Source: a virus
Strand: one strand, 5' to 3'
DNA length: 54,764 nt
Virus record (IMG/VR): IMGVR_UViG_3300020160_000534
Coordinates: 1 to 54,764 of that record
In this document: positions 1-54,764 of the stretch, piece after piece
How the letters are laid out: each line of letters begins with the position of its first letter
Numbering within the stretch: position 1 is the first letter of the stretch
Program-made: the position numbers and the translations under genes
The notes under the pieces: model-generated
The model's database searches: none
Told to the model about the DNA's origin: nothing
What the model saw: only the letters and a program-made list of their open reading frames with translations

Positions 1-771
1 ATGAGGTGTTCCTCCACTTGCAGTAGTAGCACCGCCACCTCCTCCACCACCTTGTCCAGCTGTGCCATTTCTAGAACTATCATTGCTACTATTAGATGGT
101 CCACCAGTGCCACCTGCACCAGTATATCCGCCAGCACCACCACCAGCGCCACCAGAACCACCTGGAGTAGATGCACCACCATTACCACCACCATCACCAG
201 TGTAAGTTCCACCAGTACCAGAAGCACTTCCACCACCACCCTTTACAGTTGATGTGTTTATAAAATAACTATCGCCACCTGCGCCACCTGGAGTTGATAC
301 AAATGTTCCACCCATGTAAGTACTATAACCACCAGCGCCAACTACTACAGTATATGTTTGTTCAGGAACAACTGTGATATTATTTTTCCAACCGAGTCCA
401 CCACCACCGCCACCTGAGATTCCAGAACCTTGAAATCCACCAGAACCACCCCCTGCGCCACCACCTACACAGACAACAGAAACAGAAGTTACTCCAATTG
501 GAACAGTCCATGTATAAGTACCAGCAGCAGTAAATTCTACTTGTCCAGCCCCAGCTGGCAGAGTTAGTGTATATTCATCAAAGTGTCCACTAACTAGATA
601 TTTTCCATCGCTAGTTCTACGCTCAGCAGTACCTGCAGATAAATTAGTCTCGTCAAATTCTGCAGCATAAACTCCATTAGAATCAACTTTAATAGAGTTG
701 TGTGTTATTTCATTAAACTCTTTGGTTGTTTGAAGTATTCCAGTAGAATATAATCTGGATATAGTTGCCAT
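1..771 (-). CDS. Glycine-rich tail adhesin, C-terminus off the window
   Basis: I translated 257 residues from the ATG at 771; the frame stays open to base 1, so the C-terminus is missing. Residues 1-80 look like an ordinary fibre or attachment region. Residues about 80-105 (FTAAGTYTWTVPIGVTSV) match the entry strand typical of glycine-rich phage and bacterial surface domains. From about residue 107 onward the chain is dominated by runs of three to six glycines separated by short Ser/Thr/Asn/Tyr stretches. Such segments in phage adhesins can fold as polyglycine-II sandwiches at the receptor-binding tip. The start overlaps the stop of the upstream fibre gene as TAATG, so the two are probably translationally coupled. 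Inference: distal receptor-binding protein. Adhesin-type structure is fairly sure; the receptor is unknown. Confidence 0.7.
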   Translation of the reverse strand, partial: MATISRLYSTGILQTTKEFNEITHNSIKVDSNGVYAAEFDETNLSAGTAERRTSDGKYLVSGHFDEYTLTLPAGAGQVEFTAAGTYTWTVPIGVTSVSVVCVGGGAGGGSGGFQGSGISGGGGGGLGWKNNITVVPEQTYTVVVGAGGYSTYMGGTFVSTPGGAGGDSYFINTSTVKGGGGSASGTGGTYTGDGGGNGGASTPGGSGGAGGGAGGYTGAGGTGGPSNSSNDSSRNGTAGQGGGGGGGATTASGGTPH

Positions 772-1463
772 TATCCAAACACCGTATCTAGAGTGCCAGT
801 GGCAGTATTATAAAATTGATATACTGCGCTTACGTTACTTGCATTAACGAAGCCAACTTTACCACCCGTGTAAATATTACCCGCAACACCAACACCACCA
901 GAAACTTTTAATGCACCAGTAGCTGTTGTCGTAGAAGCAGTTGAATCAGTAAGGGTAACGACACCAGAATACGTATGCGCACCAGAAAAAGTGCCAGATA
1001 AAGATCCACCATTAATGGTCGGTGATGTTAGAGTTTTATTGGTTAGTGTATCAGTAGTGGCACGACCGACTAATGTATCAGTAGAAGTTGGTAGAGTTAA
1101 AGTGCCAGTATTAACAATAGTAGCGATAACTGGAGCAGTTAAAGTTTTATTGGTTAATGTTTCTGCGCCAGCTAAAGTGGCAAAATCACCATCAGTTAAT
1201 GCTGAATTAAACTGAGCAACTGTACCACTTATAGTATTGCTACCTAAAGCGATTGTTTTGTTTGTTAGGGTTTGTGTACCAGTTAAGGTAACATTTGATG
1301 GATTATTCGAATCGTTTGAGAACGATTGAATTGTATTGGAAGAGTTTTTGAAATACAGCTTACCATCAGCATAGTTTAATGCCAACTCACCATATTCTAA
1401 ATCACCAACGACTGGAACTTTTGCTCCAACAGATGATTTCTTGAGTATAATTTTATTACTCAT
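771..1463 (-). CDS. Short tail-fibre-like repeat protein
   Basis: A 230-residue protein. The N-terminus (residues 3-40, IILKKSSVGAKVPVVGDLEYGELALNY) resembles the attachment segment seen at the start of many T4-like fibre proteins, and the 888-residue neighbour starts in a similar way. The body contains three copies of a TLTNKT-centred beta repeat (TQTLTNKTIA, AETLTNKTLTAP, TDTLTNKTLTSP). The segment from ETLTNKTLTAP to TDTLTNKT recurs almost unchanged in the 888-residue fibre. It ends by a TAATG overlap with the glycine-rich adhesin gene. A late-promoter box and a hairpin lie just upstream. Likely a trimeric fibre segment or an adaptor carrying the adhesin; receptor specificity cannot be read. 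Confidence 0.7.
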   Translation of the reverse strand: MSNKIILKKSSVGAKVPVVGDLEYGELALNYADGKLYFKNSSNTIQSFSNDSNNPSNVTLTGTQTLTNKTIALGSNTISGTVAQFNSALTDGDFATLAGAETLTNKTLTAPVIATIVNTGTLTLPTSTDTLVGRATTDTLTNKTLTSPTINGGSLSGTFSGAHTYSGVVTLTDSTASTTTATGALKVSGGVGVAGNIYTGGKVGFVNASNVSAVYQFYNTATGTLDTVFG

Positions 1464-1484
1464 TCATCTTCCTAAAAAGGTTAA

Positions 1485-1520
1485 GTTGGGATAAAAATCC
1501 CAACAACTAATTGTATTTAG
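1485..1520 (-). promoter_or_regulatory. Late promoter box plus leader hairpin
   Basis: On the minus strand a CTAAATAC box (1520-1513) is followed after 8 bases by a perfect 8-bp hairpin, GTTGGGAT/ATCCCAAC with a TTTT loop (1504-1485). The start codon is at 1463, preceded by AGGAAG. With the usual T4 late spacing the transcript would start at, or just before, the hairpin, so the hairpin would cap the mRNA 5' end. The same geometry occurs upstream of the gene starting at 5903. The hairpin could also be a weak terminator for readthrough from the upstream fibre gene. Confidence 0.5.
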
Positions 1521-1526
1521 TAACTA

Positions 1527-4193
1527 TTAATATGTTCCGCCATCGATATTAAATCCATCGAGAGTAGAAGTTGCAGCACCAGCACCAGTAATATTTCCCT
1601 GAGCCGTAATAGTGCCACTTGCATTTAATGTAGTGAACGCACCAGTGTTTGTAGTAGTGGCACCGATTGGAGTATTGTTAATACTACCAGTAGTGATTAT
1701 AGCACCAGTGATTGTTTTGTTAGTAAGTGTATCAGTAGTAGCCCGACCAACTAGAGTATCAGTAGAAGTTGGAAGTGTTAATGTACCAGTGTTAACTATA
1801 GTTGCGATAACTGGAGCAGTTAGAGTCTTATTAGTTAAAGTCTCAGTACCAGCCAAAGTAGCAAGAGTACCAGTAACAGGTAATGTTAATGTAGTATTAG
1901 CAGTTGCAGTTAACGCAATAGTATATGCACCGATAGTGCTTAAATTACCACCAAGCGTAATAGTGCTAGACCCATTATTAACACCAGTACCGCCATAAGT
2001 TGGACCAACTACAGTGCCTTGCCAAGTACCAGTACCGATTGTGCCAAGAGTAGTGATAGTTGATTGACCAACATAACTTGCAGAGATATCAATTGCATCC
2101 GCAGAGATAGATATACGACCCGCAGTTCCAACTGCATCAAGCGTATTACCGTTCTTAGTTAAACCATCACCAGCAATAACAGAACCAGCACCAGAGAACT
2201 GAACGAAGGTAATCGGTGTAGTACCGATAGTAACAGCACCTACGTTAGTACATACATAACCATTGCTTGCGCCAACAGTGCCTTCTTCAACGAAAGTAAA
2301 CGCACCTGGAGTGATTTCACTATTTTCATCAGCGTCAACTGTACGAGTTAATACCCAGTTTGCAGAAGCCGAACCAACAGTGGTAACTTTATAGAAACCA
2401 TTCTGTAGACCAGTAGTTTGATCTTTAACAAGAACACGATCTCCAACAGTAAGAACTCTACTATCAATAGTAAGAGCAGCTTGTGTGCCAGAGTTAGTAA
2501 GAGTTGCACCAACACCAGAAGCACCATTAGCATATGTTCCAGTTAAGTTACCAGTTGTAGTAACGATAACTGAATCTTTAACATCAAGACCAGTTTTAAC
2601 TGCGTCAACATAGTTCTTAGTAGCAGCATCGCTAGACTGAGTAGGTTCAGCAACAGAAGTGATACGTTTATTAGAAACGTCAACAGTACCTGTACCAGTT
2701 GGAACTAAATCGATACTATTATTACCAGCTGCAGCGTTAACAGTCATATTGCCAGAAGTGGCAGTAATGCTAGTTGCTAGAGCAGCACCAAGAGTTGGTG
2801 TTACCAGAGTTGGGCTGTTAGAGAATACTAGTACACCAGTGCCAGTCTCATCGGAGATAACCCCAGCAAGTTCAGCAGAAGTAGTTGCAGCGAATACACT
2901 CAGTTTGTTTGCTACATAAGCAACAGTACCACCAGCACCGAATGCTACTGAAGAAGTATCAGTACCAGTTAGAGTTAGAGTATTGCTTGCAGTAAGAGTC
3001 TTACCATCAGCAATGGTCAATGTAGAACCAGTTGCTGGCGCAGTAAACGCTACCTTGTTAATAGAAGTCGCAGTTGCAACACCTAAAACTGGAGTTACCA
3101 AAGTAGGTGTGTTCGAGAATACTACAACACCAGTGCCTGTTTCATCAGTAATCGCTGCAGCTAATTGAGCAGAAGTAGCAACTAAAGTATTGCTAGTTAA
3201 GTCAATTGTTTTGTTAGTGAGTGTATCAGTAGTTGCTTTACCAACTAAAGTATCAGTAGCTGCAGGTAGAGTTAATGAATTTGTTCCAGCAACAGCTGCA
3301 GCAAGTACAGTAATTGTACCAGAAGTAGAACCACTAAATGTAGCACCTGTTGCACCAATGGTTGCACCATTGATTGTTGGGCTAGTTAAAGTCTTATTAG
3401 TAAGAGTCTGAGTACCAGTTAGGGTAGTAACAGTTGAGTCAATATCAAAAGTTACACTAGTGGCAGCACCAACTTTTGCAACAACAGAAGTGATACCAAC
3501 GCCACCAACGAAAGTCATGGTGTCAGTCAATAACGCAAATGCAGAAGTACCAGTGTCGCCAGCAATATTTAAAGTAGTTGCAAGAGAAGCACTACCTGCT
3601 GCAGTTAATTGACCTTGTTGATTAACAGTGAATGTTGGAATCGAAGTGGCAGAGCCATAAGTTCCAGGAGTTACTGCAGTATTAGTGATAGAAATGGTAG
3701 TTGTATTACCAACATCACTTGGAGTTACAGTAATACCTGTACCAGCAGTAACTGCTCCACCAACTGTGTCAAAAATATACTCAGCAAGAGTATCAGTTGT
3801 ACCATTGATATATGGATTGTTAAGGACTAACTTACCAGTACCATTGGGTGTAAGGTTGATGTTACCATTAGTATCAGTTGATGATAGTGTGCTACTTGTT
3901 AACTGTAAGTTACCAACTTTCCAAGTATCGATCGTACCAGTGGCAGAAAGAACTGGAATTGATGATGCGTTTGTTGTTAGCGTACCAGCAGTTGATGCAT
4001 CGATCAAACCAGTATAGTAAGTACCACCGATTACATAGTGATTAGCAGCATTACCTGAGGTTTCTGCGCCCATACCAATGTATAGACGATTACCACCAGC
4101 CCCATTAAGTGCTGAATACGCCAATTCACCAGCACCCAGTGTAGCTGGATTCCCTGATACCGATGAGCGTTTTATTCTAATTATTGATGCCAT
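1527..4193 (-). CDS. Long repetitive tail-fibre protein
   Basis: An 888-residue, Thr/Ser/Gly/Asn-rich, cysteine-poor protein. The N-terminal 40 residues (MASIIRIKRSSVSGNPATLG) are a fibre attachment motif shared with the 230-residue neighbour. The body has at least four TLTNKT repeats and a duplicated block of roughly 85 residues keyed by DETGTGVxVFSNxPTLVTP (about residues 345-365 and 440-460). It also has a region around residues 540-700 with KNYVDAVKTGLDVKDSV, a motif common in marine T4-like fibres, and a YGGTG element near residue 745. The upstream gene ends only 14 bases away, so it belongs to the fibre operon. Function as a virion fibre is inferred from composition and context. Confidence 0.75.
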   Translation of the reverse strand: MASIIRIKRSSVSGNPATLGAGELAYSALNGAGGNRLYIGMGAETSGNAANHYVIGGTYYTGLIDASTAGTLTTNASSIPVLSATGTIDTWKVGNLQLTSSTLSSTDTNGNINLTPNGTGKLVLNNPYINGTTDTLAEYIFDTVGGAVTAGTGITVTPSDVGNTTTISITNTAVTPGTYGSATSIPTFTVNQQGQLTAAGSASLATTLNIAGDTGTSAFALLTDTMTFVGGVGITSVVAKVGAATSVTFDIDSTVTTLTGTQTLTNKTLTSPTINGATIGATGATFSGSTSGTITVLAAAVAGTNSLTLPAATDTLVGKATTDTLTNKTIDLTSNTLVATSAQLAAAITDETGTGVVVFSNTPTLVTPVLGVATATSINKVAFTAPATGSTLTIADGKTLTASNTLTLTGTDTSSVAFGAGGTVAYVANKLSVFAATTSAELAGVISDETGTGVLVFSNSPTLVTPTLGAALATSITATSGNMTVNAAAGNNSIDLVPTGTGTVDVSNKRITSVAEPTQSSDAATKNYVDAVKTGLDVKDSVIVTTTGNLTGTYANGASGVGATLTNSGTQAALTIDSRVLTVGDRVLVKDQTTGLQNGFYKVTTVGSASANWVLTRTVDADENSEITPGAFTFVEEGTVGASNGYVCTNVGAVTIGTTPITFVQFSGAGSVIAGDGLTKNGNTLDAVGTAGRISISADAIDISASYVGQSTITTLGTIGTGTWQGTVVGPTYGGTGVNNGSSTITLGGNLSTIGAYTIALTATANTTLTLPVTGTLATLAGTETLTNKTLTAPVIATIVNTGTLTLPTSTDTLVGRATTDTLTNKTITGAIITTGSINNTPIGATTTNTGAFTTLNASGTITAQGNITGAGAATSTLDGFNIDGGTY

Positions 4194-4207
4194 CTTTTAT
4201 TCTCCGA

Positions 4208-4459
4208 TTAAAATTCGCCACCTTCTAAATTCTGCGCATCAAGCGTAGTAGAAGCAGTCCATTTATTTGTTGTTGTTCTGTATACTAAAAGCGATCCATT
4301 TAACTTACCATTCGTAGTAACATCGACATCGGCGATGTTTGACATAGATTCTACTACAGCTGGTGCAGCTAAGTTTGATTGTGAAAGTGTAAGAACACCT
4401 TCGGAAACTGCAACAGTTAACGCTTCATCTGGGGTAACAATTGCTATTGTATCTGCCAT
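4208..4459 (-). CDS. Small fibre-associated structural protein
   Basis: An 83-residue protein. Its C-terminal half (ADVDVTTNGKLNGSLLVYR followed by a WTAST segment) matches a motif that recurs in phage fibre proteins, where a strand pair precedes the tip. No cysteine, membrane segment or catalytic motif is visible. It lies two bases after the upstream gene and 14 bases before the 888-residue fibre, so it is almost certainly co-translated with them. Probably a small adaptor or a cleaved fibre segment; no specific function can be assigned. Confidence 0.6.
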   Translation of the reverse strand: MADTIAIVTPDEALTVAVSEGVLTLSQSNLAAPAVVESMSNIADVDVTTNGKLNGSLLVYRTTTNKWTASTTLDAQNLEGGEF

Positions 4460-4461
4460 AA

Positions 4462-4797
4462 TTAAATCTGTGTAATTTGTGGGTTAACTGTGACAACTCC
4501 CTCGACTACTCTGGTTTTTGTACCAGATGGAGAAGTTATCTCTACATCATAAAGCCAGCGTCCAGCTGGAATACTAGCAGATTGTACGTCTGTTAATTGC
4601 AGTCTGACTTTCCCAGAAGTTGCTAAGTATATGCTTGATGTGAAATTATAGGATGTGCTGGATTGATATGACTTTCTCATTTGAGAAGCCACGGTATATC
4701 CCGTCAAATCGAGTGCTTGACCATTGGATGCCGATACAGTAATTATATTGCTGTAGTTAGCCCCAGCGTCCACGAATAGATTACTAACAGTCGCCAT
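4462..4797 (-). CDS. Beta-sandwich virion protein
   Basis: A 111-residue protein with the pattern of small baseplate or fibre domains of T4-like phages: alternating hydrophobic strands, an internal LTGYTVASQMRKSYQSS segment, and a closing strand pair (AGRWLYDVEIT, TRVVEGVVTV). The pattern resembles the N-terminal domain of BppU-type baseplate proteins, but I cannot confirm homology. It is the first gene after a perfect TATAAATA late box, so it heads the distal fibre sub-operon (4797 to 1). The start ATG is preceded by AGGATCAG. Likely a virion structural protein. Confidence 0.55.
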   Translation of the reverse strand: MATVSNLFVDAGANYSNIITVSASNGQALDLTGYTVASQMRKSYQSSTSYNFTSSIYLATSGKVRLQLTDVQSASIPAGRWLYDVEITSPSGTKTRVVEGVVTVNPQITQI

Positions 4798-4826
4798 TTT
4801 CTGATCCTAAATTGCTTTTACCTCTT

Positions 4827-4834
4827 TATTTATA
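4827..4834 (-). promoter_or_regulatory. T4-type late promoter TATAAATA
   Basis: A perfect TATAAATA octamer on the minus strand, 29 bases upstream of the ATG at 4797, in a 62-bp gap between the PP-loop gene and the fibre sub-operon. This is the T4 late consensus recognised by gp55 with gp33. The gp33 candidate is in this window at 39415-39630; gp55 is not seen here. Confidence 0.75.
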
Positions 4835-4859
4835 AGCGAGGGATTTTTGTATTTGCAAC

Positions 4860-5903
4860 TTAGTCGATCAGGACATTATGGAAATCGTCTAGTAAAAATA
4901 GCCACTGAGGACGTTGTACGTTGAGGTTTGATATTTTCTTTGATTTGTTTAGAGCATAATCTCGTTCCCCGAATTCTTCGGAAAGGATTTGTCTCATTTG
5001 CCAACGATGTGTATTGGCATCCCCACGAACTTTAGTGAAAGGTTCACTAGTGGTCATAGCCCAGCGTTGGAGATCTTCAGAATCAAAAAACGCATGCATC
5101 TTTTTAGTCTTTTCTATCTGAAGCATTGTTCTATGTTCATATAAGCCAGTGTACCAGTCTAGATTAAAAATGCAATACCATCTCAAATCGGCGACTGTTT
5201 CAATCTTTCTATAAGAATTCTTTATCATTGGATCAAGGAATTCTAATAGTTTAGGATCTATGTTATTCTCATAAGATTCGTGTATAGTTTCTGGAGTGCC
5301 GAGAGTGTGGTGGAACATAGCAGTTCCACCAGTGGCGAACATATCATCTGTTGGACCAAATAACTGGTTTCCACCCATACCACTAACGAAGATGCAATCT
5401 CCTACATTGAAGGAAAATTCGTTATCAGTTGGCTCTACGATAGTATAAGGAAACTCATGTTTTAATCTTCTATCAAACATATCACTAGATTCTAAAATAG
5501 AATTTAATGTACCCCAAACTCTAACTTGATCTGGATCGTTGGAAAATTTCTTTAGCATGAATAAGGCAAATGTACTATCTATTCCACCCGACCATAGCAC
5601 ATGGACCACTTTATTAAGACTTAGTAAATGCTTAGCACGTTCTTCACAAATTTCATAGAAAGATTTGTTAAATGAAGAGTCTACGCTTGGGATTGGATGT
5701 GCATCTACTGCAATATTTAAATAGTGGGGTATCTGCAGAGACCTATCAAATACCATATTATGTTTGTTTAATCCAAAGTTTTCATACTGTTTAAACAAAT
5801 CATCTGAATACTTCTCAGAAAGAAATGGTGAGATCGCTTGTGGATCTTTACGAATTAATTCTGGTACTTGTTTCTTATTGTAATATAAAATTTTTGGTTT
5901 CAT
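4860..5903 (-). CDS. PP-loop ATPase, asparagine-synthase-like
   Basis: A 347-residue protein with a PP-loop motif SGGIDST at residues 105-111, preceded by a hydrophobic strand (VVHVLW). This is the ATP-pyrophosphatase signature of asparagine synthase C-terminal domains, QueC and related adenylating enzymes. No glutaminase domain is present: residues 1-95 are a family-specific lead with no Cys at position 2. A second feature, FVSGMGGNQLFGPTDD (residues about 173-190), resembles the conserved second loop of asparagine-synthase-like enzymes (GxGGDELFGGY). Known members of this fold form amides, including macrolactams in lasso peptides, by adenylating a carboxylate. It is the last gene of the radical SAM/DctP cassette but has its own late promoter and leader hairpin. 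Substrate unknown; modification of a virion protein is inference. Confidence 0.75.
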   Translation of the reverse strand: MKPKILYYNKKQVPELIRKDPQAISPFLSEKYSDDLFKQYENFGLNKHNMVFDRSLQIPHYLNIAVDAHPIPSVDSSFNKSFYEICEERAKHLLSLNKVVHVLWSGGIDSTFALFMLKKFSNDPDQVRVWGTLNSILESSDMFDRRLKHEFPYTIVEPTDNEFSFNVGDCIFVSGMGGNQLFGPTDDMFATGGTAMFHHTLGTPETIHESYENNIDPKLLEFLDPMIKNSYRKIETVADLRWYCIFNLDWYTGLYEHRTMLQIEKTKKMHAFFDSEDLQRWAMTTSEPFTKVRGDANTHRWQMRQILSEEFGERDYALNKSKKISNLNVQRPQWLFLLDDFHNVLID

Positions 5904-5911
5904 AGCCCCTC

Positions 5912-5961
5912 ACGTCAAAATAAAAAGGGGATGACAAGCATCCCCTGTATAATGTATTTAG
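5912..5961 (-). promoter_or_regulatory. Late promoter, leader hairpin or terminator
   Basis: On the minus strand a CTAAATAC box (5961-5954) is followed after 7 bases by a perfect 8-bp hairpin AGGGGATG/CATCCCCT with loop CTTGT (5946-5926), then TTTTTATTTT. The hairpin plus T-run fits an intrinsic terminator after the DctP gene. The box just before it would start a transcript at the hairpin base. The Shine-Dalgarno of the next gene (GAGGGG, about 5904-5909) can pair with the 3' arm CCCCT, so the 5' arm and the SD compete for it. Confidence 0.6.
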
Positions 5962-5967
5962 TATAGA

Positions 5968-6915
5968 TTAATGAGACTTAATACTCTTAACCAAACCAGA
6001 ACTAAAAGAAGACTCAAATCTGTCATGAAGTGGAGTTAATAAATCTTGCATCTTTTTCTGTTCAGATTTAGACATAGAGATAACTTCAACTTTTTCAGCT
6101 TTGCACTGATCTAGAATATTTGGAATATCTGCAACAGATTCTTTACGTTCTGCCTTTGCTGCATTAAATGCTGCTTCAGACATGATCTGTTTAGTTTCAT
6201 CGTCAAACTGATTGAAGAAAGCCTCATTGACAATGATAGAAGTCAAGAACAAACTATGTGCAGTATCGTTAACATACTTGAATGATTTGTTTTGCTGTAG
6301 TGGGAAAATACGAACATAAGTTGATTCACCTGCATCGATGTTTCCACGATCAGCCTGTTCATTCATCTGTTCTAATTCGATGTTTGGATTTGTAATGGCA
6401 CCAAGAGTTTCGAAAGTTGCTTGGGCAACTGGGCTAGAACTAATTCTAACTTTTTTACCTTTCCAAGATTCAATCGTATCTGCTTTAAAATTAGCAGGAA
6501 CTACACGATATCCACCAGAATAAGTAAATGCCATTGCTTTGATCTGAGAGTTCTTCTCAACACCAGCTAACAAATTAGCACCGATTGGACCATCAAGAAT
6601 AGCATCAGCATGATCGTGATCTCTAAACAAGAATGGTAGATCTAACACATTAAGATCTGGATTGATGTCTGCAAGCCAAGTTGTATAGATGTGACCCATC
6701 TCAACTTGTCCAGAACCAACTAAATCCATCATAGATCGTTTTGTTAGTTGTTTACCGAAATTGTACTTTTGAGAATACTCAGTCAATGAGAGAATCTCAA
6801 CATTAAATTTTCCATTAGTTCTTTCGTTAACTTCTTTGGAAAATGCCTCGGCTACCTTCAAAAATAAACCAATAGGCTCATGAGCGATAACCCATTTTAT
6901 ATTTTTAACTGTCAT
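5968..6915 (-). CDS. DctP-type TRAP solute-binding protein, no signal peptide
   Basis: A 315-residue protein with the full pattern of the TRAP dicarboxylate-binding family. Visible are AEAFSKEVNERTNGKFNVEI near residue 22, GSGQVEMGHI near residue 88, LDLPFLFRDHDHADAIL near residue 113, and WKGKKVRISSSP near residue 150. The last includes the arginine that coordinates the substrate carboxylate in this family, and EQMNEQADRGNIDAGES follows near residue 180. Family members are periplasmic and normally carry a signal peptide. This one starts directly with the first strand (MTVKNIKWVIAHEP), so it equals a mature protein kept in the cytoplasm or built into the virion. It overlaps the 104-residue gene by 11 bases and has a strong AGGAG inside that gene. 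No DctQ/DctM membrane genes are present in the window. A role as a virion ligand is inference. Confidence 0.85.
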   Translation of the reverse strand: MTVKNIKWVIAHEPIGLFLKVAEAFSKEVNERTNGKFNVEILSLTEYSQKYNFGKQLTKRSMMDLVGSGQVEMGHIYTTWLADINPDLNVLDLPFLFRDHDHADAILDGPIGANLLAGVEKNSQIKAMAFTYSGGYRVVPANFKADTIESWKGKKVRISSSPVAQATFETLGAITNPNIELEQMNEQADRGNIDAGESTYVRIFPLQQNKSFKYVNDTAHSLFLTSIIVNEAFFNQFDDETKQIMSEAAFNAAKAERKESVADIPNILDQCKAEKVEVISMSKSEQKKMQDLLTPLHDRFESSFSSGLVKSIKSH

Positions 6916-7219
6916 TTTTTAGTTCTCCTAATTTGCTGGTATCAAAAGACCAGACTTGTGTTTGGTTCTGAAAATTTAAGGTTCTTTTCAAGAAAGCCAC
7001 CTTATTATTTATAAGATCTGTAATTGTATTTAGGTCAATCTCATCTTTATTTATAACAGAGTGTAGTGGAATCAGGCTATCTCTGTACCCATATTCTTTA
7101 GTATCACTATCAAATTGGAATAGTTCTTTAACAGTATAATGTTCGATAGTTCCACTGTTTCCTACAATTCTAGGGAATTGATTAATCTCTAATACATATC
7201 CTTTAAAGAAACTACTCAT
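6905..7219 (-). CDS. Unknown 104-residue cassette protein
   Basis: I do not recognise a family. The protein is soluble, has no cysteine, and is rich in charged residues and aromatics. A beta-rich first half (YVLEINQFPRIVG, HYTVKELFQFD) is followed by a likely helix (LNTITDLINNKVAFLKRTL). Its start overlaps the stop of the radical SAM gene as ATGA and its end overlaps the DctP gene by 11 bases, so the three are translationally coupled. That coupling suggests a stoichiometric partner, for example a peptide-recognition or chaperone subunit of the radical SAM enzyme. This is inference from position only. Confidence 0.6.
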   Translation of the reverse strand: MSSFFKGYVLEINQFPRIVGNSGTIEHYTVKELFQFDSDTKEYGYRDSLIPLHSVINKDEIDLNTITDLINNKVAFLKRTLNFQNQTQVWSFDTSKLGELKNDS

Positions 7220-8607
7220 GATGCCATCACAATCGGTATAATCTTTTTAGGTTTTCTAACCTTTTCTGGTTTACCCTTAACCCACCAGAAAATATCTTTA
7301 CGATCTTCTCTTAATGGACCCTCGATATACTCAGGGATACATCCTGTTATCTCTTCAATTGCGATACAAAAGGGGATGATATTATCACTAAATGCATTAT
7401 CACAAGAAGCATCCCATAGTGGACCAGAAAGAAACATACAAGCACCTTTGCAAATATGTACTACTGGACAGTTTGGGCATTCTTTTCTATCGCTCCAATG
7501 AGTAGCTGAATCTAATCTAGTTGAAGAAAGATCAGATATATGCCCAAGTTTATGAGATATACCTGCGGGATTTGTAGAAACTGGACTTACATTTTGGCAG
7601 GTTAAAACATTACCATTTAAGTCAAGAGCAATAGAATTAGATTTATCCATACCACACTTTTGGGGTAGTGATTCGATTCTAACACCATTCGCTAATGAGT
7701 CAATAAACCCACCGACTTTCTGCCCAATAACATCAAATCTTGTTACCTTACCAGCACGCAATTCTTCTAATGCTTGATTTCTATAAGAAATATCTTCTTC
7801 ACCATCAACTAAAGAATTTGCTAATCCACCCTCGTCATAAGCATCAACGAAAGCACCTTCGCCTATCGTTAAAAATTGTTTATATTTTTCACCAATTTCA
7901 GCTTCAACAAAATTGAAAAAGAATTTTTCGATATCAGCACGACTAGTATTCTTAGAGTTAATCATAGAATTAAAACTAAACATACGCTTTGGCGCAAGTC
8001 TTTTATAAAGGTCTATGATACCTTCCTTAGATTTAAGATCATCTAAAGGATCTGGTCCACGAACTGGTTGTCCTGGACCATCGTGCGAAACTGCTACACC
8101 AAAATTATATCTTTCCAACCACTCATTTTTTTCTATGTCTAGTAAACTACCATTTGTAATTACTGACATACGAGCATTTGGATATTTCTTATTCAATGCT
8201 TCCGCAAGGGGCTTCATTGTTTTCCAATAAACAAATGGTTCGCCACCCCAAAACTCAAAATTTGTATCTCTACCGAATCCATCAGATCCACCTTCATACC
8301 ATGAATCCATATTAGAAACAAATGGATCTACATCATTTGGATTAGTTTCATCTGCATGTGGTACGAATCTTTGATTACAGTAATCGCATTCAAAGTTACA
8401 AGAAAGACCTAGTTGAATCTTAACTGTTTTTAAATCTTTTTTACCATGTTCAATCTTTGCAGGAGAAACAACATCAGGTTGTGTTCTAACATCTGCAATA
8501 ACATTGGAACCATTTTCCCACTTTAATGTGCTAAGAGAACTATTGTAAAATAATTTCTTAGTAACCTTTTCTGCTGCACTCCATGCTGAAATTTCAAAAA
8601 TTGCCAT
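7216..8607 (-). CDS. Radical SAM/SPASM peptide-modifying enzyme
   Basis: A 463-residue protein counted from the ATG at 8607, chosen because GAGGA lies five bases upstream; an in-frame TTG four codons earlier is less likely. The radical SAM cluster motif is CNFECDYC (Cys70, Cys74, Cys77), followed by FWGGEPFVYWK, the glycine-rich SAM-binding strand. The C-terminal part carries a SPASM/twitch-like cysteine set: QKCGMDKS, VLTCQNVS, ECPNCPVVHICKGACMF, ASCDNAF and PFCIAIEE. That arrangement is typical of enzymes that modify peptides or proteins, such as anaerobic sulfatase-maturating enzymes and sactipeptide maturases. It is coupled by ATGA to the next gene. The nearby substrate candidate is the His/Cys/Asn-rich fibre tail encoded two genes upstream. 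The chemistry cannot be read from sequence. Confidence 0.9.
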   Translation of the reverse strand: MAIFEISAWSAAEKVTKKLFYNSSLSTLKWENGSNVIADVRTQPDVVSPAKIEHGKKDLKTVKIQLGLSCNFECDYCNQRFVPHADETNPNDVDPFVSNMDSWYEGGSDGFGRDTNFEFWGGEPFVYWKTMKPLAEALNKKYPNARMSVITNGSLLDIEKNEWLERYNFGVAVSHDGPGQPVRGPDPLDDLKSKEGIIDLYKRLAPKRMFSFNSMINSKNTSRADIEKFFFNFVEAEIGEKYKQFLTIGEGAFVDAYDEGGLANSLVDGEEDISYRNQALEELRAGKVTRFDVIGQKVGGFIDSLANGVRIESLPQKCGMDKSNSIALDLNGNVLTCQNVSPVSTNPAGISHKLGHISDLSSTRLDSATHWSDRKECPNCPVVHICKGACMFLSGPLWDASCDNAFSDNIIPFCIAIEEITGCIPEYIEGPLREDRKDIFWWVKGKPEKVRKPKKIIPIVMAS

Positions 8608-8627
8608 ACTGTTCCTCAAAATAAATT

Positions 8628-8658
8628 ATCCTATCAGAGTATTTATCCCTGATAGGAT
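8628..8658 (-). promoter_or_regulatory. Inverted repeat enclosing a late-promoter box
   Basis: A perfect 10-bp inverted repeat (ATCCTATCAG/CTGATAGGAT) with an 11-base loop. Read on the minus strand the loop contains GATAAATA (8647-8640), a late-promoter-like box, about 33 bases before the radical SAM ATG. Readthrough RNA would fold the full hairpin. RNA started at this box would begin inside the 3' arm and lack it. The hairpin could also attenuate transcription from the upstream fibre gene; the following T-rich stretch is not a classical terminator tract. Confidence 0.5.
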
Positions 8659-8677
8659 GTGTTCAAAATATAAAATG

Positions 8678-9628
8678 TTATAATGTCTTAGTAAATTCAG
8701 TTCTGTTAACCCAATATTTAAAACCCATTTTAACTTTAATAGTATCACCTGCATCCAAACCAGTTGTGACTACTTTAAAAGAACCAGTTCCATTAGTGAC
8801 TGGGATTTTTGATTTCGGTAAATAACCTTCAGATTGGACCAGATAAATGTTATTGATTTTTGAATCTGTTGTAAAATTAACTGTAACAATATCACCAGAT
8901 ACTGTTGAAGATGTCACTGTTATTTCTGGTAAAAGTGTATCAAGAACCATTAAGACAGTTGGATCATTTGGATGTTTAGTTAAATTACCTGTCACAGTAA
9001 CTCTATGATCACCCTGTTCTGTAATTGGGATATTATTTCTTTGCATTTCTGGTAAAATTGTATCATAATCAGGATCTGTACTAACTACAGGTCTAACAAT
9101 ACATGCAATAATATCAGCAGGAGTTGGGTTATCTTTAGTTACCCAAAATACTATTAATCCTTGTGTTCCATAGATATTGAAATTTTTAGTGGGTAAAGTA
9201 TTTGCGAAAGAATTAACTAGATCTGTATCTACTATAGTTAGTTCTGCAGCATCGTGTTCTATATCTAATGGTATATTTTTTAATATAATATCATCTTTAA
9301 TATACCAAAGTGTACAGGCATCTGCATTACTTAGATATGATAGATCTAAAGAAAAATTATTAATAATTCTATTATTTTCAGTAACATTAATAAACTTAAC
9401 TTTTAAAATATTACCAGTTAAATTTAGATCCCATTTAAAATCAAATTCTAAAGAAGCGTCAGAGTTTAAAGATGCCATATTTGCATCTATATGTGATGCA
9501 AATACATCTGCAGTATAAGATGATGTATCACCTAATTCTAATAATGGTAAATATTTGTGATGGTGTATGGCATTAAGACTTACGTCTCCATATCTTCCTC
9601 TATGCTGTTTCTTTGTAATGTATAACAT
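8678..9628 (-). CDS. Unknown virion-type protein with Ig-like C-terminus
   Basis: A 316-residue protein without recognised family. Residues 1-25 are basic and His-rich (KKQHRGRYGDVSLNAIHHHK). The middle is strand-rich. Residues about 228-316 have the spacing of an Ig-like or fibronectin-like beta domain (LPEITVTSSTVSGDIVTVNF ending in VKMGFKYWVNRTEFTKTL). It starts 12 bases after the His/Cys-rich fibre stop, with the SD (TAAGGA) overlapping that stop, so the two are co-translated. Its place between the fibre and the radical SAM enzyme suggests a fibre accessory or a second cassette substrate. Function unknown. Confidence 0.55.
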   Translation of the reverse strand: MLYITKKQHRGRYGDVSLNAIHHHKYLPLLELGDTSSYTADVFASHIDANMASLNSDASLEFDFKWDLNLTGNILKVKFINVTENNRIINNFSLDLSYLSNADACTLWYIKDDIILKNIPLDIEHDAAELTIVDTDLVNSFANTLPTKNFNIYGTQGLIVFWVTKDNPTPADIIACIVRPVVSTDPDYDTILPEMQRNNIPITEQGDHRVTVTGNLTKHPNDPTVLMVLDTLLPEITVTSSTVSGDIVTVNFTTDSKINNIYLVQSEGYLPKSKIPVTNGTGSFKVVTTGLDAGDTIKVKMGFKYWVNRTEFTKTL

Positions 9629-9640
9629 TTATTGGTTTCC

Positions 9641-10852
9641 TTAGCAATTACAGTTACAGTTATTGCAATTACGATGATGGTGGTGTGGATCGAAGTGGTG
9701 GTTTGAATCTAGGTGCATTCTAGAATAACAGTTAATAACAATGTTACCGCAGTTACCGCCTGCATTACCAGTTTGTCTACCCAGGTTTGACGGAGTACTA
9801 TCTGGGTTTGCTACTTTAGTATTATGTGGAACCCATCCACCATAGTTACCTAAATCGTTAGCAAACTGTGATAGGTGGTGTGGACGACCTTGAACCTGAG
9901 ACCATGGGGTATACTGAGCATGGTGCGAGAACTGAGAAGTGTGCGCAGCATGAGCATTAGAAGTAGATGCAGAACTACCAGAAATATTCGAAACAATAAC
10001 CGCACCAGTGTTACCCTGAACAGAAGTAACAGGGACTGAAACAATTACGTTACCAGTGTTACCCTGAACTGATAATACGTTTGCATTAATCGTTGGATTA
10101 CCAGAAACACCATCACCATTAGAAACAGTAATACCAGAACCAGCTGCAATTGATCTATTAACAGCAGTACCTGCACCAGTACGAATATAAAGTCCATTAC
10201 CAGAAACACCTGCAAGTGCAGCTAAGTTTGCCGCATAAGCCTGAACATCAGAACCAATCGTTAAACCAAGTGTACCACGAGCAGTGGATGCATCAGCGTC
10301 ATCGATAAGAGTACGTCCGTATGCAGAAAGAGTTGTAGTAGAAGCAGTACCTGCGCCAGTAAAATAGGGCAGTGCATTTGCTGCAGAAGTGGTAGAAGCA
10401 AGTGCAGCTAATTCACCATCATAAGCCTGAACATCAGAACCGATAGCCAAACCTAAGTTAGATCTAGCAGATGATGCAGTAGTAGCACCAGTACCACCAC
10501 CAGCGATAGCCACTGTATAATTCAAACTAGAAGCGATAGTCGCTGTACCAGTTAACGCTGCAGTAATAGTACCAGCGGAGAAGTTACCAGAAGCATCACG
10601 AACAACAACAGTAGATGCTGTGTTTGCTGAAGCAGTAGTCAGTCCATCAAGTAAGTCAGCGTCTAGACCAGATCCAGCACCATCAACAGTAATTAGTTTG
10701 GCTAGAACATCAGCTGCGGTATAGCTGGCTGCGGTTAAACCAGTCGCAATGGCTGTGTTTAAGTTATTAAAGTTATTATCGACTTCTGTATTCGTAAGAG
10801 GACTACCCTTAGTCGATCTTAGCGTAATAGATGCGGATGTAATATTTGGCAT
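9641..10852 (-). CDS. Tail fibre with His/Cys/Asn-rich C-terminal tail
   Basis: A 403-residue fibre. Residues 1-40 contain [20 protein letters not shown], the conserved start of many T4-like fibres. Residues 60-240 carry fibre repeats ([41 protein letters not shown] twice). The last roughly 110 residues change character: 14 histidines and 6 cysteines, with [13 protein letters not shown] followed by an N/C alternation (NNCNCNC) at the very end. In T4 gp37 the fibre tip binds iron through HxH motifs, so a metal-binding tip is a sound reading. Because a radical SAM/SPASM enzyme and a PP-loop ATPase follow in the same cassette, a post-translationally modified tail is the alternative. It heads the cassette. 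Confidence 0.75.
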
Positions 10853-10866
10853 TTAAGTTTCCTTAG

Positions 10867-11094
10867 TCAATCTTTTTTGTGCAAAAGCTGTAAAATAAGA
10901 GATTTTATGTCTTGCAGTTCGTTCTTCAATATATTTATGTCTTCTGTATGTTGAGAAATCTCTAACTCTCTCTGCTCAGCCATCTTTTTTCTGCTCATAT
11001 AGGTTTCATATTCTGTTCTATTAGTATTTATAATGGCTCCAGTAGAGGTATCTCTAACTAAGCCATCATGTCCTTGAACTTTCAAATAATCCAT
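10867..11094 (-). CDS. Small conserved T4-like structural-module protein
   Basis: 75 residues from the ATG at 11094, chosen because it lies one base after the stop of the large upstream gene. The longer frame to 11178 only reuses that gene's sequence. The start MDYLKVQGHDGLVRDTSTGA, followed by IINTNRTEYETYM, matches a small protein found in the same place in many marine T4-like phages. The C-terminal 45 residues are highly charged and predicted helical, probably coiled coil (RELEISQHTEDINILKNEL). Function unknown; possibly a baseplate or fibre assembly partner. Confidence 0.7.
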   Translation of the reverse strand: MDYLKVQGHDGLVRDTSTGAIINTNRTEYETYMSRKKMAEQRELEISQHTEDINILKNELQDIKSLILQLLHKKD

Positions 11095-11095
11095 T

Positions 11096-14000
11096 TTATG
11101 CGCAGGCAATAACCCTAAAGTCTTTGATAATTGGAGTAGCAGAACTATTAGATGACTGCATAACGATTTTAATCGCAATAGTATCGAATGGTGTCATATT
11201 GTTCATAGTATAGTCTACATCAGAGAATGCATAGTTTCCATTGTCGACTTTAATTATTCCATTATTATCAGCGGAGGCTAGTGTATATCTAATAGTATCT
11301 AACTGTTTACTATCACCCAGACAAGTCTTATAGTAAACTTTGATATCAGCTTCATTCGGGCAATTAGCTCCAAGTTTAATTCTTACGAAAGTAGAAGAAT
11401 TTGCAAATTTAATAGGTGTTGTTACATACTTACTTAGCGAACTTCCTCCACGTGGTGCAATTTCATCGTAGAATAATTCTCTGACTGCAACATAGATTGC
11501 AGAAGAAGTCACTGTCTCTGCGGTAAATACAGCCCCAGAAACAGAATCTACATAAACAGTTCCAGTAGTACCATTATCGCCATAACCAGTAACTATCCAT
11601 GTACTATTATTTGCTGCATTTGAAGAACCACCAGTAGTTAGATATCTACCAATTCCAAGTCCAGCCATTAATCCTCTAACAGTCGCATCAGTAGAAGTTA
11701 TAGAAGATGCACTTCCAACCCACTGTAAAGTAGCAGTACCATTTGTTGCCACACCATATGTATGAGTAGGTGCACTGACACTAGCAGTTCCTCCTACAGT
11801 ACATAAGTAAAGTTTATTTCCATAGTAGTACTGGGTTCCTTGAGTTAAGGATTGAGAGCCTGATAAAGTTAATAAAGTTCCAGTAATAGCATAGTTATAT
11901 GATCCACCAGTAACTGCTACCGCTACACCACTATTTGGCACACCAGTAATAGTTCCAGCTGCTCCAGCAAACATTATTTTTGTATCTAAAGAAGCCACAT
12001 TTGTATTGGATTCAGTAGGATAATTTAATTTATTTGAAACTAATACTGCACTAGAACGAGCAGTATCAATCACAGGAGAAACTGCATTGTTTGTAGTAGA
12101 AATCTGACACAACAATTGTAGAGATTTTTCTCCACTCATATAAGTGTTTTCATTAACCTCAGAAGCAACAACTCTTGTTTTGTCCCAAATGTTGTCAATA
12201 TCAACTACAACTGGAGAATAAGAAGTATCTATAACATATGATGTTTGTGCTCCATCAGGAGATGTTCCCGATGTTGTTTTCATAGAGAATTTTGCTAATG
12301 ATTCACCAAAAGTTTGCATCTGCAAAGTTGGTTTAATTAAATCATATGCAATATTTCTAGAAGCCTTTAGTAAGTTACCACCAGAATAACCAGTAGAAGT
12401 AGCAACTGTACTCGTAGTTATTGTATAACAATGAGCATCTACGTTAGCAATAACTTTAGTCGTATTGATTTCAGCAAATGGGATTCCATTAATATTAGAA
12501 GTCAAACCACTGAGTTGAACACTAGAACCAGAAGACATACCATGGTTAGGATGCCAGATTCTAATAACATTAGATCCAGTAATAGTTTGGATTGGGTTAT
12601 TAGTTAATTGGTCATGAGGTAAAACATTATTCGTCATAACAATAGCACCAACCGTATTTGTAGCAAACACAGCACGATGTATTGTAAATTTAATATCTTG
12701 ATTTTGATCTGGTGTCCATGTAGAAGCATTCTGAGATTTGAACATTACACCAGCATATGGTTGTTCAGAAATAGTTCTACTTGTTCCTGGGATAACATCA
12801 CCCATATTAGAAATCCAAACTCTGTAATCATTTGAATCAGACTGAATAACAAATGCATACTCTTTACTATCTTCTACAAAGACAGGAGATTCGAATGTGA
12901 ATTTTGTTGGTGTGTTATAGTCTGCATAAGAATTACCATCAGGGAGAGCAACAGATGTATATCCTGATGCTTCTGCAGTAGTTCCAGAAACAGGGGCATT
13001 AACCAAATCTGGATTTAAAGTTACACTACTGAATGGAAGAACCTGATGTGTCGGATTACCATTAACCATCTCACGAATATGTACAGTTACTGGCACATTT
13101 ATAGATTTAGTTGCAAAGAATAAATCAATACTTGTTAAGAATGCGCCACCTCTTGATTCTACATAGAATGATTGTGCAAGTGGATCTGTCCATGCTGGTG
13201 TTAAATCAGCAATAATTCTGGTAGAAGTAGAACTACCACTTCTATTAACGACCTCATAAGTATTAGGATCACCAGCACGAGGATTAATCTGTTCTTGAAC
13301 AATAGTAGAATTTCTAACAGCATTAACTATACCTTGAACAGTTTGAAGTGTTCCAGTGGCTTCATAAGTGCCGATTCCACGAGAAGTATAATTTCCTGTA
13401 GAAGTTGCAGAATCCATTAGTTTTAATGTAGATTTACCAGTACGGAAACGAACAGATTCAGTATTTGGTATATTAAACAAGAAGTTTAATTCACCTGATT
13501 GATTTGTAGTTAATGTAGTATTAGCTGTTACCGAAACTACAGTTCCTGTTTGATTACTAATAGATCCAGTAAATGTATTACCTGAACTAAATGTTCCGAT
13601 AACATTAACCAAATCAAGCGCATAAGATGTAGTACCATCATCATTATGTATTAAATACTTACCAACAACTACTGCTGATGCAGAATTGTCTGATTTTGTT
13701 ATTACGTCACCACGTGTTAAACAAACTTGTACGTCTGTACCGATTCTTCTTTTAATGTCTGTGCTAGATCCACCGACATTAGTTGACGTGTTCCAAAGTT
13801 TATGGTTTGCTGCTTTTAGAATTTCAGTAGAACCTGTTGGAGTATATACGAGTTTAGTCGTTGGAGTACAATATGAATTTATATCAACTTCATTAAAATA
13901 AGCATAAAAGCGAGTAGATGGCTTTAATTGTTTAGATTGAACTAATACAAAACGTGATCGCACATAAGGAACGATAGAAGTTGATACTGTTCTATCACCA

Positions 14001-17000
14001 ACTGACTCATAATCTGTTTTTGCTACTATAGAAGTTTTAGTACCATTTCTTGACTTAATGCCAGTCTGAGACCATGAATCAGTAGTTCTTTCCATCAAAA
14101 AATTATCACTCATGTAGTTATTAGTAGTAACAGTATGTTGAGGAGTTCCAGACCAATCTGTAGTCCATGCACCATAAATTGGCCAACCATTATTTAAATC
14201 TATCATATTCTTAAGAGAATTATAATTTCCCTCTACCTGCTGAACAAGATCAGGTACTCTGTTAGTGTCAAACCAATCATCTGATGCAGGAGTTATCTGA
14301 ACACTTCCTAAGAATGTATAGATGGCAAATGGATTAACATATTCTAATCTAGACGCATATGCCTGTGTGATCAGAGGTGTAGTAGTATAAGGTAAAGTTA
14401 TAATATCACCAGTTAGCTGGTAATTTGCATTAGTTCTTGCAGAAGTAGTAGAGGCTTGTTCGATTAAATCTACATTATGCATTGTATGGGCTGGACGCAG
14501 TAAGTTAGCCCCCATATCAATAGAACAGCTAAGATCAGAAGTTTTCGGATCAGCTACAAGAGCACTGCTGCCAAAGTTATCAACAACAAAACCATTCTTC
14601 ATTCTATCCATACCATTACTATCTGGAATTTTTAAACTGGATGTTTCTGATTCCAACAAAGATAGTGATGTGTAGTATTCTAAATTATTAATTCTATTTT
14701 CTAACTTACCGATGTCACGCATTGTGTAGCGTTTATTATCAACTTTTGAAACACTCACATTAGTTGATGCAGTGCCAAAAGTATATGGTTCTAGAGATAG
14801 ATTATACAATACCATTCCAAGTGCTGGTGTTACTGGTTCTCCAGGAACAGTAGATGGAACACCTTGTATATCAACTAATTTACCAGTTGGTTCTAAAATA
14901 ATTTTATCTTTTCTGGCAAGATAGTAACTATAATCTGCTTTGACATATTCACCACGTTTTGGTATAGAAGTCATAGAAGAGCCTGTACTAGTAAAGTTCT
15001 TCACTCCACTACCAGTTGTTTTATTAGCAACTCTTGGTCTAAAGTCAATAGAGTCTCTTAGATTAGCAGGAATCTGTTTGTAATCAATACCACTATAAGA
15101 GTTAACATCAAAGTAATCACCAGCACCATGTTCAAAGTATTCATATACAACTTGAACTGGATTAGATGGTTGAGTGTAAGATGGTAGTAAATTTAATTTA
15201 CCATAATCATAATGTGTCAAACGCTGACCATTATCGAAAGAATATCTTTCTGAAATATCTTGAGTATAAGATCCTGGGGTGCTACCAAAGGCAGTTCCTG
15301 GAGCCATCTTAATGCTTATGATTCTGAATATATCTGCTTTATCTAGAACGATTGATGCTTGTTGAGCAGCAGTAGCACTAATGAATGTTTCAGTGACTTG
15401 TGTTAGTGTTTTAGATTTCTCGAAACCAGATCCAGAACGAATAACTGCAGCAATTACAGTATATGTTCCAGATGTCGGAACAGTAATACTTACGTTAGAA
15501 GTACCAGTACCACTAATATTAGACGATGTTATATTAACAACAGATCCATCAGAATCCTTAACTACAAGATAACTATCATTATCTGCTGCAGAAGCAAAAT
15601 TACCTGATGTATTTAAAGCAAGAGTAGTAGTGGCAGTATTTACACTATTAAACTTAACATAAGCTGTATAGTTTAAATTATTAACTCCACTATTGCCAGA
15701 TGTTCTCATAGAACGAACAGAACTATATGCAAGTGGGAAAACCAAACTATTTGATATGGCTTCTTGTAGAACAGTTGTTACTAGTTGATATTTTACACCA
15801 GTTACTGATGATATTGAGCTATCAACTGTTAAAGAATTTTGAGAAGTAATAGATGCAATTCTTCTATACAGAGAATCATTAATAAGGATGTAATCACCAA
15901 CTTTTAAATCTGTTAGGAAAGAAGTCCCAACACCAGTTACAGTATTAGTTGCAACTGCAGTAACTGAACCAGTTAAATTAACTAATGCTGGTTGTATGTC
16001 GGCTGAGAAAGAAGTCCCAACACCACTACCAACAGTATAGAAAGACTTAGCACTTCTGTTGAAATCGAATCCAGATTTCATCTGGATATCCCATAGACCT
16101 AATTTATATTGTGAAGTAGATCCATAAGGAAGAATATTGTGCCACTCAATAAAACGAGCACGTGCAGTTCCGATTAATTGTGCATTAGAAACTGCTGACG
16201 CATTACCACGATTAGAAGATCCAGTGATACCGTCATAGATATTAACTAATGTACCAGTATCGATAGTTGGTACATAATTTAAGTTAGTTACAATAACATA
16301 ATTTCCAACAACTGGTGTTATTACAGAATCGATCGCTTGATCGAAATCTCTAGCCTTTGGTACTGTTATGTATGCAGTAGCAGGATTTTCAAGTTCTGCT
16401 CCAGAAACATATGCTCTTCCAGCATCAATACCGATAGCAAGATCACCTTCATTACCAGTTAATTTTATACCACGATTGTATACTGGATTTTCATCATATT
16501 GCCAGTTAACACCGCTATTACCTGCACCATCATATGCTGAGCCAGAAGTATGAGTTGGAGGAGTAGTTACTGATGACGCACTATTTTTAGCGGTATATGT
16601 ATAACCACCATATGTAACAATATCATTAATTAGATATGCGCTATTTTGCGTCCACGCTCCACGATCATTATTACGTGCTTCACGAACATCTACAGACCAC
16701 CCATTAACAGTGTAGTCACCATTAGTGTCAAATGTTCTTCTTTCCATCTCATTTTGAATCTGAGTGTAAATTATATTATATGCAGTTTCTTTAACAATGG
16801 TATTAACAACACCACCAGTTACACGAATCAATTCTACGAAGTTCTGATCATCAGTTGAATCCAACGATCTTTTAGATAATGTTAAATCAATATAGTAACG
16901 ATGAGCACCTGGAGCAGCAAAGTTATAACTATTCTGCGCATTATCTAAAAGAGTTTCATCATCTTCTGCAGTAGTAATATTTTCTGTTACGTTCAATCCA

Positions 17001-17614
17001 ACACGATATGATGGAGAAGGGTCATATTTGTTAAGTGTAATTGATTGGGTATCGCAAAGAACAAAATGTCCATTAATATAATAGACACCTCTTTCGATTG
17101 TAGCTAAAGATCCTTTACCTGTAGCTGAACTTGCCTGTGCTTGGAAATAAAAACCAGTATCAGTATGAAGAACTTCATTGCCAGCAAAAACTTTTTGCGT
17201 AGGATCAGTTGCAGAATTTAAATAACGAACATAAAGAGTTGTTGGATCTGTATCTTCTGCTCGCTGAGCCTTAATAACCTGCGCCTTTAATCCACTTGAA
17301 CCTGTGATAACTAAACCCTGCAAAGAGTCAATAAATGTAGCAACGGCTACACCATTATACAATGCCTGTAGTTTAACATAATCAATACCTTTTGTAGTAT
17401 TAGTAATAGTTTCAGCAGATACCTGTCCAGGTATAACCATGGCACCTTGTTTGAAAATATTATCGCCATGGCGAGTAATCTGATTCTGAAGGATTGTCTG
17501 GAGTTGTGTTAGTTCACGTGCTTGAACAGCAAAAGAAGGGCGAAACAAAATTCGATAGAATTTTTTTTCTTCATCGAAATCATCATTATACGGTTCGGTA
17601 TTAAAATCTAGCAT
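11096..17614 (-). CDS. Large DUF4815-type baseplate/fibre protein
   Basis: At 2172 residues this is the largest gene in the window. The N-terminus (MLDFNTEPYNDDFDEEKKFY, then FRPSFAVQARELTQLQ) and the segment around residue 390 (GIKLTGNEGDLAIGIDAGRAYVSG) are the signature of DUF4815 virion proteins of T4-like cyanophages and relatives. Further on, DPLAQSFYVESRGGAFLTSI (about residue 1475) introduces a second conserved domain with VTVHIREMVNGNP. Two stretches (about residues 325-375 and 1925-1970) resemble a small carbohydrate-binding-like module that also occurs twice in gp8 here. Its position after gp8 corresponds to gp9/gp10 of T4. Probably a baseplate periphery or fibre-attachment protein; the T4 equivalence is not established. 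Confidence 0.8.
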   Translation of the reverse strand: MLDFNTEPYNDDFDEEKKFYRILFRPSFAVQARELTQLQTILQNQITRHGDNIFKQGAMVIPGQVSAETITNTTKGIDYVKLQALYNGVAVATFIDSLQGLVITGSSGLKAQVIKAQRAEDTDPTTLYVRYLNSATDPTQKVFAGNEVLHTDTGFYFQAQASSATGKGSLATIERGVYYINGHFVLCDTQSITLNKYDPSPSYRVGLNVTENITTAEDDETLLDNAQNSYNFAAPGAHRYYIDLTLSKRSLDSTDDQNFVELIRVTGGVVNTIVKETAYNIIYTQIQNEMERRTFDTNGDYTVNGWSVDVREARNNDRGAWTQNSAYLINDIVTYGGYTYTAKNSASSVTTPPTHTSGSAYDGAGNSGVNWQYDENPVYNRGIKLTGNEGDLAIGIDAGRAYVSGAELENPATAYITVPKARDFDQAIDSVITPVVGNYVIVTNLNYVPTIDTGTLVNIYDGITGSSNRGNASAVSNAQLIGTARARFIEWHNILPYGSTSQYKLGLWDIQMKSGFDFNRSAKSFYTVGSGVGTSFSADIQPALVNLTGSVTAVATNTVTGVGTSFLTDLKVGDYILINDSLYRRIASITSQNSLTVDSSISSVTGVKYQLVTTVLQEAISNSLVFPLAYSSVRSMRTSGNSGVNNLNYTAYVKFNSVNTATTTLALNTSGNFASAADNDSYLVVKDSDGSVVNITSSNISGTGTSNVSITVPTSGTYTVIAAVIRSGSGFEKSKTLTQVTETFISATAAQQASIVLDKADIFRIISIKMAPGTAFGSTPGSYTQDISERYSFDNGQRLTHYDYGKLNLLPSYTQPSNPVQVVYEYFEHGAGDYFDVNSYSGIDYKQIPANLRDSIDFRPRVANKTTGSGVKNFTSTGSSMTSIPKRGEYVKADYSYYLARKDKIILEPTGKLVDIQGVPSTVPGEPVTPALGMVLYNLSLEPYTFGTASTNVSVSKVDNKRYTMRDIGKLENRINNLEYYTSLSLLESETSSLKIPDSNGMDRMKNGFVVDNFGSSALVADPKTSDLSCSIDMGANLLRPAHTMHNVDLIEQASTTSARTNANYQLTGDIITLPYTTTPLITQAYASRLEYVNPFAIYTFLGSVQITPASDDWFDTNRVPDLVQQVEGNYNSLKNMIDLNNGWPIYGAWTTDWSGTPQHTVTTNNYMSDNFLMERTTDSWSQTGIKSRNGTKTSIVAKTDYESVGDRTVSTSIVPYVRSRFVLVQSKQLKPSTRFYAYFNEVDINSYCTPTTKLVYTPTGSTEILKAANHKLWNTSTNVGGSSTDIKRRIGTDVQVCLTRGDVITKSDNSASAVVVGKYLIHNDDGTTSYALDLVNVIGTFSSGNTFTGSISNQTGTVVSVTANTTLTTNQSGELNFLFNIPNTESVRFRTGKSTLKLMDSATSTGNYTSRGIGTYEATGTLQTVQGIVNAVRNSTIVQEQINPRAGDPNTYEVVNRSGSSTSTRIIADLTPAWTDPLAQSFYVESRGGAFLTSIDLFFATKSINVPVTVHIREMVNGNPTHQVLPFSSVTLNPDLVNAPVSGTTAEASGYTSVALPDGNSYADYNTPTKFTFESPVFVEDSKEYAFVIQSDSNDYRVWISNMGDVIPGTSRTISEQPYAGVMFKSQNASTWTPDQNQDIKFTIHRAVFATNTVGAIVMTNNVLPHDQLTNNPIQTITGSNVIRIWHPNHGMSSGSSVQLSGLTSNINGIPFAEINTTKVIANVDAHCYTITTSTVATSTGYSGGNLLKASRNIAYDLIKPTLQMQTFGESLAKFSMKTTSGTSPDGAQTSYVIDTSYSPVVVDIDNIWDKTRVVASEVNENTYMSGEKSLQLLCQISTTNNAVSPVIDTARSSAVLVSNKLNYPTESNTNVASLDTKIMFAGAAGTITGVPNSGVAVAVTGGSYNYAITGTLLTLSGSQSLTQGTQYYYGNKLYLCTVGGTASVSAPTHTYGVATNGTATLQWVGSASSITSTDATVRGLMAGLGIGRYLTTGGSSNAANNSTWIVTGYGDNGTTGTVYVDSVSGAVFTAETVTSSAIYVAVRELFYDEIAPRGGSSLSKYVTTPIKFANSSTFVRIKLGANCPNEADIKVYYKTCLGDSKQLDTIRYTLASADNNGIIKVDNGNYAFSDVDYTMNNMTPFDTIAIKIVMQSSNSSATPIIKDFRVIACA

Positions 17615-17642
17615 TCTTTTTCTTCTTTATGTTAATTACTAT

Positions 17643-17650
17643 TATTTATT
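17643..17650 (-). promoter_or_regulatory. Late promoter box AATAAATA
   Basis: AATAAATA on the minus strand, overlapping the stop of the gp8 gene and 28 bases before the ATG at 17614, with a purine-rich RBS (AAGAAGAAAAAG) between. It fits the NATAAATA late consensus and would drive the large structural gene. Confidence 0.5.
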
Positions 17651-20225
17651 AGAATTTTATAACAGTTCTCAAAGTAACAGTCTGGTCTGCTGTAGGAGTA
17701 AATGCTTGTTTATTATCAATAAACAAGATGTGTCCTGAGTATTTATCTGCCGTTGGATTGGTTACACCAGCTGCAGTAAATGTTTGTGCCACAGAATTTA
17801 GAAATACAGACCCAACAGCAGGAACAGCATTATCTATAGATTGGAGTAAACAAGAAGTTGTTGTTAGTGCAACAATTGTAAATCTTGGTCCAGTTAGAGT
17901 ACCCAGTCTCACTTGCATGTCTTGTGTAAAGTTCGCAGTATTCATAGAAGCGGTTACAACATAGCATGCAGAGGCTAGCGCACTTTTTAGGTTTCCATAA
18001 GAACCAAACTGTCTGGGATTTTTAATTATACCAAGTTGTCTGAAATCATTATTAACATCAAATCCTTGGTTTCTATCTTTAGAAATATTAGTGTAAAACA
18101 TTAATGTATTAGCAAACATACCAGTAATCGGATCTTTACCATGGCCACCATATGGTGCACGCACTGCTCTAGCTGAGGCTCCATATCCAGAACCTGTTAT
18201 AGAAACATTTGCCCAACGATAACCAGTACCATAATCAACAACAGTTAACTTTTTAACAGCACCATTCACAACAGTAGCTATTGCACTAGCCCCAGTACCA
18301 TCACCAGTAACAGTAACAGTAGGAGTACCACCGTATCCAAAGCCCCCAGAAATAACTGGGTATGCCATAATACGACCATCAGGTGTCAACAATTCAGTAT
18401 TTGCTTGAAGTGTATTAATATCACCTGGAGATAGATCTGCAGTTAAAGAAGCAAGAGTACCATTACCAGTAACAGTTAAGTTGGCATATGTATAACCAAC
18501 ACCACCATCGTCAATCTGCACACCATAAATCTGTCCATTGTTTAATATGGGAATTAGTTTGGCTTCAGATTTTATACCTGCAAAATAACCTGTTCCACCA
18601 GCCCCACCAGAAATAGGTGAGAATGATATAGATGGTAGTGTAGAATAACCAGCACCATATTTTAGAGTAGCAGTGCCAGTTGCGGGAGACCCAACATATG
18701 TTAATGTAGCAGTTCCATTAGCAACTGCTCCAGAAGTATGGGTTGGATTAGTAGATGCATGGGATGTTCCTGCACCAGTCACAGTATATAATCTAGTTGA
18801 AAAATATACCTGTTGGCCAACAGTATATACAGTAGAATTTGTAAATAAAGTTCCAAATCTTACAGTTGGAACACTAGTAAAATTTATTCCAGAATTAGTT
18901 ATGTATACTCTTTGAACAGAAGTGCCGTTCATAATTGATGAGCCAACAAATCCAGAACCACCTCCACCGATTAATGTTACAGCTGGAGCAGATGTATATC
19001 CTGCTCCAGCAGTAGCCATAGTAATGTCATAAATACTGCCGTCAAGAGTAACACCAGTTATTACGCCACTAGAAACTATTGGTGTGCCAGTTGCTCTTGA
19101 ACCGATATATTTTAGTGCTGCAGTTCCATTAGCAACAATTCCAGATTTATGAGTCGGAGCAGGTGTTGCTGTAGTGCCAGTCAGAGTTGCAATATAAATG
19201 TTATTGTCATGCTCCACCAACTGTCCAAGCAGAATACCTATATTAGCAACCCAGCTATTTGCTCCATTAAAAGGTGGAGAAATTAAACAAGTTGCACCAC
19301 CGCTATATCCAGTACCCCCAGCAGTTATATTAACACCAGTTAGTAGTAGAGGGTCTGATGCTCTATATCCATCACCAGCAACAGAAATACTTGCTGTGGT
19401 ATAATTTTGTCCACCATTCTCAATAACTATGTTTAAGATTTCACCATCAGAATAAAACTGAGATCTTAATGCATTAACAATAGGCATATAGACATCGGTC
19501 AAAAATTTATTACGCAGAGCAATCGGAATACTATACAAGTATTTCCACATATATCCATCAGGCATAATAACTGGATCTACAACAGTACCAATTGGTTTGT
19601 ATGTAGAAATCGCATTATTATTGTTATCGAGACATTTATATACGTTGTATTCATCTGTCATTACATAACAATTAGTATCTTCTAATTTTTGAGTTCCAGA
19701 AGGTGCTTTAGTAATAACACCGAGTGCTGCAGCACCTTCTCCACCACCACCTAAAATATTAATTGTAGGAGCAGTAATATAACCTCTTCCACGAGAAGTT
19801 AAAGTTATTGATGTAACGAATCCATCTGTTAGTTGTGCTGTTGCAGCAGCACCAGTACCACCACCACCAGTAATAGTTACACTTGGTGTATCTGAATAAC
19901 CATATCCACCAGAGATTAAATTAATACCCTGTAGTTCATCACTATATTGATCATCATACATATCATAGATTGTACCAGAAATCCAGTCTCTACGTAGAAT
20001 GACGAAAGCCACGTCTGTGGACTTTATCTCCTTCATTGTAATTATTTCATTACGTGTTTGTAACTCATAGTCAAAACTATCAATAGGCAGTGGAGGTGTG
20101 TCCGTATCTGCCCAACTGAGAGATTTTCCTAAGAAATAATAGTATCGTGATGTACGATTCTGAATTTCATTATACAACCCTTCTGCAATCGAATTGTGTA
20201 ATGGTGATTTCAGTAGTGATGCCAT
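17649..20225 (-). CDS. gp8: Baseplate wedge protein gp8 with large insertions
   Basis: 858 residues, against 334 for T4 gp8. The gp8 frame is recognisable at both ends: VILRRDWISGTIYDMYDD near residue 75, CYVMTDEYNVYKCLDN then MPDGYMWKYLYSIP near residues 180-230, FRQLGIIKNPRQFGSYG near residue 715, and a final strand QTVTLRTVIKF. Large insertions carry repeated GGxGY beta units (SGGYGYSDTPSVTITGGGG, RGRGYITAPTINI, ATAGAGYTSAPAVTLIG, SGGFGYGGTPTVTVTG). They also carry two copies of a module with VGQxV, LY and PTHTSG. gp8 links wedge proteins gp7 and gp6/gp10 in T4. It lies between the small structural gene (20242) and the DUF4815 gene. The homology call is confident; the role of the insertions is unknown. 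Confidence 0.8.
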   Translation of the reverse strand: MASLLKSPLHNSIAEGLYNEIQNRTSRYYYFLGKSLSWADTDTPPLPIDSFDYELQTRNEIITMKEIKSTDVAFVILRRDWISGTIYDMYDDQYSDELQGINLISGGYGYSDTPSVTITGGGGTGAAATAQLTDGFVTSITLTSRGRGYITAPTINILGGGGEGAAALGVITKAPSGTQKLEDTNCYVMTDEYNVYKCLDNNNNAISTYKPIGTVVDPVIMPDGYMWKYLYSIPIALRNKFLTDVYMPIVNALRSQFYSDGEILNIVIENGGQNYTTASISVAGDGYRASDPLLLTGVNITAGGTGYSGGATCLISPPFNGANSWVANIGILLGQLVEHDNNIYIATLTGTTATPAPTHKSGIVANGTAALKYIGSRATGTPIVSSGVITGVTLDGSIYDITMATAGAGYTSAPAVTLIGGGGSGFVGSSIMNGTSVQRVYITNSGINFTSVPTVRFGTLFTNSTVYTVGQQVYFSTRLYTVTGAGTSHASTNPTHTSGAVANGTATLTYVGSPATGTATLKYGAGYSTLPSISFSPISGGAGGTGYFAGIKSEAKLIPILNNGQIYGVQIDDGGVGYTYANLTVTGNGTLASLTADLSPGDINTLQANTELLTPDGRIMAYPVISGGFGYGGTPTVTVTGDGTGASAIATVVNGAVKKLTVVDYGTGYRWANVSITGSGYGASARAVRAPYGGHGKDPITGMFANTLMFYTNISKDRNQGFDVNNDFRQLGIIKNPRQFGSYGNLKSALASACYVVTASMNTANFTQDMQVRLGTLTGPRFTIVALTTTSCLLQSIDNAVPAVGSVFLNSVAQTFTAAGVTNPTADKYSGHILFIDNKQAFTPTADQTVTLRTVIKF

Positions 20226-20241
20226 TTAAATTTTTCCTAGT

Positions 20242-20709
20242 TTAGGATACAGTAACTTTCCATGTGATGGCGATCGAGTCACCAGCAGCTTTACTAACAA
20301 CTGGAAAGGTTGTACGACACATCATAGTGCCAGCAGCTGCACCAGCTGAAGATGGATTAAAAATTCCCGCTTCAGTGATAGATCCAGTACCAGTACCAGC
20401 TGGGAATGTAGCAGTCGCAGTAACTTCATTACCAGAAGCACCACCTGCAGAGAAAGAAGAAGTTGCAACACGCCCAGCCTCAGATGACAAAGCAGTCTGA
20501 GTAGCAGCTGGGGTTGTGGTTCCAACACCAATAGCCATCGTGTTCATAATCTGGGTAGAACCAGAAGTCATACGTTGTGCAATATACGCTTTACCAACAG
20601 TCATAACGAGATTCTTTACACTACGTGTTTCTTTAATCTTGCCTTGTTTATCGGTAACAACAATTTCTACATGTCCTGTTGCTTTTATATCATGTTCGTT
20701 TAAATTCAT
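20242..20709 (-). CDS. Small phage structural protein
   Basis: 155 residues. The pattern VEIVVTDKQGKIKETR then VKNLVMTVGKAYIAQRM, followed by MNTMAIGVGTTT and ITEAGIFNPSS ending in ITWKVTVS, is shared by many uncharacterised phage virion proteins. Strong alternation of hydrophobic residues suggests an all-beta fold. RBS AGGAGATTCTT precedes the ATG. It sits between the gp7-like and gp8 genes. Probably a baseplate or fibre decoration; exact role unknown. Confidence 0.65.
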   Translation of the reverse strand: MNLNEHDIKATGHVEIVVTDKQGKIKETRSVKNLVMTVGKAYIAQRMTSGSTQIMNTMAIGVGTTTPAATQTALSSEAGRVATSSFSAGGASGNEVTATATFPAGTGTGSITEAGIFNPSSAGAAAGTMMCRTTFPVVSKAAGDSIAITWKVTVS

Positions 20710-20733
20710 AAGAATCTCCTATTGAGTGATTTG

Positions 20734-23055
20734 TTATACACCAGCCCCAGTAAAGGTCTGATATCCGTATCCTTGCCCCGCAACATATACAACTCCAACG
20801 TATAAACCATCATCGTGCAAGAAATAATCTCCTGCAGCATATGGGTTAAGATCTAAAACACCACTCTCACCACCAGTGGGTAAAGTAATACTGTTATCGC
20901 CAGCATATGTAGAAGTACCAACAATGTAGTACTGACTATTTAGGGTAGACGTTAAAGAGAATGCAGGGTTTGTTCTATTTAGGTCAGATGCGCTTGAGGC
21001 ATCTGTGTCAACCATAGTGGCAGTTTCAGTATCTGTAGATGAACCATCAAGTAAATAATGTCCAGCACTTAGTAACTTGTCACTATCAATTGCTGAAACA
21101 CCGAGTCTAGTACCTAGAGCACCACCATAATTATCTTCTGTCATGACAGTTGTATTACTATCTAATACATTATCATAGTTAAATGTGTTGTTATAAAGTA
21201 ACTTAGAAACATCTAAAATTGGCAGAGTTCTACCTAGATCTGCAGTATAACCTGTTTCAGTCATTGTAACAGATTCATCGTCTGTCGTAGTTCCATCATT
21301 AATAAAGTGTCCAAGACTTAAACTCTTAGAGAAGTCAAATATATTGGCACCCAAACGAGTGCTAGCATCAGCATAAGTTGAAGTGAGTTCGCCTGGAGTT
21401 ACATCCTGAGATTCTGTTACTAGACCATAATTTAATGTAGTACTATCAATAGGTTTCGATACCGCAAGATAAGGAAGTGTTCTTGTTAGATCACTTGCAT
21501 ATCCAACTTCTGTTATAGTTACAGATTGCCCATCAGCATAATTATCATAATTTAATGTAGTATCATCAATTGGTTTTGATAAATCTAAGTATGGGACAGT
21601 TCTAGTGAATAATGTTCCAGTAGTATCGCCAAGCATGAACGAATCGTTCACAGTTACGTTTAGAATCTTTAACATAGACTCTAATGTAACACCGATATCA
21701 AAGTCATTTCGGATATCATATTCACCAAAAATTGCCATACCAGCAGGGTGAATTAAATTCTTAACAGCGGTCTTATAACTATCTAATGCTTCATCAATTT
21801 TAATGACATAAGAGTATGATTGGTAGTAACGACTATCTTGGATGTAAATAGCATCATCTAAGAATCCATCATTATTAATGTAATAACCTGGATATTTTGC
21901 AAGTGGTCCAAGAGTTACTTTAAGAATAGCTGGTTCAGTTGTAGATGCCTGAGAATCTACAGAACTAATACCAAATTCACGAACAACAAGACCAGCATAA
22001 GTTCCATCTATTGCTGGTCCAGTTGCATAGTTGGAATCTGCTGGTACCTGTTGGTTATAGTCTGCTACACTGAATGTTCCACTCTCAGCAAAACCATCCA
22101 TACCTTCTGATATGGTTAATGTACTTAATGTATTAACCCCACCAACTATAGAATCTACACGCTGAATAATTGTTCCTGCAGTACCAGCTACATCTTGACC
22201 ACTGGAAGAAGAAATTGTAGTTGTAAAGTCAGTGGTATATCCAACGCCATATTTAATAAAAACAGCAGATGCCATACCACCTGTTGCTGTTACACCTGAA
22301 ACTTTTAATATAGATCCATATCCATCAAAGTTTTTAACATTATATAAATCACCTACTTTAAATCCAGTTCCAGGTTGTTGGATTATAAGACTAGCTGTTG
22401 TAGTTAAGATCGTACCATTAAAGAAAATGCCATTAGCATCATCTCGATAACGTAATCTATCACCGACAGAAATATTACCGAAGAAACGACGATCTATGAT
22501 AAACTCATAAACATCATCAGAGATTCGAATTGCACGATCTACTTCTACTTCAACATACTGACGACGATCAACTAGAACACGAATAATTTTAGTAGTTGTT
22601 ACAACATCAACAAGTTTACCGACGATATCGTTTGGATTTCCTTGAATGATTTTAACGAATACTGATACGTCTTGATTCCATTTACCATCTGATGCACGAA
22701 GCATCTGTTTCGATGGGTAGTCTAATGTAACTTCTTTATTAAAAAGAATTCTGAATAAAAGTTTAAATGAGTTTTCAGAACCTTTTGCACGATAATGATC
22801 TTTAATATGTTGTAATAAAAATCTCTCATTTATAGTAGAATATGGAAGTTTAGCAGCCAACTCATTTTTAAAATAACTAACAAAACTTTCTAATGTGTTA
22901 TCTAAATCACGAGTCGTGTTTAAATTTACCTGAGTCGTTTCAAGAAATTCATAGTATGCCTGTAGAAATTGTACGAATGTATCGTACTCTTCCCTTACGA
23001 ATTCTGGTAGCTGGGATTTGACCAGCGACTTTAACTGCGGTTTTGTGATTGCCAT
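20734..23055 (-). CDS. gp7: Baseplate wedge initiator, gp7-like
   Basis: 773 residues, between gp6 and gp8 as in T4. Residues 15-120 match the C-terminal region of T4 gp7: FVQFLQAYYEFLE, then LLQHIKDHYRAKGSENSFKL and LFRILFNKEVTLDYP. A later segment, KNLIHPAGMAIFGEY near residue 435, matches the gp7 VIRFVHPVGFG region. T4 gp7 has about 1032 residues with a long N-terminal domain that is absent here. Instead the C-terminal 300 residues have repeats built on DVSKPIDSTTLNY and RTLPxL. gp7 anchors the wedge to the hub. The call rests on local similarity plus gene order. Confidence 0.7.
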   Translation of the reverse strand: MAITKPQLKSLVKSQLPEFVREEYDTFVQFLQAYYEFLETTQVNLNTTRDLDNTLESFVSYFKNELAAKLPYSTINERFLLQHIKDHYRAKGSENSFKLLFRILFNKEVTLDYPSKQMLRASDGKWNQDVSVFVKIIQGNPNDIVGKLVDVVTTTKIIRVLVDRRQYVEVEVDRAIRISDDVYEFIIDRRFFGNISVGDRLRYRDDANGIFFNGTILTTTASLIIQQPGTGFKVGDLYNVKNFDGYGSILKVSGVTATGGMASAVFIKYGVGYTTDFTTTISSSSGQDVAGTAGTIIQRVDSIVGGVNTLSTLTISEGMDGFAESGTFSVADYNQQVPADSNYATGPAIDGTYAGLVVREFGISSVDSQASTTEPAILKVTLGPLAKYPGYYINNDGFLDDAIYIQDSRYYQSYSYVIKIDEALDSYKTAVKNLIHPAGMAIFGEYDIRNDFDIGVTLESMLKILNVTVNDSFMLGDTTGTLFTRTVPYLDLSKPIDDTTLNYDNYADGQSVTITEVGYASDLTRTLPYLAVSKPIDSTTLNYGLVTESQDVTPGELTSTYADASTRLGANIFDFSKSLSLGHFINDGTTTDDESVTMTETGYTADLGRTLPILDVSKLLYNNTFNYDNVLDSNTTVMTEDNYGGALGTRLGVSAIDSDKLLSAGHYLLDGSSTDTETATMVDTDASSASDLNRTNPAFSLTSTLNSQYYIVGTSTYAGDNSITLPTGGESGVLDLNPYAAGDYFLHDDGLYVGVVYVAGQGYGYQTFTGAGV

Positions 23056-23067
23056 TTTATTAACTAA

Positions 23068-24897
23068 TTATGATCTACTTGAAGCGAATGTATAGTTATA
23101 ACCACCACGTAAATCTCCAGAAGCAGTTTTATCCGCAATTGCTGTTATGTATAAGTGGTCAGTTGCAATTTCAGCAATTTGTGTAAGTGCTGAAACTACG
23201 TCATTGGATAGTGGACGAATTGAAATTTCTAAATCAATATCTGCTAATGCAACAATATTTAGATTGCGTATATCAACATATCCTTTGGCATAATCGATAG
23301 TTCCCAATTGATTGTCTACAATAATTTTAATACCATTATCGCCATATCTCCAAAGACGAACATATTTAACACCATCATCGTCAAGATAGTGAATCTGATC
23401 TGAACCAGAAATGTAAAAACCAGTGCTACTAAAAGCATTTTCTGGAAGACCAGTACTCAAAATAGGGTTAATCATATTAAGAATATACTGAGCACGTACA
23501 TTATATCTTGGAGTCAGTTGTCTACGAAGAAGAACAGTTGTAATATTATTTACAATAGATGGATCTGTTTCATCTATAAGTTTACTCAATTTAGAGAATC
23601 TAAAAACACCATCGAAAGTTTGAAGGTCTGTATTATTATATTCCATTACTGCTGTTCTAACTCGACTAGCAATCTCATCTGATGTTTTTGTTGTTGTTTG
23701 TTCGTTATAGTAAACAGTTATATGTAAAGCAATATTAATATATTCTGGATCTACAATTTCTGGTATAACTGAAACAACACCACGTTTTCCTAAAACTGTA
23801 CTAATAATATTAGCCTTTTGGATTGATGTTAACTTACTAGCATTTCTAGGTTTAACACAAATGTATGTTTTACCATATACTGGAGGATCATTATCCTCAC
23901 CACCCCAAACTGTTACTGATTGTGCTTCTGGAACCGCAGAATAAATTAATGCTTTGTAATCATCTGGAGTCACTGCACGATTTTGCGCTGCATATGATCT
24001 TGGTGCATTGAAACGAATACTTTCTGTGTCTTCACGATCAGCACCATTATTGGCAGGATCGTTTGTTGTAATAGCAACAGTAGCACCAGAAATTAAAGTT
24101 GATCCATTATATGTAAATGAACGTGCGCCATTTGGTGCTTCTAAACTAGATACAAAATAATCTAAGTGAACTACGTTACCAGCTTCTAGTGCTTTACCGA
24201 GATTATCATCCCCGAATGATAGTTCATATAAACCATCATCGATTTCCTTTGTCCAATATGCAAGAGTACTATTATCAATATCTACAAGTTCTCCTGCTTT
24301 ATACCATGTCTCATAGACGTTGGACGAAGAGTTTTCTTGTACTCTAACCTTTAATGTGGCAAGATCAATACCAAGGTTTGGTATAACATAACGTGTTCCT
24401 GCAGAAACATTATATTGATAAGAAAGAGGAGTACCTTCAATGATAGAAACATCAGCAAATGTGTATGAATTGGCCACTCTATTTACAGTTATAGTTCCCT
24501 GTGTATAGAAGGTATATGTCTTTCCATTTATACTGCTTGTGAATGGGCTATATGAAGGTAACGATAAATTTCCTGGAGAGGAAGTTCCACCAGAAACTAC
24601 TATATTAACTGTTGCTCGAGAACATGTTGCTGATCTTGGAGAATAACCAAGCATCTTAGAAATAGAAACTACACTGTTACGTTTTCTAGCAGAATCAAGA
24701 AACATCTCATTAATAGACATGTTATTGTATAAAGCATTGTAATGAGTATTATACGCCAGAACGTCTAATAAAACAGACATAGCGGAACCTTCAAAATCGT
24801 AATCTTGAAATTCTGTCTGCCCTTTTAAAAAATTCTTTAAGTTTCCTTTGATACCATCAAAGTCTAACTCTGTTACGGTTATTCTTTTATTTGCCAT
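23068..24897 (-). CDS. gp6: Baseplate wedge protein gp6
   Basis: 609 residues (T4 gp6 has 660). The N-terminus (TELDFDGIKGNLKNFLKGQ, FQDYDFEGSAMSVLLDVLAY, NTHYNALYNNMSINEMFLDS) is the gp6/gpJ-family signature of contractile-tail wedges. A mid-protein segment (RSYAAQNRAVTPDDYKALIY) corresponds to the conserved core that dimerises to form the inner baseplate ring. It follows gp25 by one base, as in T4-like phages where gp25 and gp6 form the wedge core with gp53. The assignment is secure. Confidence 0.93.
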   Translation of the reverse strand: MANKRITVTELDFDGIKGNLKNFLKGQTEFQDYDFEGSAMSVLLDVLAYNTHYNALYNNMSINEMFLDSARKRNSVVSISKMLGYSPRSATCSRATVNIVVSGGTSSPGNLSLPSYSPFTSSINGKTYTFYTQGTITVNRVANSYTFADVSIIEGTPLSYQYNVSAGTRYVIPNLGIDLATLKVRVQENSSSNVYETWYKAGELVDIDNSTLAYWTKEIDDGLYELSFGDDNLGKALEAGNVVHLDYFVSSLEAPNGARSFTYNGSTLISGATVAITTNDPANNGADREDTESIRFNAPRSYAAQNRAVTPDDYKALIYSAVPEAQSVTVWGGEDNDPPVYGKTYICVKPRNASKLTSIQKANIISTVLGKRGVVSVIPEIVDPEYINIALHITVYYNEQTTTKTSDEIASRVRTAVMEYNNTDLQTFDGVFRFSKLSKLIDETDPSIVNNITTVLLRRQLTPRYNVRAQYILNMINPILSTGLPENAFSSTGFYISGSDQIHYLDDDGVKYVRLWRYGDNGIKIIVDNQLGTIDYAKGYVDIRNLNIVALADIDLEISIRPLSNDVVSALTQIAEIATDHLYITAIADKTASGDLRGGYNYTFASSRS

Positions 24898-24898
24898 T

Positions 24899-25291
24899 TT
24901 ATCGTGTTCTCTCTAGCGTTAGGTCAAGAGTTAGTGGTCTTGTTGTATTGATAACTTGAAATTCTATAGAAACTCCAACTGAATAAGAATCTTCATCTAC
25001 GCTAACTATTACATTAATTAGCTCTACTCTTGGCTCGAAGTTATTAATAGTATTAATAATAGCCTGTTTTAGGGAAGCTGCAAGTAGAGGAGTTGCTGGC
25101 TCGAATAATAAACGTCTAATTGGACTACCGATTTCGCTATGAAATGGTCTTTCATAGTTATTGGTTAGGATAAGATTTTTTAGCGCAGTCTTTATGGCAT
25201 TGTCGCCATATCGACGTGTCAAATCCTTAGTCACTGGGTGAGCCGTGAAATTGAAGTCTAGATCAGAGAAGATTCTTGTATTTCTTGCCAT
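24899..25291 (-). CDS. gp25: Baseplate wedge protein gp25
   Basis: 130 residues, against 132 in T4. The family features are present: FSDLDFNFTAHPVTKDLTRR at the N-terminus, IKTALKNLILTNNYERPFH, GSPIRRLLFEP, and a central NNFEPRVEL containing the EPR motif that contacts the sheath initiator site. gp25 bridges wedge and sheath and has homologues in all contractile injection systems. A CTAAATAA late box sits four bases before its ATG. The assignment is secure. Confidence 0.95.
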   Translation of the reverse strand: MARNTRIFSDLDFNFTAHPVTKDLTRRYGDNAIKTALKNLILTNNYERPFHSEIGSPIRRLLFEPATPLLAASLKQAIINTINNFEPRVELINVIVSVDEDSYSVGVSIEFQVINTTRPLTLDLTLERTR

Positions 25292-25295
25292 ATTC

Positions 25296-25303
25296 TTATT
25301 TAG
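25296..25303 (-). promoter_or_regulatory. Late box four bases before the gp25 start
   Basis: CTAAATAA (25303-25296) lies directly after the PAAR stop codon and four bases before the gp25 ATG. The junction reads TAA-CCTAAATAA-N4-ATGGC. The same arrangement is found on the plus strand at 32365-32385. If used, the mRNA would be nearly leaderless. Confidence 0.45.
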
Positions 25304-25304
25304 G

Positions 25305-25601
25305 TTACTCTACGTTCGTTTTTGCAGATCCATCTTTTACTTTATCACCACAAGAAATTGAATCCCCAATTCTTGCTGCAGCCTTACCTTCAAAGAATGT
25401 TTTAGATGCACCAGAATTTATATTTCTAGCAGTAATAGGATGTATACTACTTCCCACCTGCTGTTGTGTGAATTTAGAACCAACTAGTCCTATAGCACCC
25501 TCTGCTACAAAACTTTTAGTACATACTTCACTAGTCAATGCATTTGCAGGTAAACCACAAGATGCATCTGACATAGCTCCCTTATACGTTACCTTAGCCA
25601 T
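25305..25601 (-). CDS. PAAR-type spike tip (gp5.4-like)
   Basis: 98 residues, essentially the length of T4 gp5.4 (97). It shows the PAAR pattern: a repeated small-residue scaffold with the C-terminal element KAAARIGDSISCGDKVKDGS. Candidate metal ligands are His54 and cysteines 15, 27 and 84. PAAR proteins cap and sharpen the central spike. Its ATG overlaps the gp5 stop as TAATG, placing it directly after the spike gene it would cap. High confidence for a spike-tip role. Confidence 0.85.
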   Translation of the reverse strand: MAKVTYKGAMSDASCGLPANALTSEVCTKSFVAEGAIGLVGSKFTQQQVGSSIHPITARNINSGASKTFFEGKAAARIGDSISCGDKVKDGSAKTNVE

Positions 25602-28600
25602 TATGCTTTATTCTTTGGAGGTATTGGATTAATTAAGACGAATCCCTCAGGTATCCCTTTAGCATTTCTCTTATAAGTTGCGTCATTTACCATAGTGAAT
25701 GCCATCTTACGATTACCGCCTGCTGGTGATCCTGGAGCCTTATAACTTGAATGGATCCATACTGAAGTGGGATTTCTATATTCTAAAATCATCTGATCAT
25801 ATGTGACAATTGGTTCCATCTTTTGGACAAGATCATATGTTTTATTACTCACATCTGCACCCAGTAAACAAACATCAAAACAATGTCCCTTACAATGATC
25901 CGATGTTGCGCTCTCATAACTAACAACACCCTTTAATCTATAACCAGAAGAAATAGTCCACTGTTTCTTGTATCCACTTATACCATTCGGAAGAACAGCT
26001 AGATAATTTTCAAGTAGATTCTGGGCACTCATCGCTAAATTACAAACAATTTCTTGAACAGTATATAATCTTAATGGTGTATTAGCTGTTGGTTGGAGCA
26101 TTTGATCAACAAGTTTATGTTTTCCATTAACACCACCATCCATTAACATACCCAACGTGAAATTCTTGGATATCGTATAATCATTAGTGAAATTTTTAGT
26201 AGTATAGATTATCTTACAATCAGCAGCAACTGGTTTAGATTGTGCTCCACCAGTCGGGGTTGGTGCTTCTTCTGTTGCTGCAGGTGCTGGTGCATTAGGC
26301 TCACCTTTTTGTGTTTGTATTTGTGATTGCTTACGACCTTCTGGTGTATTATAATCTTCTGGGGTTTCTACTGCAGCCTGTTGTTCAAGTTCTCTTTCTG
26401 GAGGAATTAAATAAGGAATAGTTGGATTTAAAGGTTGTCCTACTGGTGGCGGTGTACCTGCTACAGTAGAAGGTGCAGTCGCACTAACACCAAAGTTACC
26501 TCGACTGTAATTAACATTCATAACACCAGAAGAATTAATATCAACAGTGCCACTAGAACCGATCTTCATCGCACTATCAGCTAACTGATTAATATTTGCA
26601 GCTTGAACATTAAAATCACCAACTGCCTTGATATTAAAATGACCCCCAACTGCAATATCTACATCATTAGCAACTGCAAGTGATACATTATTTCCAACTC
26701 GAACATTTGCATTAGAAGAGACTTCAATGTTTGCATCTGATCTACAGAATATGTTTGCATTTCCATCAGCAGTTAGATTGTATTCACCAGCCACATGTAT
26801 AGAACCATTTCTTTCCATTATTGTGAAATTATCACCAATAATGTAATTTACCTGAGTTCCATTTGGATCAATCTCAGTGAATGTACCAGAGCGATGATAC
26901 GTATGTATTCTCTCATGGCCAGGACTATCATCAAATTCTTGAATGTGACCAGACTCAGTTTCCATAACTTTATTGAAAGGATATTTTGAACCAAAGCCAT
27001 TATTTGGTTGATCCCATGATCCTTGATCTACTGCTTTGGGCACACCCTTTTTTATATTAGAATCTTTTTTCTCTATAACAGTTCCTGTAACTATACCACG
27101 TGCCAGACGATTTGTGTCTGGTTCGTTAAGATATGATTTTAAAGGATACTTATTATTTGGATCTCTAAATCCAGTATTATCTGAACCTCGTTTTTTAGAT
27201 TCTGCTGATGGTCCAGGAGTTGGAGAAGATCCATCTTTTGGTGGTTCTGCTGCCTTTGTTCCTGCGTCTTTTTCTACTACACCACCAGCCACTTCTCCAT
27301 AAAAATATTCATAATATGATAATTTACGTGCAGCAATATCTGGTGAGTTAACACCAACTGCTTTTTTAGCAGCATAAAAATATCCAGGATGATCTGTTGT
27401 TTTTGCAGAAGATGGTACTCTGTCTTTAATATAGAGAGCAGCAACTAAAGCAGATGTATTAATATCAGTATCAAGTGAATCAGGATTATTAATAAGATCT
27501 AAATTTAGACCCATCTTGTTTGACATGTCCTGATACTTTTTATAGTTTGCTTTACCAGTCAACTGAATAAATCCACGACCGAAATACTTACCACCATCTT
27601 CATCTGTTTGATTACCAAGAAAGTTTTTACCACGTGTAGTTGGTCCATAAACCCAAGAGAAAAATTGTGCTCTAGTCATTCCCTTTTTTGATGCCTGTGA
27701 ATATTGCTCAGCAGTAGCATCAGTCGCAAAGGAAAATATCTGTTTCAGACGATCTTTACTGTAATTATAACTTTCTAATTGTGGGATCCAACCAGACTCA
27801 CCACCAGCAATACCAAGTAGCGCACATTTTTGTTCTCTGGTAGTTAATCCAACTTTATCGCAAGCAGCAATAAGTGCTTTAATACCTTCCTCCGCTTTAG
27901 CTGGATTTAGAGATGCACCTTTTGGTGGTTTTGTTGGTATTGCAAGATTAGTTTTTGTTGGTTGGACTGGAGACTCCCCAACTGTGATTGGTGTTCCATC
28001 CCCAGAGGTAACTGGTTTTCCTGAACTATCTGTCAAATAATTTTGTGCTTTACTTGCATTAACTTCTGCAAGATTAGTGGGTGCATCTTTAAATGTTATG
28101 ATATTTTCGCCATAACCCGCAACTTCATTATTGATAGTTATCTGAGTGCCACTATCTACACTAACAATGAATGTATCTTCAGGCAACTGAAAGCCAATAA
28201 CTTTCATATTGGCTTTCAAATCTTTAGTTAGATCAGTTCTTCCTGTCGCTTTGTCTACAAATGTTAATTTCTTACCATTAACTGGACCAACAATAGTTCT
28301 CAACTCTATTTTAGAAACTTCTGAACTATCTTCTACGGGACTAGAATTATCATCATCATCAATAGCAGTTGGTGCTTGTGGTATACCACCAATAGTACCA
28401 AGTATAATTGGCTGTTGTTGATCTTCATCAGCAAACATAATAATAACAGTAGTGCCTTCAACTGGACCAACTGGAGTATAACCAATACCATTCATTGCAG
28501 CAGAACCAATTTGTTGTACTGGAAGTGCCCATGGTAATTCATTAGTTGGTAATTGAGTTTTATCATGGGTATGTAACCCCACAATACGAACCTGACAACG

Positions 28601-28651
28601 ACCAAGTTGAAGTGGATCTGATCTGTTTTCTACAATACCTGAATAAAACAT
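25601..28651 (-). CDS. gp5: gp5-like central spike with GH19 and M15 domains
   Basis: 1016 residues; T4 gp5 has 575. Domains in order are as follows. An OB-fold lies at residues 1-95 (YSGIVENRSDPLQLGRCQVR, PIILGTIGG). A GH19 chitinase/lysozyme-type domain spans about 248-455, with the ALLGIAGGESGW catalytic Glu285 and KYFGRGFIQLTGKANYK. The triple beta-helix spike covers about 565-715 (GHIQEFDDSPG, then short repeats such as NANIFCRSDANIEV). A Pro/Glu/Gln linker follows at about 735-810. A C-terminal M15-type peptidase domain covers about 815-1000, with His919, Asp926 and His967 in SDHCKGHCFDV and WIHSSY as zinc ligands. T4 gp5 has a GH24 lysozyme and no peptidase, so this spike carries two different wall-cutting domains. 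It lies between the gp27-like and PAAR genes. Confidence 0.88.
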   Translation of the reverse strand: MFYSGIVENRSDPLQLGRCQVRIVGLHTHDKTQLPTNELPWALPVQQIGSAAMNGIGYTPVGPVEGTTVIIMFADEDQQQPIILGTIGGIPQAPTAIDDDDNSSPVEDSSEVSKIELRTIVGPVNGKKLTFVDKATGRTDLTKDLKANMKVIGFQLPEDTFIVSVDSGTQITINNEVAGYGENIITFKDAPTNLAEVNASKAQNYLTDSSGKPVTSGDGTPITVGESPVQPTKTNLAIPTKPPKGASLNPAKAEEGIKALIAACDKVGLTTREQKCALLGIAGGESGWIPQLESYNYSKDRLKQIFSFATDATAEQYSQASKKGMTRAQFFSWVYGPTTRGKNFLGNQTDEDGGKYFGRGFIQLTGKANYKKYQDMSNKMGLNLDLINNPDSLDTDINTSALVAALYIKDRVPSSAKTTDHPGYFYAAKKAVGVNSPDIAARKLSYYEYFYGEVAGGVVEKDAGTKAAEPPKDGSSPTPGPSAESKKRGSDNTGFRDPNNKYPLKSYLNEPDTNRLARGIVTGTVIEKKDSNIKKGVPKAVDQGSWDQPNNGFGSKYPFNKVMETESGHIQEFDDSPGHERIHTYHRSGTFTEIDPNGTQVNYIIGDNFTIMERNGSIHVAGEYNLTADGNANIFCRSDANIEVSSNANVRVGNNVSLAVANDVDIAVGGHFNIKAVGDFNVQAANINQLADSAMKIGSSGTVDINSSGVMNVNYSRGNFGVSATAPSTVAGTPPPVGQPLNPTIPYLIPPERELEQQAAVETPEDYNTPEGRKQSQIQTQKGEPNAPAPAATEEAPTPTGGAQSKPVAADCKIIYTTKNFTNDYTISKNFTLGMLMDGGVNGKHKLVDQMLQPTANTPLRLYTVQEIVCNLAMSAQNLLENYLAVLPNGISGYKKQWTISSGYRLKGVVSYESATSDHCKGHCFDVCLLGADVSNKTYDLVQKMEPIVTYDQMILEYRNPTSVWIHSSYKAPGSPAGGNRKMAFTMVNDATYKRNAKGIPEGFVLINPIPPKNKA

Positions 28652-29928
28652 TATTTTTTCGCCTTATCTACACTCATTAACAAACTATCTTTAATCAATT
28701 CCATATGACACTCATGCATTTCTTTATCTACATTATGATTAATAGCAGAAATTATATAAAAACCTGAAAACATTTTATCTTCGATATCTCTATCAGTGCT
28801 TCTTAATGGTTCTACTTTATTCAATCTAACTTCTACTTTTTGACCGACTGTATAATCTAATCGTCCAGGAACAGAAATATGAATCTTATTCGCCTCTGCT
28901 GCTTTCAATAAAGAAATTCTTTGCTGTATTGATTTAAACCCACTAAGATCTCCCGCACCACTAAACCCATCGGTATATCTTGGTACAATCATCATGGAAG
29001 AATTTGTTCTAAAAATAGAATTTAAAGAAGCCACGTTGTATTTGTTGAGATGTTTAGAGGTATCAAATTTATCAAAAATATTATATGTCTTAACTCTATA
29101 AGACTTTTTAGTTAGGTCGTATGAAGTTGCTTTAGAAGCAAACATACCACTTCTTATTCTATCAATATAATCAAACCCTATTGGTATACTTATTAGGTTT
29201 ATTCGTTTGAAATCTTCGGTAACATTTCTAGCATCTTCTCCATTGGGCTTTTTATCACGTGTATATCTGTCATAAGTAAACTTCTGCACCGATTGAGATT
29301 CATACATAGATTCTAAACTAGTGAAATAAAATCCATCTCTATTTTCGAAGAATAAAAAACTTGGAGAGTTATTGTTATTTTCAGCAAACTGTGCAGCATA
29401 ATTGATGGACTTAATAGGAGACCAAAAATTAGATATGAATTTAACTGAACGAGATGATTCTTCTGATATAAATCTTTTAGTAGATTGAAGACCATCAGTT
29501 TTATTTGTTAGTATATCTGCAATAACATCATTAACTTTACCAGTATAAACTCTGCTAATCTTTTTATTTAAATCAACAATGGCTTCCATTGATATAAAAT
29601 GTAACTGATATGTAACAGACTTATCTCCAAGCAATTCTCTATCAGTTAATTTGTAAATATAAAATGTACCTTTAATATTACCCTTGGATAAAGTTGGAGT
29701 ACTAATATCAATTTCTACTTGTTCCTCACCAGTGAATGGTAATAAATTAACATAATCTAATGATTCTTTAAGTACAAGAGAGCCTGTGATAAATGGAGAA
29801 AATAAGTCTTCGAATATTTGGATGTTAATAACCTGCGCAGTGATATTCTGAGAGTTACCAGATCTGGTAACAATCTTAATAGAATTTACGCTTACATCAC
29901 CAGCGAATCTTATTGTTTTGGCTGTCAT
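28651..29928 (-). CDS. gp27: Baseplate hub protein, gp27-like
   Basis: 425 residues (T4 gp27: 391). It has the features of the gp27/gpD hub family: an N-terminal beta domain with FSPFITGSLVLKESLDYVNL and TGEEQVEIDIST, a second sheet with SVTYQLHFISMEAIVDLNKK, and a C-terminal barrel IHISVPGRLDYTVGQKVEVR then SGFYIISAINH. The gp27 trimer is the torus that holds the gp5 spike, and the gene ends exactly where gp5 begins (one-base overlap). The call is based on pattern and position next to gp5. Confidence 0.78.
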   Translation of the reverse strand: MTAKTIRFAGDVSVNSIKIVTRSGNSQNITAQVINIQIFEDLFSPFITGSLVLKESLDYVNLLPFTGEEQVEIDISTPTLSKGNIKGTFYIYKLTDRELLGDKSVTYQLHFISMEAIVDLNKKISRVYTGKVNDVIADILTNKTDGLQSTKRFISEESSRSVKFISNFWSPIKSINYAAQFAENNNNSPSFLFFENRDGFYFTSLESMYESQSVQKFTYDRYTRDKKPNGEDARNVTEDFKRINLISIPIGFDYIDRIRSGMFASKATSYDLTKKSYRVKTYNIFDKFDTSKHLNKYNVASLNSIFRTNSSMMIVPRYTDGFSGAGDLSGFKSIQQRISLLKAAEANKIHISVPGRLDYTVGQKVEVRLNKVEPLRSTDRDIEDKMFSGFYIISAINHNVDKEMHECHMELIKDSLLMSVDKAKK

Positions 29929-30678
29929 TTAAATCAAATCTTTGTAATTCGCCAGAATAGTGCTAATTAAAGAAGGAGAGATTATTTTTATTCTTCTCTT
30001 TCTTTCATTTATTCGTTCTTCATATTCTCTATTAGATACTGAAACACCACCCATAACTACATGTCCATTCGCATCTTCATAATGACGAATGCTATTTGCA
30101 GTGGCTCCATATTTTGAATCTACATATTCTTGAAGAGCACTATACGTCAGTGGCCAGTCAGCCAAATAATCATAACGATTATTTGCTAACATTATAACCC
30201 AATGGTATTCTGGACTACCGTATATTTTCTCAGCAAGAATTTCTGGAGTATCTCCATCTTTAATATCATATGAGTCATATGTGGTTACATTAGATAGAAT
30301 TTCTTTTCTAAAACGAATATTTGTAGTAATATCCGTCATAGCAATAAGTTTATGAAATTTTCTAGTAATACCATATGGATTAGAAATTGTTACATCTGGT
30401 ATAGTTGTATATCCAGTTCCTGGATTTGTTACAACTATAGATGATACTTGACCACCAATAACTACTACTCTACCAGTTGCAGAAACACCAGATTCACCAT
30501 TGTCAGGTGGTCCAAATATACAAGTTGCCGAATTATATCCAGAACCCACGTTTGTTACAGTAACCGCATTAACACCACCACCAGCTAAATCACAGACTGC
30601 GTATGCCTGAGTACCACTACCAGACTTTGCTTCTATGTCAAAATCATATAATATTTTTTGAAAATTTTCGAAGTACAT
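29929..30678 (-). CDS. gp53: Baseplate wedge protein gp53 with GxGY insertion
   Basis: 249 residues (T4 gp53: 196). The conserved gp53 core is the LysM-like part DTPEILAEKIYGSPEYHWVI then MLANNRYDYLADWPLTY (about residues 140-180). The C-terminal SNREYEERINERKRRIKIIS helix follows. Residues about 25-105 are an extra all-beta segment with TNVGSGYNSATCIFG and TNPGTGYTTIPDVTIS, the same GxGY unit that fills the insertions of gp8 here. gp53 clamps adjacent wedges with gp25 and gp6. It lies directly downstream of gp48. Confidence 0.85.
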   Translation of the reverse strand: MYFENFQKILYDFDIEAKSGSGTQAYAVCDLAGGGVNAVTVTNVGSGYNSATCIFGPPDNGESGVSATGRVVVIGGQVSSIVVTNPGTGYTTIPDVTISNPYGITRKFHKLIAMTDITTNIRFRKEILSNVTTYDSYDIKDGDTPEILAEKIYGSPEYHWVIMLANNRYDYLADWPLTYSALQEYVDSKYGATANSIRHYEDANGHVVMGGVSVSNREYEERINERKRRIKIISPSLISTILANYKDLI

Positions 30679-31880
30679 TATAGACCTGCCTTAATCTTAT
30701 CTTTTGTCAACAGAGCCAATTCTCTAAATGCTAAAGTAACATTAATTTGTGTTGGCATACCATCAGCAAATGTAGTAAATTGTCCATTGGGAGTATAATC
30801 AATATCTAAATCTGTAAGAACGCATGATGTATGACGATGCAGATTTAAATTCTCTTCTCCACCTTGATAGTAAAAAATATCAAATTCAGAAGGATATAGA
30901 TAAACAAAGTTGTTATCATCTTTAAATTCTGGATGCATATGAAACTTGAATTCCTCAATGATCCTTAGTACATTCTGTGCTTCGCTATAATCTCTTGGAA
31001 AGAATTGATATTCAAAAGAGAACGATCTAAAATCAACACCCTTAAATACTTGTTCTTTCTTAGGATTTGCTGCCATACCAAGCATCTGTGAATTTGCTTC
31101 GGCATTTGGTCCTTTTGATAATGCTAGGTTTGTGATAACTGCCTGAGCCACACCAGTAACATTACTTTCCTTACTAGATTTCCCTAGAGCATTCATAATA
31201 GCATCGGCAGTTTCTCCACCAAGTGCCTTTACCATACCAAGACCAGCAGTGTCAGTAGAGTCATATGTAACTCCATACTTTATACCTAACTTATTTGGTA
31301 TATGTAAAGCGATAGCAGTCTTTAATCTTTTCTGAGATCTTAATTGATCAGTAGTCATCGTAGATGCTACTGCGATACCAACAGTTCCAATATTCGCTAC
31401 AGCTGCACCTTTAGCTGCATTACCAACCCCCTCAGCAGCACTTTTAGCTGGACCAAATCCAATAGTTCCACCTGCAATACCAGTGATAGTATTAACCCCA
31501 GCATTCGCCCCGATAAGACTCTTTTGATCCCAATTCATGGCACGATTATCTCCAACATCTCTAGTTGGGAAATCATCTACCGTATCTGCTTTGTATTTTG
31601 ATATTAACTTCGAATCTTCTGCTACGTTAATATAAAAAATAACATAGTTACCACCATACCTAAAATCAGTAGTTAAATCATCAGGATACTGATAGTTACC
31701 GATGTCATACTTACCACTGTCTTTACCAAATTGTTCAAATTTGGTTGCTTGTTTCTCTGGATAAGTTTCTCTTTTAGAAACAGGTGCAGCACGTGTTTGC
31801 GCTACAACCTCTGCCTGATTATCAGGTGTTTCTACTGGCTGATCTTCTGGTTCGCCATCGTCGTTATATTGTAGTGCCAT
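30678..31880 (-). CDS. gp48: Tail-tube cap/baseplate protein gp48-like
   Basis: 400 residues (T4 gp48: 364). The N-terminal 70 residues are acidic and disordered-looking. Residues about 115-175 are glycine/alanine-rich and weakly hydrophobic (NTITGIAGGTIGFGPAKSAA), a feature of gp48 that may contact the tape measure inside the tube. The C-terminus, with FRSFSFEYQFFPRDYSEA, then ILRIIEEFKFHMHPEF, and TDLDIDYTPNGQ, is the tube-like fold of the gp48/gp54 pair. It starts the minus-strand structural operon at the divergent promoter region. The gp54 candidate lies on the other side at 32980. Confidence 0.78.
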   Translation of the reverse strand: MALQYNDDGEPEDQPVETPDNQAEVVAQTRAAPVSKRETYPEKQATKFEQFGKDSGKYDIGNYQYPDDLTTDFRYGGNYVIFYINVAEDSKLISKYKADTVDDFPTRDVGDNRAMNWDQKSLIGANAGVNTITGIAGGTIGFGPAKSAAEGVGNAAKGAAVANIGTVGIAVASTMTTDQLRSQKRLKTAIALHIPNKLGIKYGVTYDSTDTAGLGMVKALGGETADAIMNALGKSSKESNVTGVAQAVITNLALSKGPNAEANSQMLGMAANPKKEQVFKGVDFRSFSFEYQFFPRDYSEAQNVLRIIEEFKFHMHPEFKDDNNFVYLYPSEFDIFYYQGGEENLNLHRHTSCVLTDLDIDYTPNGQFTTFADGMPTQINVTLAFRELALLTKDKIKAGL

Positions 31881-31889
31881 TTGGTTTCT

Positions 31890-31932
31890 CTAAATAAAGG
31901 GGATGTTATTTATTTCTAATTAGTTATTTATG
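31890..31932. promoter_or_regulatory. Divergent late promoters between gp48 and gp4
   Basis: The 49-bp gap between two diverging structural operons holds late-type boxes in both directions. Plus strand: CTAAATAA at 31890-31897, 32 bases before the gp4 ATG. Minus strand: CATAAATA at 31932-31925, and a second AATAAATA at about 31914-31907, 27-45 bases before the gp48 ATG. No sigma70-like pair was seen here. This is the switch point of the structural region. Confidence 0.6.
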
Positions 31933-32367
31933 TTCCATAAAAGATCGTTCAAGCCAGTTTTTGCAGAAAAATATGCAGGGGATCCTACAAATATAATTAT
32001 GAGATCTAGCTGGGAAACACGCTTTGCCATGTGGTGCGATAAGAACCCTAGTGTTATTAAATGGAGTTCAGAAGAAACTGTTGTTCCATATCGTTGTCCA
32101 ACAGATAACCTGATCCATCGTTACTTTGTAGATTTTAAAATACAGGTTAATTCTAATGATGGTAAGTTAAAAACATACTTAATTGAAGTTAAGCCAGAGA
32201 AACAAACCAATCCTCCACAATATCCTGGAAAACAAACCCAGCGTTATCTACAAGAATCGTTTATGTATATAAAAAATCAAGCAAAATGGGCTGCTGCAAG
32301 AGCATACGCTAAAGATCGTGGATGGGAATTTAAAATAATAACAGAACACGAACTTGGTTTGAAGTAA
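31930..32367 (+). CDS. gp4: Head completion protein gp4
   Basis: 145 residues (T4 gp4: about 150). The pattern MRSSWETRFAMWCDKNPSVI then KWSSEETVVPY, followed by HRYFVDFKI and TYLIEVKPEKQ, is that of the gp4/gp50 head-completion family, which has a nuclease-like fold. The D and ExK spacing (FVDFKI...LIEVKP) resembles a PD-(D/E)XK active site. gp4 acts on filled heads before tail joining. It is the first gene of the plus-strand operon. Confidence 0.88.
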   Translation: MFHKRSFKPVFAEKYAGDPTNIIMRSSWETRFAMWCDKNPSVIKWSSEETVVPYRCPTDNLIHRYFVDFKIQVNSNDGKLKTYLIEVKPEKQTNPPQYPGKQTQRYLQESFMYIKNQAKWAAARAYAKDRGWEFKIITEHELGLK

Positions 32368-32368
32368 C

Positions 32369-32376
32369 CTAAATAA
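32369..32376 (+). promoter_or_regulatory. Late box four bases before the 32381 start
   Basis: CTAAATAA (32369-32376) follows the gp4 stop directly and is four bases from the next ATG. The junction TAA-CCTAAATAA-N4-ATGGC is almost identical to the PAAR/gp25 junction on the other strand. No clear SD is present, consistent with a leaderless or readthrough start. Confidence 0.45.
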
Positions 32377-32380
32377 CATT

Positions 32381-32980
32381 ATGGCTAAAAAACCAATGCA
32401 AGACGTATTTGAACGTAATCAGTACGATCTATTAACATCAGTTAAACGATCTACTAGTTGGTTCAACAAACAGGTGAGTTCTCTCGCCCAGCAAAACATC
32501 ACTCCAAATCAAGTGATAAAGGGTGATCCTTCACAGAATACAACTACTATACAACCTGGAAGTTTGTATATGTATGCTTATGATCCAAAAACAAAAGAGG
32601 ATCTACCTTACTATGATAGATTCCCTTTAGTATTTCCATTTAGAAAAACTGCAGATGGATTCTATGGTCTTAATATGCACTATCTTCCATACGACCTTCG
32701 AATCTATTTATTAGACGCTCTGCTAACCTTTAAGAATAATAGTCGTTGGGATGAAACTACAAAGTTGAAATATTCATGGGCTCTTATAGATGGAGTTTCG
32801 AAATACAAAGCAGCCCAACCATGTGTTAAACAATATTTGAATGGTCATGTAAGAAGCCAATTTAGAAGAGTTAGTTCTGCTGACTGGGCGACTGCTATGT
32901 TGCTTCCTGTAGAACGATTTGTTGGCGCATCTAAACAACAAGTCTGGTCTGACTCCAGAAAGAAAATAAGAAAACTATAA
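32381..32980 (+). CDS. Conserved T4-like structural-region protein
   Basis: 199 residues, no membrane segment. Conserved-looking blocks are QDVFERNQYDLLTSVKRSTS, GSLYMYAYDPKTKEDLPYYD, YGLNMHYLPYDLRIYLLDAL and VKQYLNGHVRSQFRRVS. A protein of this type sits near gp4 in many marine T4-like phages and is usually left unnamed. In T4 itself the neighbour of gp4 is gp2, the DNA end protector, but I see no convincing match to it. It shares one base with the gp54 start (TAATGG). Function unknown; head or tail assembly is likely from context. Confidence 0.6.
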   Translation: MAKKPMQDVFERNQYDLLTSVKRSTSWFNKQVSSLAQQNITPNQVIKGDPSQNTTTIQPGSLYMYAYDPKTKEDLPYYDRFPLVFPFRKTADGFYGLNMHYLPYDLRIYLLDALLTFKNNSRWDETTKLKYSWALIDGVSKYKAAQPCVKQYLNGHVRSQFRRVSSADWATAMLLPVERFVGASKQQVWSDSRKKIRKL

Positions 32981-33708
32981 TGGCTGATCTAAACGAATTC
33001 GTTGCTCAAATAAAAAGAGGTGGATTATCTAGAACTAATAGATTCCATGTTATGTTCCAACCACCTTTTCTGGATCCAGAAGTGATAGGATTAGTTGGAT
33101 TGTTGTGCGACCAAGTACAACTTCCAGGTACTAATTATTCAACAACGCAGAATAGATCATTCGGTGAGTTTAGAGAAACACCGTATGAAAGACTGTACGA
33201 ACCAATATCAATGTCATTTTATGTAGACAGAGCAATGGCAGTTAAAGAACTGTTTGATACATGGACAATCTCTATTCAAAATCCAGATACTCGTCTGTTC
33301 AGCTACTACAAAGAATACATTACAGACATTACAGTATTTGTGGAAGATCTAGAAAATAATGTTAGATATAAAGTCACTATGTTTGAAGCATATCCAAAAA
33401 GTGTGGGTGCCATACAATTAGATACAACTTCAAAAGATGTCATGAAGATGTCAGTGAACTTTGTCTACAAATATTATATTACGGAAAGAGTTGCAGATGG
33501 ATTTAAATTATCTGATGAACATATATCCCAGACTTATGGGGTAATTCCAGATTCAGCGAGCAGATATAGTCCAGACTTCACAACAACTGTTGATTCAATT
33601 AGTCCAAAACAACAAAATACATTAGTGGACAAATTGAAGAATTTTGCTATAGGGGCGATTGGCGCAAAATTAGTTACAAAAATACCAAGTCTTTTAAGAA
33701 GACGATAA
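32980..33708 (+). CDS. gp54: Baseplate tail-tube initiator gp54-like
   Basis: 242 residues (T4 gp54: 320). It starts LNEFVAQIKRGGLSRTNRFH, comparable to LEEFNNQAINADFQRNNMFS of T4 gp54. A tube-fold core follows: YERLYEPISMSFYVDRAMAV, FDTWTISIQNPDTRLFSYY, and MFEAYPKSVGAIQLDTTSKD. The C-terminus ends basic (PSLLRRR). gp54 sits on gp48 and starts polymerisation of the gp19 tube, whose fold it shares. A gp19-type tube protein is the alternative, but the length and start favour gp54. Confidence 0.72.
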   Translation: MADLNEFVAQIKRGGLSRTNRFHVMFQPPFLDPEVIGLVGLLCDQVQLPGTNYSTTQNRSFGEFRETPYERLYEPISMSFYVDRAMAVKELFDTWTISIQNPDTRLFSYYKEYITDITVFVEDLENNVRYKVTMFEAYPKSVGAIQLDTTSKDVMKMSVNFVYKYYITERVADGFKLSDEHISQTYGVIPDSASRYSPDFTTTVDSISPKQQNTLVDKLKNFAIGAIGAKLVTKIPSLLRRR

Positions 33709-33718
33709 GGAGATAAAG

Positions 33719-34183
33719 ATGGCTGAAGAAATTACAGAAGTTAAAGAAGTTAAAAAAGATGAAGACTGGATGCAGAAAAAGTGGCGTCCAGCTATGGGAT
33801 GGATGTATATGATCGTGTGTTTCTTTGATATGGTTATCTTTCCAGTTTTATGGGCACTGATTCAAACTATCCAGCATCAACAATTGGTTCAATGGAATCC
33901 ACTAACACTTCAAGGTGCTGGTTTATTCCATATCGCAATGGGTGCAGTATTAGGTATCGCAGCATTCGGAAGAACTCAAGAAAAACTTGCAGGAAGCGCA
34001 ACAAATGCCCCAACTACCACACCAACAGCGTCAACCTTCCCAGTTGGCATGCCAACAACATCTAGCGTACCTGCGCCAGCATTCCCTGCTCCAAAACCAT
34101 TCACTCCAGCAACAGCAGGGATTGATACGTTTGGTGCAGGATTTCCAGGCGATCCACCAACAAGAAACACTAGAAACGACTAA
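33719..34183 (+). CDS. Holin-like membrane protein
   Basis: 154 residues with two clear hydrophobic segments (about residues 28-50, MGWMYMIVCFFDMVIFPVLW, and about 66-84, GAGLFHIAMGAVLGIAAFG). The acidic/basic lead ends in KKWRPAMGW. The RPxMGWxY motif is the hallmark of the GTA-type 3TM holin superfamily. The last 60 residues are Pro/Thr/Ala-rich and probably disordered. RBS AGGAGATAAAG lies just upstream. A holin would release the endolysin encoded at 46465; the location inside the tail-assembly operon implies late expression. Confidence 0.65.
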   Translation: MAEEITEVKEVKKDEDWMQKKWRPAMGWMYMIVCFFDMVIFPVLWALIQTIQHQQLVQWNPLTLQGAGLFHIAMGAVLGIAAFGRTQEKLAGSATNAPTTTPTASTFPVGMPTTSSVPAPAFPAPKPFTPATAGIDTFGAGFPGDPPTRNTRND

Positions 34184-34188
34184 TAAAT

Positions 34189-34605
34189 ATGAAAATTGAT
34201 GATTCTTTGTCACAAGTCTTTGATATTCCTTCGATACCAAAGAATGAAATGATTGTTGCGGAAACAGGAGAAATAGTAACTCCATCAAATGAAAGAATTG
34301 AATCTGACTATGAAACAGCCAGAGATAATCTTCGTGAGTTACTTACTACAGGACAAAATGCTTTAATGCATGCATTGGAAGTAGCAAAATCTAGTGAACA
34401 CCCACGTGCTTTTGAAGTCGTGGGTAATTTAATGAAACAATTAGCTGATGTTAACCAACAACTTATGGATATACATCAGCAAAAAGCCAAACTTGATGCA
34501 CCTTCTAAATCAGAAACGAGTAAGAAGGTGACAAACAATGCTATCTTTGTAGGTAGCACAAGTGAGTTGAATAAGTTAATTAAGAATATGTCTAAAGGAG
34601 AATAA
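34189..34605 (+). CDS. gp16: Terminase small subunit gp16-like
   Basis: 138 residues (T4 gp16: 164). The pattern ESDYETARDNLRELLTTGQN, then ALEVAKSSEHPRAFEVVGNL, MKQLADVNQQLMDIHQ, and the end motif NNAIFVGSTSELNKLIKN is that of small terminase subunits of marine T4-like phages. They are mostly helical and oligomerise by coiled coils. It would recruit DNA to the gp17 motor, which is not in this window. The next gene starts one base after its stop. Confidence 0.75.
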   Translation: MKIDDSLSQVFDIPSIPKNEMIVAETGEIVTPSNERIESDYETARDNLRELLTTGQNALMHALEVAKSSEHPRAFEVVGNLMKQLADVNQQLMDIHQQKAKLDAPSKSETSKKVTNNAIFVGSTSELNKLIKNMSKGE

Positions 34606-34606
34606 T

Positions 34607-35329
34607 ATGTCTTTACCAATGATGAGTACACCAACATATAATATGGTGGTTCCCTCAACTAATGAATCGATTAAATACCGCCCCTTTCTTATTAAAGAAG
34701 AAAAGGCTCTACTGATTGCCCAGCAAAGTGAAGATTTAGCTGTGATGGTAGATAGTCTGAAGGGTGTTATTGGATCTTGTGTGCTTGATAAGATTGATAT
34801 CAATAAACTAGCAACATTTGATCTTGAGTATATGTTTACTCAGATTCGTGCTAAGTCTGTTGGAGAAATTATTGAAATTTTAGTCCCCTGTGATGTAGAT
34901 CATGGCGAAGAAAACGACAAAGCCAAAGTTAAGATCAGTATTGATTTGACGAAACTAACAGTAGAAAAAGATCTAGACCACAATAAGAAAATTGAGTTAT
35001 TTGGAGATGTTGGTGTTGTGATGAAATATCCAACAGTAGAAATGTCTAAGAAATTAGAAACTGCAGACACTGAAAATATCGATAATATCTTTAAGATTAT
35101 CGCAAATTCAATAGATTATATCTATCAAGGCGATGAAATTTTTCATGGTCATGAACAAACAGAAAAAGAACTTTTAGCATTCGTTGAGAATTTAACTTCA
35201 GAACAGTTTCTGAAAGTACAAAAATTCTTTACTACAATGCCCAAGATTAAAAAAGATATTGAGTACACATGTCCTATTTGTAGTAAAGAACATAAGAAGA
35301 CATTGGAGGGACTCCAAAGTTTTTTTTAA
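34607..35329 (+). CDS. gp26: Baseplate hub assembly protein gp26
   Basis: 240 residues (T4 gp26: 208). It begins LPMMSTPTYNMVVPSTNESI then KYRPFLIKEEKALLIA, the signature of T4 baseplate gp26-family proteins. The C-terminus carries a CPICSKEH zinc-ribbon half. The gene ends in a run of eight T (35320-35327), CAA AGT TTT TTT TAA, which is a U UUU UUU slippery heptamer. A -1 shift there fuses the protein to the gp51-like frame, giving 303 residues. gp26 helps assemble the hub around gp27, gp5 and gp29. Confidence 0.85.
   Translation: MSLPMMSTPTYNMVVPSTNESIKYRPFLIKEEKALLIAQQSEDLAVMVDSLKGVIGSCVLDKIDINKLATFDLEYMFTQIRAKSVGEIIEILVPCDVDHGEENDKAKVKISIDLTKLTVEKDLDHNKKIELFGDVGVVMKYPTVEMSKKLETADTENIDNIFKIIANSIDYIYQGDEIFHGHEQTEKELLAFVENLTSEQFLKVQKFFTTMPKIKKDIEYTCPICSKEHKKTLEGLQSFF
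35320..35327 (+). other. Putative -1 programmed frameshift site
   Basis: An eight-T run at the 3' end of gp26. The zero frame reads AGT TTT TTT TAA, so T1-T7 form a perfect X XXY YYZ slippery heptamer one codon before the stop. After slipping back one base the frame reads TTA ATA AAC CTT and stays open for 63 codons through the gp51-like sequence. Only a small 4-bp hairpin (TGTC/GACA, about 35338-35349) lies downstream, so a stimulatory structure is not obvious. Confidence 0.65.
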
Positions 35330-35517
35330 TAAACCTTTGTCATGAGACATTGCACAATTATTATAAAATGAATTTTGCTTTAATGCAGTACCACAAGTAC
35401 TCGCTTACGGAAATTGAGGAAATGATACCGTTTGAACGAGAAATATATGTGCATATGTTGATTCAGTATTTAGAAGAAGAAAAACGTAGATTAGAATCAC
35501 AAAAGAGAGTAAGATAA
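35326..35517 (+). CDS. gp51: gp51-like hub assembly domain (frameshift product)
   Basis: The frame entered by the -1 shift encodes LINLCHETLHNYYK followed by MNFALMQYHKYSLTEIEEMI, then PFEREIYVHMLIQYLEEEK and a basic end. A sequence of this type follows gp26 in marine T4-like phages in the place of the hub assembly factor gp51. T4 gp51 is much longer (249 residues), so this is only the conserved C-terminal kind of segment. A separate start is possible at the ATG at 35368 (49 residues), but no Shine-Dalgarno precedes it, whereas the frame is open back to the slippery run. It ends one base before the tape-measure gene. Confidence 0.65.
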   Translation, partial: LINLCHETLHNYYKMNFALMQYHKYSLTEIEEMIPFEREIYVHMLIQYLEEEKRRLESQKRVR

Positions 35518-35518
35518 A

Positions 35519-37612
35519 ATGGCAAAGAGAACCAGCAACAGTTCGGTAAATTCTAGTATTAGACAACAGACAAGTACTACTACTGAGGGATTCTCACAAA
35601 TTTTAGCAGTTCAATCTGCTACATTAGGTGAGCTGACTTCCATTAAACAACTAATGGAATTATCGAATAAGGTTCAATCTGCCACTGCTGCTAAACTTGG
35701 TGGAGGGCAGGCAAGTGATACTGCTATCCTCGCTAAAATTAGAGATACTCTATCTGATCAATTAAAAACTACGAAACGAATGGGGAAGTCTGACGAAGAT
35801 TTCCAAAAGGAATGGGACAAAGAAGCCAAAGCAATATCTGAAATTGCTAAAGGTATGACAACCTTCAAAACACTTGGTGAAAAGATTCAAGATAAAAAAG
35901 ACAACCTAAAACAATCTCTGTCTGTTAGTAATGTGAAACAGAAGGTAATGGGTGCGCTTAACATCGGTGGTGTATTCAACAAGAGTATGGAGAGAGAAAA
36001 GTTTATCGAAAAACAAAGAGCACTCGGTAATCCAGGAACACGTGAGCAGTTAAAGAAAGATTTTGAAGGTGCTCATAATGCTTCCAAAGAAATAAAGAAA
36101 AATGAAGCTGCTATAGAAAAGTTTAAATCAATTACTGGTCATAGTGATGATGAGATGGGTAAATCTAAAGCAGGTCGTGCTTTATTGGATAAACGACAAG
36201 CCCATGCAGATGAATATGCAAAGTACGATTATAGTACTGATGTGAAAAGTCCAACTCCAGTAAACAGAGCGATACTTAGTAATCTTGGGGATTCTTCTGC
36301 TGGACTAAAACCACCAACTGCTACTGCAGCTGCAGCAGATAAAGGTAAGACTGAAGAAACAGAATTAGAAAATAACCGAATGATGGGTTCTCAAACTGAT
36401 CTTCTCGAAAAGATTGAAGAGAATACCAGAGGTGATGCTGCATCACAAAAAGCAAAGGTAGCATCTGGAGGAGAAGGTGGGGGTGGTGGTATAATGGCTG
36501 GTATCGGTGCTGGACTTAAAGCACTTGGTGGTGGCATCGCTGGACTAGGTAAGGGTATTGGCTCAGGCATACAAGGTTTACTAACTGGTATCGCTAGAGG
36601 TATTGGCTCATTTGGTAATGCAAAAGTTCTTAAAGGTGCAGCAACTATGGTAGTGCTTGCTGGTGCTTTATACGTAACTGGAAAGGCACTTCAAGGGTTC
36701 AATGAAGTTGAATGGGAAAGTGTTGCTAAAGGAGGTCTTGCTTTATTAGGTCTCGCTGGTATTGCTATGTTACTTGGAAAATCTTCTGTTTCAATGCTAA
36801 TCGGTAGTGCTGCATTAGTTATACTTGCTGGTGCTTTATGGATTACTGGTGATGCCATGGAGAAATTCCAAGGATTAGATTGGGAAACAATCGGTAAAGG
36901 ATTGGCAGCAGTAGCAGGACTCGGTGTTATCGGTGCAATTGCTGGTACAGCAGCACCATTAATTATTGCTGGCGCAGTGGCATTAGGATTAATGGGTGGT
37001 GCACTATGGATTATCGGTGAAGCCATGCAGGCAGTCGGAAAGGGTTTTTCTGACATGACAGATGGTCTTGAACGAGTAGGAAAGATGGATGGTAGTAATC
37101 TACTCGATGTTGCCAAAGGTGTTGGTGCATTGGGTCTTGCCATGGCAGCATTCGGTGCTGGTCAGGCAGTTGCTGGTATCGGAAACTTAGTTGGTAGACT
37201 ATTGACTATTGGTACTGATAGTCCTGTTGAACAATTGATTAAAATTGGTCAAAATGGTGAAGGTGTAATGAAAGCAGCAATGGGACTCGATAAGTTGAGT
37301 GGTGCTATGGTAGCATTCGGTAAAATTCCAAAGGGTGGAATGGATGCTGTCAACGACTTCCCATGGCTAAAAGCAACAGCATTCGTTGCAGCTGGTGGTG
37401 CCATGCAAGTAGATGGTACTAAAGTGGCCAATGCTTCTAAAATGAATGCAGATACTTCTGCAGAAGTTAAAGGACAAAATGCTAAGGGTGGTGGCACTGT
37501 CGCAGTAAATGCACCAGTAACAAACAACTCTAATGTAACACAAGTAACAAGACCAGCGATAAGAAATCCTGAGTCGTCAGCAAGTAGTTGGTTACGATCT
37601 AAATTCGCATAA
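35519..37612 (+). CDS. gp29: Tape-measure/hub protein, gp29 position
   Basis: 697 residues (T4 gp29: 590). Residues 1-320 are polar and helical with coiled-coil potential. Residues about 325-560 are Gly/Ala-rich and hydrophobic with three imperfect repeats of the form GALxxTGxAMxxFxxxDWExxxKGL. This is the alternation of helical and membrane-active hydrophobic segments typical of tape-measure proteins. The C-terminal 60 residues are polar. It follows gp26 and the gp51-like frame, as tape measures follow their chaperones. Direct similarity to T4 gp29 is not visible to me; the call is from architecture and position. Confidence 0.65.
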   Translation: MAKRTSNSSVNSSIRQQTSTTTEGFSQILAVQSATLGELTSIKQLMELSNKVQSATAAKLGGGQASDTAILAKIRDTLSDQLKTTKRMGKSDEDFQKEWDKEAKAISEIAKGMTTFKTLGEKIQDKKDNLKQSLSVSNVKQKVMGALNIGGVFNKSMEREKFIEKQRALGNPGTREQLKKDFEGAHNASKEIKKNEAAIEKFKSITGHSDDEMGKSKAGRALLDKRQAHADEYAKYDYSTDVKSPTPVNRAILSNLGDSSAGLKPPTATAAAADKGKTEETELENNRMMGSQTDLLEKIEENTRGDAASQKAKVASGGEGGGGGIMAGIGAGLKALGGGIAGLGKGIGSGIQGLLTGIARGIGSFGNAKVLKGAATMVVLAGALYVTGKALQGFNEVEWESVAKGGLALLGLAGIAMLLGKSSVSMLIGSAALVILAGALWITGDAMEKFQGLDWETIGKGLAAVAGLGVIGAIAGTAAPLIIAGAVALGLMGGALWIIGEAMQAVGKGFSDMTDGLERVGKMDGSNLLDVAKGVGALGLAMAAFGAGQAVAGIGNLVGRLLTIGTDSPVEQLIKIGQNGEGVMKAAMGLDKLSGAMVAFGKIPKGGMDAVNDFPWLKATAFVAAGGAMQVDGTKVANASKMNADTSAEVKGQNAKGGGTVAVNAPVTNNSNVTQVTRPAIRNPESSASSWLRSKFA

Positions 37613-37616
37613 TAAA

Positions 37617-37638
37617 AAAGGGGACTTTCGTCCCCTTT
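37617..37638. terminator. Bidirectional intrinsic terminator
   Basis: A 9-bp stem AAAGGGGAC/GTCCCCTTT with a TTTC loop, flanked by an A-run on the left and TTTCTTTTT on the right. It works on both strands and separates the plus-strand tail-assembly operon (ends 37612) from the converging gp32 gene (ends 37657). Confidence 0.9.
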
Positions 37639-37656
37639 CTTTTTGGTAAAAACTAA

Positions 37657-38559
37657 TTAGTCTTCTTTAGCGATCTTCTGAAAATAAGACATAACATCTT
37701 CATCGTCATCCATCGACTTTGACACAGGTGCTGGTTTAGAAGCCATCTTTGGTGCAGATGCAACAGGACGATCTTCTTCTTCAGCCATTTGTGCAGCAGA
37801 CTTACCAGCAAAAGAATCACCAGAAAGAACTGCATCTAGTTTCTTCTTCAACTCATCATAAGACTTGAAGTTGCTACGATCAGTAAACTCAGACAACTTG
37901 TACTGAGCATTAACGATACGAACCAAGTCTTCATCAGAAGCAGCAGGTGCTGGATCTGCAAAAGAAGATTCATCATAGTTTGCGTAGCCATCTTTCTTAC
38001 GCATACGCAATTTGAAGTTAGAACCTTCCCACAAATCAAACACGTTTACTGGCTTTTCGTCTTCGAAAGTTGGACGAGCCTTGTCCATAATCTTATCAAA
38101 GATTTTCTTGCCAAATTTAAACAAGAATACTTTACCTTCATTCTCTGGGTGCTTTGGGTCAGACACAATGAGAATGTTGGCAATAAATGACAACTTACGT
38201 TTTTGTTTACGAGCGATTTCTTTGTTGGCTTCAGAACCAGAGTTCCAAAGAGTTGTGTTCAACTCACCAACAGGGTCATTCTCACCAAGAGTGGTTAGAG
38301 AATTTTCGATGTACCACTTTCCAGTTGGACCTTGGAAGCCATGCGAAAAGATTCGAACCCATGGGAGTTCATCACCTTCTACACGTGGTAGGAATCGGAA
38401 AGTTGCTGTGCCATTGCCAGCTTTGTCACCTTCGAGACGCCAGAAGCGATCGTCTGAATATGATTTCTTTTCGGTTTGGGGATTAGCAATCTTGTCGAAT
38501 TCTCCAGAGATTTTTCCGAAGTCTTGATTGCGCATTTTGCGGAGTGTTTGAATGTCCAT
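37657..38559 (-). CDS. gp32: Single-stranded DNA-binding protein gp32
   Basis: 300 residues (T4 gp32: 301). The basic N-terminus (LRKMRNQDFGKISGEF) serves cooperative binding. The OB-fold core carries conserved blocks RFLPRVEGDELPWVRIFSHG, FQGPTGKWYIENSLTTLGE and KVFLFKFGKKIFDKI. The C-terminal tail is Ser/Ala-rich and ends acidic (SMDDDEDVMSYFQK), the part that recruits partner proteins. T4 gp32 has a zinc site using three cysteines. This protein has no cysteine at all, so the zinc site is lost, as in related cyanophage proteins. RBS AAAGGAAA precedes the ATG. Confidence 0.95.
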   Translation of the reverse strand: MDIQTLRKMRNQDFGKISGEFDKIANPQTEKKSYSDDRFWRLEGDKAGNGTATFRFLPRVEGDELPWVRIFSHGFQGPTGKWYIENSLTTLGENDPVGELNTTLWNSGSEANKEIARKQKRKLSFIANILIVSDPKHPENEGKVFLFKFGKKIFDKIMDKARPTFEDEKPVNVFDLWEGSNFKLRMRKKDGYANYDESSFADPAPAASDEDLVRIVNAQYKLSEFTDRSNFKSYDELKKKLDAVLSGDSFAGKSAAQMAEEEDRPVASAPKMASKPAPVSKSMDDDEDVMSYFQKIAKED

Positions 38560-38580
38560 CGTATTTCCTTTGTATTAATA

Positions 38581-38799
38581 TTACGGTTTATTTTTAGTAT
38601 GGTCGATTTGTATTTTATCATCTAGTTCAATGTCGTCATCAAAGTCTTCATTGTTTAGATCATAATCTTCTTCAACATAACTATTTATCGTTCTCATACC
38701 ACCAGTCTTTCGACCATTAGCATGTTTGGCAGGTTTCCCTGAACGACTACCAAAACTATCATCATCTGATTTCGATGATTTATAATATGTCTTGCCCAT
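38581..38799 (-). CDS. Small bipolar protein upstream of gp32
   Basis: 72 residues: a basic N-terminal half (MGKTYYKSSK, GKPAKHANGRKTGGMRT) and a strongly acidic C-terminal half (EEDYDLNNEDFDDDIELDD). The HANGRKTGGMRT block looks conserved in small proteins next to gp32 in marine T4-like phages. It is probably disordered and may bind nucleic acid or gp32. It lies between gp59 and gp32, in the replication cluster. Function unknown. Confidence 0.6.
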   Translation of the reverse strand: MGKTYYKSSKSDDDSFGSRSGKPAKHANGRKTGGMRTINSYVEEDYDLNNEDFDDDIELDDKIQIDHTKNKP

Positions 38800-38803
38800 G
38801 ATG

Positions 38804-39418
38804 TCAATGCTCGATTTCTTCCATGAAGTGACTAAAGATCTTTTCAGCCTTAATTCTATCGTATTTAACGAAGCCAGTCAACTTTTTAATTCTCAACAAT
38901 TCTTGATTCCAAATATATTTGATAGATGTATTATCTTGCCATTTTGCAATTATTGGATAAAAATCATCTATAATCCTAAGAGTTTCTATCGATACCTTAC
39001 CTCCAACAAACAACTCTAATGTAACTGGATATGCAGAATCAATAAAGTTGAAGATAGATGTTTGTGGTAACCTATTTACCTCAGTGTGTGTTAATATAGT
39101 CGCTAAGTCATCAATGAACCTCTGAGTGATTGACTGTTTTCGTTTAATCCATTCGACAAGATTTTCTTCTGCCTGTTGTCCTTCATATATAGCAGACTCA
39201 TTACCATAAGCAAAGTTTGCAACAAAAAACTGAATAATTTCTCTGTCATCGTTGTACTTGTTAGCAAGTTTCTCGAATATATATCTATCATTTCTTGCAG
39301 TGAATGCTTCACGTGTACCCTTAACATTACCTCGATTTTCAAAGACGTTAAATTTCTCAGAGGTGAAGTGAAGTTTAATCGCTAGGTAATAACGATACGC
39401 TTTAAACCCATCCATCAC
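38804..39418 (-). CDS. gp59: Helicase loader gp59
   Basis: 204 residues (T4 gp59: 217). The all-helical family pattern is seen in GFKAYRYYLAIKLHFTSEKF then DVxxxRGxV-like spacing (NVFENRGNVKG), FFVANFAYGNESAIYEG, and the C-terminal LRIKKLTGFVKYD. gp59 loads the gp41 helicase on gp32-coated forks. It overlaps gp33 by four bases (ATGA) and precedes gp32, a typical T4-like order. Confidence 0.88.
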   Translation of the reverse strand: MMDGFKAYRYYLAIKLHFTSEKFNVFENRGNVKGTREAFTARNDRYIFEKLANKYNDDREIIQFFVANFAYGNESAIYEGQQAEENLVEWIKRKQSITQRFIDDLATILTHTEVNRLPQTSIFNFIDSAYPVTLELFVGGKVSIETLRIIDDFYPIIAKWQDNTSIKYIWNQELLRIKKLTGFVKYDRIKAEKIFSHFMEEIEH

Positions 39419-39630
39419 ACATCCAATTTTGCCTGTTTAGGGAGATAATTTAACTCTCTAAAATCCATTTCAATCTTATCCTTTAGAGATTTATTTATCA
39501 GAGATGCAACATCTGCTGGCTCCAAATAATTTTCTTTGCAGTACTCCAAGACAGCATCCATGTAAGACAATCTCTTATCACGAACAATTTCTTCAATATG
39601 CATTGAAAACTCATTTGCGGTTTTAAACAT
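39415..39630 (-). CDS. gp33: Late transcription co-activator gp33-like
   Basis: 71 residues from the ATG at 39630, preferred over the start at 39684 because the longer form only overlaps the upstream gene and lacks an RBS. The pattern FSMHIEEIVRDKRLSYMDAV then LEYCKENYLEPADVASLINK, ending LKDKIEMDFRELNYLP, is that of gp33 in marine T4-like phages. T4 gp33 has 112 residues and links RNA polymerase beta flap and sliding clamp at late promoters. Its presence matches the many CTAAATA/TATAAATA boxes in this window. Start overlaps the upstream stop by eight bases. Confidence 0.75.
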   Translation of the reverse strand: MFKTANEFSMHIEEIVRDKRLSYMDAVLEYCKENYLEPADVASLINKSLKDKIEMDFRELNYLPKQAKLDV

Positions 39631-39859
39631 TGGCTTTTCTTTTAATGTGGTAGTCGGTGATTCGAAGTTCTCTGCAAAGATCATGGTATTCTTTCGTTTT
39701 TTGTTTATATAATTTCCAGATTGGAGTATTTGTTTTTTCAGGATCTAATTTTTTAGAAAATTTATCCAAGTACATCGTGAAAAATTTATCCAATTTCATA
39801 ATCTCTAATTGCAGATCTCGATATTTAAAGTGTAAGTTAGCGAGTTCAAAGTCATTCAT
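39623..39859 (-). CDS. Small helical protein upstream of gp33
   Basis: 78 residues, strongly charged and predicted helical (ANLHFKYRDLQLEIMKLDKF, KTKEYHDLCRELRITDYHIK). A similar protein precedes gp33 in related phages, without known function. AAGG seven bases before the ATG could act as RBS on readthrough transcripts. A sigma70-like TATAAT lies one base before the ATG, so a transcript from that promoter would start inside this gene. Confidence 0.6.
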   Translation of the reverse strand: MNDFELANLHFKYRDLQLEIMKLDKFFTMYLDKFSKKLDPEKTNTPIWKLYKQKTKEYHDLCRELRITDYHIKRKANV

Positions 39860-39860
39860 A

Positions 39861-39889
39861 ATTATACCTTATTTATTATTGCAAGACAA
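39861..39889 (-). promoter_or_regulatory. Sigma70-like promoter before the gp33 group
   Basis: On the minus strand TTGTCT (39889-39884), a 17-bp spacer, then TATAAT (39866-39861). The -10 ends one base before the ATG at 39859, so it may mainly serve gp33 and gp59. An AATAAATAA late-type box lies inside the spacer, so early and late signals overlap. Confidence 0.6.
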
Positions 39890-40057
39890 GTTAAGCAAGT
39901 TACCACCATAGAATGCAACATCCATAACTAGGGCTTCATTATCAGACTCAAGTTTCTCGATTCGTTTCTTGAGAACATCAATTTGTTGCTCATAAATTTT
40001 TAATTGTTCACCCATTGCTAAGACTGCTTCAGTTTCTTGTTGTTGTAAAGTTTTCAT
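39869..40057 (-). CDS. Small coiled-coil protein
   Basis: 62 residues, almost entirely a heptad-patterned helix (QLKIYEQQIDVLKKRIEKLE). Its start overlaps the stop of the upstream oxygenase gene as ATGA, which supports real translation. The C-terminal 15 residues (YGGNLLNLSCNNK) are uncharged. Probably an oligomeric adaptor; no function known. Confidence 0.55.
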   Translation of the reverse strand: MKTLQQQETEAVLAMGEQLKIYEQQIDVLKKRIEKLESDNEALVMDVAFYGGNLLNLSCNNK

Positions 40058-40692
40058 TTTAACTCCAATTCGTCTTCTCGATTTTTGTTTAATAACCCAT
40101 AAGGAAATATATTAAATGCCAGTGAATATCTTGTAATGTTGGATATATTTTCTGGCATCATATGATCCAAATTAGATGGAAATAAAATCAAATCACCCTT
40201 CTTTGGTTGATATTTCCAAGATGATGAATTAAATTCATTATATTGAAATTCTTCTTCAAAGGGAATTCCAATTACAACTGGATTACCCATTTCATTTATG
40301 TTAGATCCATTTTTATGAAAGATGATGGGACTAGTGTTTTCATCAACATCCAAATAGAATACTCCACTAAAAAAACTATTCGAATGATAGTGTTTTTGTC
40401 CAAAATTACTTGGTTCTAATTTAACTACCCAAGATGTTGTCAGTCTAAATTCAACTTCTTTATTAAGCCCAAGTACATCATAGAAAAACGTATTATAATT
40501 TTGTTCAATAATTGTTCTTAACGATTTTAATTCAGATTTATCTAGTATCTTTTTGGATATTGTATAACGACCAGATCGTTCTTTAGTATGAAATATTTCA
40601 AACTCATAGTTAGTCAGAATATCGAAGAGATCGTTATCATATTGAATATTATTAATATATATTGGAGTTGGGAATGCAGAGAACACTTTCAT
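40054..40692 (-). CDS. 2OG-Fe(II) oxygenase-like protein (TIGR02466 type)
   Basis: 212 residues. The start (FSAFPTPIYINNIQYD) and the core QKHYHSNSFFSGVFYLDVDE are typical of the TIGR02466/2OG-FeII_Oxy_5 family common in marine phages. The distal part LILFPSNLDHMMPENISN then TRYSLAFNIFP supplies the second histidine and the arginine for 2-oxoglutarate. Family members are putative hydroxylases of unknown substrate. Strong RBS GAGGAG. A paralogue of the 48912-49514 gene. Confidence 0.8.
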   Translation of the reverse strand: MKVFSAFPTPIYINNIQYDNDLFDILTNYEFEIFHTKERSGRYTISKKILDKSELKSLRTIIEQNYNTFFYDVLGLNKEVEFRLTTSWVVKLEPSNFGQKHYHSNSFFSGVFYLDVDENTSPIIFHKNGSNINEMGNPVVIGIPFEEEFQYNEFNSSSWKYQPKKGDLILFPSNLDHMMPENISNITRYSLAFNIFPYGLLNKNREDELELK

Positions 40693-40693
40693 A

Positions 40694-41038
40694 TCATCTC
40701 CTCATTGTAGCAATTTCAACTGCTTGTTCATCACTAAAAATTGGTATGGCATTTGATTTATGCATAGTACCAATACCCTTAATTAGAGATCCAGTATAGA
40801 CTGGTGAGTCTTTTTTAGTGCATGGCGCACCACTGAATGGAAGACTCGGAATCTTAGGGGTCTCCCGACCAGCAGGTTTCCCGAGCGAGTATACTTCACT
40901 GAGTGATTGTTGTTTAGGTGCAATCGTCTTTGTGGAATACTTCTTTAACATGGTTTCCCATGACGACTGCAACTCTCGTTGTTTGGCAGTCGGTTTCTTC
41001 TTCTTAGATTTTCCAAGTGATGTATGTAAGAATTGCAT
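40694..41038 (-). CDS. Conserved phage protein of unknown function
   Basis: 114 residues from the ATG at 41038; the longer frame would use a TTG. The N-terminus is basic (GKSKKKKPTAKQRELQSSWE). The C-terminus GAPCTKKDSPVYTGSLIKGI then HKSNAIPIFSDEQAVEIATM is a block found in many phages of different types. A consensus promoter ends six bases before the ATG, predicting a leaderless mRNA. It has no motif pointing to activity. Confidence 0.65.
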   Translation of the reverse strand: MQFLHTSLGKSKKKKPTAKQRELQSSWETMLKKYSTKTIAPKQQSLSEVYSLGKPAGRETPKIPSLPFSGAPCTKKDSPVYTGSLIKGIGTMHKSNAIPIFSDEQAVEIATMRR

Positions 41039-41044
41039 AATATA

Positions 41045-41073
41045 ATTATACCTCAAATAAAGTTGCGAGTCAA
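41045..41073 (-). promoter_or_regulatory. Sigma70 promoter, leaderless start at 41038
   Basis: TTGACT (41073-41068), 17-bp spacer, TATAAT (41050-41045), then six bases to the ATG at 41038. The TGA inside TTGACT is the stop codon of the upstream Gp88-family gene. The surrounding AGGTATAATTAYATTATG string is nearly identical at 51528-51546. Confidence 0.8.
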
Positions 41074-41771
41074 GCAGTAACTACAAAGCCAGTTGTATCC
41101 TTCTTGGCTTTACCTTTGGCTTTGAGACCAACAATAACACCCTTTGGATCTAAGAAACGAAGATCAGTCTCGTCACCATTGATAACTGGACGACCAAGAT
41201 ATGTTTCTGGTACTTTATGGAAAACAGCTGCAACATTCATGCCGTTTGATAGTGCAAGACGAACATCCATATCATTACCATCTGCTTTAGAGAAAGTCAG
41301 GTGATAGTTAGGAATGTGTGCAACTTTGCGATTGTTGATTTTGGTGTAGTCGTAGAATTGCACTTCTGGGAACATTTGGAAAATGTTTTTGCCATTACAC
41401 ACTTCATATTTCTCCCATGCGAGATCTGAAGTACCATTCAAACGAAAGACTGGAATGAGACCCTGTTTTTCTGCTTTGGTTTTTGTTTTGATAATCTCAA
41501 CAGTCAACTCATTGAGGAATTCTTGACGATTTTCGAAGAATGCTTTGGTCTTACGAATTCGTGCTTGTTGAATGATGTTAGTGGATTCACCTTTCTTGAA
41601 GATGCCACCACGACCAGCAGTATTCAAACATGCAGATGTACAACCAGCTGTGCGCTTGGGGCAGACTTCTTTACCAGAAAGAGTTGCTGGAGCAAAGTGT
41701 AGAACAGAAGACAAGTAGCCTTTCTTCTCACCTTTGAGTAACTTTGGGTTGCCGACTGTAAGTAAACTCAT
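41070..41771 (-). CDS. Gp88-family phage protein
   Basis: 233 residues from the ATG at 41771, chosen for its GGAG seven bases upstream. The N-terminal part SLLTVGNPKLLKGEKKGYLS, SVLHFAPATLSGKEVCPKRT and AGCTSACLNTAGRGG is the signature of the Gp88 family named after a mycobacteriophage protein. Conserved cysteines in CPKRTAGCTSAC suggest a metal or cluster site, not proven. The second half includes PVFRLNGTSDLAWEKY. It is coupled by ATGA to the small upstream gene. Function unknown. Confidence 0.75.
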   Translation of the reverse strand: MSLLTVGNPKLLKGEKKGYLSSVLHFAPATLSGKEVCPKRTAGCTSACLNTAGRGGIFKKGESTNIIQQARIRKTKAFFENRQEFLNELTVEIIKTKTKAEKQGLIPVFRLNGTSDLAWEKYEVCNGKNIFQMFPEVQFYDYTKINNRKVAHIPNYHLTFSKADGNDMDVRLALSNGMNVAAVFHKVPETYLGRPVINGDETDLRFLDPKGVIVGLKAKGKAKKDTTGFVVTA

Positions 41772-41941
41772 ACTGATTCTCCAATCAAAATGTTCCATCT
41801 GTTTTCAACAACCTGATGTACCAGTTCAACTGGAATTTCCAGTTTGAACGCAATTTCTTCGCAGGACATCCAGTTTTCTGGACCACGATGTGCATCTAAC
41901 GCATCGTTTATTTCCATGTCTAACTCAGCCATTCGACTCAT
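41768..41941 (-). CDS. 57-residue protein with helix-turn-helix-like segment
   Basis: A short gene found by translating the gap. It starts at the ATG at 41941 after an AAAGG RBS (six-base spacing) and ends in TGA overlapping the Gp88-family start (ATGA). The chain runs SRMAELDMEINDALDAHRGP, ENWMSCEEIAFKLEIPVELV, HQVVENRW. The part CEEIAFKLEIPVELVHQVVE has the spacing of a helix-turn-helix, so a small DNA-binding protein is possible. It is the first gene after a sigma70-like promoter. Confidence 0.6.
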   Translation of the reverse strand: MSRMAELDMEINDALDAHRGPENWMSCEEIAFKLEIPVELVHQVVENRWNILIGESV

Positions 41942-41976
41942 AATAAACCTTTCTTTTCACATTCACGATAAGATAT

Positions 41977-42005
41977 ATTATGCTCCAAAGGTCAATTAAA
42001 GACAA
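41977..42005 (-). promoter_or_regulatory. Sigma70-like promoter of the 41941 operon
   Basis: TTGTCT (42005-42000), 17-bp spacer, CATAAT (41982-41977), with about 36 bases of leader before the ATG at 41941. The -35 overlaps the first arm of the inverted repeat at 42003-42035, so that repeat could act as an operator. Confidence 0.6.
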
Positions 42006-42035
42006 CAACTTTCTGGAGAGAGGGGTAAGTTGTTG
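42003..42035. repeat. Perfect 9-bp inverted repeat
   Basis: CAACAACTT/AAGTTGTTG with a 15-base loop that contains GAGGGGTA (42020-42027). That loop segment is complementary to TACCCCTC (42052-42059) in the neighbouring terminator, so alternative pairings are possible. Located between the terminator of the 42095 gene and the promoter of the 41941 operon. Confidence 0.6.
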
Positions 42036-42049
42036 ATTCTACAAGGAAA

Positions 42050-42076
42050 AATACCCCTCAAAAGATGAGGGGTATT
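42050..42076 (-). terminator. Intrinsic terminator after the 42095 gene
   Basis: An 11-bp stem AATACCCCTCA/TGAGGGGTATT with a 5-base loop (TCTTT as read on the minus strand), followed on the minus strand by a short T-run (TTTTTCC). It ends the transcript carrying the ClpP and SleB genes. Confidence 0.85.
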
Positions 42077-42094
42077 GGCTAGAATCCTAAAGTG

Positions 42095-42334
42095 TTACTT
42101 TTTAGAACTAGATGTAGTGGAAGGTGAGTTATGTGAAGAAGAATAAACGATACAAATAGTATCGCTACTTTTGGCATACGCACAACGAACAGCTAATGGA
42201 TCGATACCTTTAACGATAGCAGATTCAATATTTCTTTCAATAGATTTTGTTGTAACATATGAATCGTGACCAAGTGCACAAATCGCAGTCAAAATAGCAA
42301 GTGCAATAGAAATAATAAAAACATTATCTGACAT
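42095..42334 (-). CDS. Small single-pass membrane protein
   Basis: 79 residues from the ATG at 42334, chosen for AAAGGA eight bases upstream; the longer frame overlaps the previous gene without an RBS. One membrane helix at residues 4-22 (NVFIISIALAILTAICALG). A conserved-looking block RNIESAIVKGIDPLAVRCAY has two cysteines in the tail region (AVRCAYAKSSDTICIVY). The end is Ser-rich. Small proteins of this layout are common in T4-like phages. Possibly lysis- or envelope-related; unknown. Confidence 0.6.
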   Translation of the reverse strand: MSDNVFIISIALAILTAICALGHDSYVTTKSIERNIESAIVKGIDPLAVRCAYAKSSDTICIVYSSSHNSPSTTSSSKK

Positions 42335-42384
42335 AATAAGTTCCTTTAAAGAAGAAGGTGGTTTAATTTTTCCAAAAATTCCTG

Positions 42385-42576
42385 TTACCATGATCCATCA
42401 TCCAATACAAGTTTTAATGATAGTGGTCCAGTAATTATATTAACATAATACAAACTTGGATCCATATCATCTGGTTTTTTGTAATCAAATGATAATCTCC
42501 AGTGATATGGATTTAATGTGACAGAAATCCATACACCAGAATACTTACAATAATTAAGAAAGTTCCTTAATATCAT
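42385..42576 (-). CDS. Small conserved phage protein
   Basis: 63 residues. The stretch VTLNPYHWRLSFDYKKPDDM followed by DPSLYYVN and a C-terminal LVLDDGSW is a pattern recurring in small uncharacterised phage proteins. The start overlaps the ClpP stop by 23 bases, and the DDGSW end overlaps a possible start of the next gene. No function known. Confidence 0.55.
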   Translation of the reverse strand: MILRNFLNYCKYSGVWISVTLNPYHWRLSFDYKKPDDMDPSLYYVNIITGPLSLKLVLDDGSW

Positions 42577-43114
42577 CGCAGAGTCCTAACTTTTTTGCTT
42601 CGATAGCACTGAGCCAAATATCCTGTGGTGGCAATAGCACTTCTCGAATTTTGGTTTCTGATAACCCAGTACATTTTTTATAATGGGAGATCATCTTCTT
42701 GGTGGTTAAATCAAACTCTTTCACAGTAGCGAACAATTCATGTTCTTTACCAAACGCACCCCAAGAATATTGATGCGAGAGTATTGATGTATTTGGTGTC
42801 AACAGGCGATGTCCTTTTGCGCCAGAAATAAAAATCATAAGTCCAGCAGAAGCAACTTGGCCAAGACCAATAGTTCTAACTGGAATTGACGAACCACGAA
42901 TAGTATCAATTAATGCAAATGCTGCATTAAGATCACCACCTGGACTTGTAATAATTAAATTAAGTAATTCAGGTGGTTCTTCAGAGAAGTTGGCTTCGAA
43001 TATCCACTCAACAGCAGTTTTAACGCTGGTAAGAGTAATCTCCTCCATCAGTAGCATGAAGGAATGTTTAGAAGATTGGTCTTCCTTTAGCTGAATATTC
43101 ATTTTTTGCATCAT
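42554..43114 (-). CDS. clpP: ClpP-like serine protease
   Basis: 186 residues from the ATG at 43114; two further ATGs at 43111 and 43102 are also possible, and no SD decides. It shows the ClpP fold: ITSPGGDLNAAFALIDTI, then GLGQVASAGLMIFISGA with the catalytic Ser in ASAG, the His in SILSHQYS, and Asp in PPQDIWLSAIEAKKLGLCDD. The hydrophobic handle is shorter than in bacterial ClpP. Phages use such proteases in head maturation or host proteolysis. No head genes lie nearby, so host-directed degradation is the likelier role. Overlaps the SleB gene. Confidence 0.85.
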   Translation of the reverse strand: MMQKMNIQLKEDQSSKHSFMLLMEEITLTSVKTAVEWIFEANFSEEPPELLNLIITSPGGDLNAAFALIDTIRGSSIPVRTIGLGQVASAGLMIFISGAKGHRLLTPNTSILSHQYSWGAFGKEHELFATVKEFDLTTKKMISHYKKCTGLSETKIREVLLPPQDIWLSAIEAKKLGLCDDIKELS

Positions 43115-43628
43115 CTTTTCTTTCACTTTCTTTATAAAAAATATGTCTGCCGATAACAGTTGTCTTTTCTAACTTCCATCTTGGATTGACGTAATCAGCA
43201 TGATAAAATAATGCACCATACGTGATGTCTGTTAACTGTTCGTAGTTAGCATAGACATCAAGAGCAACTTCCATTGCTTTATTGTATACTTCATTTCTTT
43301 TGGCTTTCACGTTTTCACAGAACCAACTAAACTGACATGTTGATTTTACCCTTTGTTTGACTACAGAGCAAATATCTTTTGGATATCTTGGATCTTGTAA
43401 ACGATTCATTGTAACAAGTGCAACGGCAAGTTTACCAGCATCTGGCTCATAACCTGCTTCATAATAAATGTTGTCTGCAAGACAACGCACTTGTTCTTGA
43501 GATTCTGGTGTTAACTGAGAATAGTTAATCTTTAAATAAATGTCTTTACTTGATAGTACTGAATTCAAATAAAAACTTAAACATAGTATTAATAGTATGA
43601 TTGGAACATATAAACGATATTGTCGCAT
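43068..43628 (-). CDS. SleB/CwlJ-type cell-wall hydrolase, membrane-anchored
   Basis: 186 residues from the ATG at 43628 after AGGAG. An N-terminal hydrophobic segment (VPIILLILCLSFYLNSVL) serves as signal anchor. The Hydrolase_2 domain follows: CLADNIYYEAGYEPDAGKLA, ALVTMNRLQDPRYP, TCQFSWFC, and ALFYHADYVNPRW. The conserved Glu in YYEAGYE is the presumed catalytic acid. These enzymes cut the glycan strand of peptidoglycan. A membrane-anchored lysis enzyme could act like a SAR endolysin next to the GH19 endolysin at 46465. Confidence 0.85.
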   Translation of the reverse strand: MRQYRLYVPIILLILCLSFYLNSVLSSKDIYLKINYSQLTPESQEQVRCLADNIYYEAGYEPDAGKLAVALVTMNRLQDPRYPKDICSVVKQRVKSTCQFSWFCENVKAKRNEVYNKAMEVALDVYANYEQLTDITYGALFYHADYVNPRWKLEKTTVIGRHIFYKESERKDDAKNEYSAKGRPIF

Positions 43629-43681
43629 AGTTCTCCTTTTAAAGTTAGAGAGAAGTGCAAAATGCACTTCTCCTATCCCGA

Positions 43682-43957
43682 TCAGGCAGACTTTTTGCTA
43701 GTCTTTGTATCTATATTTGGGATGTTTGAAACGAAACCATTAAGCACTTGTGCCTTTGCAATGATTTCAGCTTCTGATGGATAAGTTGGAAACCCTGGAT
43801 GTTCGGGTAACTCACCACCATTGATTTTAGCAATTTCTAGTTTGGATGCCCAAACATTGCTAATAACCTCACGCTTACCATAATAATCATCATTTAACAT
43901 GTCTTTGGCCATTTTTAATAGTTCAAGACGAATTTCGAATGGTGTCAGATTTGACAT
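43682..43957 (-). CDS. Conserved T4-like protein of unknown function
   Basis: 91 residues. The start SNLTPFEIRLELLKMAKDML then NDDYYGKREV and the block FPTYPSEAEIIAKAQVLNGF are strongly conserved in marine T4-like phages. It is predicted helical, with a likely cytoplasmic role. RBS AAAGGAG upstream, and a CCTAAATAAT box 68 bases before the start. No function known. Confidence 0.65.
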   Translation of the reverse strand: MSNLTPFEIRLELLKMAKDMLNDDYYGKREVISNVWASKLEIAKINGGELPEHPGFPTYPSEAEIIAKAQVLNGFVSNIPNIDTKTSKKSA

Positions 43958-44024
43958 AAAATACTCCTTTTGTGTTGTGTGTGTAAAATGAAGGTTTTAT
44001 TGGGATCCTTCAACCCACTGTGTA

Positions 44025-44034
44025 ATTATTTAGG
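44025..44034 (-). promoter_or_regulatory. Late promoter box CCTAAATAAT
   Basis: A CTAAATAA-type box on the minus strand just after the exported-protein gene, about 70 bases before the ATG at 43957. The intervening leader has only weak self-complementarity. Confidence 0.45.
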
Positions 44035-44036
44035 AA

Positions 44037-44240
44037 TTACTTCTTTGCTGCTTCGTCTTTTTTCTCTACAGGCTTCTTAGGTGTAGGTTTTTCAGACTTT
44101 GGAGGTGGAGGGCAGTTACCCTTCTTATCCTTAGTTACGCAGTTTGTTTCTTGTTTCTTTGCTTCTTCTTTCTTAGCAGGTTCAGCTGCGAGTGTGAAAG
44201 ATGCGAATGCCAATACTACCAATGCGATAAGTGATTTCAT
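44037..44240 (-). CDS. Small exported Lys/Pro-rich protein
   Basis: 67 residues from the ATG at 44240 after AGGA. Residues 1-18 are a signal peptide (KSLIALVVLAFASFTLAAEP) with a likely cut after LAA. The mature part is dominated by Lys, Glu and Pro (AKKEEAKKQE, PPPPKSEKPTPKK) with two cysteines (NCVTKDKKGNCPP) that could form a disulfide. Proteins like this are found in betaproteobacterial genomes. It probably acts in the periplasm during infection; function unknown. Confidence 0.6.
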   Translation of the reverse strand: MKSLIALVVLAFASFTLAAEPAKKEEAKKQETNCVTKDKKGNCPPPPKSEKPTPKKPVEKKDEAAKK

Positions 44241-44388
44241 ATCATATCCTAACAATTAAAAATAAATTGACAATATTAATGTTGCCACCATAAGTTAGTA
44301 CAAGATACCATTGGGGTAATCGGTTGCTAACATCAAGCAAAGACTTCACTAATTCATGATGGTTTTAAAGAGACCATCAACTCTTAAA

Positions 44389-44952
44389 TTAGAATGAGCG
44401 AGTGTAAGCGATAGTAGTTTGCTTGTTAGCACCATCACCACTTTGAACATCATATCCAAGTCGGATAGCATCTTTCTTAGTCAATGCATAACCAACACTG
44501 TAACGCATAGTTTGACTGGTGTCAGCATTAACATTTGAATCATATGCAGTACGATAGCGATATGCTACACGTGTGCTGATATCACCAAACTTTGCAGTAA
44601 CTCCAGGTTCTACAGAGTAGTAACCGAAATCCTGAACACCTGATTTTTGCTTCATGCCAGTTCCAACACGAACATCACCACGAAGAAATGAAGTTAGATC
44701 CATTCCAGTAGTTACACCAATTTCATAACGATTTGTAACAGTGCGTGCTACGTCAGCAGTTTCAGTATTGATACCTGCATCAAGATCGACATTAGTGAAT
44801 GCACGAGTCTTAACAGACATATTCATTACATGGCTCTGCACATTTGTTACATTGGCTTCTTTAACACCATATGTTGCTGTCACTGAAGATTGTGCACTTG
44901 CGATTGCGGAGAATGCTACCAATGATGCAGCAGCGATAAGTTTTAATTTCAT
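44389..44952 (-). CDS. Outer-membrane beta-barrel protein
   Basis: 187 residues with a signal peptide (KLKLIAAASLVAFSAIASAQ) and a mature start SSVTATYGV, close to the start of betaproteobacterial porins. The chain alternates in amphipathic strands (TNRYEIGVTTGMDL, DISTRVAYRYRTAY, MRYSVGYALTKKDAIRLGYD) and ends in YTRSF, with a terminal Phe as the Bam recognition signal. By size it would be an 8-stranded barrel. Phage-encoded barrels (for example Lom of lambda) alter the host surface. It has its own TATAAT preceded by direct repeats. Likely acquired from a host. Confidence 0.75.
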   Translation of the reverse strand: MKLKLIAAASLVAFSAIASAQSSVTATYGVKEANVTNVQSHVMNMSVKTRAFTNVDLDAGINTETADVARTVTNRYEIGVTTGMDLTSFLRGDVRVGTGMKQKSGVQDFGYYSVEPGVTAKFGDISTRVAYRYRTAYDSNVNADTSQTMRYSVGYALTKKDAIRLGYDVQSGDGANKQTTIAYTRSF

Positions 44953-44983
44953 TTATTTTCCTATAAGTTGTAATAAGGTTAAA

Positions 44984-45014
44984 ATTATATGGCTGGCACA
45001 CTACGTGGCTGGCA
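44984..45014 (-). promoter_or_regulatory. Promoter with direct repeats before the barrel gene
   Basis: TATAAT (44989-44984) lies about 32 bases before the ATG at 44952, but no -35 match is present. Instead two copies of TGGCTGGCA (44990-44998 and 45006-45014, 16-bp period) occupy the spacer and -35 region. This looks like an activator or repressor site. Confidence 0.45.
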
Positions 45015-45019
45015 TAATA

Positions 45020-45326
45020 AAGTGGTAGGTTATTCTGTTACGAGGAAACCTACCGAAACCCTAAGCAGTGTTTAGGCTGCTAATGCGAACAGTTCGTCGT
45101 TTGCGTTTACGTTGTTTTAGTTTTAATGTCTTCTCTGACAAGTTGTCCACTTCTGTACTTGTTGCCCTGTCGAAACCTAGTCACCCCCATCAGAAGCACA
45201 ATAGCTGGTAGTATTCACTCCATTTAAAACCTGCCGTTGTGACTGGTTCACTAATATGCTTTTGGTGGAGGTGGGGAGAATCGAACTCCCGTCCAGAACA
45301 CTTTTCTAGTTGCTTCATACAACCAT
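45020..45326 (-). ncRNA. ssrA: Two-piece (circularly permuted) tmRNA
   Basis: Read on the minus strand. The acceptor piece comes first: T-stem GGGAG, loop TTCGATT, CTCCC (45290-45274), then CACCTCC, discriminator A and an encoded CCA ending at 45263. After 74 intervening bases the coding piece starts GGGGGTGACTAGGTTTCGAC at 45188. GGGGGUG pairs with CACCUCC to form a 7-bp acceptor stem whose third pair is G-U, the alanine identity element. CAGGGCA and TGTTCTG can form helix P2. The tag frame is 45104-45072, GCA AAC GAC ... GCC TAA, encoding ANDELFALAA, followed by a small hairpin CCTAA/TTAGG. An 8-bp hairpin at 45054-45024 may close the coding piece or terminate. tmRNA frees stalled ribosomes and tags the product for proteolysis. 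Mature ends are estimates. Confidence 0.93.
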
Positions 45327-45332
45327 ATCACT

Positions 45333-45361
45333 ATTATACATTATGTATTCTTGCGTGTCAA
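45333..45361 (-). promoter_or_regulatory. Consensus sigma70 promoter of the tmRNA
   Basis: TTGACA (45361-45356), 17-bp spacer, TATAAT (45338-45333), a full consensus match. Predicted start near 45326, just before the acceptor piece. The TGA within TTGACA is the stop codon of the upstream oxygenase gene. Confidence 0.85.
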
Positions 45362-45825
45362 ATAATTCTTAATACTAATACATATCTATCTGCAGATGGA
45401 GGATTCACGGAATGCGGTGCGCTCTCGTCTGCTGGTGCAATTACCATATTACCTGTTAGTGGTTTTATAGTAATGCCTTGATTTGGATAAACCAGTTCTC
45501 CACCATCGAATTCTTGATTTAAAAATACAACACCAGAATATTTCCATGCATTAAATACTTCTCGTGAATCTTCAATCGAATAGTTATCATTATGTAATAC
45601 GGAACCAATTCCTGCACTATATTGCATTACAAACGCTCGATCAAAATTAATATTTAATTTTTTACTTAGATCAATAACAATGTCATGCTCTAATGCTCGT
45701 GTTCTTTTTAGATTATTATAATCTAAAGAAACTGCTTCTGGAGTAGCATTTAGTAAATAATTTATTAATGTCTGACAGTCATCATTAGATAATACATGCT
45801 CAAAAAAATTAATATTAGATTCCAT
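45358..45825 (-). CDS. 2OG-Fe(II) oxygenase-like protein
   Basis: 155 residues. The core AFVMQYSAGIGSVLHNDNYS holds the first His and Asp (HND), WKYSGVVFLNQEFDGGELVY is the central strand pair, and APHSVNPPSADRYVLVLRII gives the second His and the 2-oxoglutarate Arg. This is the prolyl-4-hydroxylase-like layout. It overlaps the exonuclease gene by 11 bases. Substrate unknown. Confidence 0.75.
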   Translation of the reverse strand: MESNINFFEHVLSNDDCQTLINYLLNATPEAVSLDYNNLKRTRALEHDIVIDLSKKLNINFDRAFVMQYSAGIGSVLHNDNYSIEDSREVFNAWKYSGVVFLNQEFDGGELVYPNQGITIKPLTGNMVIAPADESAPHSVNPPSADRYVLVLRII

Positions 45826-46465
45826 TTTTACTTTTATATTCTAATCTTAGACTTTTAAATCCATCGATCCAATCATCTCTTTTTTCGACAAATATTTTTG
45901 TCGGATTATCGTCTATGCCCATTATGATAACAAGTCTCCCTACTGGAATTCCTGTTAGTTCTTCAAATGCAACAGCATATGCTGCAGTCTGCATAAAATA
46001 TCCATGGATGTGATCTCTAGTCTTTGGCTTGCTTGAAGTTTTAAAATCAATAACTGATAGTTTACCTTCATACTCAGCAATACAATCAACAGTTCCTGCA
46101 ACCTCAAGATGATCAGAATACAATGGTGTTTCTAACGCATGTATGTTATCTATTTTTTCGAGGTAGGGTCTAATTCTTCCAAATATCTCTGAATCGAACG
46201 TGTCAGGTTCACAGAGTTCACTGCGGAGATATGATTCACAATATCCATGGACTTTTGTTCCACGTTTACTTGCTTGACTGGAGATTCTATTTGCTTCTGC
46301 TTCTCCGACTCTTTTTCGCCATTCGAGGATTCCTTGTTTTGAGTGGAGTCCTGTAATGGTGGTGATGCTTGGATAGGCTCGACCCGACGGGGTTTTGTAA
46401 AGTCTAACTTGGTTAGAGTCGGTGCGTTCCAGTTTGGGAAGATCATGATGTATAAATGTTGGCAT
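45815..46465 (-). CDS. PD-(D/E)XK exonuclease (Cas4/RecB-like)
   Basis: 216 residues. The nuclease core is AGTVDCIAEYEGKLSVIDFK then TSSKPKTRD and QTAAYAVAFEE, giving D, D-x-K and Q-x-x-x-Y motifs of the RecB/Cas4/MGME1 family. Upstream, KRGTKVHGYCESYLR supplies the conserved histidine helix. Such genes are common in marine T4-like phages and probably process DNA ends in recombination. It starts by TAATG overlap with the endolysin gene. Confidence 0.82.
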   Translation of the reverse strand: MPTFIHHDLPKLERTDSNQVRLYKTPSGRAYPSITTITGLHSKQGILEWRKRVGEAEANRISSQASKRGTKVHGYCESYLRSELCEPDTFDSEIFGRIRPYLEKIDNIHALETPLYSDHLEVAGTVDCIAEYEGKLSVIDFKTSSKPKTRDHIHGYFMQTAAYAVAFEELTGIPVGRLVIIMGIDDNPTKIFVEKRDDWIDGFKSLRLEYKSKNGI

Positions 46466-47085
46466 TAGGTAAGTAAATCAATACACTCATTATAATGTTT
46501 AACACGATCTTCAAGTCCAATATAACCACCATTAATCTTTTTGGTCATTAACTTTAGATCACCTGCATCTGCTTCTCTGTTTAGTCCATTTTTATTCCAG
46601 AACCAAATTGCAGACATAAGAGCGAAATCACGATCAGCAGTAACCCAGTCAGGATTATCTACAACATTCTGCCAGTCTTCAAACATCTCTTTAGCAAATG
46701 CTGTATAGTTTGCACGACCAGTTAGTTGAATTGGTCCACGACCACGAAACCTATATCCATCACCTGATTCTGGTGCGCCATTACCCATACGATTAGCATA
46801 GATCTTATTGGCAATCATTTCTGGTTTGCGTGCATAAGGTTGTGCAGATTCAAGTGTAGGGAAATACTTTTTAAAGATACCATTTAACCCCTGCGCAGAG
46901 TAATTTAGGTTTTCTTCAAATACTGTCCACCCACCAGACTCATGACCACATTGAGCAAGGAATGCTGCTACACGTTTTGGTGTCGTTATATCATATGTTG
47001 GAAATACATTACACATAGACTCAGCCCATGAGGTAGGGTCTTGCGCTCTTGGAAATAGATGGTGAAATTGTTCTGCTGTTATCAT
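46465..47085 (-). CDS. GH19 endolysin
   Basis: 206 residues, a complete glycoside hydrolase family 19 domain. RVAAFLAQCGHESGGWTVFE gives the catalytic Glu, NLNYSAQGLNGIFKKYFPT follows, and GYRFRGRGPIQLTGRANYT carries the second acidic/aromatic region. It has no signal peptide, so a holin is required; the candidate lies at 33719. The domain is related to the GH19 part of gp5 here but clearly diverged. Overlaps neighbours at both ends (ATGA and TAATG). Confidence 0.88.
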   Translation of the reverse strand: MITAEQFHHLFPRAQDPTSWAESMCNVFPTYDITTPKRVAAFLAQCGHESGGWTVFEENLNYSAQGLNGIFKKYFPTLESAQPYARKPEMIANKIYANRMGNGAPESGDGYRFRGRGPIQLTGRANYTAFAKEMFEDWQNVVDNPDWVTADRDFALMSAIWFWNKNGLNREADAGDLKLMTKKINGGYIGLEDRVKHYNECIDLLT

Positions 47086-47867
47086 TGGAATTCCTTTTTA
47101 TACAGAAAAAATACTACTGGTTTCTTATTATTATATATTTGTTCTTTTATAAGTTTAGCAGTACCTACTGTCCATGATTCTATATCACAGATATCAGCCT
47201 TAATATTAACAATTTTAATAATATCATCATCACTATAATGGTCTTCAATTTGTTTAAAAAACTTATTTAATATATGAATATTATTATATTCGTATCCTCT
47301 TTGCATACACAAAAATACATTTATCTTTGTAGTATCTATTACTAAATCTTGTTGTTTTCGAATACATATATTAACATAATCATTTTCTACATATGGAACA
47401 CTTATATTTAATGCACTATATGCAACATCTATACATGATGGACTAGTAACAAATTTTAAATCTGTAACTCTTTTAGAAAGACATAATGTAGCAGAATCAC
47501 CACAAAATGGACTACCACCATTTAAAAAATAAACTTTTTTAAATTTTAATATTTGTTGATTTTTATGTAACAAATCTAAAATATTATCTATTAAAGAAGG
47601 TATATCTCTGACCACACCCCACAGAGAACTCATTGTATTAATACACTTTAAATGAAGTTGATTGCCATATCTATATGGTTTAAAGTTTAGATTATCTAAG
47701 ATAACTTTATATCCAGCTGGTGCCACAACCATTTCATATTCAGAATAATCAACAGTAGTTACAGCAATACACTCAGGATTATTTTTAATCTCATCTATAA
47801 CATTTAAAAATTCACTGGTAATATCTTTAGTTTGTAAAGGTATACCAACTTTTATAACCTCAAACAT
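47082..47867 (-). CDS. Possible tetrapyrrole-methylase-fold protein
   Basis: 261 residues. A tentative match: a first strand FEVIKVGIPL, a central VYFLNGGSPFCGDSATLCLS and then FVTSPSCIDVAYSALNISVP resemble the GDPxxYG and PGxSSxxAAAAxxG motifs of SAM-dependent tetrapyrrole methylases. The same fold includes peptide N-methyltransferases of borosin pathways. Motifs are degenerate, and the last 90 residues are Lys/Asn/Ile-rich. It is coupled by ATGA to the endolysin and by TAATG to PhoH. It could equally be an unrelated Rossmann-like protein. Confidence 0.4.
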   Translation of the reverse strand: MFEVIKVGIPLQTKDITSEFLNVIDEIKNNPECIAVTTVDYSEYEMVVAPAGYKVILDNLNFKPYRYGNQLHLKCINTMSSLWGVVRDIPSLIDNILDLLHKNQQILKFKKVYFLNGGSPFCGDSATLCLSKRVTDLKFVTSPSCIDVAYSALNISVPYVENDYVNICIRKQQDLVIDTTKINVFLCMQRGYEYNNIHILNKFFKQIEDHYSDDDIIKIVNIKADICDIESWTVGTAKLIKEQIYNNKKPVVFFLYKKEFQ

Positions 47868-48634
47868 TAATTCTTGTCCTCATAATCTTCATATTTTAAC
47901 TTGGCTAAGATATAATCTTTGACCAATGATGAACGAACAATATCGTCTACAGTAAACTCAATACGAGTAAATGCCTTCATATGCTGAGCGATATCAAAAA
48001 ACTTTAAAATACCTGTAACATCGTTCTTTCTTTTATTTAGGTCAGTTTGGCGATAATCTCCGCACCAAATAATCTTAGACATATGACCAACACGAGTCAT
48101 TACTGTATCAATCTCTTCATAAGTCAAATTCTGCATCTCATCAACAATAATGATAGCATTATCAAACGACATACCACGAATGAATGATGTAGAAATAAAT
48201 TGGATATGTCCTTGTTCTTCTAATCGATCCCATGCGTCTTTACGATCAAAAAACTGGTGGCAGATTTGACGATATGGTTGTTCATAGATTTCCATTTTCT
48301 CACCCACATCTCCTGGGAGATGTCCCATCTCACGAGATTGTACTGCTGAGCGAACTACAATAATTTTATTAAATGGATTTGATTTATCAAGAACTTCTTC
48401 TATTGCTTTATAAAGTGCAATAAAAGTTTTACCTGTTCCTGCTACACCATGCAATGCTATAAAGTAATCACCTGTTTTATATGCATCGAAAAATAATTTT
48501 TGATTAGCAGTTAATGGCTGGAAAGTTTTTAAATTATCTAATCTTAGTTTTAGCTGATTACTAGCAATTGGTTTTATCTCACGTTCTTCATTATGAATTT
48601 CTATTACTTTTTTTGCTGCCGAAGTACGTGCCAT
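47867..48634 (-). CDS. phoH: PhoH-like ATPase
   Basis: 255 residues. The P-loop is LHGVAGTGKTFIALYKAIEE, Walker B is NAIIIVDEMQNLTYEE, and VVRSAVQSREMGHLPGDVGE is the PhoH block. The C-terminus includes IIWCGDYRQTDL, a helicase-like sensor. PhoH genes are widespread in marine phages; RNA-related ATPase activity is suspected but the phage role is not settled. The Lys/Glu-rich N-terminus is an extension. Confidence 0.93.
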   Translation of the reverse strand: MARTSAAKKVIEIHNEEREIKPIASNQLKLRLDNLKTFQPLTANQKLFFDAYKTGDYFIALHGVAGTGKTFIALYKAIEEVLDKSNPFNKIIVVRSAVQSREMGHLPGDVGEKMEIYEQPYRQICHQFFDRKDAWDRLEEQGHIQFISTSFIRGMSFDNAIIIVDEMQNLTYEEIDTVMTRVGHMSKIIWCGDYRQTDLNKRKNDVTGILKFFDIAQHMKAFTRIEFTVDDIVRSSLVKDYILAKLKYEDYEDKN

Positions 48635-48643
48635 TAAAATTCC

Positions 48644-48892
48644 TTATAGTTGTGAAGATGATTTGTCTAGTTGACTTCCTGGAGTTTTCTCATGTATCCT
48701 TTGTAGGACTTCTTTAAATCCAGTATCAAATTGGCGTGTTGAACTTAACTTAGTGGGATCTCCAAATGCCACTGCTTGAATTACTGTCTCTAATTGGGGA
48801 TTCTCGGCTCTGAATGAGTCGAGTTCAGATATCTTCAAAATTTTCTCAAACTGTTCATCAGTTTCTTTATTACGAAATACATAAGTTGGCAT
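48644..48892 (-). CDS. Small conserved protein (FmdB-like start)
   Basis: 82 residues. The start PTYVFRNKETDEQFEKILKI resembles the first strands of FmdB-type zinc ribbons, but the CxxC pairs are missing. A conserved block AFGDPTKLSSTRQFDTGFKE then VLQRIHEKTPGSQL follows. This protein precedes PhoH in related phages. RBS AAGGAG and a CTAAATAA box lie directly upstream. Function unknown. Confidence 0.65.
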   Translation of the reverse strand: MPTYVFRNKETDEQFEKILKISELDSFRAENPQLETVIQAVAFGDPTKLSSTRQFDTGFKEVLQRIHEKTPGSQLDKSSSQL

Positions 48893-48907
48893 AATAACTC
48901 CTTCGTT

Positions 48908-48915
48908 TTATTTAG
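48908..48915 (-). promoter_or_regulatory. Late box CTAAATAA
   Basis: CTAAATAA (48915-48908) overlaps the stop of the upstream oxygenase gene and lies 15 bases before the ATG at 48892, with AAGGAG between. It suggests late expression of the small protein, PhoH and the endolysin. Confidence 0.5.
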
Positions 48916-49514
48916 TTCGGATTAAGATTAAAAGCGACGCAAATGCGCTCTTCAGAACTAATACTTGTAGGTACTTGATGCTCTAACCAACTTGGCCACA
49001 TTAAAAATGTTCCTTCGATCGGATTAATCACATACTCAGGTAGTAATTTATAATCTTCTCGAGGTTTACCAAAAATGATTGGGTATTGTACAAATTTCCA
49101 ATAATCTCTTGGATCATTAAAAATTATTGGTGTTGTGTCTTTTGGTATTTTTAAATAAAAACAACCAGAAAGTATAGATCCTGGATGCGAGTGTATTGGA
49201 TGTGCACCACCTGCCTTTATTTTATTAAACAAATAGTATGGTTTAAGAGTCCACATACTAGAATCTATACAATTATCTGCAAAGTATTTTCTAGAGACAG
49301 TGCTTATGTAATTATTAAGTTTATTTAATCTAAAATCATTTTGTTGAAGAAGCCCTGCAGAATTCACACTATAAGTAGAATCATATTTGTCTTGTCCAAG
49401 ATATTTAATACCATGTTGGTTTATGTAATCTTCAGCGACAGGTAGAATTTCTTTTGCTAGGACTGATTGATCGTCAATAAACAATGGTGTTGGAAATAAA
49501 TTTATGTATTGCAT
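48912..49514 (-). CDS. 2OG-Fe(II) oxygenase-like protein (TIGR02466 type)
   Basis: 200 residues. It begins INLFPTPLFIDDQSVL, with the core GGAHPIHSHPGSILSGCFYL and distal GTFLMWPSWLEHQVPTSIS then EERICVAFNLN. It is a paralogue of the 40054-40692 gene but quite divergent. The histidines (HSHP and EHQV) and the C-terminal Arg fit the family. Substrate unknown. Confidence 0.8.
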   Translation of the reverse strand: MQYINLFPTPLFIDDQSVLAKEILPVAEDYINQHGIKYLGQDKYDSTYSVNSAGLLQQNDFRLNKLNNYISTVSRKYFADNCIDSSMWTLKPYYLFNKIKAGGAHPIHSHPGSILSGCFYLKIPKDTTPIIFNDPRDYWKFVQYPIIFGKPREDYKLLPEYVINPIEGTFLMWPSWLEHQVPTSISSEERICVAFNLNPN

Positions 49515-50126
49515 TTAAGCAGGAACCATTCTAAATTTAATTTTATCGTTTTGTTTTTGATAAACTGCTTTGTGGTTTCTATCTTTCCACTCACAAACAT
49601 ACCACTCTGGAATTGGTCTATTTGTCCAAACAGCAAATGGTTGTTTGTCATTAATATAATAATTGTGATATGCTTGAATAGAATTTGTTGGCACTTTATA
49701 ATCTTCAGGCATACACTGTGGCATAGGTGTCATTCCTCCAAATTTTATATTTGTAGGTAAATTATCAAGGAAAGGAATTAATCTTTCAGCGACATGATGT
49801 TTACCATAACGAAATGTATACTCTTTCATTAGATCTCGCCACAGAGAATACAACCACATATAATTGCGAGAAGTTTCACGACACCAAATACCTGATGGGT
49901 GTTTCATATGTGATGCCAAATACAAATTATCTTCACGAGAATCATCTAATTTCCATCGCATTGCTTTGCGACCTGAAATAGATTTACCTTCATACTCATA
50001 TCCATCGAGCAAACGATGAGCAGTAGAAAGAAGTTGTGCATACTCTAGAATCATTTTAACGACATGTTTATCAAGATGTTGTTTTGCACATTCTTGGGTG
50101 TCTTCATGAAGATAGAAAATATTCAT
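49515..50126 (-). CDS. Conserved phage protein of unknown function
   Basis: 203 residues. The N-terminus NIFYLHEDTQECAKQHLDKH then VVKMILEYAQLLSTAHRLL is strongly conserved in T4-like and other phages. It vaguely recalls the start of pyrimidine-dimer glycosylase-type proteins (NIFxxxxDPxxxAxxxxDKR). Later blocks are SGIWCRETSRNYMWLYSLWR and NSIQAYHNYYINDKQPFAVW. No catalytic motif can be fixed. The stop is next to the 49514 start. Confidence 0.65.
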   Translation of the reverse strand: MNIFYLHEDTQECAKQHLDKHVVKMILEYAQLLSTAHRLLDGYEYEGKSISGRKAMRWKLDDSREDNLYLASHMKHPSGIWCRETSRNYMWLYSLWRDLMKEYTFRYGKHHVAERLIPFLDNLPTNIKFGGMTPMPQCMPEDYKVPTNSIQAYHNYYINDKQPFAVWTNRPIPEWYVCEWKDRNHKAVYQKQNDKIKFRMVPA

Positions 50127-50135
50127 AATTTATGA

Positions 50136-50723
50136 TTACTCAATAATTCCTGTAATATCAGTATTAATGATAGAAATATTAATTTTGTTAATAAAGAAAT
50201 TTAATGTTAATCTTGATTCATTAATAGTTTTTCCATATCCATTCATTGCTGCATGAGGCATATCTGCTCGATATAAAACCATTCTATTAAATTTATATGG
50301 AATAATCTGCCCATCGAGTAAAGTTCCATGATTATCACCTTCAAGATGTTCATTCAAATAAACAATACCAGCATATAATACTGTGTCTTTATGAATCCAT
50401 TTGTCTTCATATAAGTCATTTTCAAATAAAGCATGAAAAAGGCTAGAAATATCTGCATTAATACTTATACTAGAATTATATGGTGTATTTAATGTGAATG
50501 CTGATAATATTTTATTGTCGATTTGATGATAAAGAGATTCTTCTAAAATATATTTTAATGAAAGTGTTCTACTACCAAGATATGATATAGGTTTATCTGA
50601 TTGTATATTACCATAATCATTAGGATTATCATTCACACTATAAAATTTTTGTTTTAGTGCAATATCTACAATAGAATGTGGATCTTCGAAAAAAGAATCT
50701 AGTACAACAACATTAGCAAACAT
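50136..50723 (-). CDS. DUF6445-like 2OG-Fe(II) oxygenase-type protein
   Basis: 195 residues. VVLDSFFEDPHSIVDIALKQ is the start typical of this group. WIHKDTVLYAGIVYLNEHLE holds HxD, and YKFNRMVLYRADMPHAAMNG then ESRLTLNFFINK hold the distal His and Arg. It shares one base with the membrane-protein gene. Substrate unknown; one of six such proteins in this arm. Confidence 0.7.
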   Translation of the reverse strand: MFANVVVLDSFFEDPHSIVDIALKQKFYSVNDNPNDYGNIQSDKPISYLGSRTLSLKYILEESLYHQIDNKILSAFTLNTPYNSSISINADISSLFHALFENDLYEDKWIHKDTVLYAGIVYLNEHLEGDNHGTLLDGQIIPYKFNRMVLYRADMPHAAMNGYGKTINESRLTLNFFINKINISIINTDITGIIE

Positions 50724-51013
50724 TAAGCCACCAACATTCGAATCAAACCAAACATATCAATGGTAGTTAGCAAGATGTAGTTAGCCAGCATCCCAAATGA
50801 TTTCCGAGTATAACTAGCCCAAGCATACATAGCACAACCAGTAATCCAGACAGGATATAAAGCAAGTAGTGGCGGAGAGGGAACAGTAACAGCCATAGTG
50901 ATACTGCACCCAATACTAATAGCCCAAGCGAGAAGTTCAACGATGAAACGAGGTTTGTTAGATTGCCAATCATCTTTAATCCATTGTAAAGTTGGTTGAA
51001 AAATATCAAGCAT
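50723..51013 (-). CDS. Small multi-pass membrane protein
   Basis: 96 residues from the ATG at 51013; the longer frame would start with TTG. It overlaps the nucleotidase stop by eight bases. Three hydrophobic segments are visible: VELLAWAISIGCSITMAVTV, LLALYPVWITGCAMYAW, and GMLANYILLTTIDMFGLIRM. A protein of this layout is common in T4-like phages and unnamed. Possibly an inner-membrane modifier; unknown. Confidence 0.65.
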   Translation of the reverse strand: MLDIFQPTLQWIKDDWQSNKPRFIVELLAWAISIGCSITMAVTVPSPPLLALYPVWITGCAMYAWASYTRKSFGMLANYILLTTIDMFGLIRMLVA

Positions 51014-51530
51014 AAGAACCCATTGAGTCGTAACCAAATTTTAAAGCACTTAATCCACGAATTCCACGAATTGTATCATGAATTTGTTGAATTGTGTCAG
51101 AAGATTTTGTGTGAAGAATGCCATGTCCACCTTTTGCATTGAATGGTGTGATGCAACCGATGGAATCATCAACTAAAATCGCACGATCATGAGCAAAATT
51201 TGATTTTTCTTGTTTGGCTCGAACAAAATTGGCTTTATAAGGGATATTTTTGCTGTCTAACCACCTCATTTTTTGGTATCTTGCAGCATTTCCTTGTTCT
51301 GCATCATAAGTACCCATTGAAGTGAGAATTTCGATGGTAATTCCATCAAGTTTTGACACATAGTTCATCAATTCTGTGGTATCTGGCATAAATTCCAGAT
51401 CTTCGAAGATTTTATATGTGAAAACAGCCTCACGAAATTTCTTTCGATCAGCCTTTTCTGGGTCTAGTTTGCGATATGCCTTGTCAAAGTTGCAAAGCAC
51501 GCCATCCATGTCTAAGTAAAGTGTAATCAT
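51006..51530 (-). CDS. HAD-family 5'-nucleotidase
   Basis: 174 residues. The HAD motifs are LYLDMDGVLCNF at the N-terminus (nucleophile Asp), ITIEILTSMG (motif II Thr/Ser), and AILVDDSIGCI (motif IV). Length and the cap segment fit deoxyribonucleotide 5'-nucleotidases of the NT5C type. It would trim dNMP pools. A consensus promoter ends six bases before the ATG, predicting a leaderless mRNA. Confidence 0.8.
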   Translation of the reverse strand: MITLYLDMDGVLCNFDKAYRKLDPEKADRKKFREAVFTYKIFEDLEFMPDTTELMNYVSKLDGITIEILTSMGTYDAEQGNAARYQKMRWLDSKNIPYKANFVRAKQEKSNFAHDRAILVDDSIGCITPFNAKGGHGILHTKSSDTIQQIHDTIRGIRGLSALKFGYDSMGSYA

Positions 51531-51536
51531 AATGTA

Positions 51537-51565
51537 ATTATACCTGAAATTTCAATTAGTGTCAA
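51537..51565 (-). promoter_or_regulatory. Consensus sigma70 promoter, leaderless start at 51530
   Basis: TTGACA (51565-51560), 17-bp spacer, TATAAT (51542-51537), six bases to the ATG at 51530. The TGA of TTGACA is the stop codon of the MazG gene. No SD lies between -10 and ATG. Confidence 0.85.
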
Positions 51566-51924
51566 GGTTTTTTCAAAAATTTGTTCATATCAGGTGGTTT
51601 CCAGCCTTCTGGCTTAAGAATTTTGCCATCTTCACGACGACGCACCTTACCAGTAAGCGGATCTACTTTCGCCATGTTAGTTCGAACAACTTCATCCCAT
51701 GCACCACTGATATTATATTGTTTCATATGACAATATCCTAGAATTACCCAGATCATATCCATGCAGGCATCAAGTGATTCTACTTCATCAGCGTTATTAC
51801 ATGCTTCAACGAATTCTTTATATTCTTCTTCGATTAGTTTAATGTATAATGATGCATTATTTTCTGAAGGTTGTTGGTCACATGCTTGTTGAAACATTAT
51901 GACATCAAGTGGCATGCCCATCAT
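51562..51924 (-). CDS. mazG: MazG-like nucleotide pyrophosphohydrolase
   Basis: 120 residues. The all-alpha NTP-PPase motif is KLIEEEYKEFVEACNNADEV followed by SLDACMDMIWVILGYC, giving ExxE...ExxD metal ligands. The C-terminus VDPLTGKVRRREDGKILKPE then GWKPPD is conserved in phage MazG-like proteins. It hydrolyses non-canonical or signalling nucleotides in related phages. Coupled by ATGA to the upstream gene. Confidence 0.82.
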   Translation of the reverse strand: MMGMPLDVIMFQQACDQQPSENNASLYIKLIEEEYKEFVEACNNADEVESLDACMDMIWVILGYCHMKQYNISGAWDEVVRTNMAKVDPLTGKVRRREDGKILKPEGWKPPDMNKFLKKP

Positions 51925-52256
51925 TTATTCCTTTCAGTATCAAAGTAGTGTTTAGATTTTGTTTTAACTAAATCTTGTTCGCCATACAACTCTGGATAAT
52001 CTGCCATGGTTGATCCACCACCATGGTCATTCCATGATGATTCCTCTGTCTCTGTCTCAAGTTTCATGCCGTAGTATTCTTCATCAGGAACATAGTCAAG
52101 AGTCCCCGATGGATTAAAACCGCATCCTTTAAGGAACAAGTCAACATGTTCTAGAATTTCTAGTAAATATGTACCATGAAATTCATAGTTTACTTTAGTA
52201 CCATCTGGTTCTCCGTATATGTCTGTATGTTCAGCTATCAGTGTGAATTTTGGCAT
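51921..52256 (-). CDS. Conserved T4-like protein of unknown function
   Basis: 111 residues from the ATG at 52256, chosen for GGAAG six bases upstream. The conserved-looking part KFTLIAEHTDIYGEPDGTKV, TYLLEILEHVDLFLKGCGFN and SGTLDYVPDEEYYG recurs in marine T4-like phages next to mazG. Acidic, soluble, no motif. Overlaps the AbrB-like gene by 26 bases. Confidence 0.6.
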   Translation of the reverse strand: MPKFTLIAEHTDIYGEPDGTKVNYEFHGTYLLEILEHVDLFLKGCGFNPSGTLDYVPDEEYYGMKLETETEESSWNDHGGGSTMADYPELYGEQDLVKTKSKHYFDTERNK

Positions 52257-52425
52257 TTTCATCTTCCTTCTTTTTTAATGACCATGAGCCGTTGTGTAAA
52301 TCTTCAAAAATTATTGTATCACCAAAATCCCAACCAACTTGATTCAACAAGTCTGGTGGGAATGGCATCATTAGATCTCCTGTTTCGGGATCTTCTTCTA
52401 GTGTAATTGTCCAGTGATTATTCAT
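52231..52425 (-). CDS. AbrB-like small protein
   Basis: 64 residues. WTITLEEDPETGDLMMPFPP followed by DLLNQVGWDFGDTIIFEDL has the swapped-hairpin pattern of AbrB/SpoVT-type domains, which bind DNA or act as antitoxin-like regulators. The end is Lys/Glu-rich. It overlaps both neighbours. A regulator of phage genes is possible; no target is known. Confidence 0.6.
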   Translation of the reverse strand: MNNHWTITLEEDPETGDLMMPFPPDLLNQVGWDFGDTIIFEDLHNGSWSLKKKEDENAKIHTDS

Positions 52426-52753
52426 AAGTTATCTCCAACCAATTAGTTTCTTCTGGTAGAATTTCAATAGTGGCACCAATTGATGATGCTTTATCAATCA
52501 TATTTTGAAGAATACCACTGCCATAAAAATTTGTTCCATAAGAATCTTCATGACATTCATAGATAGAACCAGAACTACCCTCAAAGGAATATACATTACC
52601 TTCGAGAGTAGCCTTGGTAATACCACTGTTTAGTTTCCAAGAATCTGATCCAAGATATCCACCATACCAACAGGCAAACACCTTATGGACTGGTGGATAT
52701 TTGTCAGAAGTAATTTTAACAACTACCCACTTGTCTGGTCTGTAATCACTCAT
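52418..52753 (-). CDS. Conserved phage protein of unknown function
   Basis: 111 residues. Features are DKWVVVKITSDKYPPVHKVF, ACWYGGYLGSDSWKLNSGIT and FEGSSGSIYECHEDSYGTN. The strand-rich pattern is known from several T4-like phages without assigned function. It overlaps neighbours on both sides by eight bases, so it is part of a tightly packed early operon. Confidence 0.6.
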   Translation of the reverse strand: MSDYRPDKWVVVKITSDKYPPVHKVFACWYGGYLGSDSWKLNSGITKATLEGNVYSFEGSSGSIYECHEDSYGTNFYGSGILQNMIDKASSIGATIEILPEETNWLEITYE

Positions 52754-52907
52754 GTTTTATTCTCGCTTCAAACTCATCATCGGTTTCAATTTTGACTTTT
52801 TTACCTTTTTGAAATGCTTCGACAATATCCTTGAGTAATATACCTTCCCACAATGTAAGATTGTCACACTCAAATGTAACATCCCTAACATAGCGTTGCT
52901 CATTCAT
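52746..52907 (-). CDS. 53-residue small protein
   Basis: A short gene found by translating the gap. The ATG at 52907 overlaps the upstream stop as ATGA, and its own TGA overlaps the next start (ATGAGTGA). The chain runs NEQRYVRDVTFECDNLTLWE, GILLKDIVEAFQKGKKVKIE, TDDEFEARIKHE. Overlaps at both ends support translation. No family recognised. Confidence 0.6.
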   Translation of the reverse strand: MNEQRYVRDVTFECDNLTLWEGILLKDIVEAFQKGKKVKIETDDEFEARIKHE

Positions 52908-53794
52908 ACTTCAACTACCTTTAGTTCAAAGCGATCAGCACGTTCTTCGTAGTTGATGTAACCACGAGGATTGCACACAATACGAGTAGAACCAACCATG
53001 TAGTCAAAGTCTTCATGAGTATGACCATGAGTCCACAATTTAATTCCTGGACGATCAAGCACAAATTCATCCAACACAGAGTTGTATGCACCATTCATCA
53101 ATTGGTCATTCTTGTAACGAGGATGCTCAGAACCTTTGCTTGGAGCATGATGACCAACGACAACCATTGTCATCCATGGAGGAGTGACTTTATAAGTTTC
53201 ATCAATCAGATTCAACATTGCTTTATGGTCTTCAACAGCATCCTGTGGAGACAAAGTTGCTGGACGAGTCTTGAATTTAACTTTCTTTTTATCAGCATCA
53301 TCAGCATCAAATACTCTGTAGTTGACCATTCGATTACTGTTTTCGCAAATCTGAAAGTCATTCATACGACGAGACACATGATTCATGGTCATCTCATCTT
53401 CACCATTCATATCAGTCCAGAGTGTACCACCGACAAAACGATAGTCACCATGATCCCAAACTTCTTTATCAAGGAAGTGCACATTTTCCAAATGATTTGC
53501 AGCCAGCATTGCACGAATTTTAGCTGCACTGGTAGCGTAGTCACCATGATAGTGCTCATGATTACCCATAACATAAACAACATGGGGAAACTGGAATGAG
53601 CAACGCTTGAAGAAGTCTACGAATCGTTGACTCTTCGCACCCTCAAGAAAATTATGTGGGTCGGGCTTGCCAAGATCAGCAGTAACCATGATGTCACCAC
53701 TAAGCACAAGAACATCAGCATTCTGATCATTCTTGATCATGAGGTCACCGAACTCTAGGTGGAGATCGCTACAAATTGCTATTTTCATTTTCAT
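52904..53794 (-). CDS. Calcineurin-like metallophosphoesterase
   Basis: 296 residues with the five metal motifs: ICSDLHLEFGD, LVLSGDIMV, YVMGNHEHYH, VVGHHAPSK and WTHGHTHEDFDY. It is a complete enzyme. Related phage enzymes act on cyclic nucleotides, nucleic-acid ends or protein phosphates, and the substrate cannot be told here. It overlaps the oxygenase gene as ATGA; a second in-frame ATG lies at 53788. Confidence 0.9.
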   Translation of the reverse strand: MKMKIAICSDLHLEFGDLMIKNDQNADVLVLSGDIMVTADLGKPDPHNFLEGAKSQRFVDFFKRCSFQFPHVVYVMGNHEHYHGDYATSAAKIRAMLAANHLENVHFLDKEVWDHGDYRFVGGTLWTDMNGEDEMTMNHVSRRMNDFQICENSNRMVNYRVFDADDADKKKVKFKTRPATLSPQDAVEDHKAMLNLIDETYKVTPPWMTMVVVGHHAPSKGSEHPRYKNDQLMNGAYNSVLDEFVLDRPGIKLWTHGHTHEDFDYMVGSTRIVCNPRGYINYEERADRFELKVVEV

Positions 53795-54384
53795 TTCTCA
53801 GTTAAGTGCAACCATCCAGTTGCGATAATTTTTTCTTCATTCGGAGCAACAATACCCCTATGTGTATGTGTCCAGTCTGCTGGCCAAATCACTGTTAAAC
53901 CTTTTTCTGCTTTTAATGCAGTTTCACCACGCACTTCACGTTGATAGGCAAACTCTGTTCCACCACCTTCTGCTACATCATTCAGATAAGTCATAAACAC
54001 TAAGTGTCTATTGCAATTTGGTTCGCTTGCTTTGGCTCTTTCAAAGTGCCATGTTTTAAATCCACCACCAGCAGGATACTTTTGTATATTCATACCTTCT
54101 ACTGGAAGGACACCAGTCATCCCAGATGTTTTCCATTTTTCCATGTATAGTGAGACACATTCTTGTAAAGCATTTGCATATTGAGTTTGCATTAACTCAT
54201 CGATGTTTAAATGTAAGTCAGTCGAGTGTTTGATAGAATGATCTACCTCATCTGACTTGGTCACACCATCTTCCCACTTATGTGGATTAGAATTATAATC
54301 CTCGATTAGCATATCGCAAAGGGTTGGATCAATGTACCAGCCCATGATGAATATGTTTTGTTTATTTACAATATGTTCTTTCAT
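53791..54384 (-). CDS. 2OG-Fe(II) oxygenase (prolyl-4-hydroxylase-like)
   Basis: 197 residues. The core NIQKYPAGGGFKTWHFERAK has HxE as first metal pair, HLVFMTYLNDVAEGGGTEFA is the central strand, and IWPADWTHTHRGIVAPNEEK supplies the distal His, followed by IIATGWLHL. Such hydroxylases are frequent in marine T4-like phages. It begins six bases after a TATAAT, so a leaderless mRNA is expected. Confidence 0.85.
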   Translation of the reverse strand: MKEHIVNKQNIFIMGWYIDPTLCDMLIEDYNSNPHKWEDGVTKSDEVDHSIKHSTDLHLNIDELMQTQYANALQECVSLYMEKWKTSGMTGVLPVEGMNIQKYPAGGGFKTWHFERAKASEPNCNRHLVFMTYLNDVAEGGGTEFAYQREVRGETALKAEKGLTVIWPADWTHTHRGIVAPNEEKIIATGWLHLTEK

Positions 54385-54390
54385 ACCTAT

Positions 54391-54419
54391 ATTATACCCC
54401 AGATCCGAATAAAAGACAA
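54391..54419 (-). promoter_or_regulatory. Sigma70 promoter, leaderless start at 54384
   Basis: TTGTCT (54419-54414), 17-bp spacer, TATAAT (54396-54391), then six bases (ATAGGT) to the ATG at 54384. It is the third promoter with this spacing. Confidence 0.75.
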
Positions 54420-54422
54420 GAA

Positions 54423-54764
54423 CTATTTTAAGAAAATTTGGATAGATGCACGAATTGCACCGACTCGAATAATTGGAGTTACTGTGTGGTATGTTCCTCC
54501 AACCTGAACTACCATCATATTAAATTCTGGAATTAATCCTTTAATCTCATCATCTTCACGATAAAGAAATAATCCACCATCGTCATCACCCCATGTATCA
54601 TTTAGATAAATTGTAATCCCAGCTTTATATCCCGCATCAGTATGCCATGGGATATAAGAACCTCTAGTCCAGTAGTGAAACATTACATTAGTCTCAGTGA
54701 ATTCTGGAACTTCTTTTACAGATCCAATAAACTTCAATAGTGATTCTTTTAAAGATTCATCGGG
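54423..54764 (-). CDS. 2OG-Fe(II) oxygenase-like protein, N-terminus off the window
   Basis: The frame is open to the right edge (PDESLKESLLKFIGSVKEV upstream of the apparent start at 54737, which is a TTG), so the true start is outside. The visible part has SYIPWHTDAGYKAGITIYLN with HxD, GDDDGGLFLYR, and VGGTYHTVTPIIRVGAIRAS with the distal His and Arg. It is the sixth oxygenase-type gene in the right arm. Confidence 0.75.
   Translation of the reverse strand, partial: PDESLKESLLKFIGSVKEVPEFTETNVMFHYWTRGSYIPWHTDAGYKAGITIYLNDTWGDDDGGLFLYREDDEIKGLIPEFNMMVVQVGGTYHTVTPIIRVGAIRASIQIFLK

Follow-up and report, generated by a model that had tools for sequence, protein, structure and literature searches.

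Alternating-cysteine tails of fibre-type proteins recur with a radical SAM/SPASM enzyme in phages and prophages and are its probable target

Introduction

The closest described systems to the locus reported here are the sactipeptide and ranthipeptide maturases (PapB, CteB/SCIFF and RumMC), which also combine a radical SAM core with a SPASM domain and have a Cys-rich peptide substrate encoded nearby. Precursors of the PapB type are defined by Cys-x3-Asp repeats. The quinohemoprotein amine dehydrogenase maturase and the anaerobic sulfatase maturases are radical SAM/SPASM enzymes that act on a protein, not on a small peptide product, and the His-Xaa-Ser system (HxsB/HxsC) has a repeat-type target with dedicated radical SAM enzymes. 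The available portions of two reports give Asn and Asp as known acceptors for the sactipeptide and ranthipeptide maturases, and Ala as accepted by RumMC2 (PMC8326336, PMC8188230). In phages, radical SAM cassettes in the fibre region of pelagimyophages were noted earlier, according to the accessible text of PMC7029224. Searches of the literature, mainly of openly available papers and the text these offered, brought up no account of a radical SAM enzyme paired with a Cys tail on a fibre.

The locus analysed here lies in a stretch of viral DNA of 54,764 nucleotides (the window). In contrast to PapB, CteB/SCIFF and RumMC, the part proposed to be modified here is the terminus of a large virion protein, with strictly alternating cysteines, and the window enzyme scores below the cut-off of every known model of this kind. 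The Achromobacter phages JWF and 2-1 (gp28-gp30) have a similar arrangement, in which a fibre that carries an NCNCDC run is accompanied by a 240-aa gene, by the enzyme (41-45% identical to that of the window) and by a small downstream gene. They differ from the window in being siphophage-type, in the Hint domain that follows the Cys run in JWF and in the lack of a DctP, PP-loop or 104-aa homologue within their 17 kb loci.

Results

Gene organization and the fibre-type protein

The first-pass annotation had described six consecutive minus-strand genes set between two fibre blocks. All six open reading frames were found, and the ORF list and PHROG placed fibre-type genes on both sides. The accompanying remark that several starts overlap stops was accurate for two of the five junctions (enzyme and 104-aa gene, 4 bases; 104-aa gene and DctP gene, 11 bases), the other three being gaps of 12, 58 and 64 bases. 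When the DNA of the whole cassette was compared with phage records, 96 records gave short matches, none of which covered 80% of the query; those listed fell in structural genes of cyanophages.

The proposed substrate is a fibre-type protein of 403 aa (9641-10852, minus strand) that matched PHROG tail fibre and structural families and has tailed homologues beside the enzyme in relatives. Every Cys and His falls within the last 110 residues, a region rich in His, Asn and Cys, which bears out the tail composition first described; the C-terminus was recorded as a run of 14 residues (letters not shown). The alternating-cysteine tail corresponds to the coding end of the gene with its stop codon, approximately 9641-9685 on the minus strand. 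Among the 122 window ORFs of at least 60 aa, CxCxC occurs in this fibre only and, as the pairing of enzyme and tail recurs elsewhere (below), the motif appears to be beyond chance.

The radical SAM/SPASM enzyme

The enzyme gene (7216-8619, minus strand) matched PHROG 1802 (E 1e-61) and the SPASM model TIGR04085 (34 bits, cut-off 27), and fell just under the cut-off of Pfam Radical_SAM (28 against 29.5). The core motif CxxxCxxC (C74, C78, C81) and seven SPASM cysteines (C322, C341, C381, C384, C390, C394, C406) were invariant in 23 relatives; together with the TIGR04085 score this confirms the original assignment. The start listed for this gene is TTG, and an in-frame ATG lies four codons downstream.

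None of the curated maturase models attained its cut-off with the window enzyme or with seven relatives. Thioether-forming maturases were among the nearest models, and sulfatase-maturase and viperin models scored in the same range. The PapB-type ranthipeptide maturase model NF047865 gave 50.2 bits with the window enzyme and at most 70.5 bits with the seven relatives, against a cut-off of 340. The models for the quinohemoprotein amine dehydrogenase maturase (TIGR03906) and the sulfatase maturase (TIGR03942) were among the best-scoring, but reached only 43 bits (cut-off 453) and 40 bits (cut-off 349), and no such substrate is encoded near the enzyme. HxsB also matched under its cut-off, and the repeats here are Cys-x, not His-x-Ser. 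Among solved structures, the radical SAM domain protein 5wgg, which we take to be CteB, matched with E 2e-13, and the sulfatase maturases 4k36 and 4k37 with E about 2e-10. A tree was computed by a quick method from 76 of 132 sufficiently long enzymes plus that of the window, with long branches flagged.

Co-occurrence of enzyme and cysteine tail

A Cys run was counted as strict if an ORF had four alternating cysteines at any position, or three that fell in about the last eight residues. Accepting CxCxC at any position was judged too permissive, since 24 of 1235 opposite-strand ORFs carried it (CxCxCxC, 0/1235). The viral and phage set comprised the best 80 of 93 relatives; bacterial loci numbered 70, and six with an enzyme profile score below 140 were omitted (L277, L281, L282, L284, L285, L286). 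ORFs were taken from 60 aa in viral and 40 aa in bacterial loci, and some contigs were shared between the forward and reverse tests.

In the forward direction, 36 of 45 viral/phage enzyme clusters (best 80 of 93 relatives) and 39 of 52 bacterial clusters had an ORF with a strict Cys run on the strand of the enzyme and no more than 6 kb away; for the opposite-strand control in the same sets the counts were 1/45 and 3/52. When single ORFs were counted at the viral/phage loci retrieved with the enzyme (best 80 of 93 relatives), the run was present in 60 of 1484 same-strand and 3 of 1235 opposite-strand ORFs. Eleven flanked enzyme clusters had no strict run, six of them viral/phage (best 80 of 93 relatives) and five bacterial; several showed looser Cys repeats, and one (L084) had no repeat, strict or looser. 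A second radical SAM gene was present in 5 of the 52 bacterial enzyme clusters. At other phage radical SAM loci no strict Cys-run ORF was found (0/4).

In the reverse direction, the enzyme was on the locus in 38 of 47 clusters of NCNCNC-ending ORFs among the matches listed. Three of the 47 (the L114 group, L151 and L157) lacked it despite at least 4 kb of downstream sequence, so the tail can exist without the enzyme, and six were undecidable. Among the undecidable cases, the ORFs of L111 and L170 are similar to that of L157. In L151 a 286-aa ORF matches CxxxCxxC alone and was not regarded as a radical SAM enzyme. Out-of-frame copies of the NCNCNC DNA motif, again among the matches listed, were accompanied by the enzyme at 0 of 35 loci, and no strict Cys-run ORF was found in the 304 kb that these loci cover. 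Where flanks of at least 4 kb were available on both sides, the enzyme was found at 25 of 26 NCNCNC-ending and 0 of 4 out-of-frame loci among the matches listed.

The tailed protein of the relatives is of virion type, and its alternating run (NCNCNC and similar) is mostly C-terminal. The tail is modular, occurring on 14 or 18 body clusters among 110 tailed ORFs at loci retrieved with the enzyme. Clustering without low-complexity filtering had put 187 of the 198 ORFs together and was not used. Of 355 positions between the cysteines in the enzyme-fetched loci, 334 held N, A or D; a previous composition, biased towards N because it included loci fetched by the NCNCNC motif, was dropped and the counts redone. 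The tails are C-x-C repeats, and the Cys-x3-Asp repeat of PapB-type precursors was not found in them. In JWF-like phages and some prophages a Hint domain abuts the Cys tail: JWF gp28 matched PF05203 (47.5, cut-off 32.1) from residue 308, directly after the Cys run, and four further loci (L232, L260, L267, L283) matched at the corresponding place under the Pfam cut-off. A Pfam search found no Hint domain in the fibre of the window.

The association of enzyme and tail is thus well supported by gene neighbourhood, and we take the core of the cassette to be a pair, the radical SAM/SPASM enzyme and an alternating-Cys virion-type protein. A failure of the families to co-occur in relatives had been named beforehand as an outcome that would count against the cassette; the enzyme-tail pair recurs. 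A single unit of all six genes is not supported by the distribution of the remaining members.

The 316-aa protein and the accessory genes

The C-terminal domain of the 316-aa protein of unknown function (8678-9628, minus strand) ranks second in frequency among the partners of the enzyme; it was near the enzyme in 22 of 45 viral/phage clusters (best 80 of 93 relatives) and in 35 of the 52 bacterial ones. No Pfam match was above cut-off, and its earlier description as Ig-like finds partial backing in a sub-threshold beta-sandwich match (E 0.045).

The 104-aa protein (6905-7219, minus strand; predicted alpha/beta fold) had no Pfam match, and with a limit of E 0.001 its predicted model matched no entry of the PDB or of BFVD, a result that does not by itself show a new fold. 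The adjacent DctP-family solute-binding protein (5968-6915, minus strand) matched PF03480 (154.7 bits, cut-off 23.4) and NF037995 (114.7, cut-off 50), and scored below the cut-off of TIGR00787 (122.1 against 175.05). No hydrophobic segment was found in its first 50 residues (top 15-residue mean 0.83), in agreement with the description of a TRAP-type binding protein lacking an export signal. By tblastn it retrieved eight records of low identity (20.6-25.5%), including unannotated fragments and one bacterial genome record. Among the 45 viral/phage clusters (best 80 of 93 relatives), the same 13 had both proteins near the enzyme; none of the 52 bacterial clusters had either.

The PP-loop protein (4860-5903, minus strand, 347 aa) has the motif SGGIDST; the pattern SGG-x-DS is invariant apart from one position. 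Sequence-family matches were weak, and tblastn retrieved one phage record. The predicted fold was nearest to beta-lactam and asparagine synthetases (Z 11.8-14.2 over 199-270 residues, rmsd 3.2-5.6, with AsnB/beta-lactam-synthetase-type entries). Motif and fold uphold the asparagine-synthase-like assignment; the alignments begin in the synthetase part, at about residue 131 of the solved chains, and an N-terminal glutaminase domain was not found. Of the viral/phage clusters (best 80 of 93 relatives), 20 of 45 had the PP-loop protein near the enzyme; of the bacterial ones, 2 of 52. From these counts the 104-aa protein, the unexported DctP and the AsnB-like protein are classed as an accessory module of the window's clade.

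Discussion

These data suggest that the phage radical SAM/SPASM enzyme probably modifies the alternating-Cys tail of a fibre or virion protein after translation. The fibre protein is synthesised with its CxCxC tail, either C-terminal or ahead of a Hint domain whose cleavage would release the tail. The enzyme, whose gene lies in the same block, would then act on the cysteines, a step argued for by the association and by the intact cluster cysteines. The likeliest product is a thioether, with bonds from Cys sulfurs to the Asn, Ala or Asp that lie between the cysteines or to residues nearby, although this chemistry is an evenly balanced proposition and less secure than action on the tail itself. 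The finished tail might form a rigid fibre end serving stability or receptor contact, a role at the fibre tip that we suggest tentatively from position. In the window's clade the accessory module may, speculatively, add a second change.

Maturation of the fibre or of DctP by a RiPP-like enzyme had been proposed at the outset. The fibre half of that proposal gains from the two-way co-occurrence, the modular tail and the intact cluster cysteines; DctP as substrate is not supported, DctP being near the enzyme in 13/45 viral/phage clusters (best 80 of 93 relatives) and 0/52 bacterial clusters. A fuller version, in which many environmental phages and prophages finish fibre ends by RiPP chemistry, is doubtful as a whole. 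In it a Cys 'core peptide' fused to the terminus of a structural protein would be cross-linked by a dedicated radical SAM enzyme and, in some lineages, uncovered by a self-cleaving Hint domain; in the clade of the window an AsnB-like ligase would decorate it as well, with a carboxylate carried by the unexported DctP.

Rather unlikely, though the best placed of the alternatives, is a metal or Fe-S site formed by the CxC tail at the trimer end, with the enzyme modifying the in-between residues or helping otherwise and no cross-linking of Cys. Strict alternation would put all cysteines on one face of an extended chain, and in T4 gp37, according to the accessible text of PMC11705849, HxH repeats bind iron, likewise placing alternating metal-ligand residues at a trimeric fibre end, but with His in place of Cys and without an enzyme. 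The tail of the window is also His-rich, yet this is a feature of its clade and not of most other tails listed. The tails without enzyme in 3 of 47 clusters among the matches listed agree with such a site, whereas a dedicated SPASM enzyme would be unneeded for a site of metal alone and the two recur together in both directions.

A different change at or near the tail, such as formylglycine formation from Cys, as anaerobic sulfatase maturases carry out, or epimerisation, is unlikely. The TIGR03942 and 4k36/4k37 matches, and the deposition of the JWF enzyme as an 'anaerobic sulfatase-maturating enzyme', point this way, but the model score is far under its curated cut-off, thioether-forming families score equally or higher, and a Cys run with N, A or D between does not resemble the sulfatase motif. 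It is improbable that the enzyme targets the 316-aa partner, DctP or a small molecule and adjoins Cys-tailed fibres through the collection of accessory genes by fibre blocks, for although the 316-aa domain is a frequent neighbour and pelagimyophage fibre regions gather varied genes, radical SAM cassettes included (PMC7029224, accessible text), tail and enzyme predict each other equally well, and the tail is commoner than the 316-aa partner (36 against 22 of 45, best 80 of 93 relatives; 39 against 35 of 52) and far commoner than DctP.

Modification of the Cys tail by the enzyme would give a likely function to PHROG 1802 and would predict which Cys-tailed fibre genes require a partner enzyme. 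It would also matter for the stability of phages, for their recognition of receptors and for how fibre genes are read, as a finished fibre would need a second gene. The recurrence of the pairing in many phages and prophages suggests that these viruses chemically finish their fibre proteins; if so, they would be finishing the apparatus of host contact with chemistry known from antibiotics and enzyme cofactors.

Genomic context and the radical SAM/SPASM enzyme

The window, a virus record of 54,764 bases, contains tail genes of the T4-like type, and a six-gene block on the minus strand has a large gene (11096-17614) on one side and more fibre-type genes on the other. The order of the block is fibre (9641-10852), a 316-aa unknown protein (8678-9628), the radical SAM/SPASM enzyme (7216-8619), a 104-aa unknown protein (6905-7219), DctP (5968-6915) and a PP-loop protein (4860-5903); two junctions are overlaps of 4 and 11 bases and the others are gaps of 12, 58 and 64 bases. 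Cysteine and histidine are absent from residues 1-293 of the fibre; it alone among the 122 ORFs of the window (≥60 aa) contains a CxCxC motif.

The enzyme matched PHROG 1802 (E 1e-61) and exceeded the SPASM cut-off (34 bits, cut-off 27). Across 23 aligned relatives, CxxxCxxC and seven SPASM cysteines were invariant and a C-terminal K-x-I-P-I-type motif was kept, with I461 and I463 invariant and P462 conserved in at least 90%. The top curated models were mostly peptide or protein maturases, none of which reached its cut-off, and the enzyme is a radical SAM/SPASM protein outside the named families.

A permuted tmRNA gene (44981-45375, minus strand; tag ANDELFALAA) was located by ARAGORN. As it matches the Rfam families beta_tmRNA (146.6 vs 84 bits) and tmRNA_permuted (133.7 vs 47), a betaproteobacterial host is suggested for the phage. 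The window ORFs 40054-40692, 45358-45825, 48912-49514, 50136-50723 and 53791-54384 are candidate 2-oxoglutarate/Fe(II) oxygenases, judged by eye from their motifs, and ORFs of similar look adjoin the enzyme in loci L025, L034, L037 and L038.

Cysteine tails are encoded beside the enzyme

The best 80 of 93 viral relatives of the enzyme were used together with Achromobacter phages JWF and 2-1 (three records), the only annotated phage records matching over most of their length; 70 loci were found on bacterial genome contigs, of which 64 were counted. Neighbours of the enzyme recurrently end in NCNCNC, ACACACACACGDACGG or similar. A strict Cys run was defined as four alternating cysteines anywhere, or three within ∼8 residues of the C-terminus, and was counted within 6 kb on the same strand, viral loci being clustered at 90% identity. 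A strict partner was present in 36 of 45 viral/phage clusters (opposite strand, 1/45) and 39 of 52 bacterial clusters (opposite strand, 3/52). The nearest tail was on the upstream side of the enzyme in 95 loci; nine loci had it downstream. Flanks were incomplete in three viral/phage clusters (L034, L063 and L081) and eight bacterial clusters.

The partner was absent despite flanking sequence in six viral/phage clusters (L016, L061, L056, L046, L084 and L015) and five bacterial clusters (L234, L274, L276, L261 and L272), several of which have related repeats. L015 and L016 have an NCRNCNC end, L046 and L056 an internal NCNCxC, L234 a protein with 15 cysteines, L276 an ORF with NCNCNCNCCNC at greater distance, and L272 two CxxC-repeat proteins and two radical SAM genes; related Cys repeats were not found in L084. 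A second radical SAM ORF was seen in 5/52 bacterial clusters, and two or more are adjacent in L272 (where the pair lies beside the CxxC-repeat proteins, HCSYCSYCTYC...), L276 and L251, possibly representing a sister system.

Viral contigs were also searched for DNA coding NCNCNC-stop without use of the enzyme, yielding at least 119 stretches. Among the matches listed, the enzyme was on the locus in 62/93 in-frame and 0/35 out-of-frame copies, or 25/26 vs 0/4 where at least 4 kb was available on each side. Clustering the listed ORFs at 80% placed the enzyme in 38 of 47 clusters; three lacked it despite at least 4 kb downstream, and six were undecidable. A strict Cys-run ORF was found on neither strand of the 35 listed out-of-frame loci (304 kb), and in none of four further loci with a phage radical SAM gene (Campylobacter CP220, a faecal contig, Erwinia Huxley and Thermus phiMa). 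NCNCNC-ending ORFs on loci without this enzyme family were observed in the group L114, L177, L195, L162 and L144, which has a 202-aa ORF, and in L157 and L151.

Ten neighbour proteins from five bacterial loci were scanned. Matches were to central tail fibre J (L220 and L232), tape measure protein (L251), two fibre-type proteins (L256), weakly to fibre (L283) and strongly to a PHROG of unknown function (L272). These loci are probably prophages.

Nature of the tail and its variants

The enzyme-fetched loci gave 110 tail ORFs on 105 loci, or 94 non-redundant runs. Asparagine precedes the first cysteine in 81 of these, 78 stop ≤8 residues from the C-terminus, and the 355 residues between cysteines include 204 N, 88 A and 42 D. 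The tail behaves as a module, because the protein bodies bearing it split into 14 clusters at E 1e-6 or 18 at E 1e-10. Three consecutive ORFs of 86-87 aa, each with an NCNCNC end, were seen in L204 (4360-4926) and L211 (175-742).

In JWF gp28 a Hint domain directly adjoins the Cys run (47.5 vs 32.1 bits). Hint-type sequence follows the run in 2/45 viral/phage and 7/52 bacterial clusters, a distribution requiring three changes on the enzyme tree. In a single case, a Providencia phage that encodes a comparable Hint protein, enzyme and strict Cys run were both absent from the 12 kb available. L079 (9480-10379) and L083 (7021-8031) carry a further ∼170-200 residues after the run (CSKIIC.KL...), which lack a Pfam match and differ from the Hint variant.

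Other genes of the block

The 316-aa protein has a C-terminal domain that is found again in 22/45 viral/phage and 35/52 bacterial enzyme clusters. DctP and the 104-aa protein occupy an identical set of 13 viral clusters and no bacterial clusters; the PP-loop protein is present in 12 of the 13, the contig of the other (L032) ending early, and overall in 20/45 viral/phage and 2/52 bacterial clusters. These three form an accessory module. The predicted PP-loop model (pLDDT 90), in which a glutaminase domain is absent, is closest to beta-lactam, asparagine and carbapenam synthetases (Z 11.8-14.2, rmsd 3.2-5.6), with Z about 10 for GMP synthetase and LarE. The 104-aa model (pLDDT 87) gave no structure-database match at E 0.001.

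Proposed function

The conserved core and auxiliary cysteines, the modular tails and the two-way co-occurrence are the basis for proposing that the enzyme acts on the Cys tail and, more tentatively, that this action may form thioether bonds. The SPASM enzymes described in PMC8326336 and PMC8188230 couple Cys to several residues, Asn and Asp among them, and Ala is accepted by RumMC2; these acceptors suit the residues between tail cysteines. The main rival is that the tail may instead be a metal site resembling the HxH iron sites of fibres described in PMC11705849.

That radical SAM genes occur near fibres was known before: PMC7029224 names radical SAM cassettes as one variable component of the host recognition cluster in pelagimyophages, in passages that do not mention a Cys tail. 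Both PHROG 1802 and the annotations of JWF are likewise older than this analysis. Literature searches found no description of the tail, its enzyme pairing or the Hint variant. The class of chemistry is already known; its use on virion proteins, if the enzyme does modify the tail, appears to be new. Judged from position, the finished tail may serve the fibre end by stiffening, trimer locking or receptor contact.
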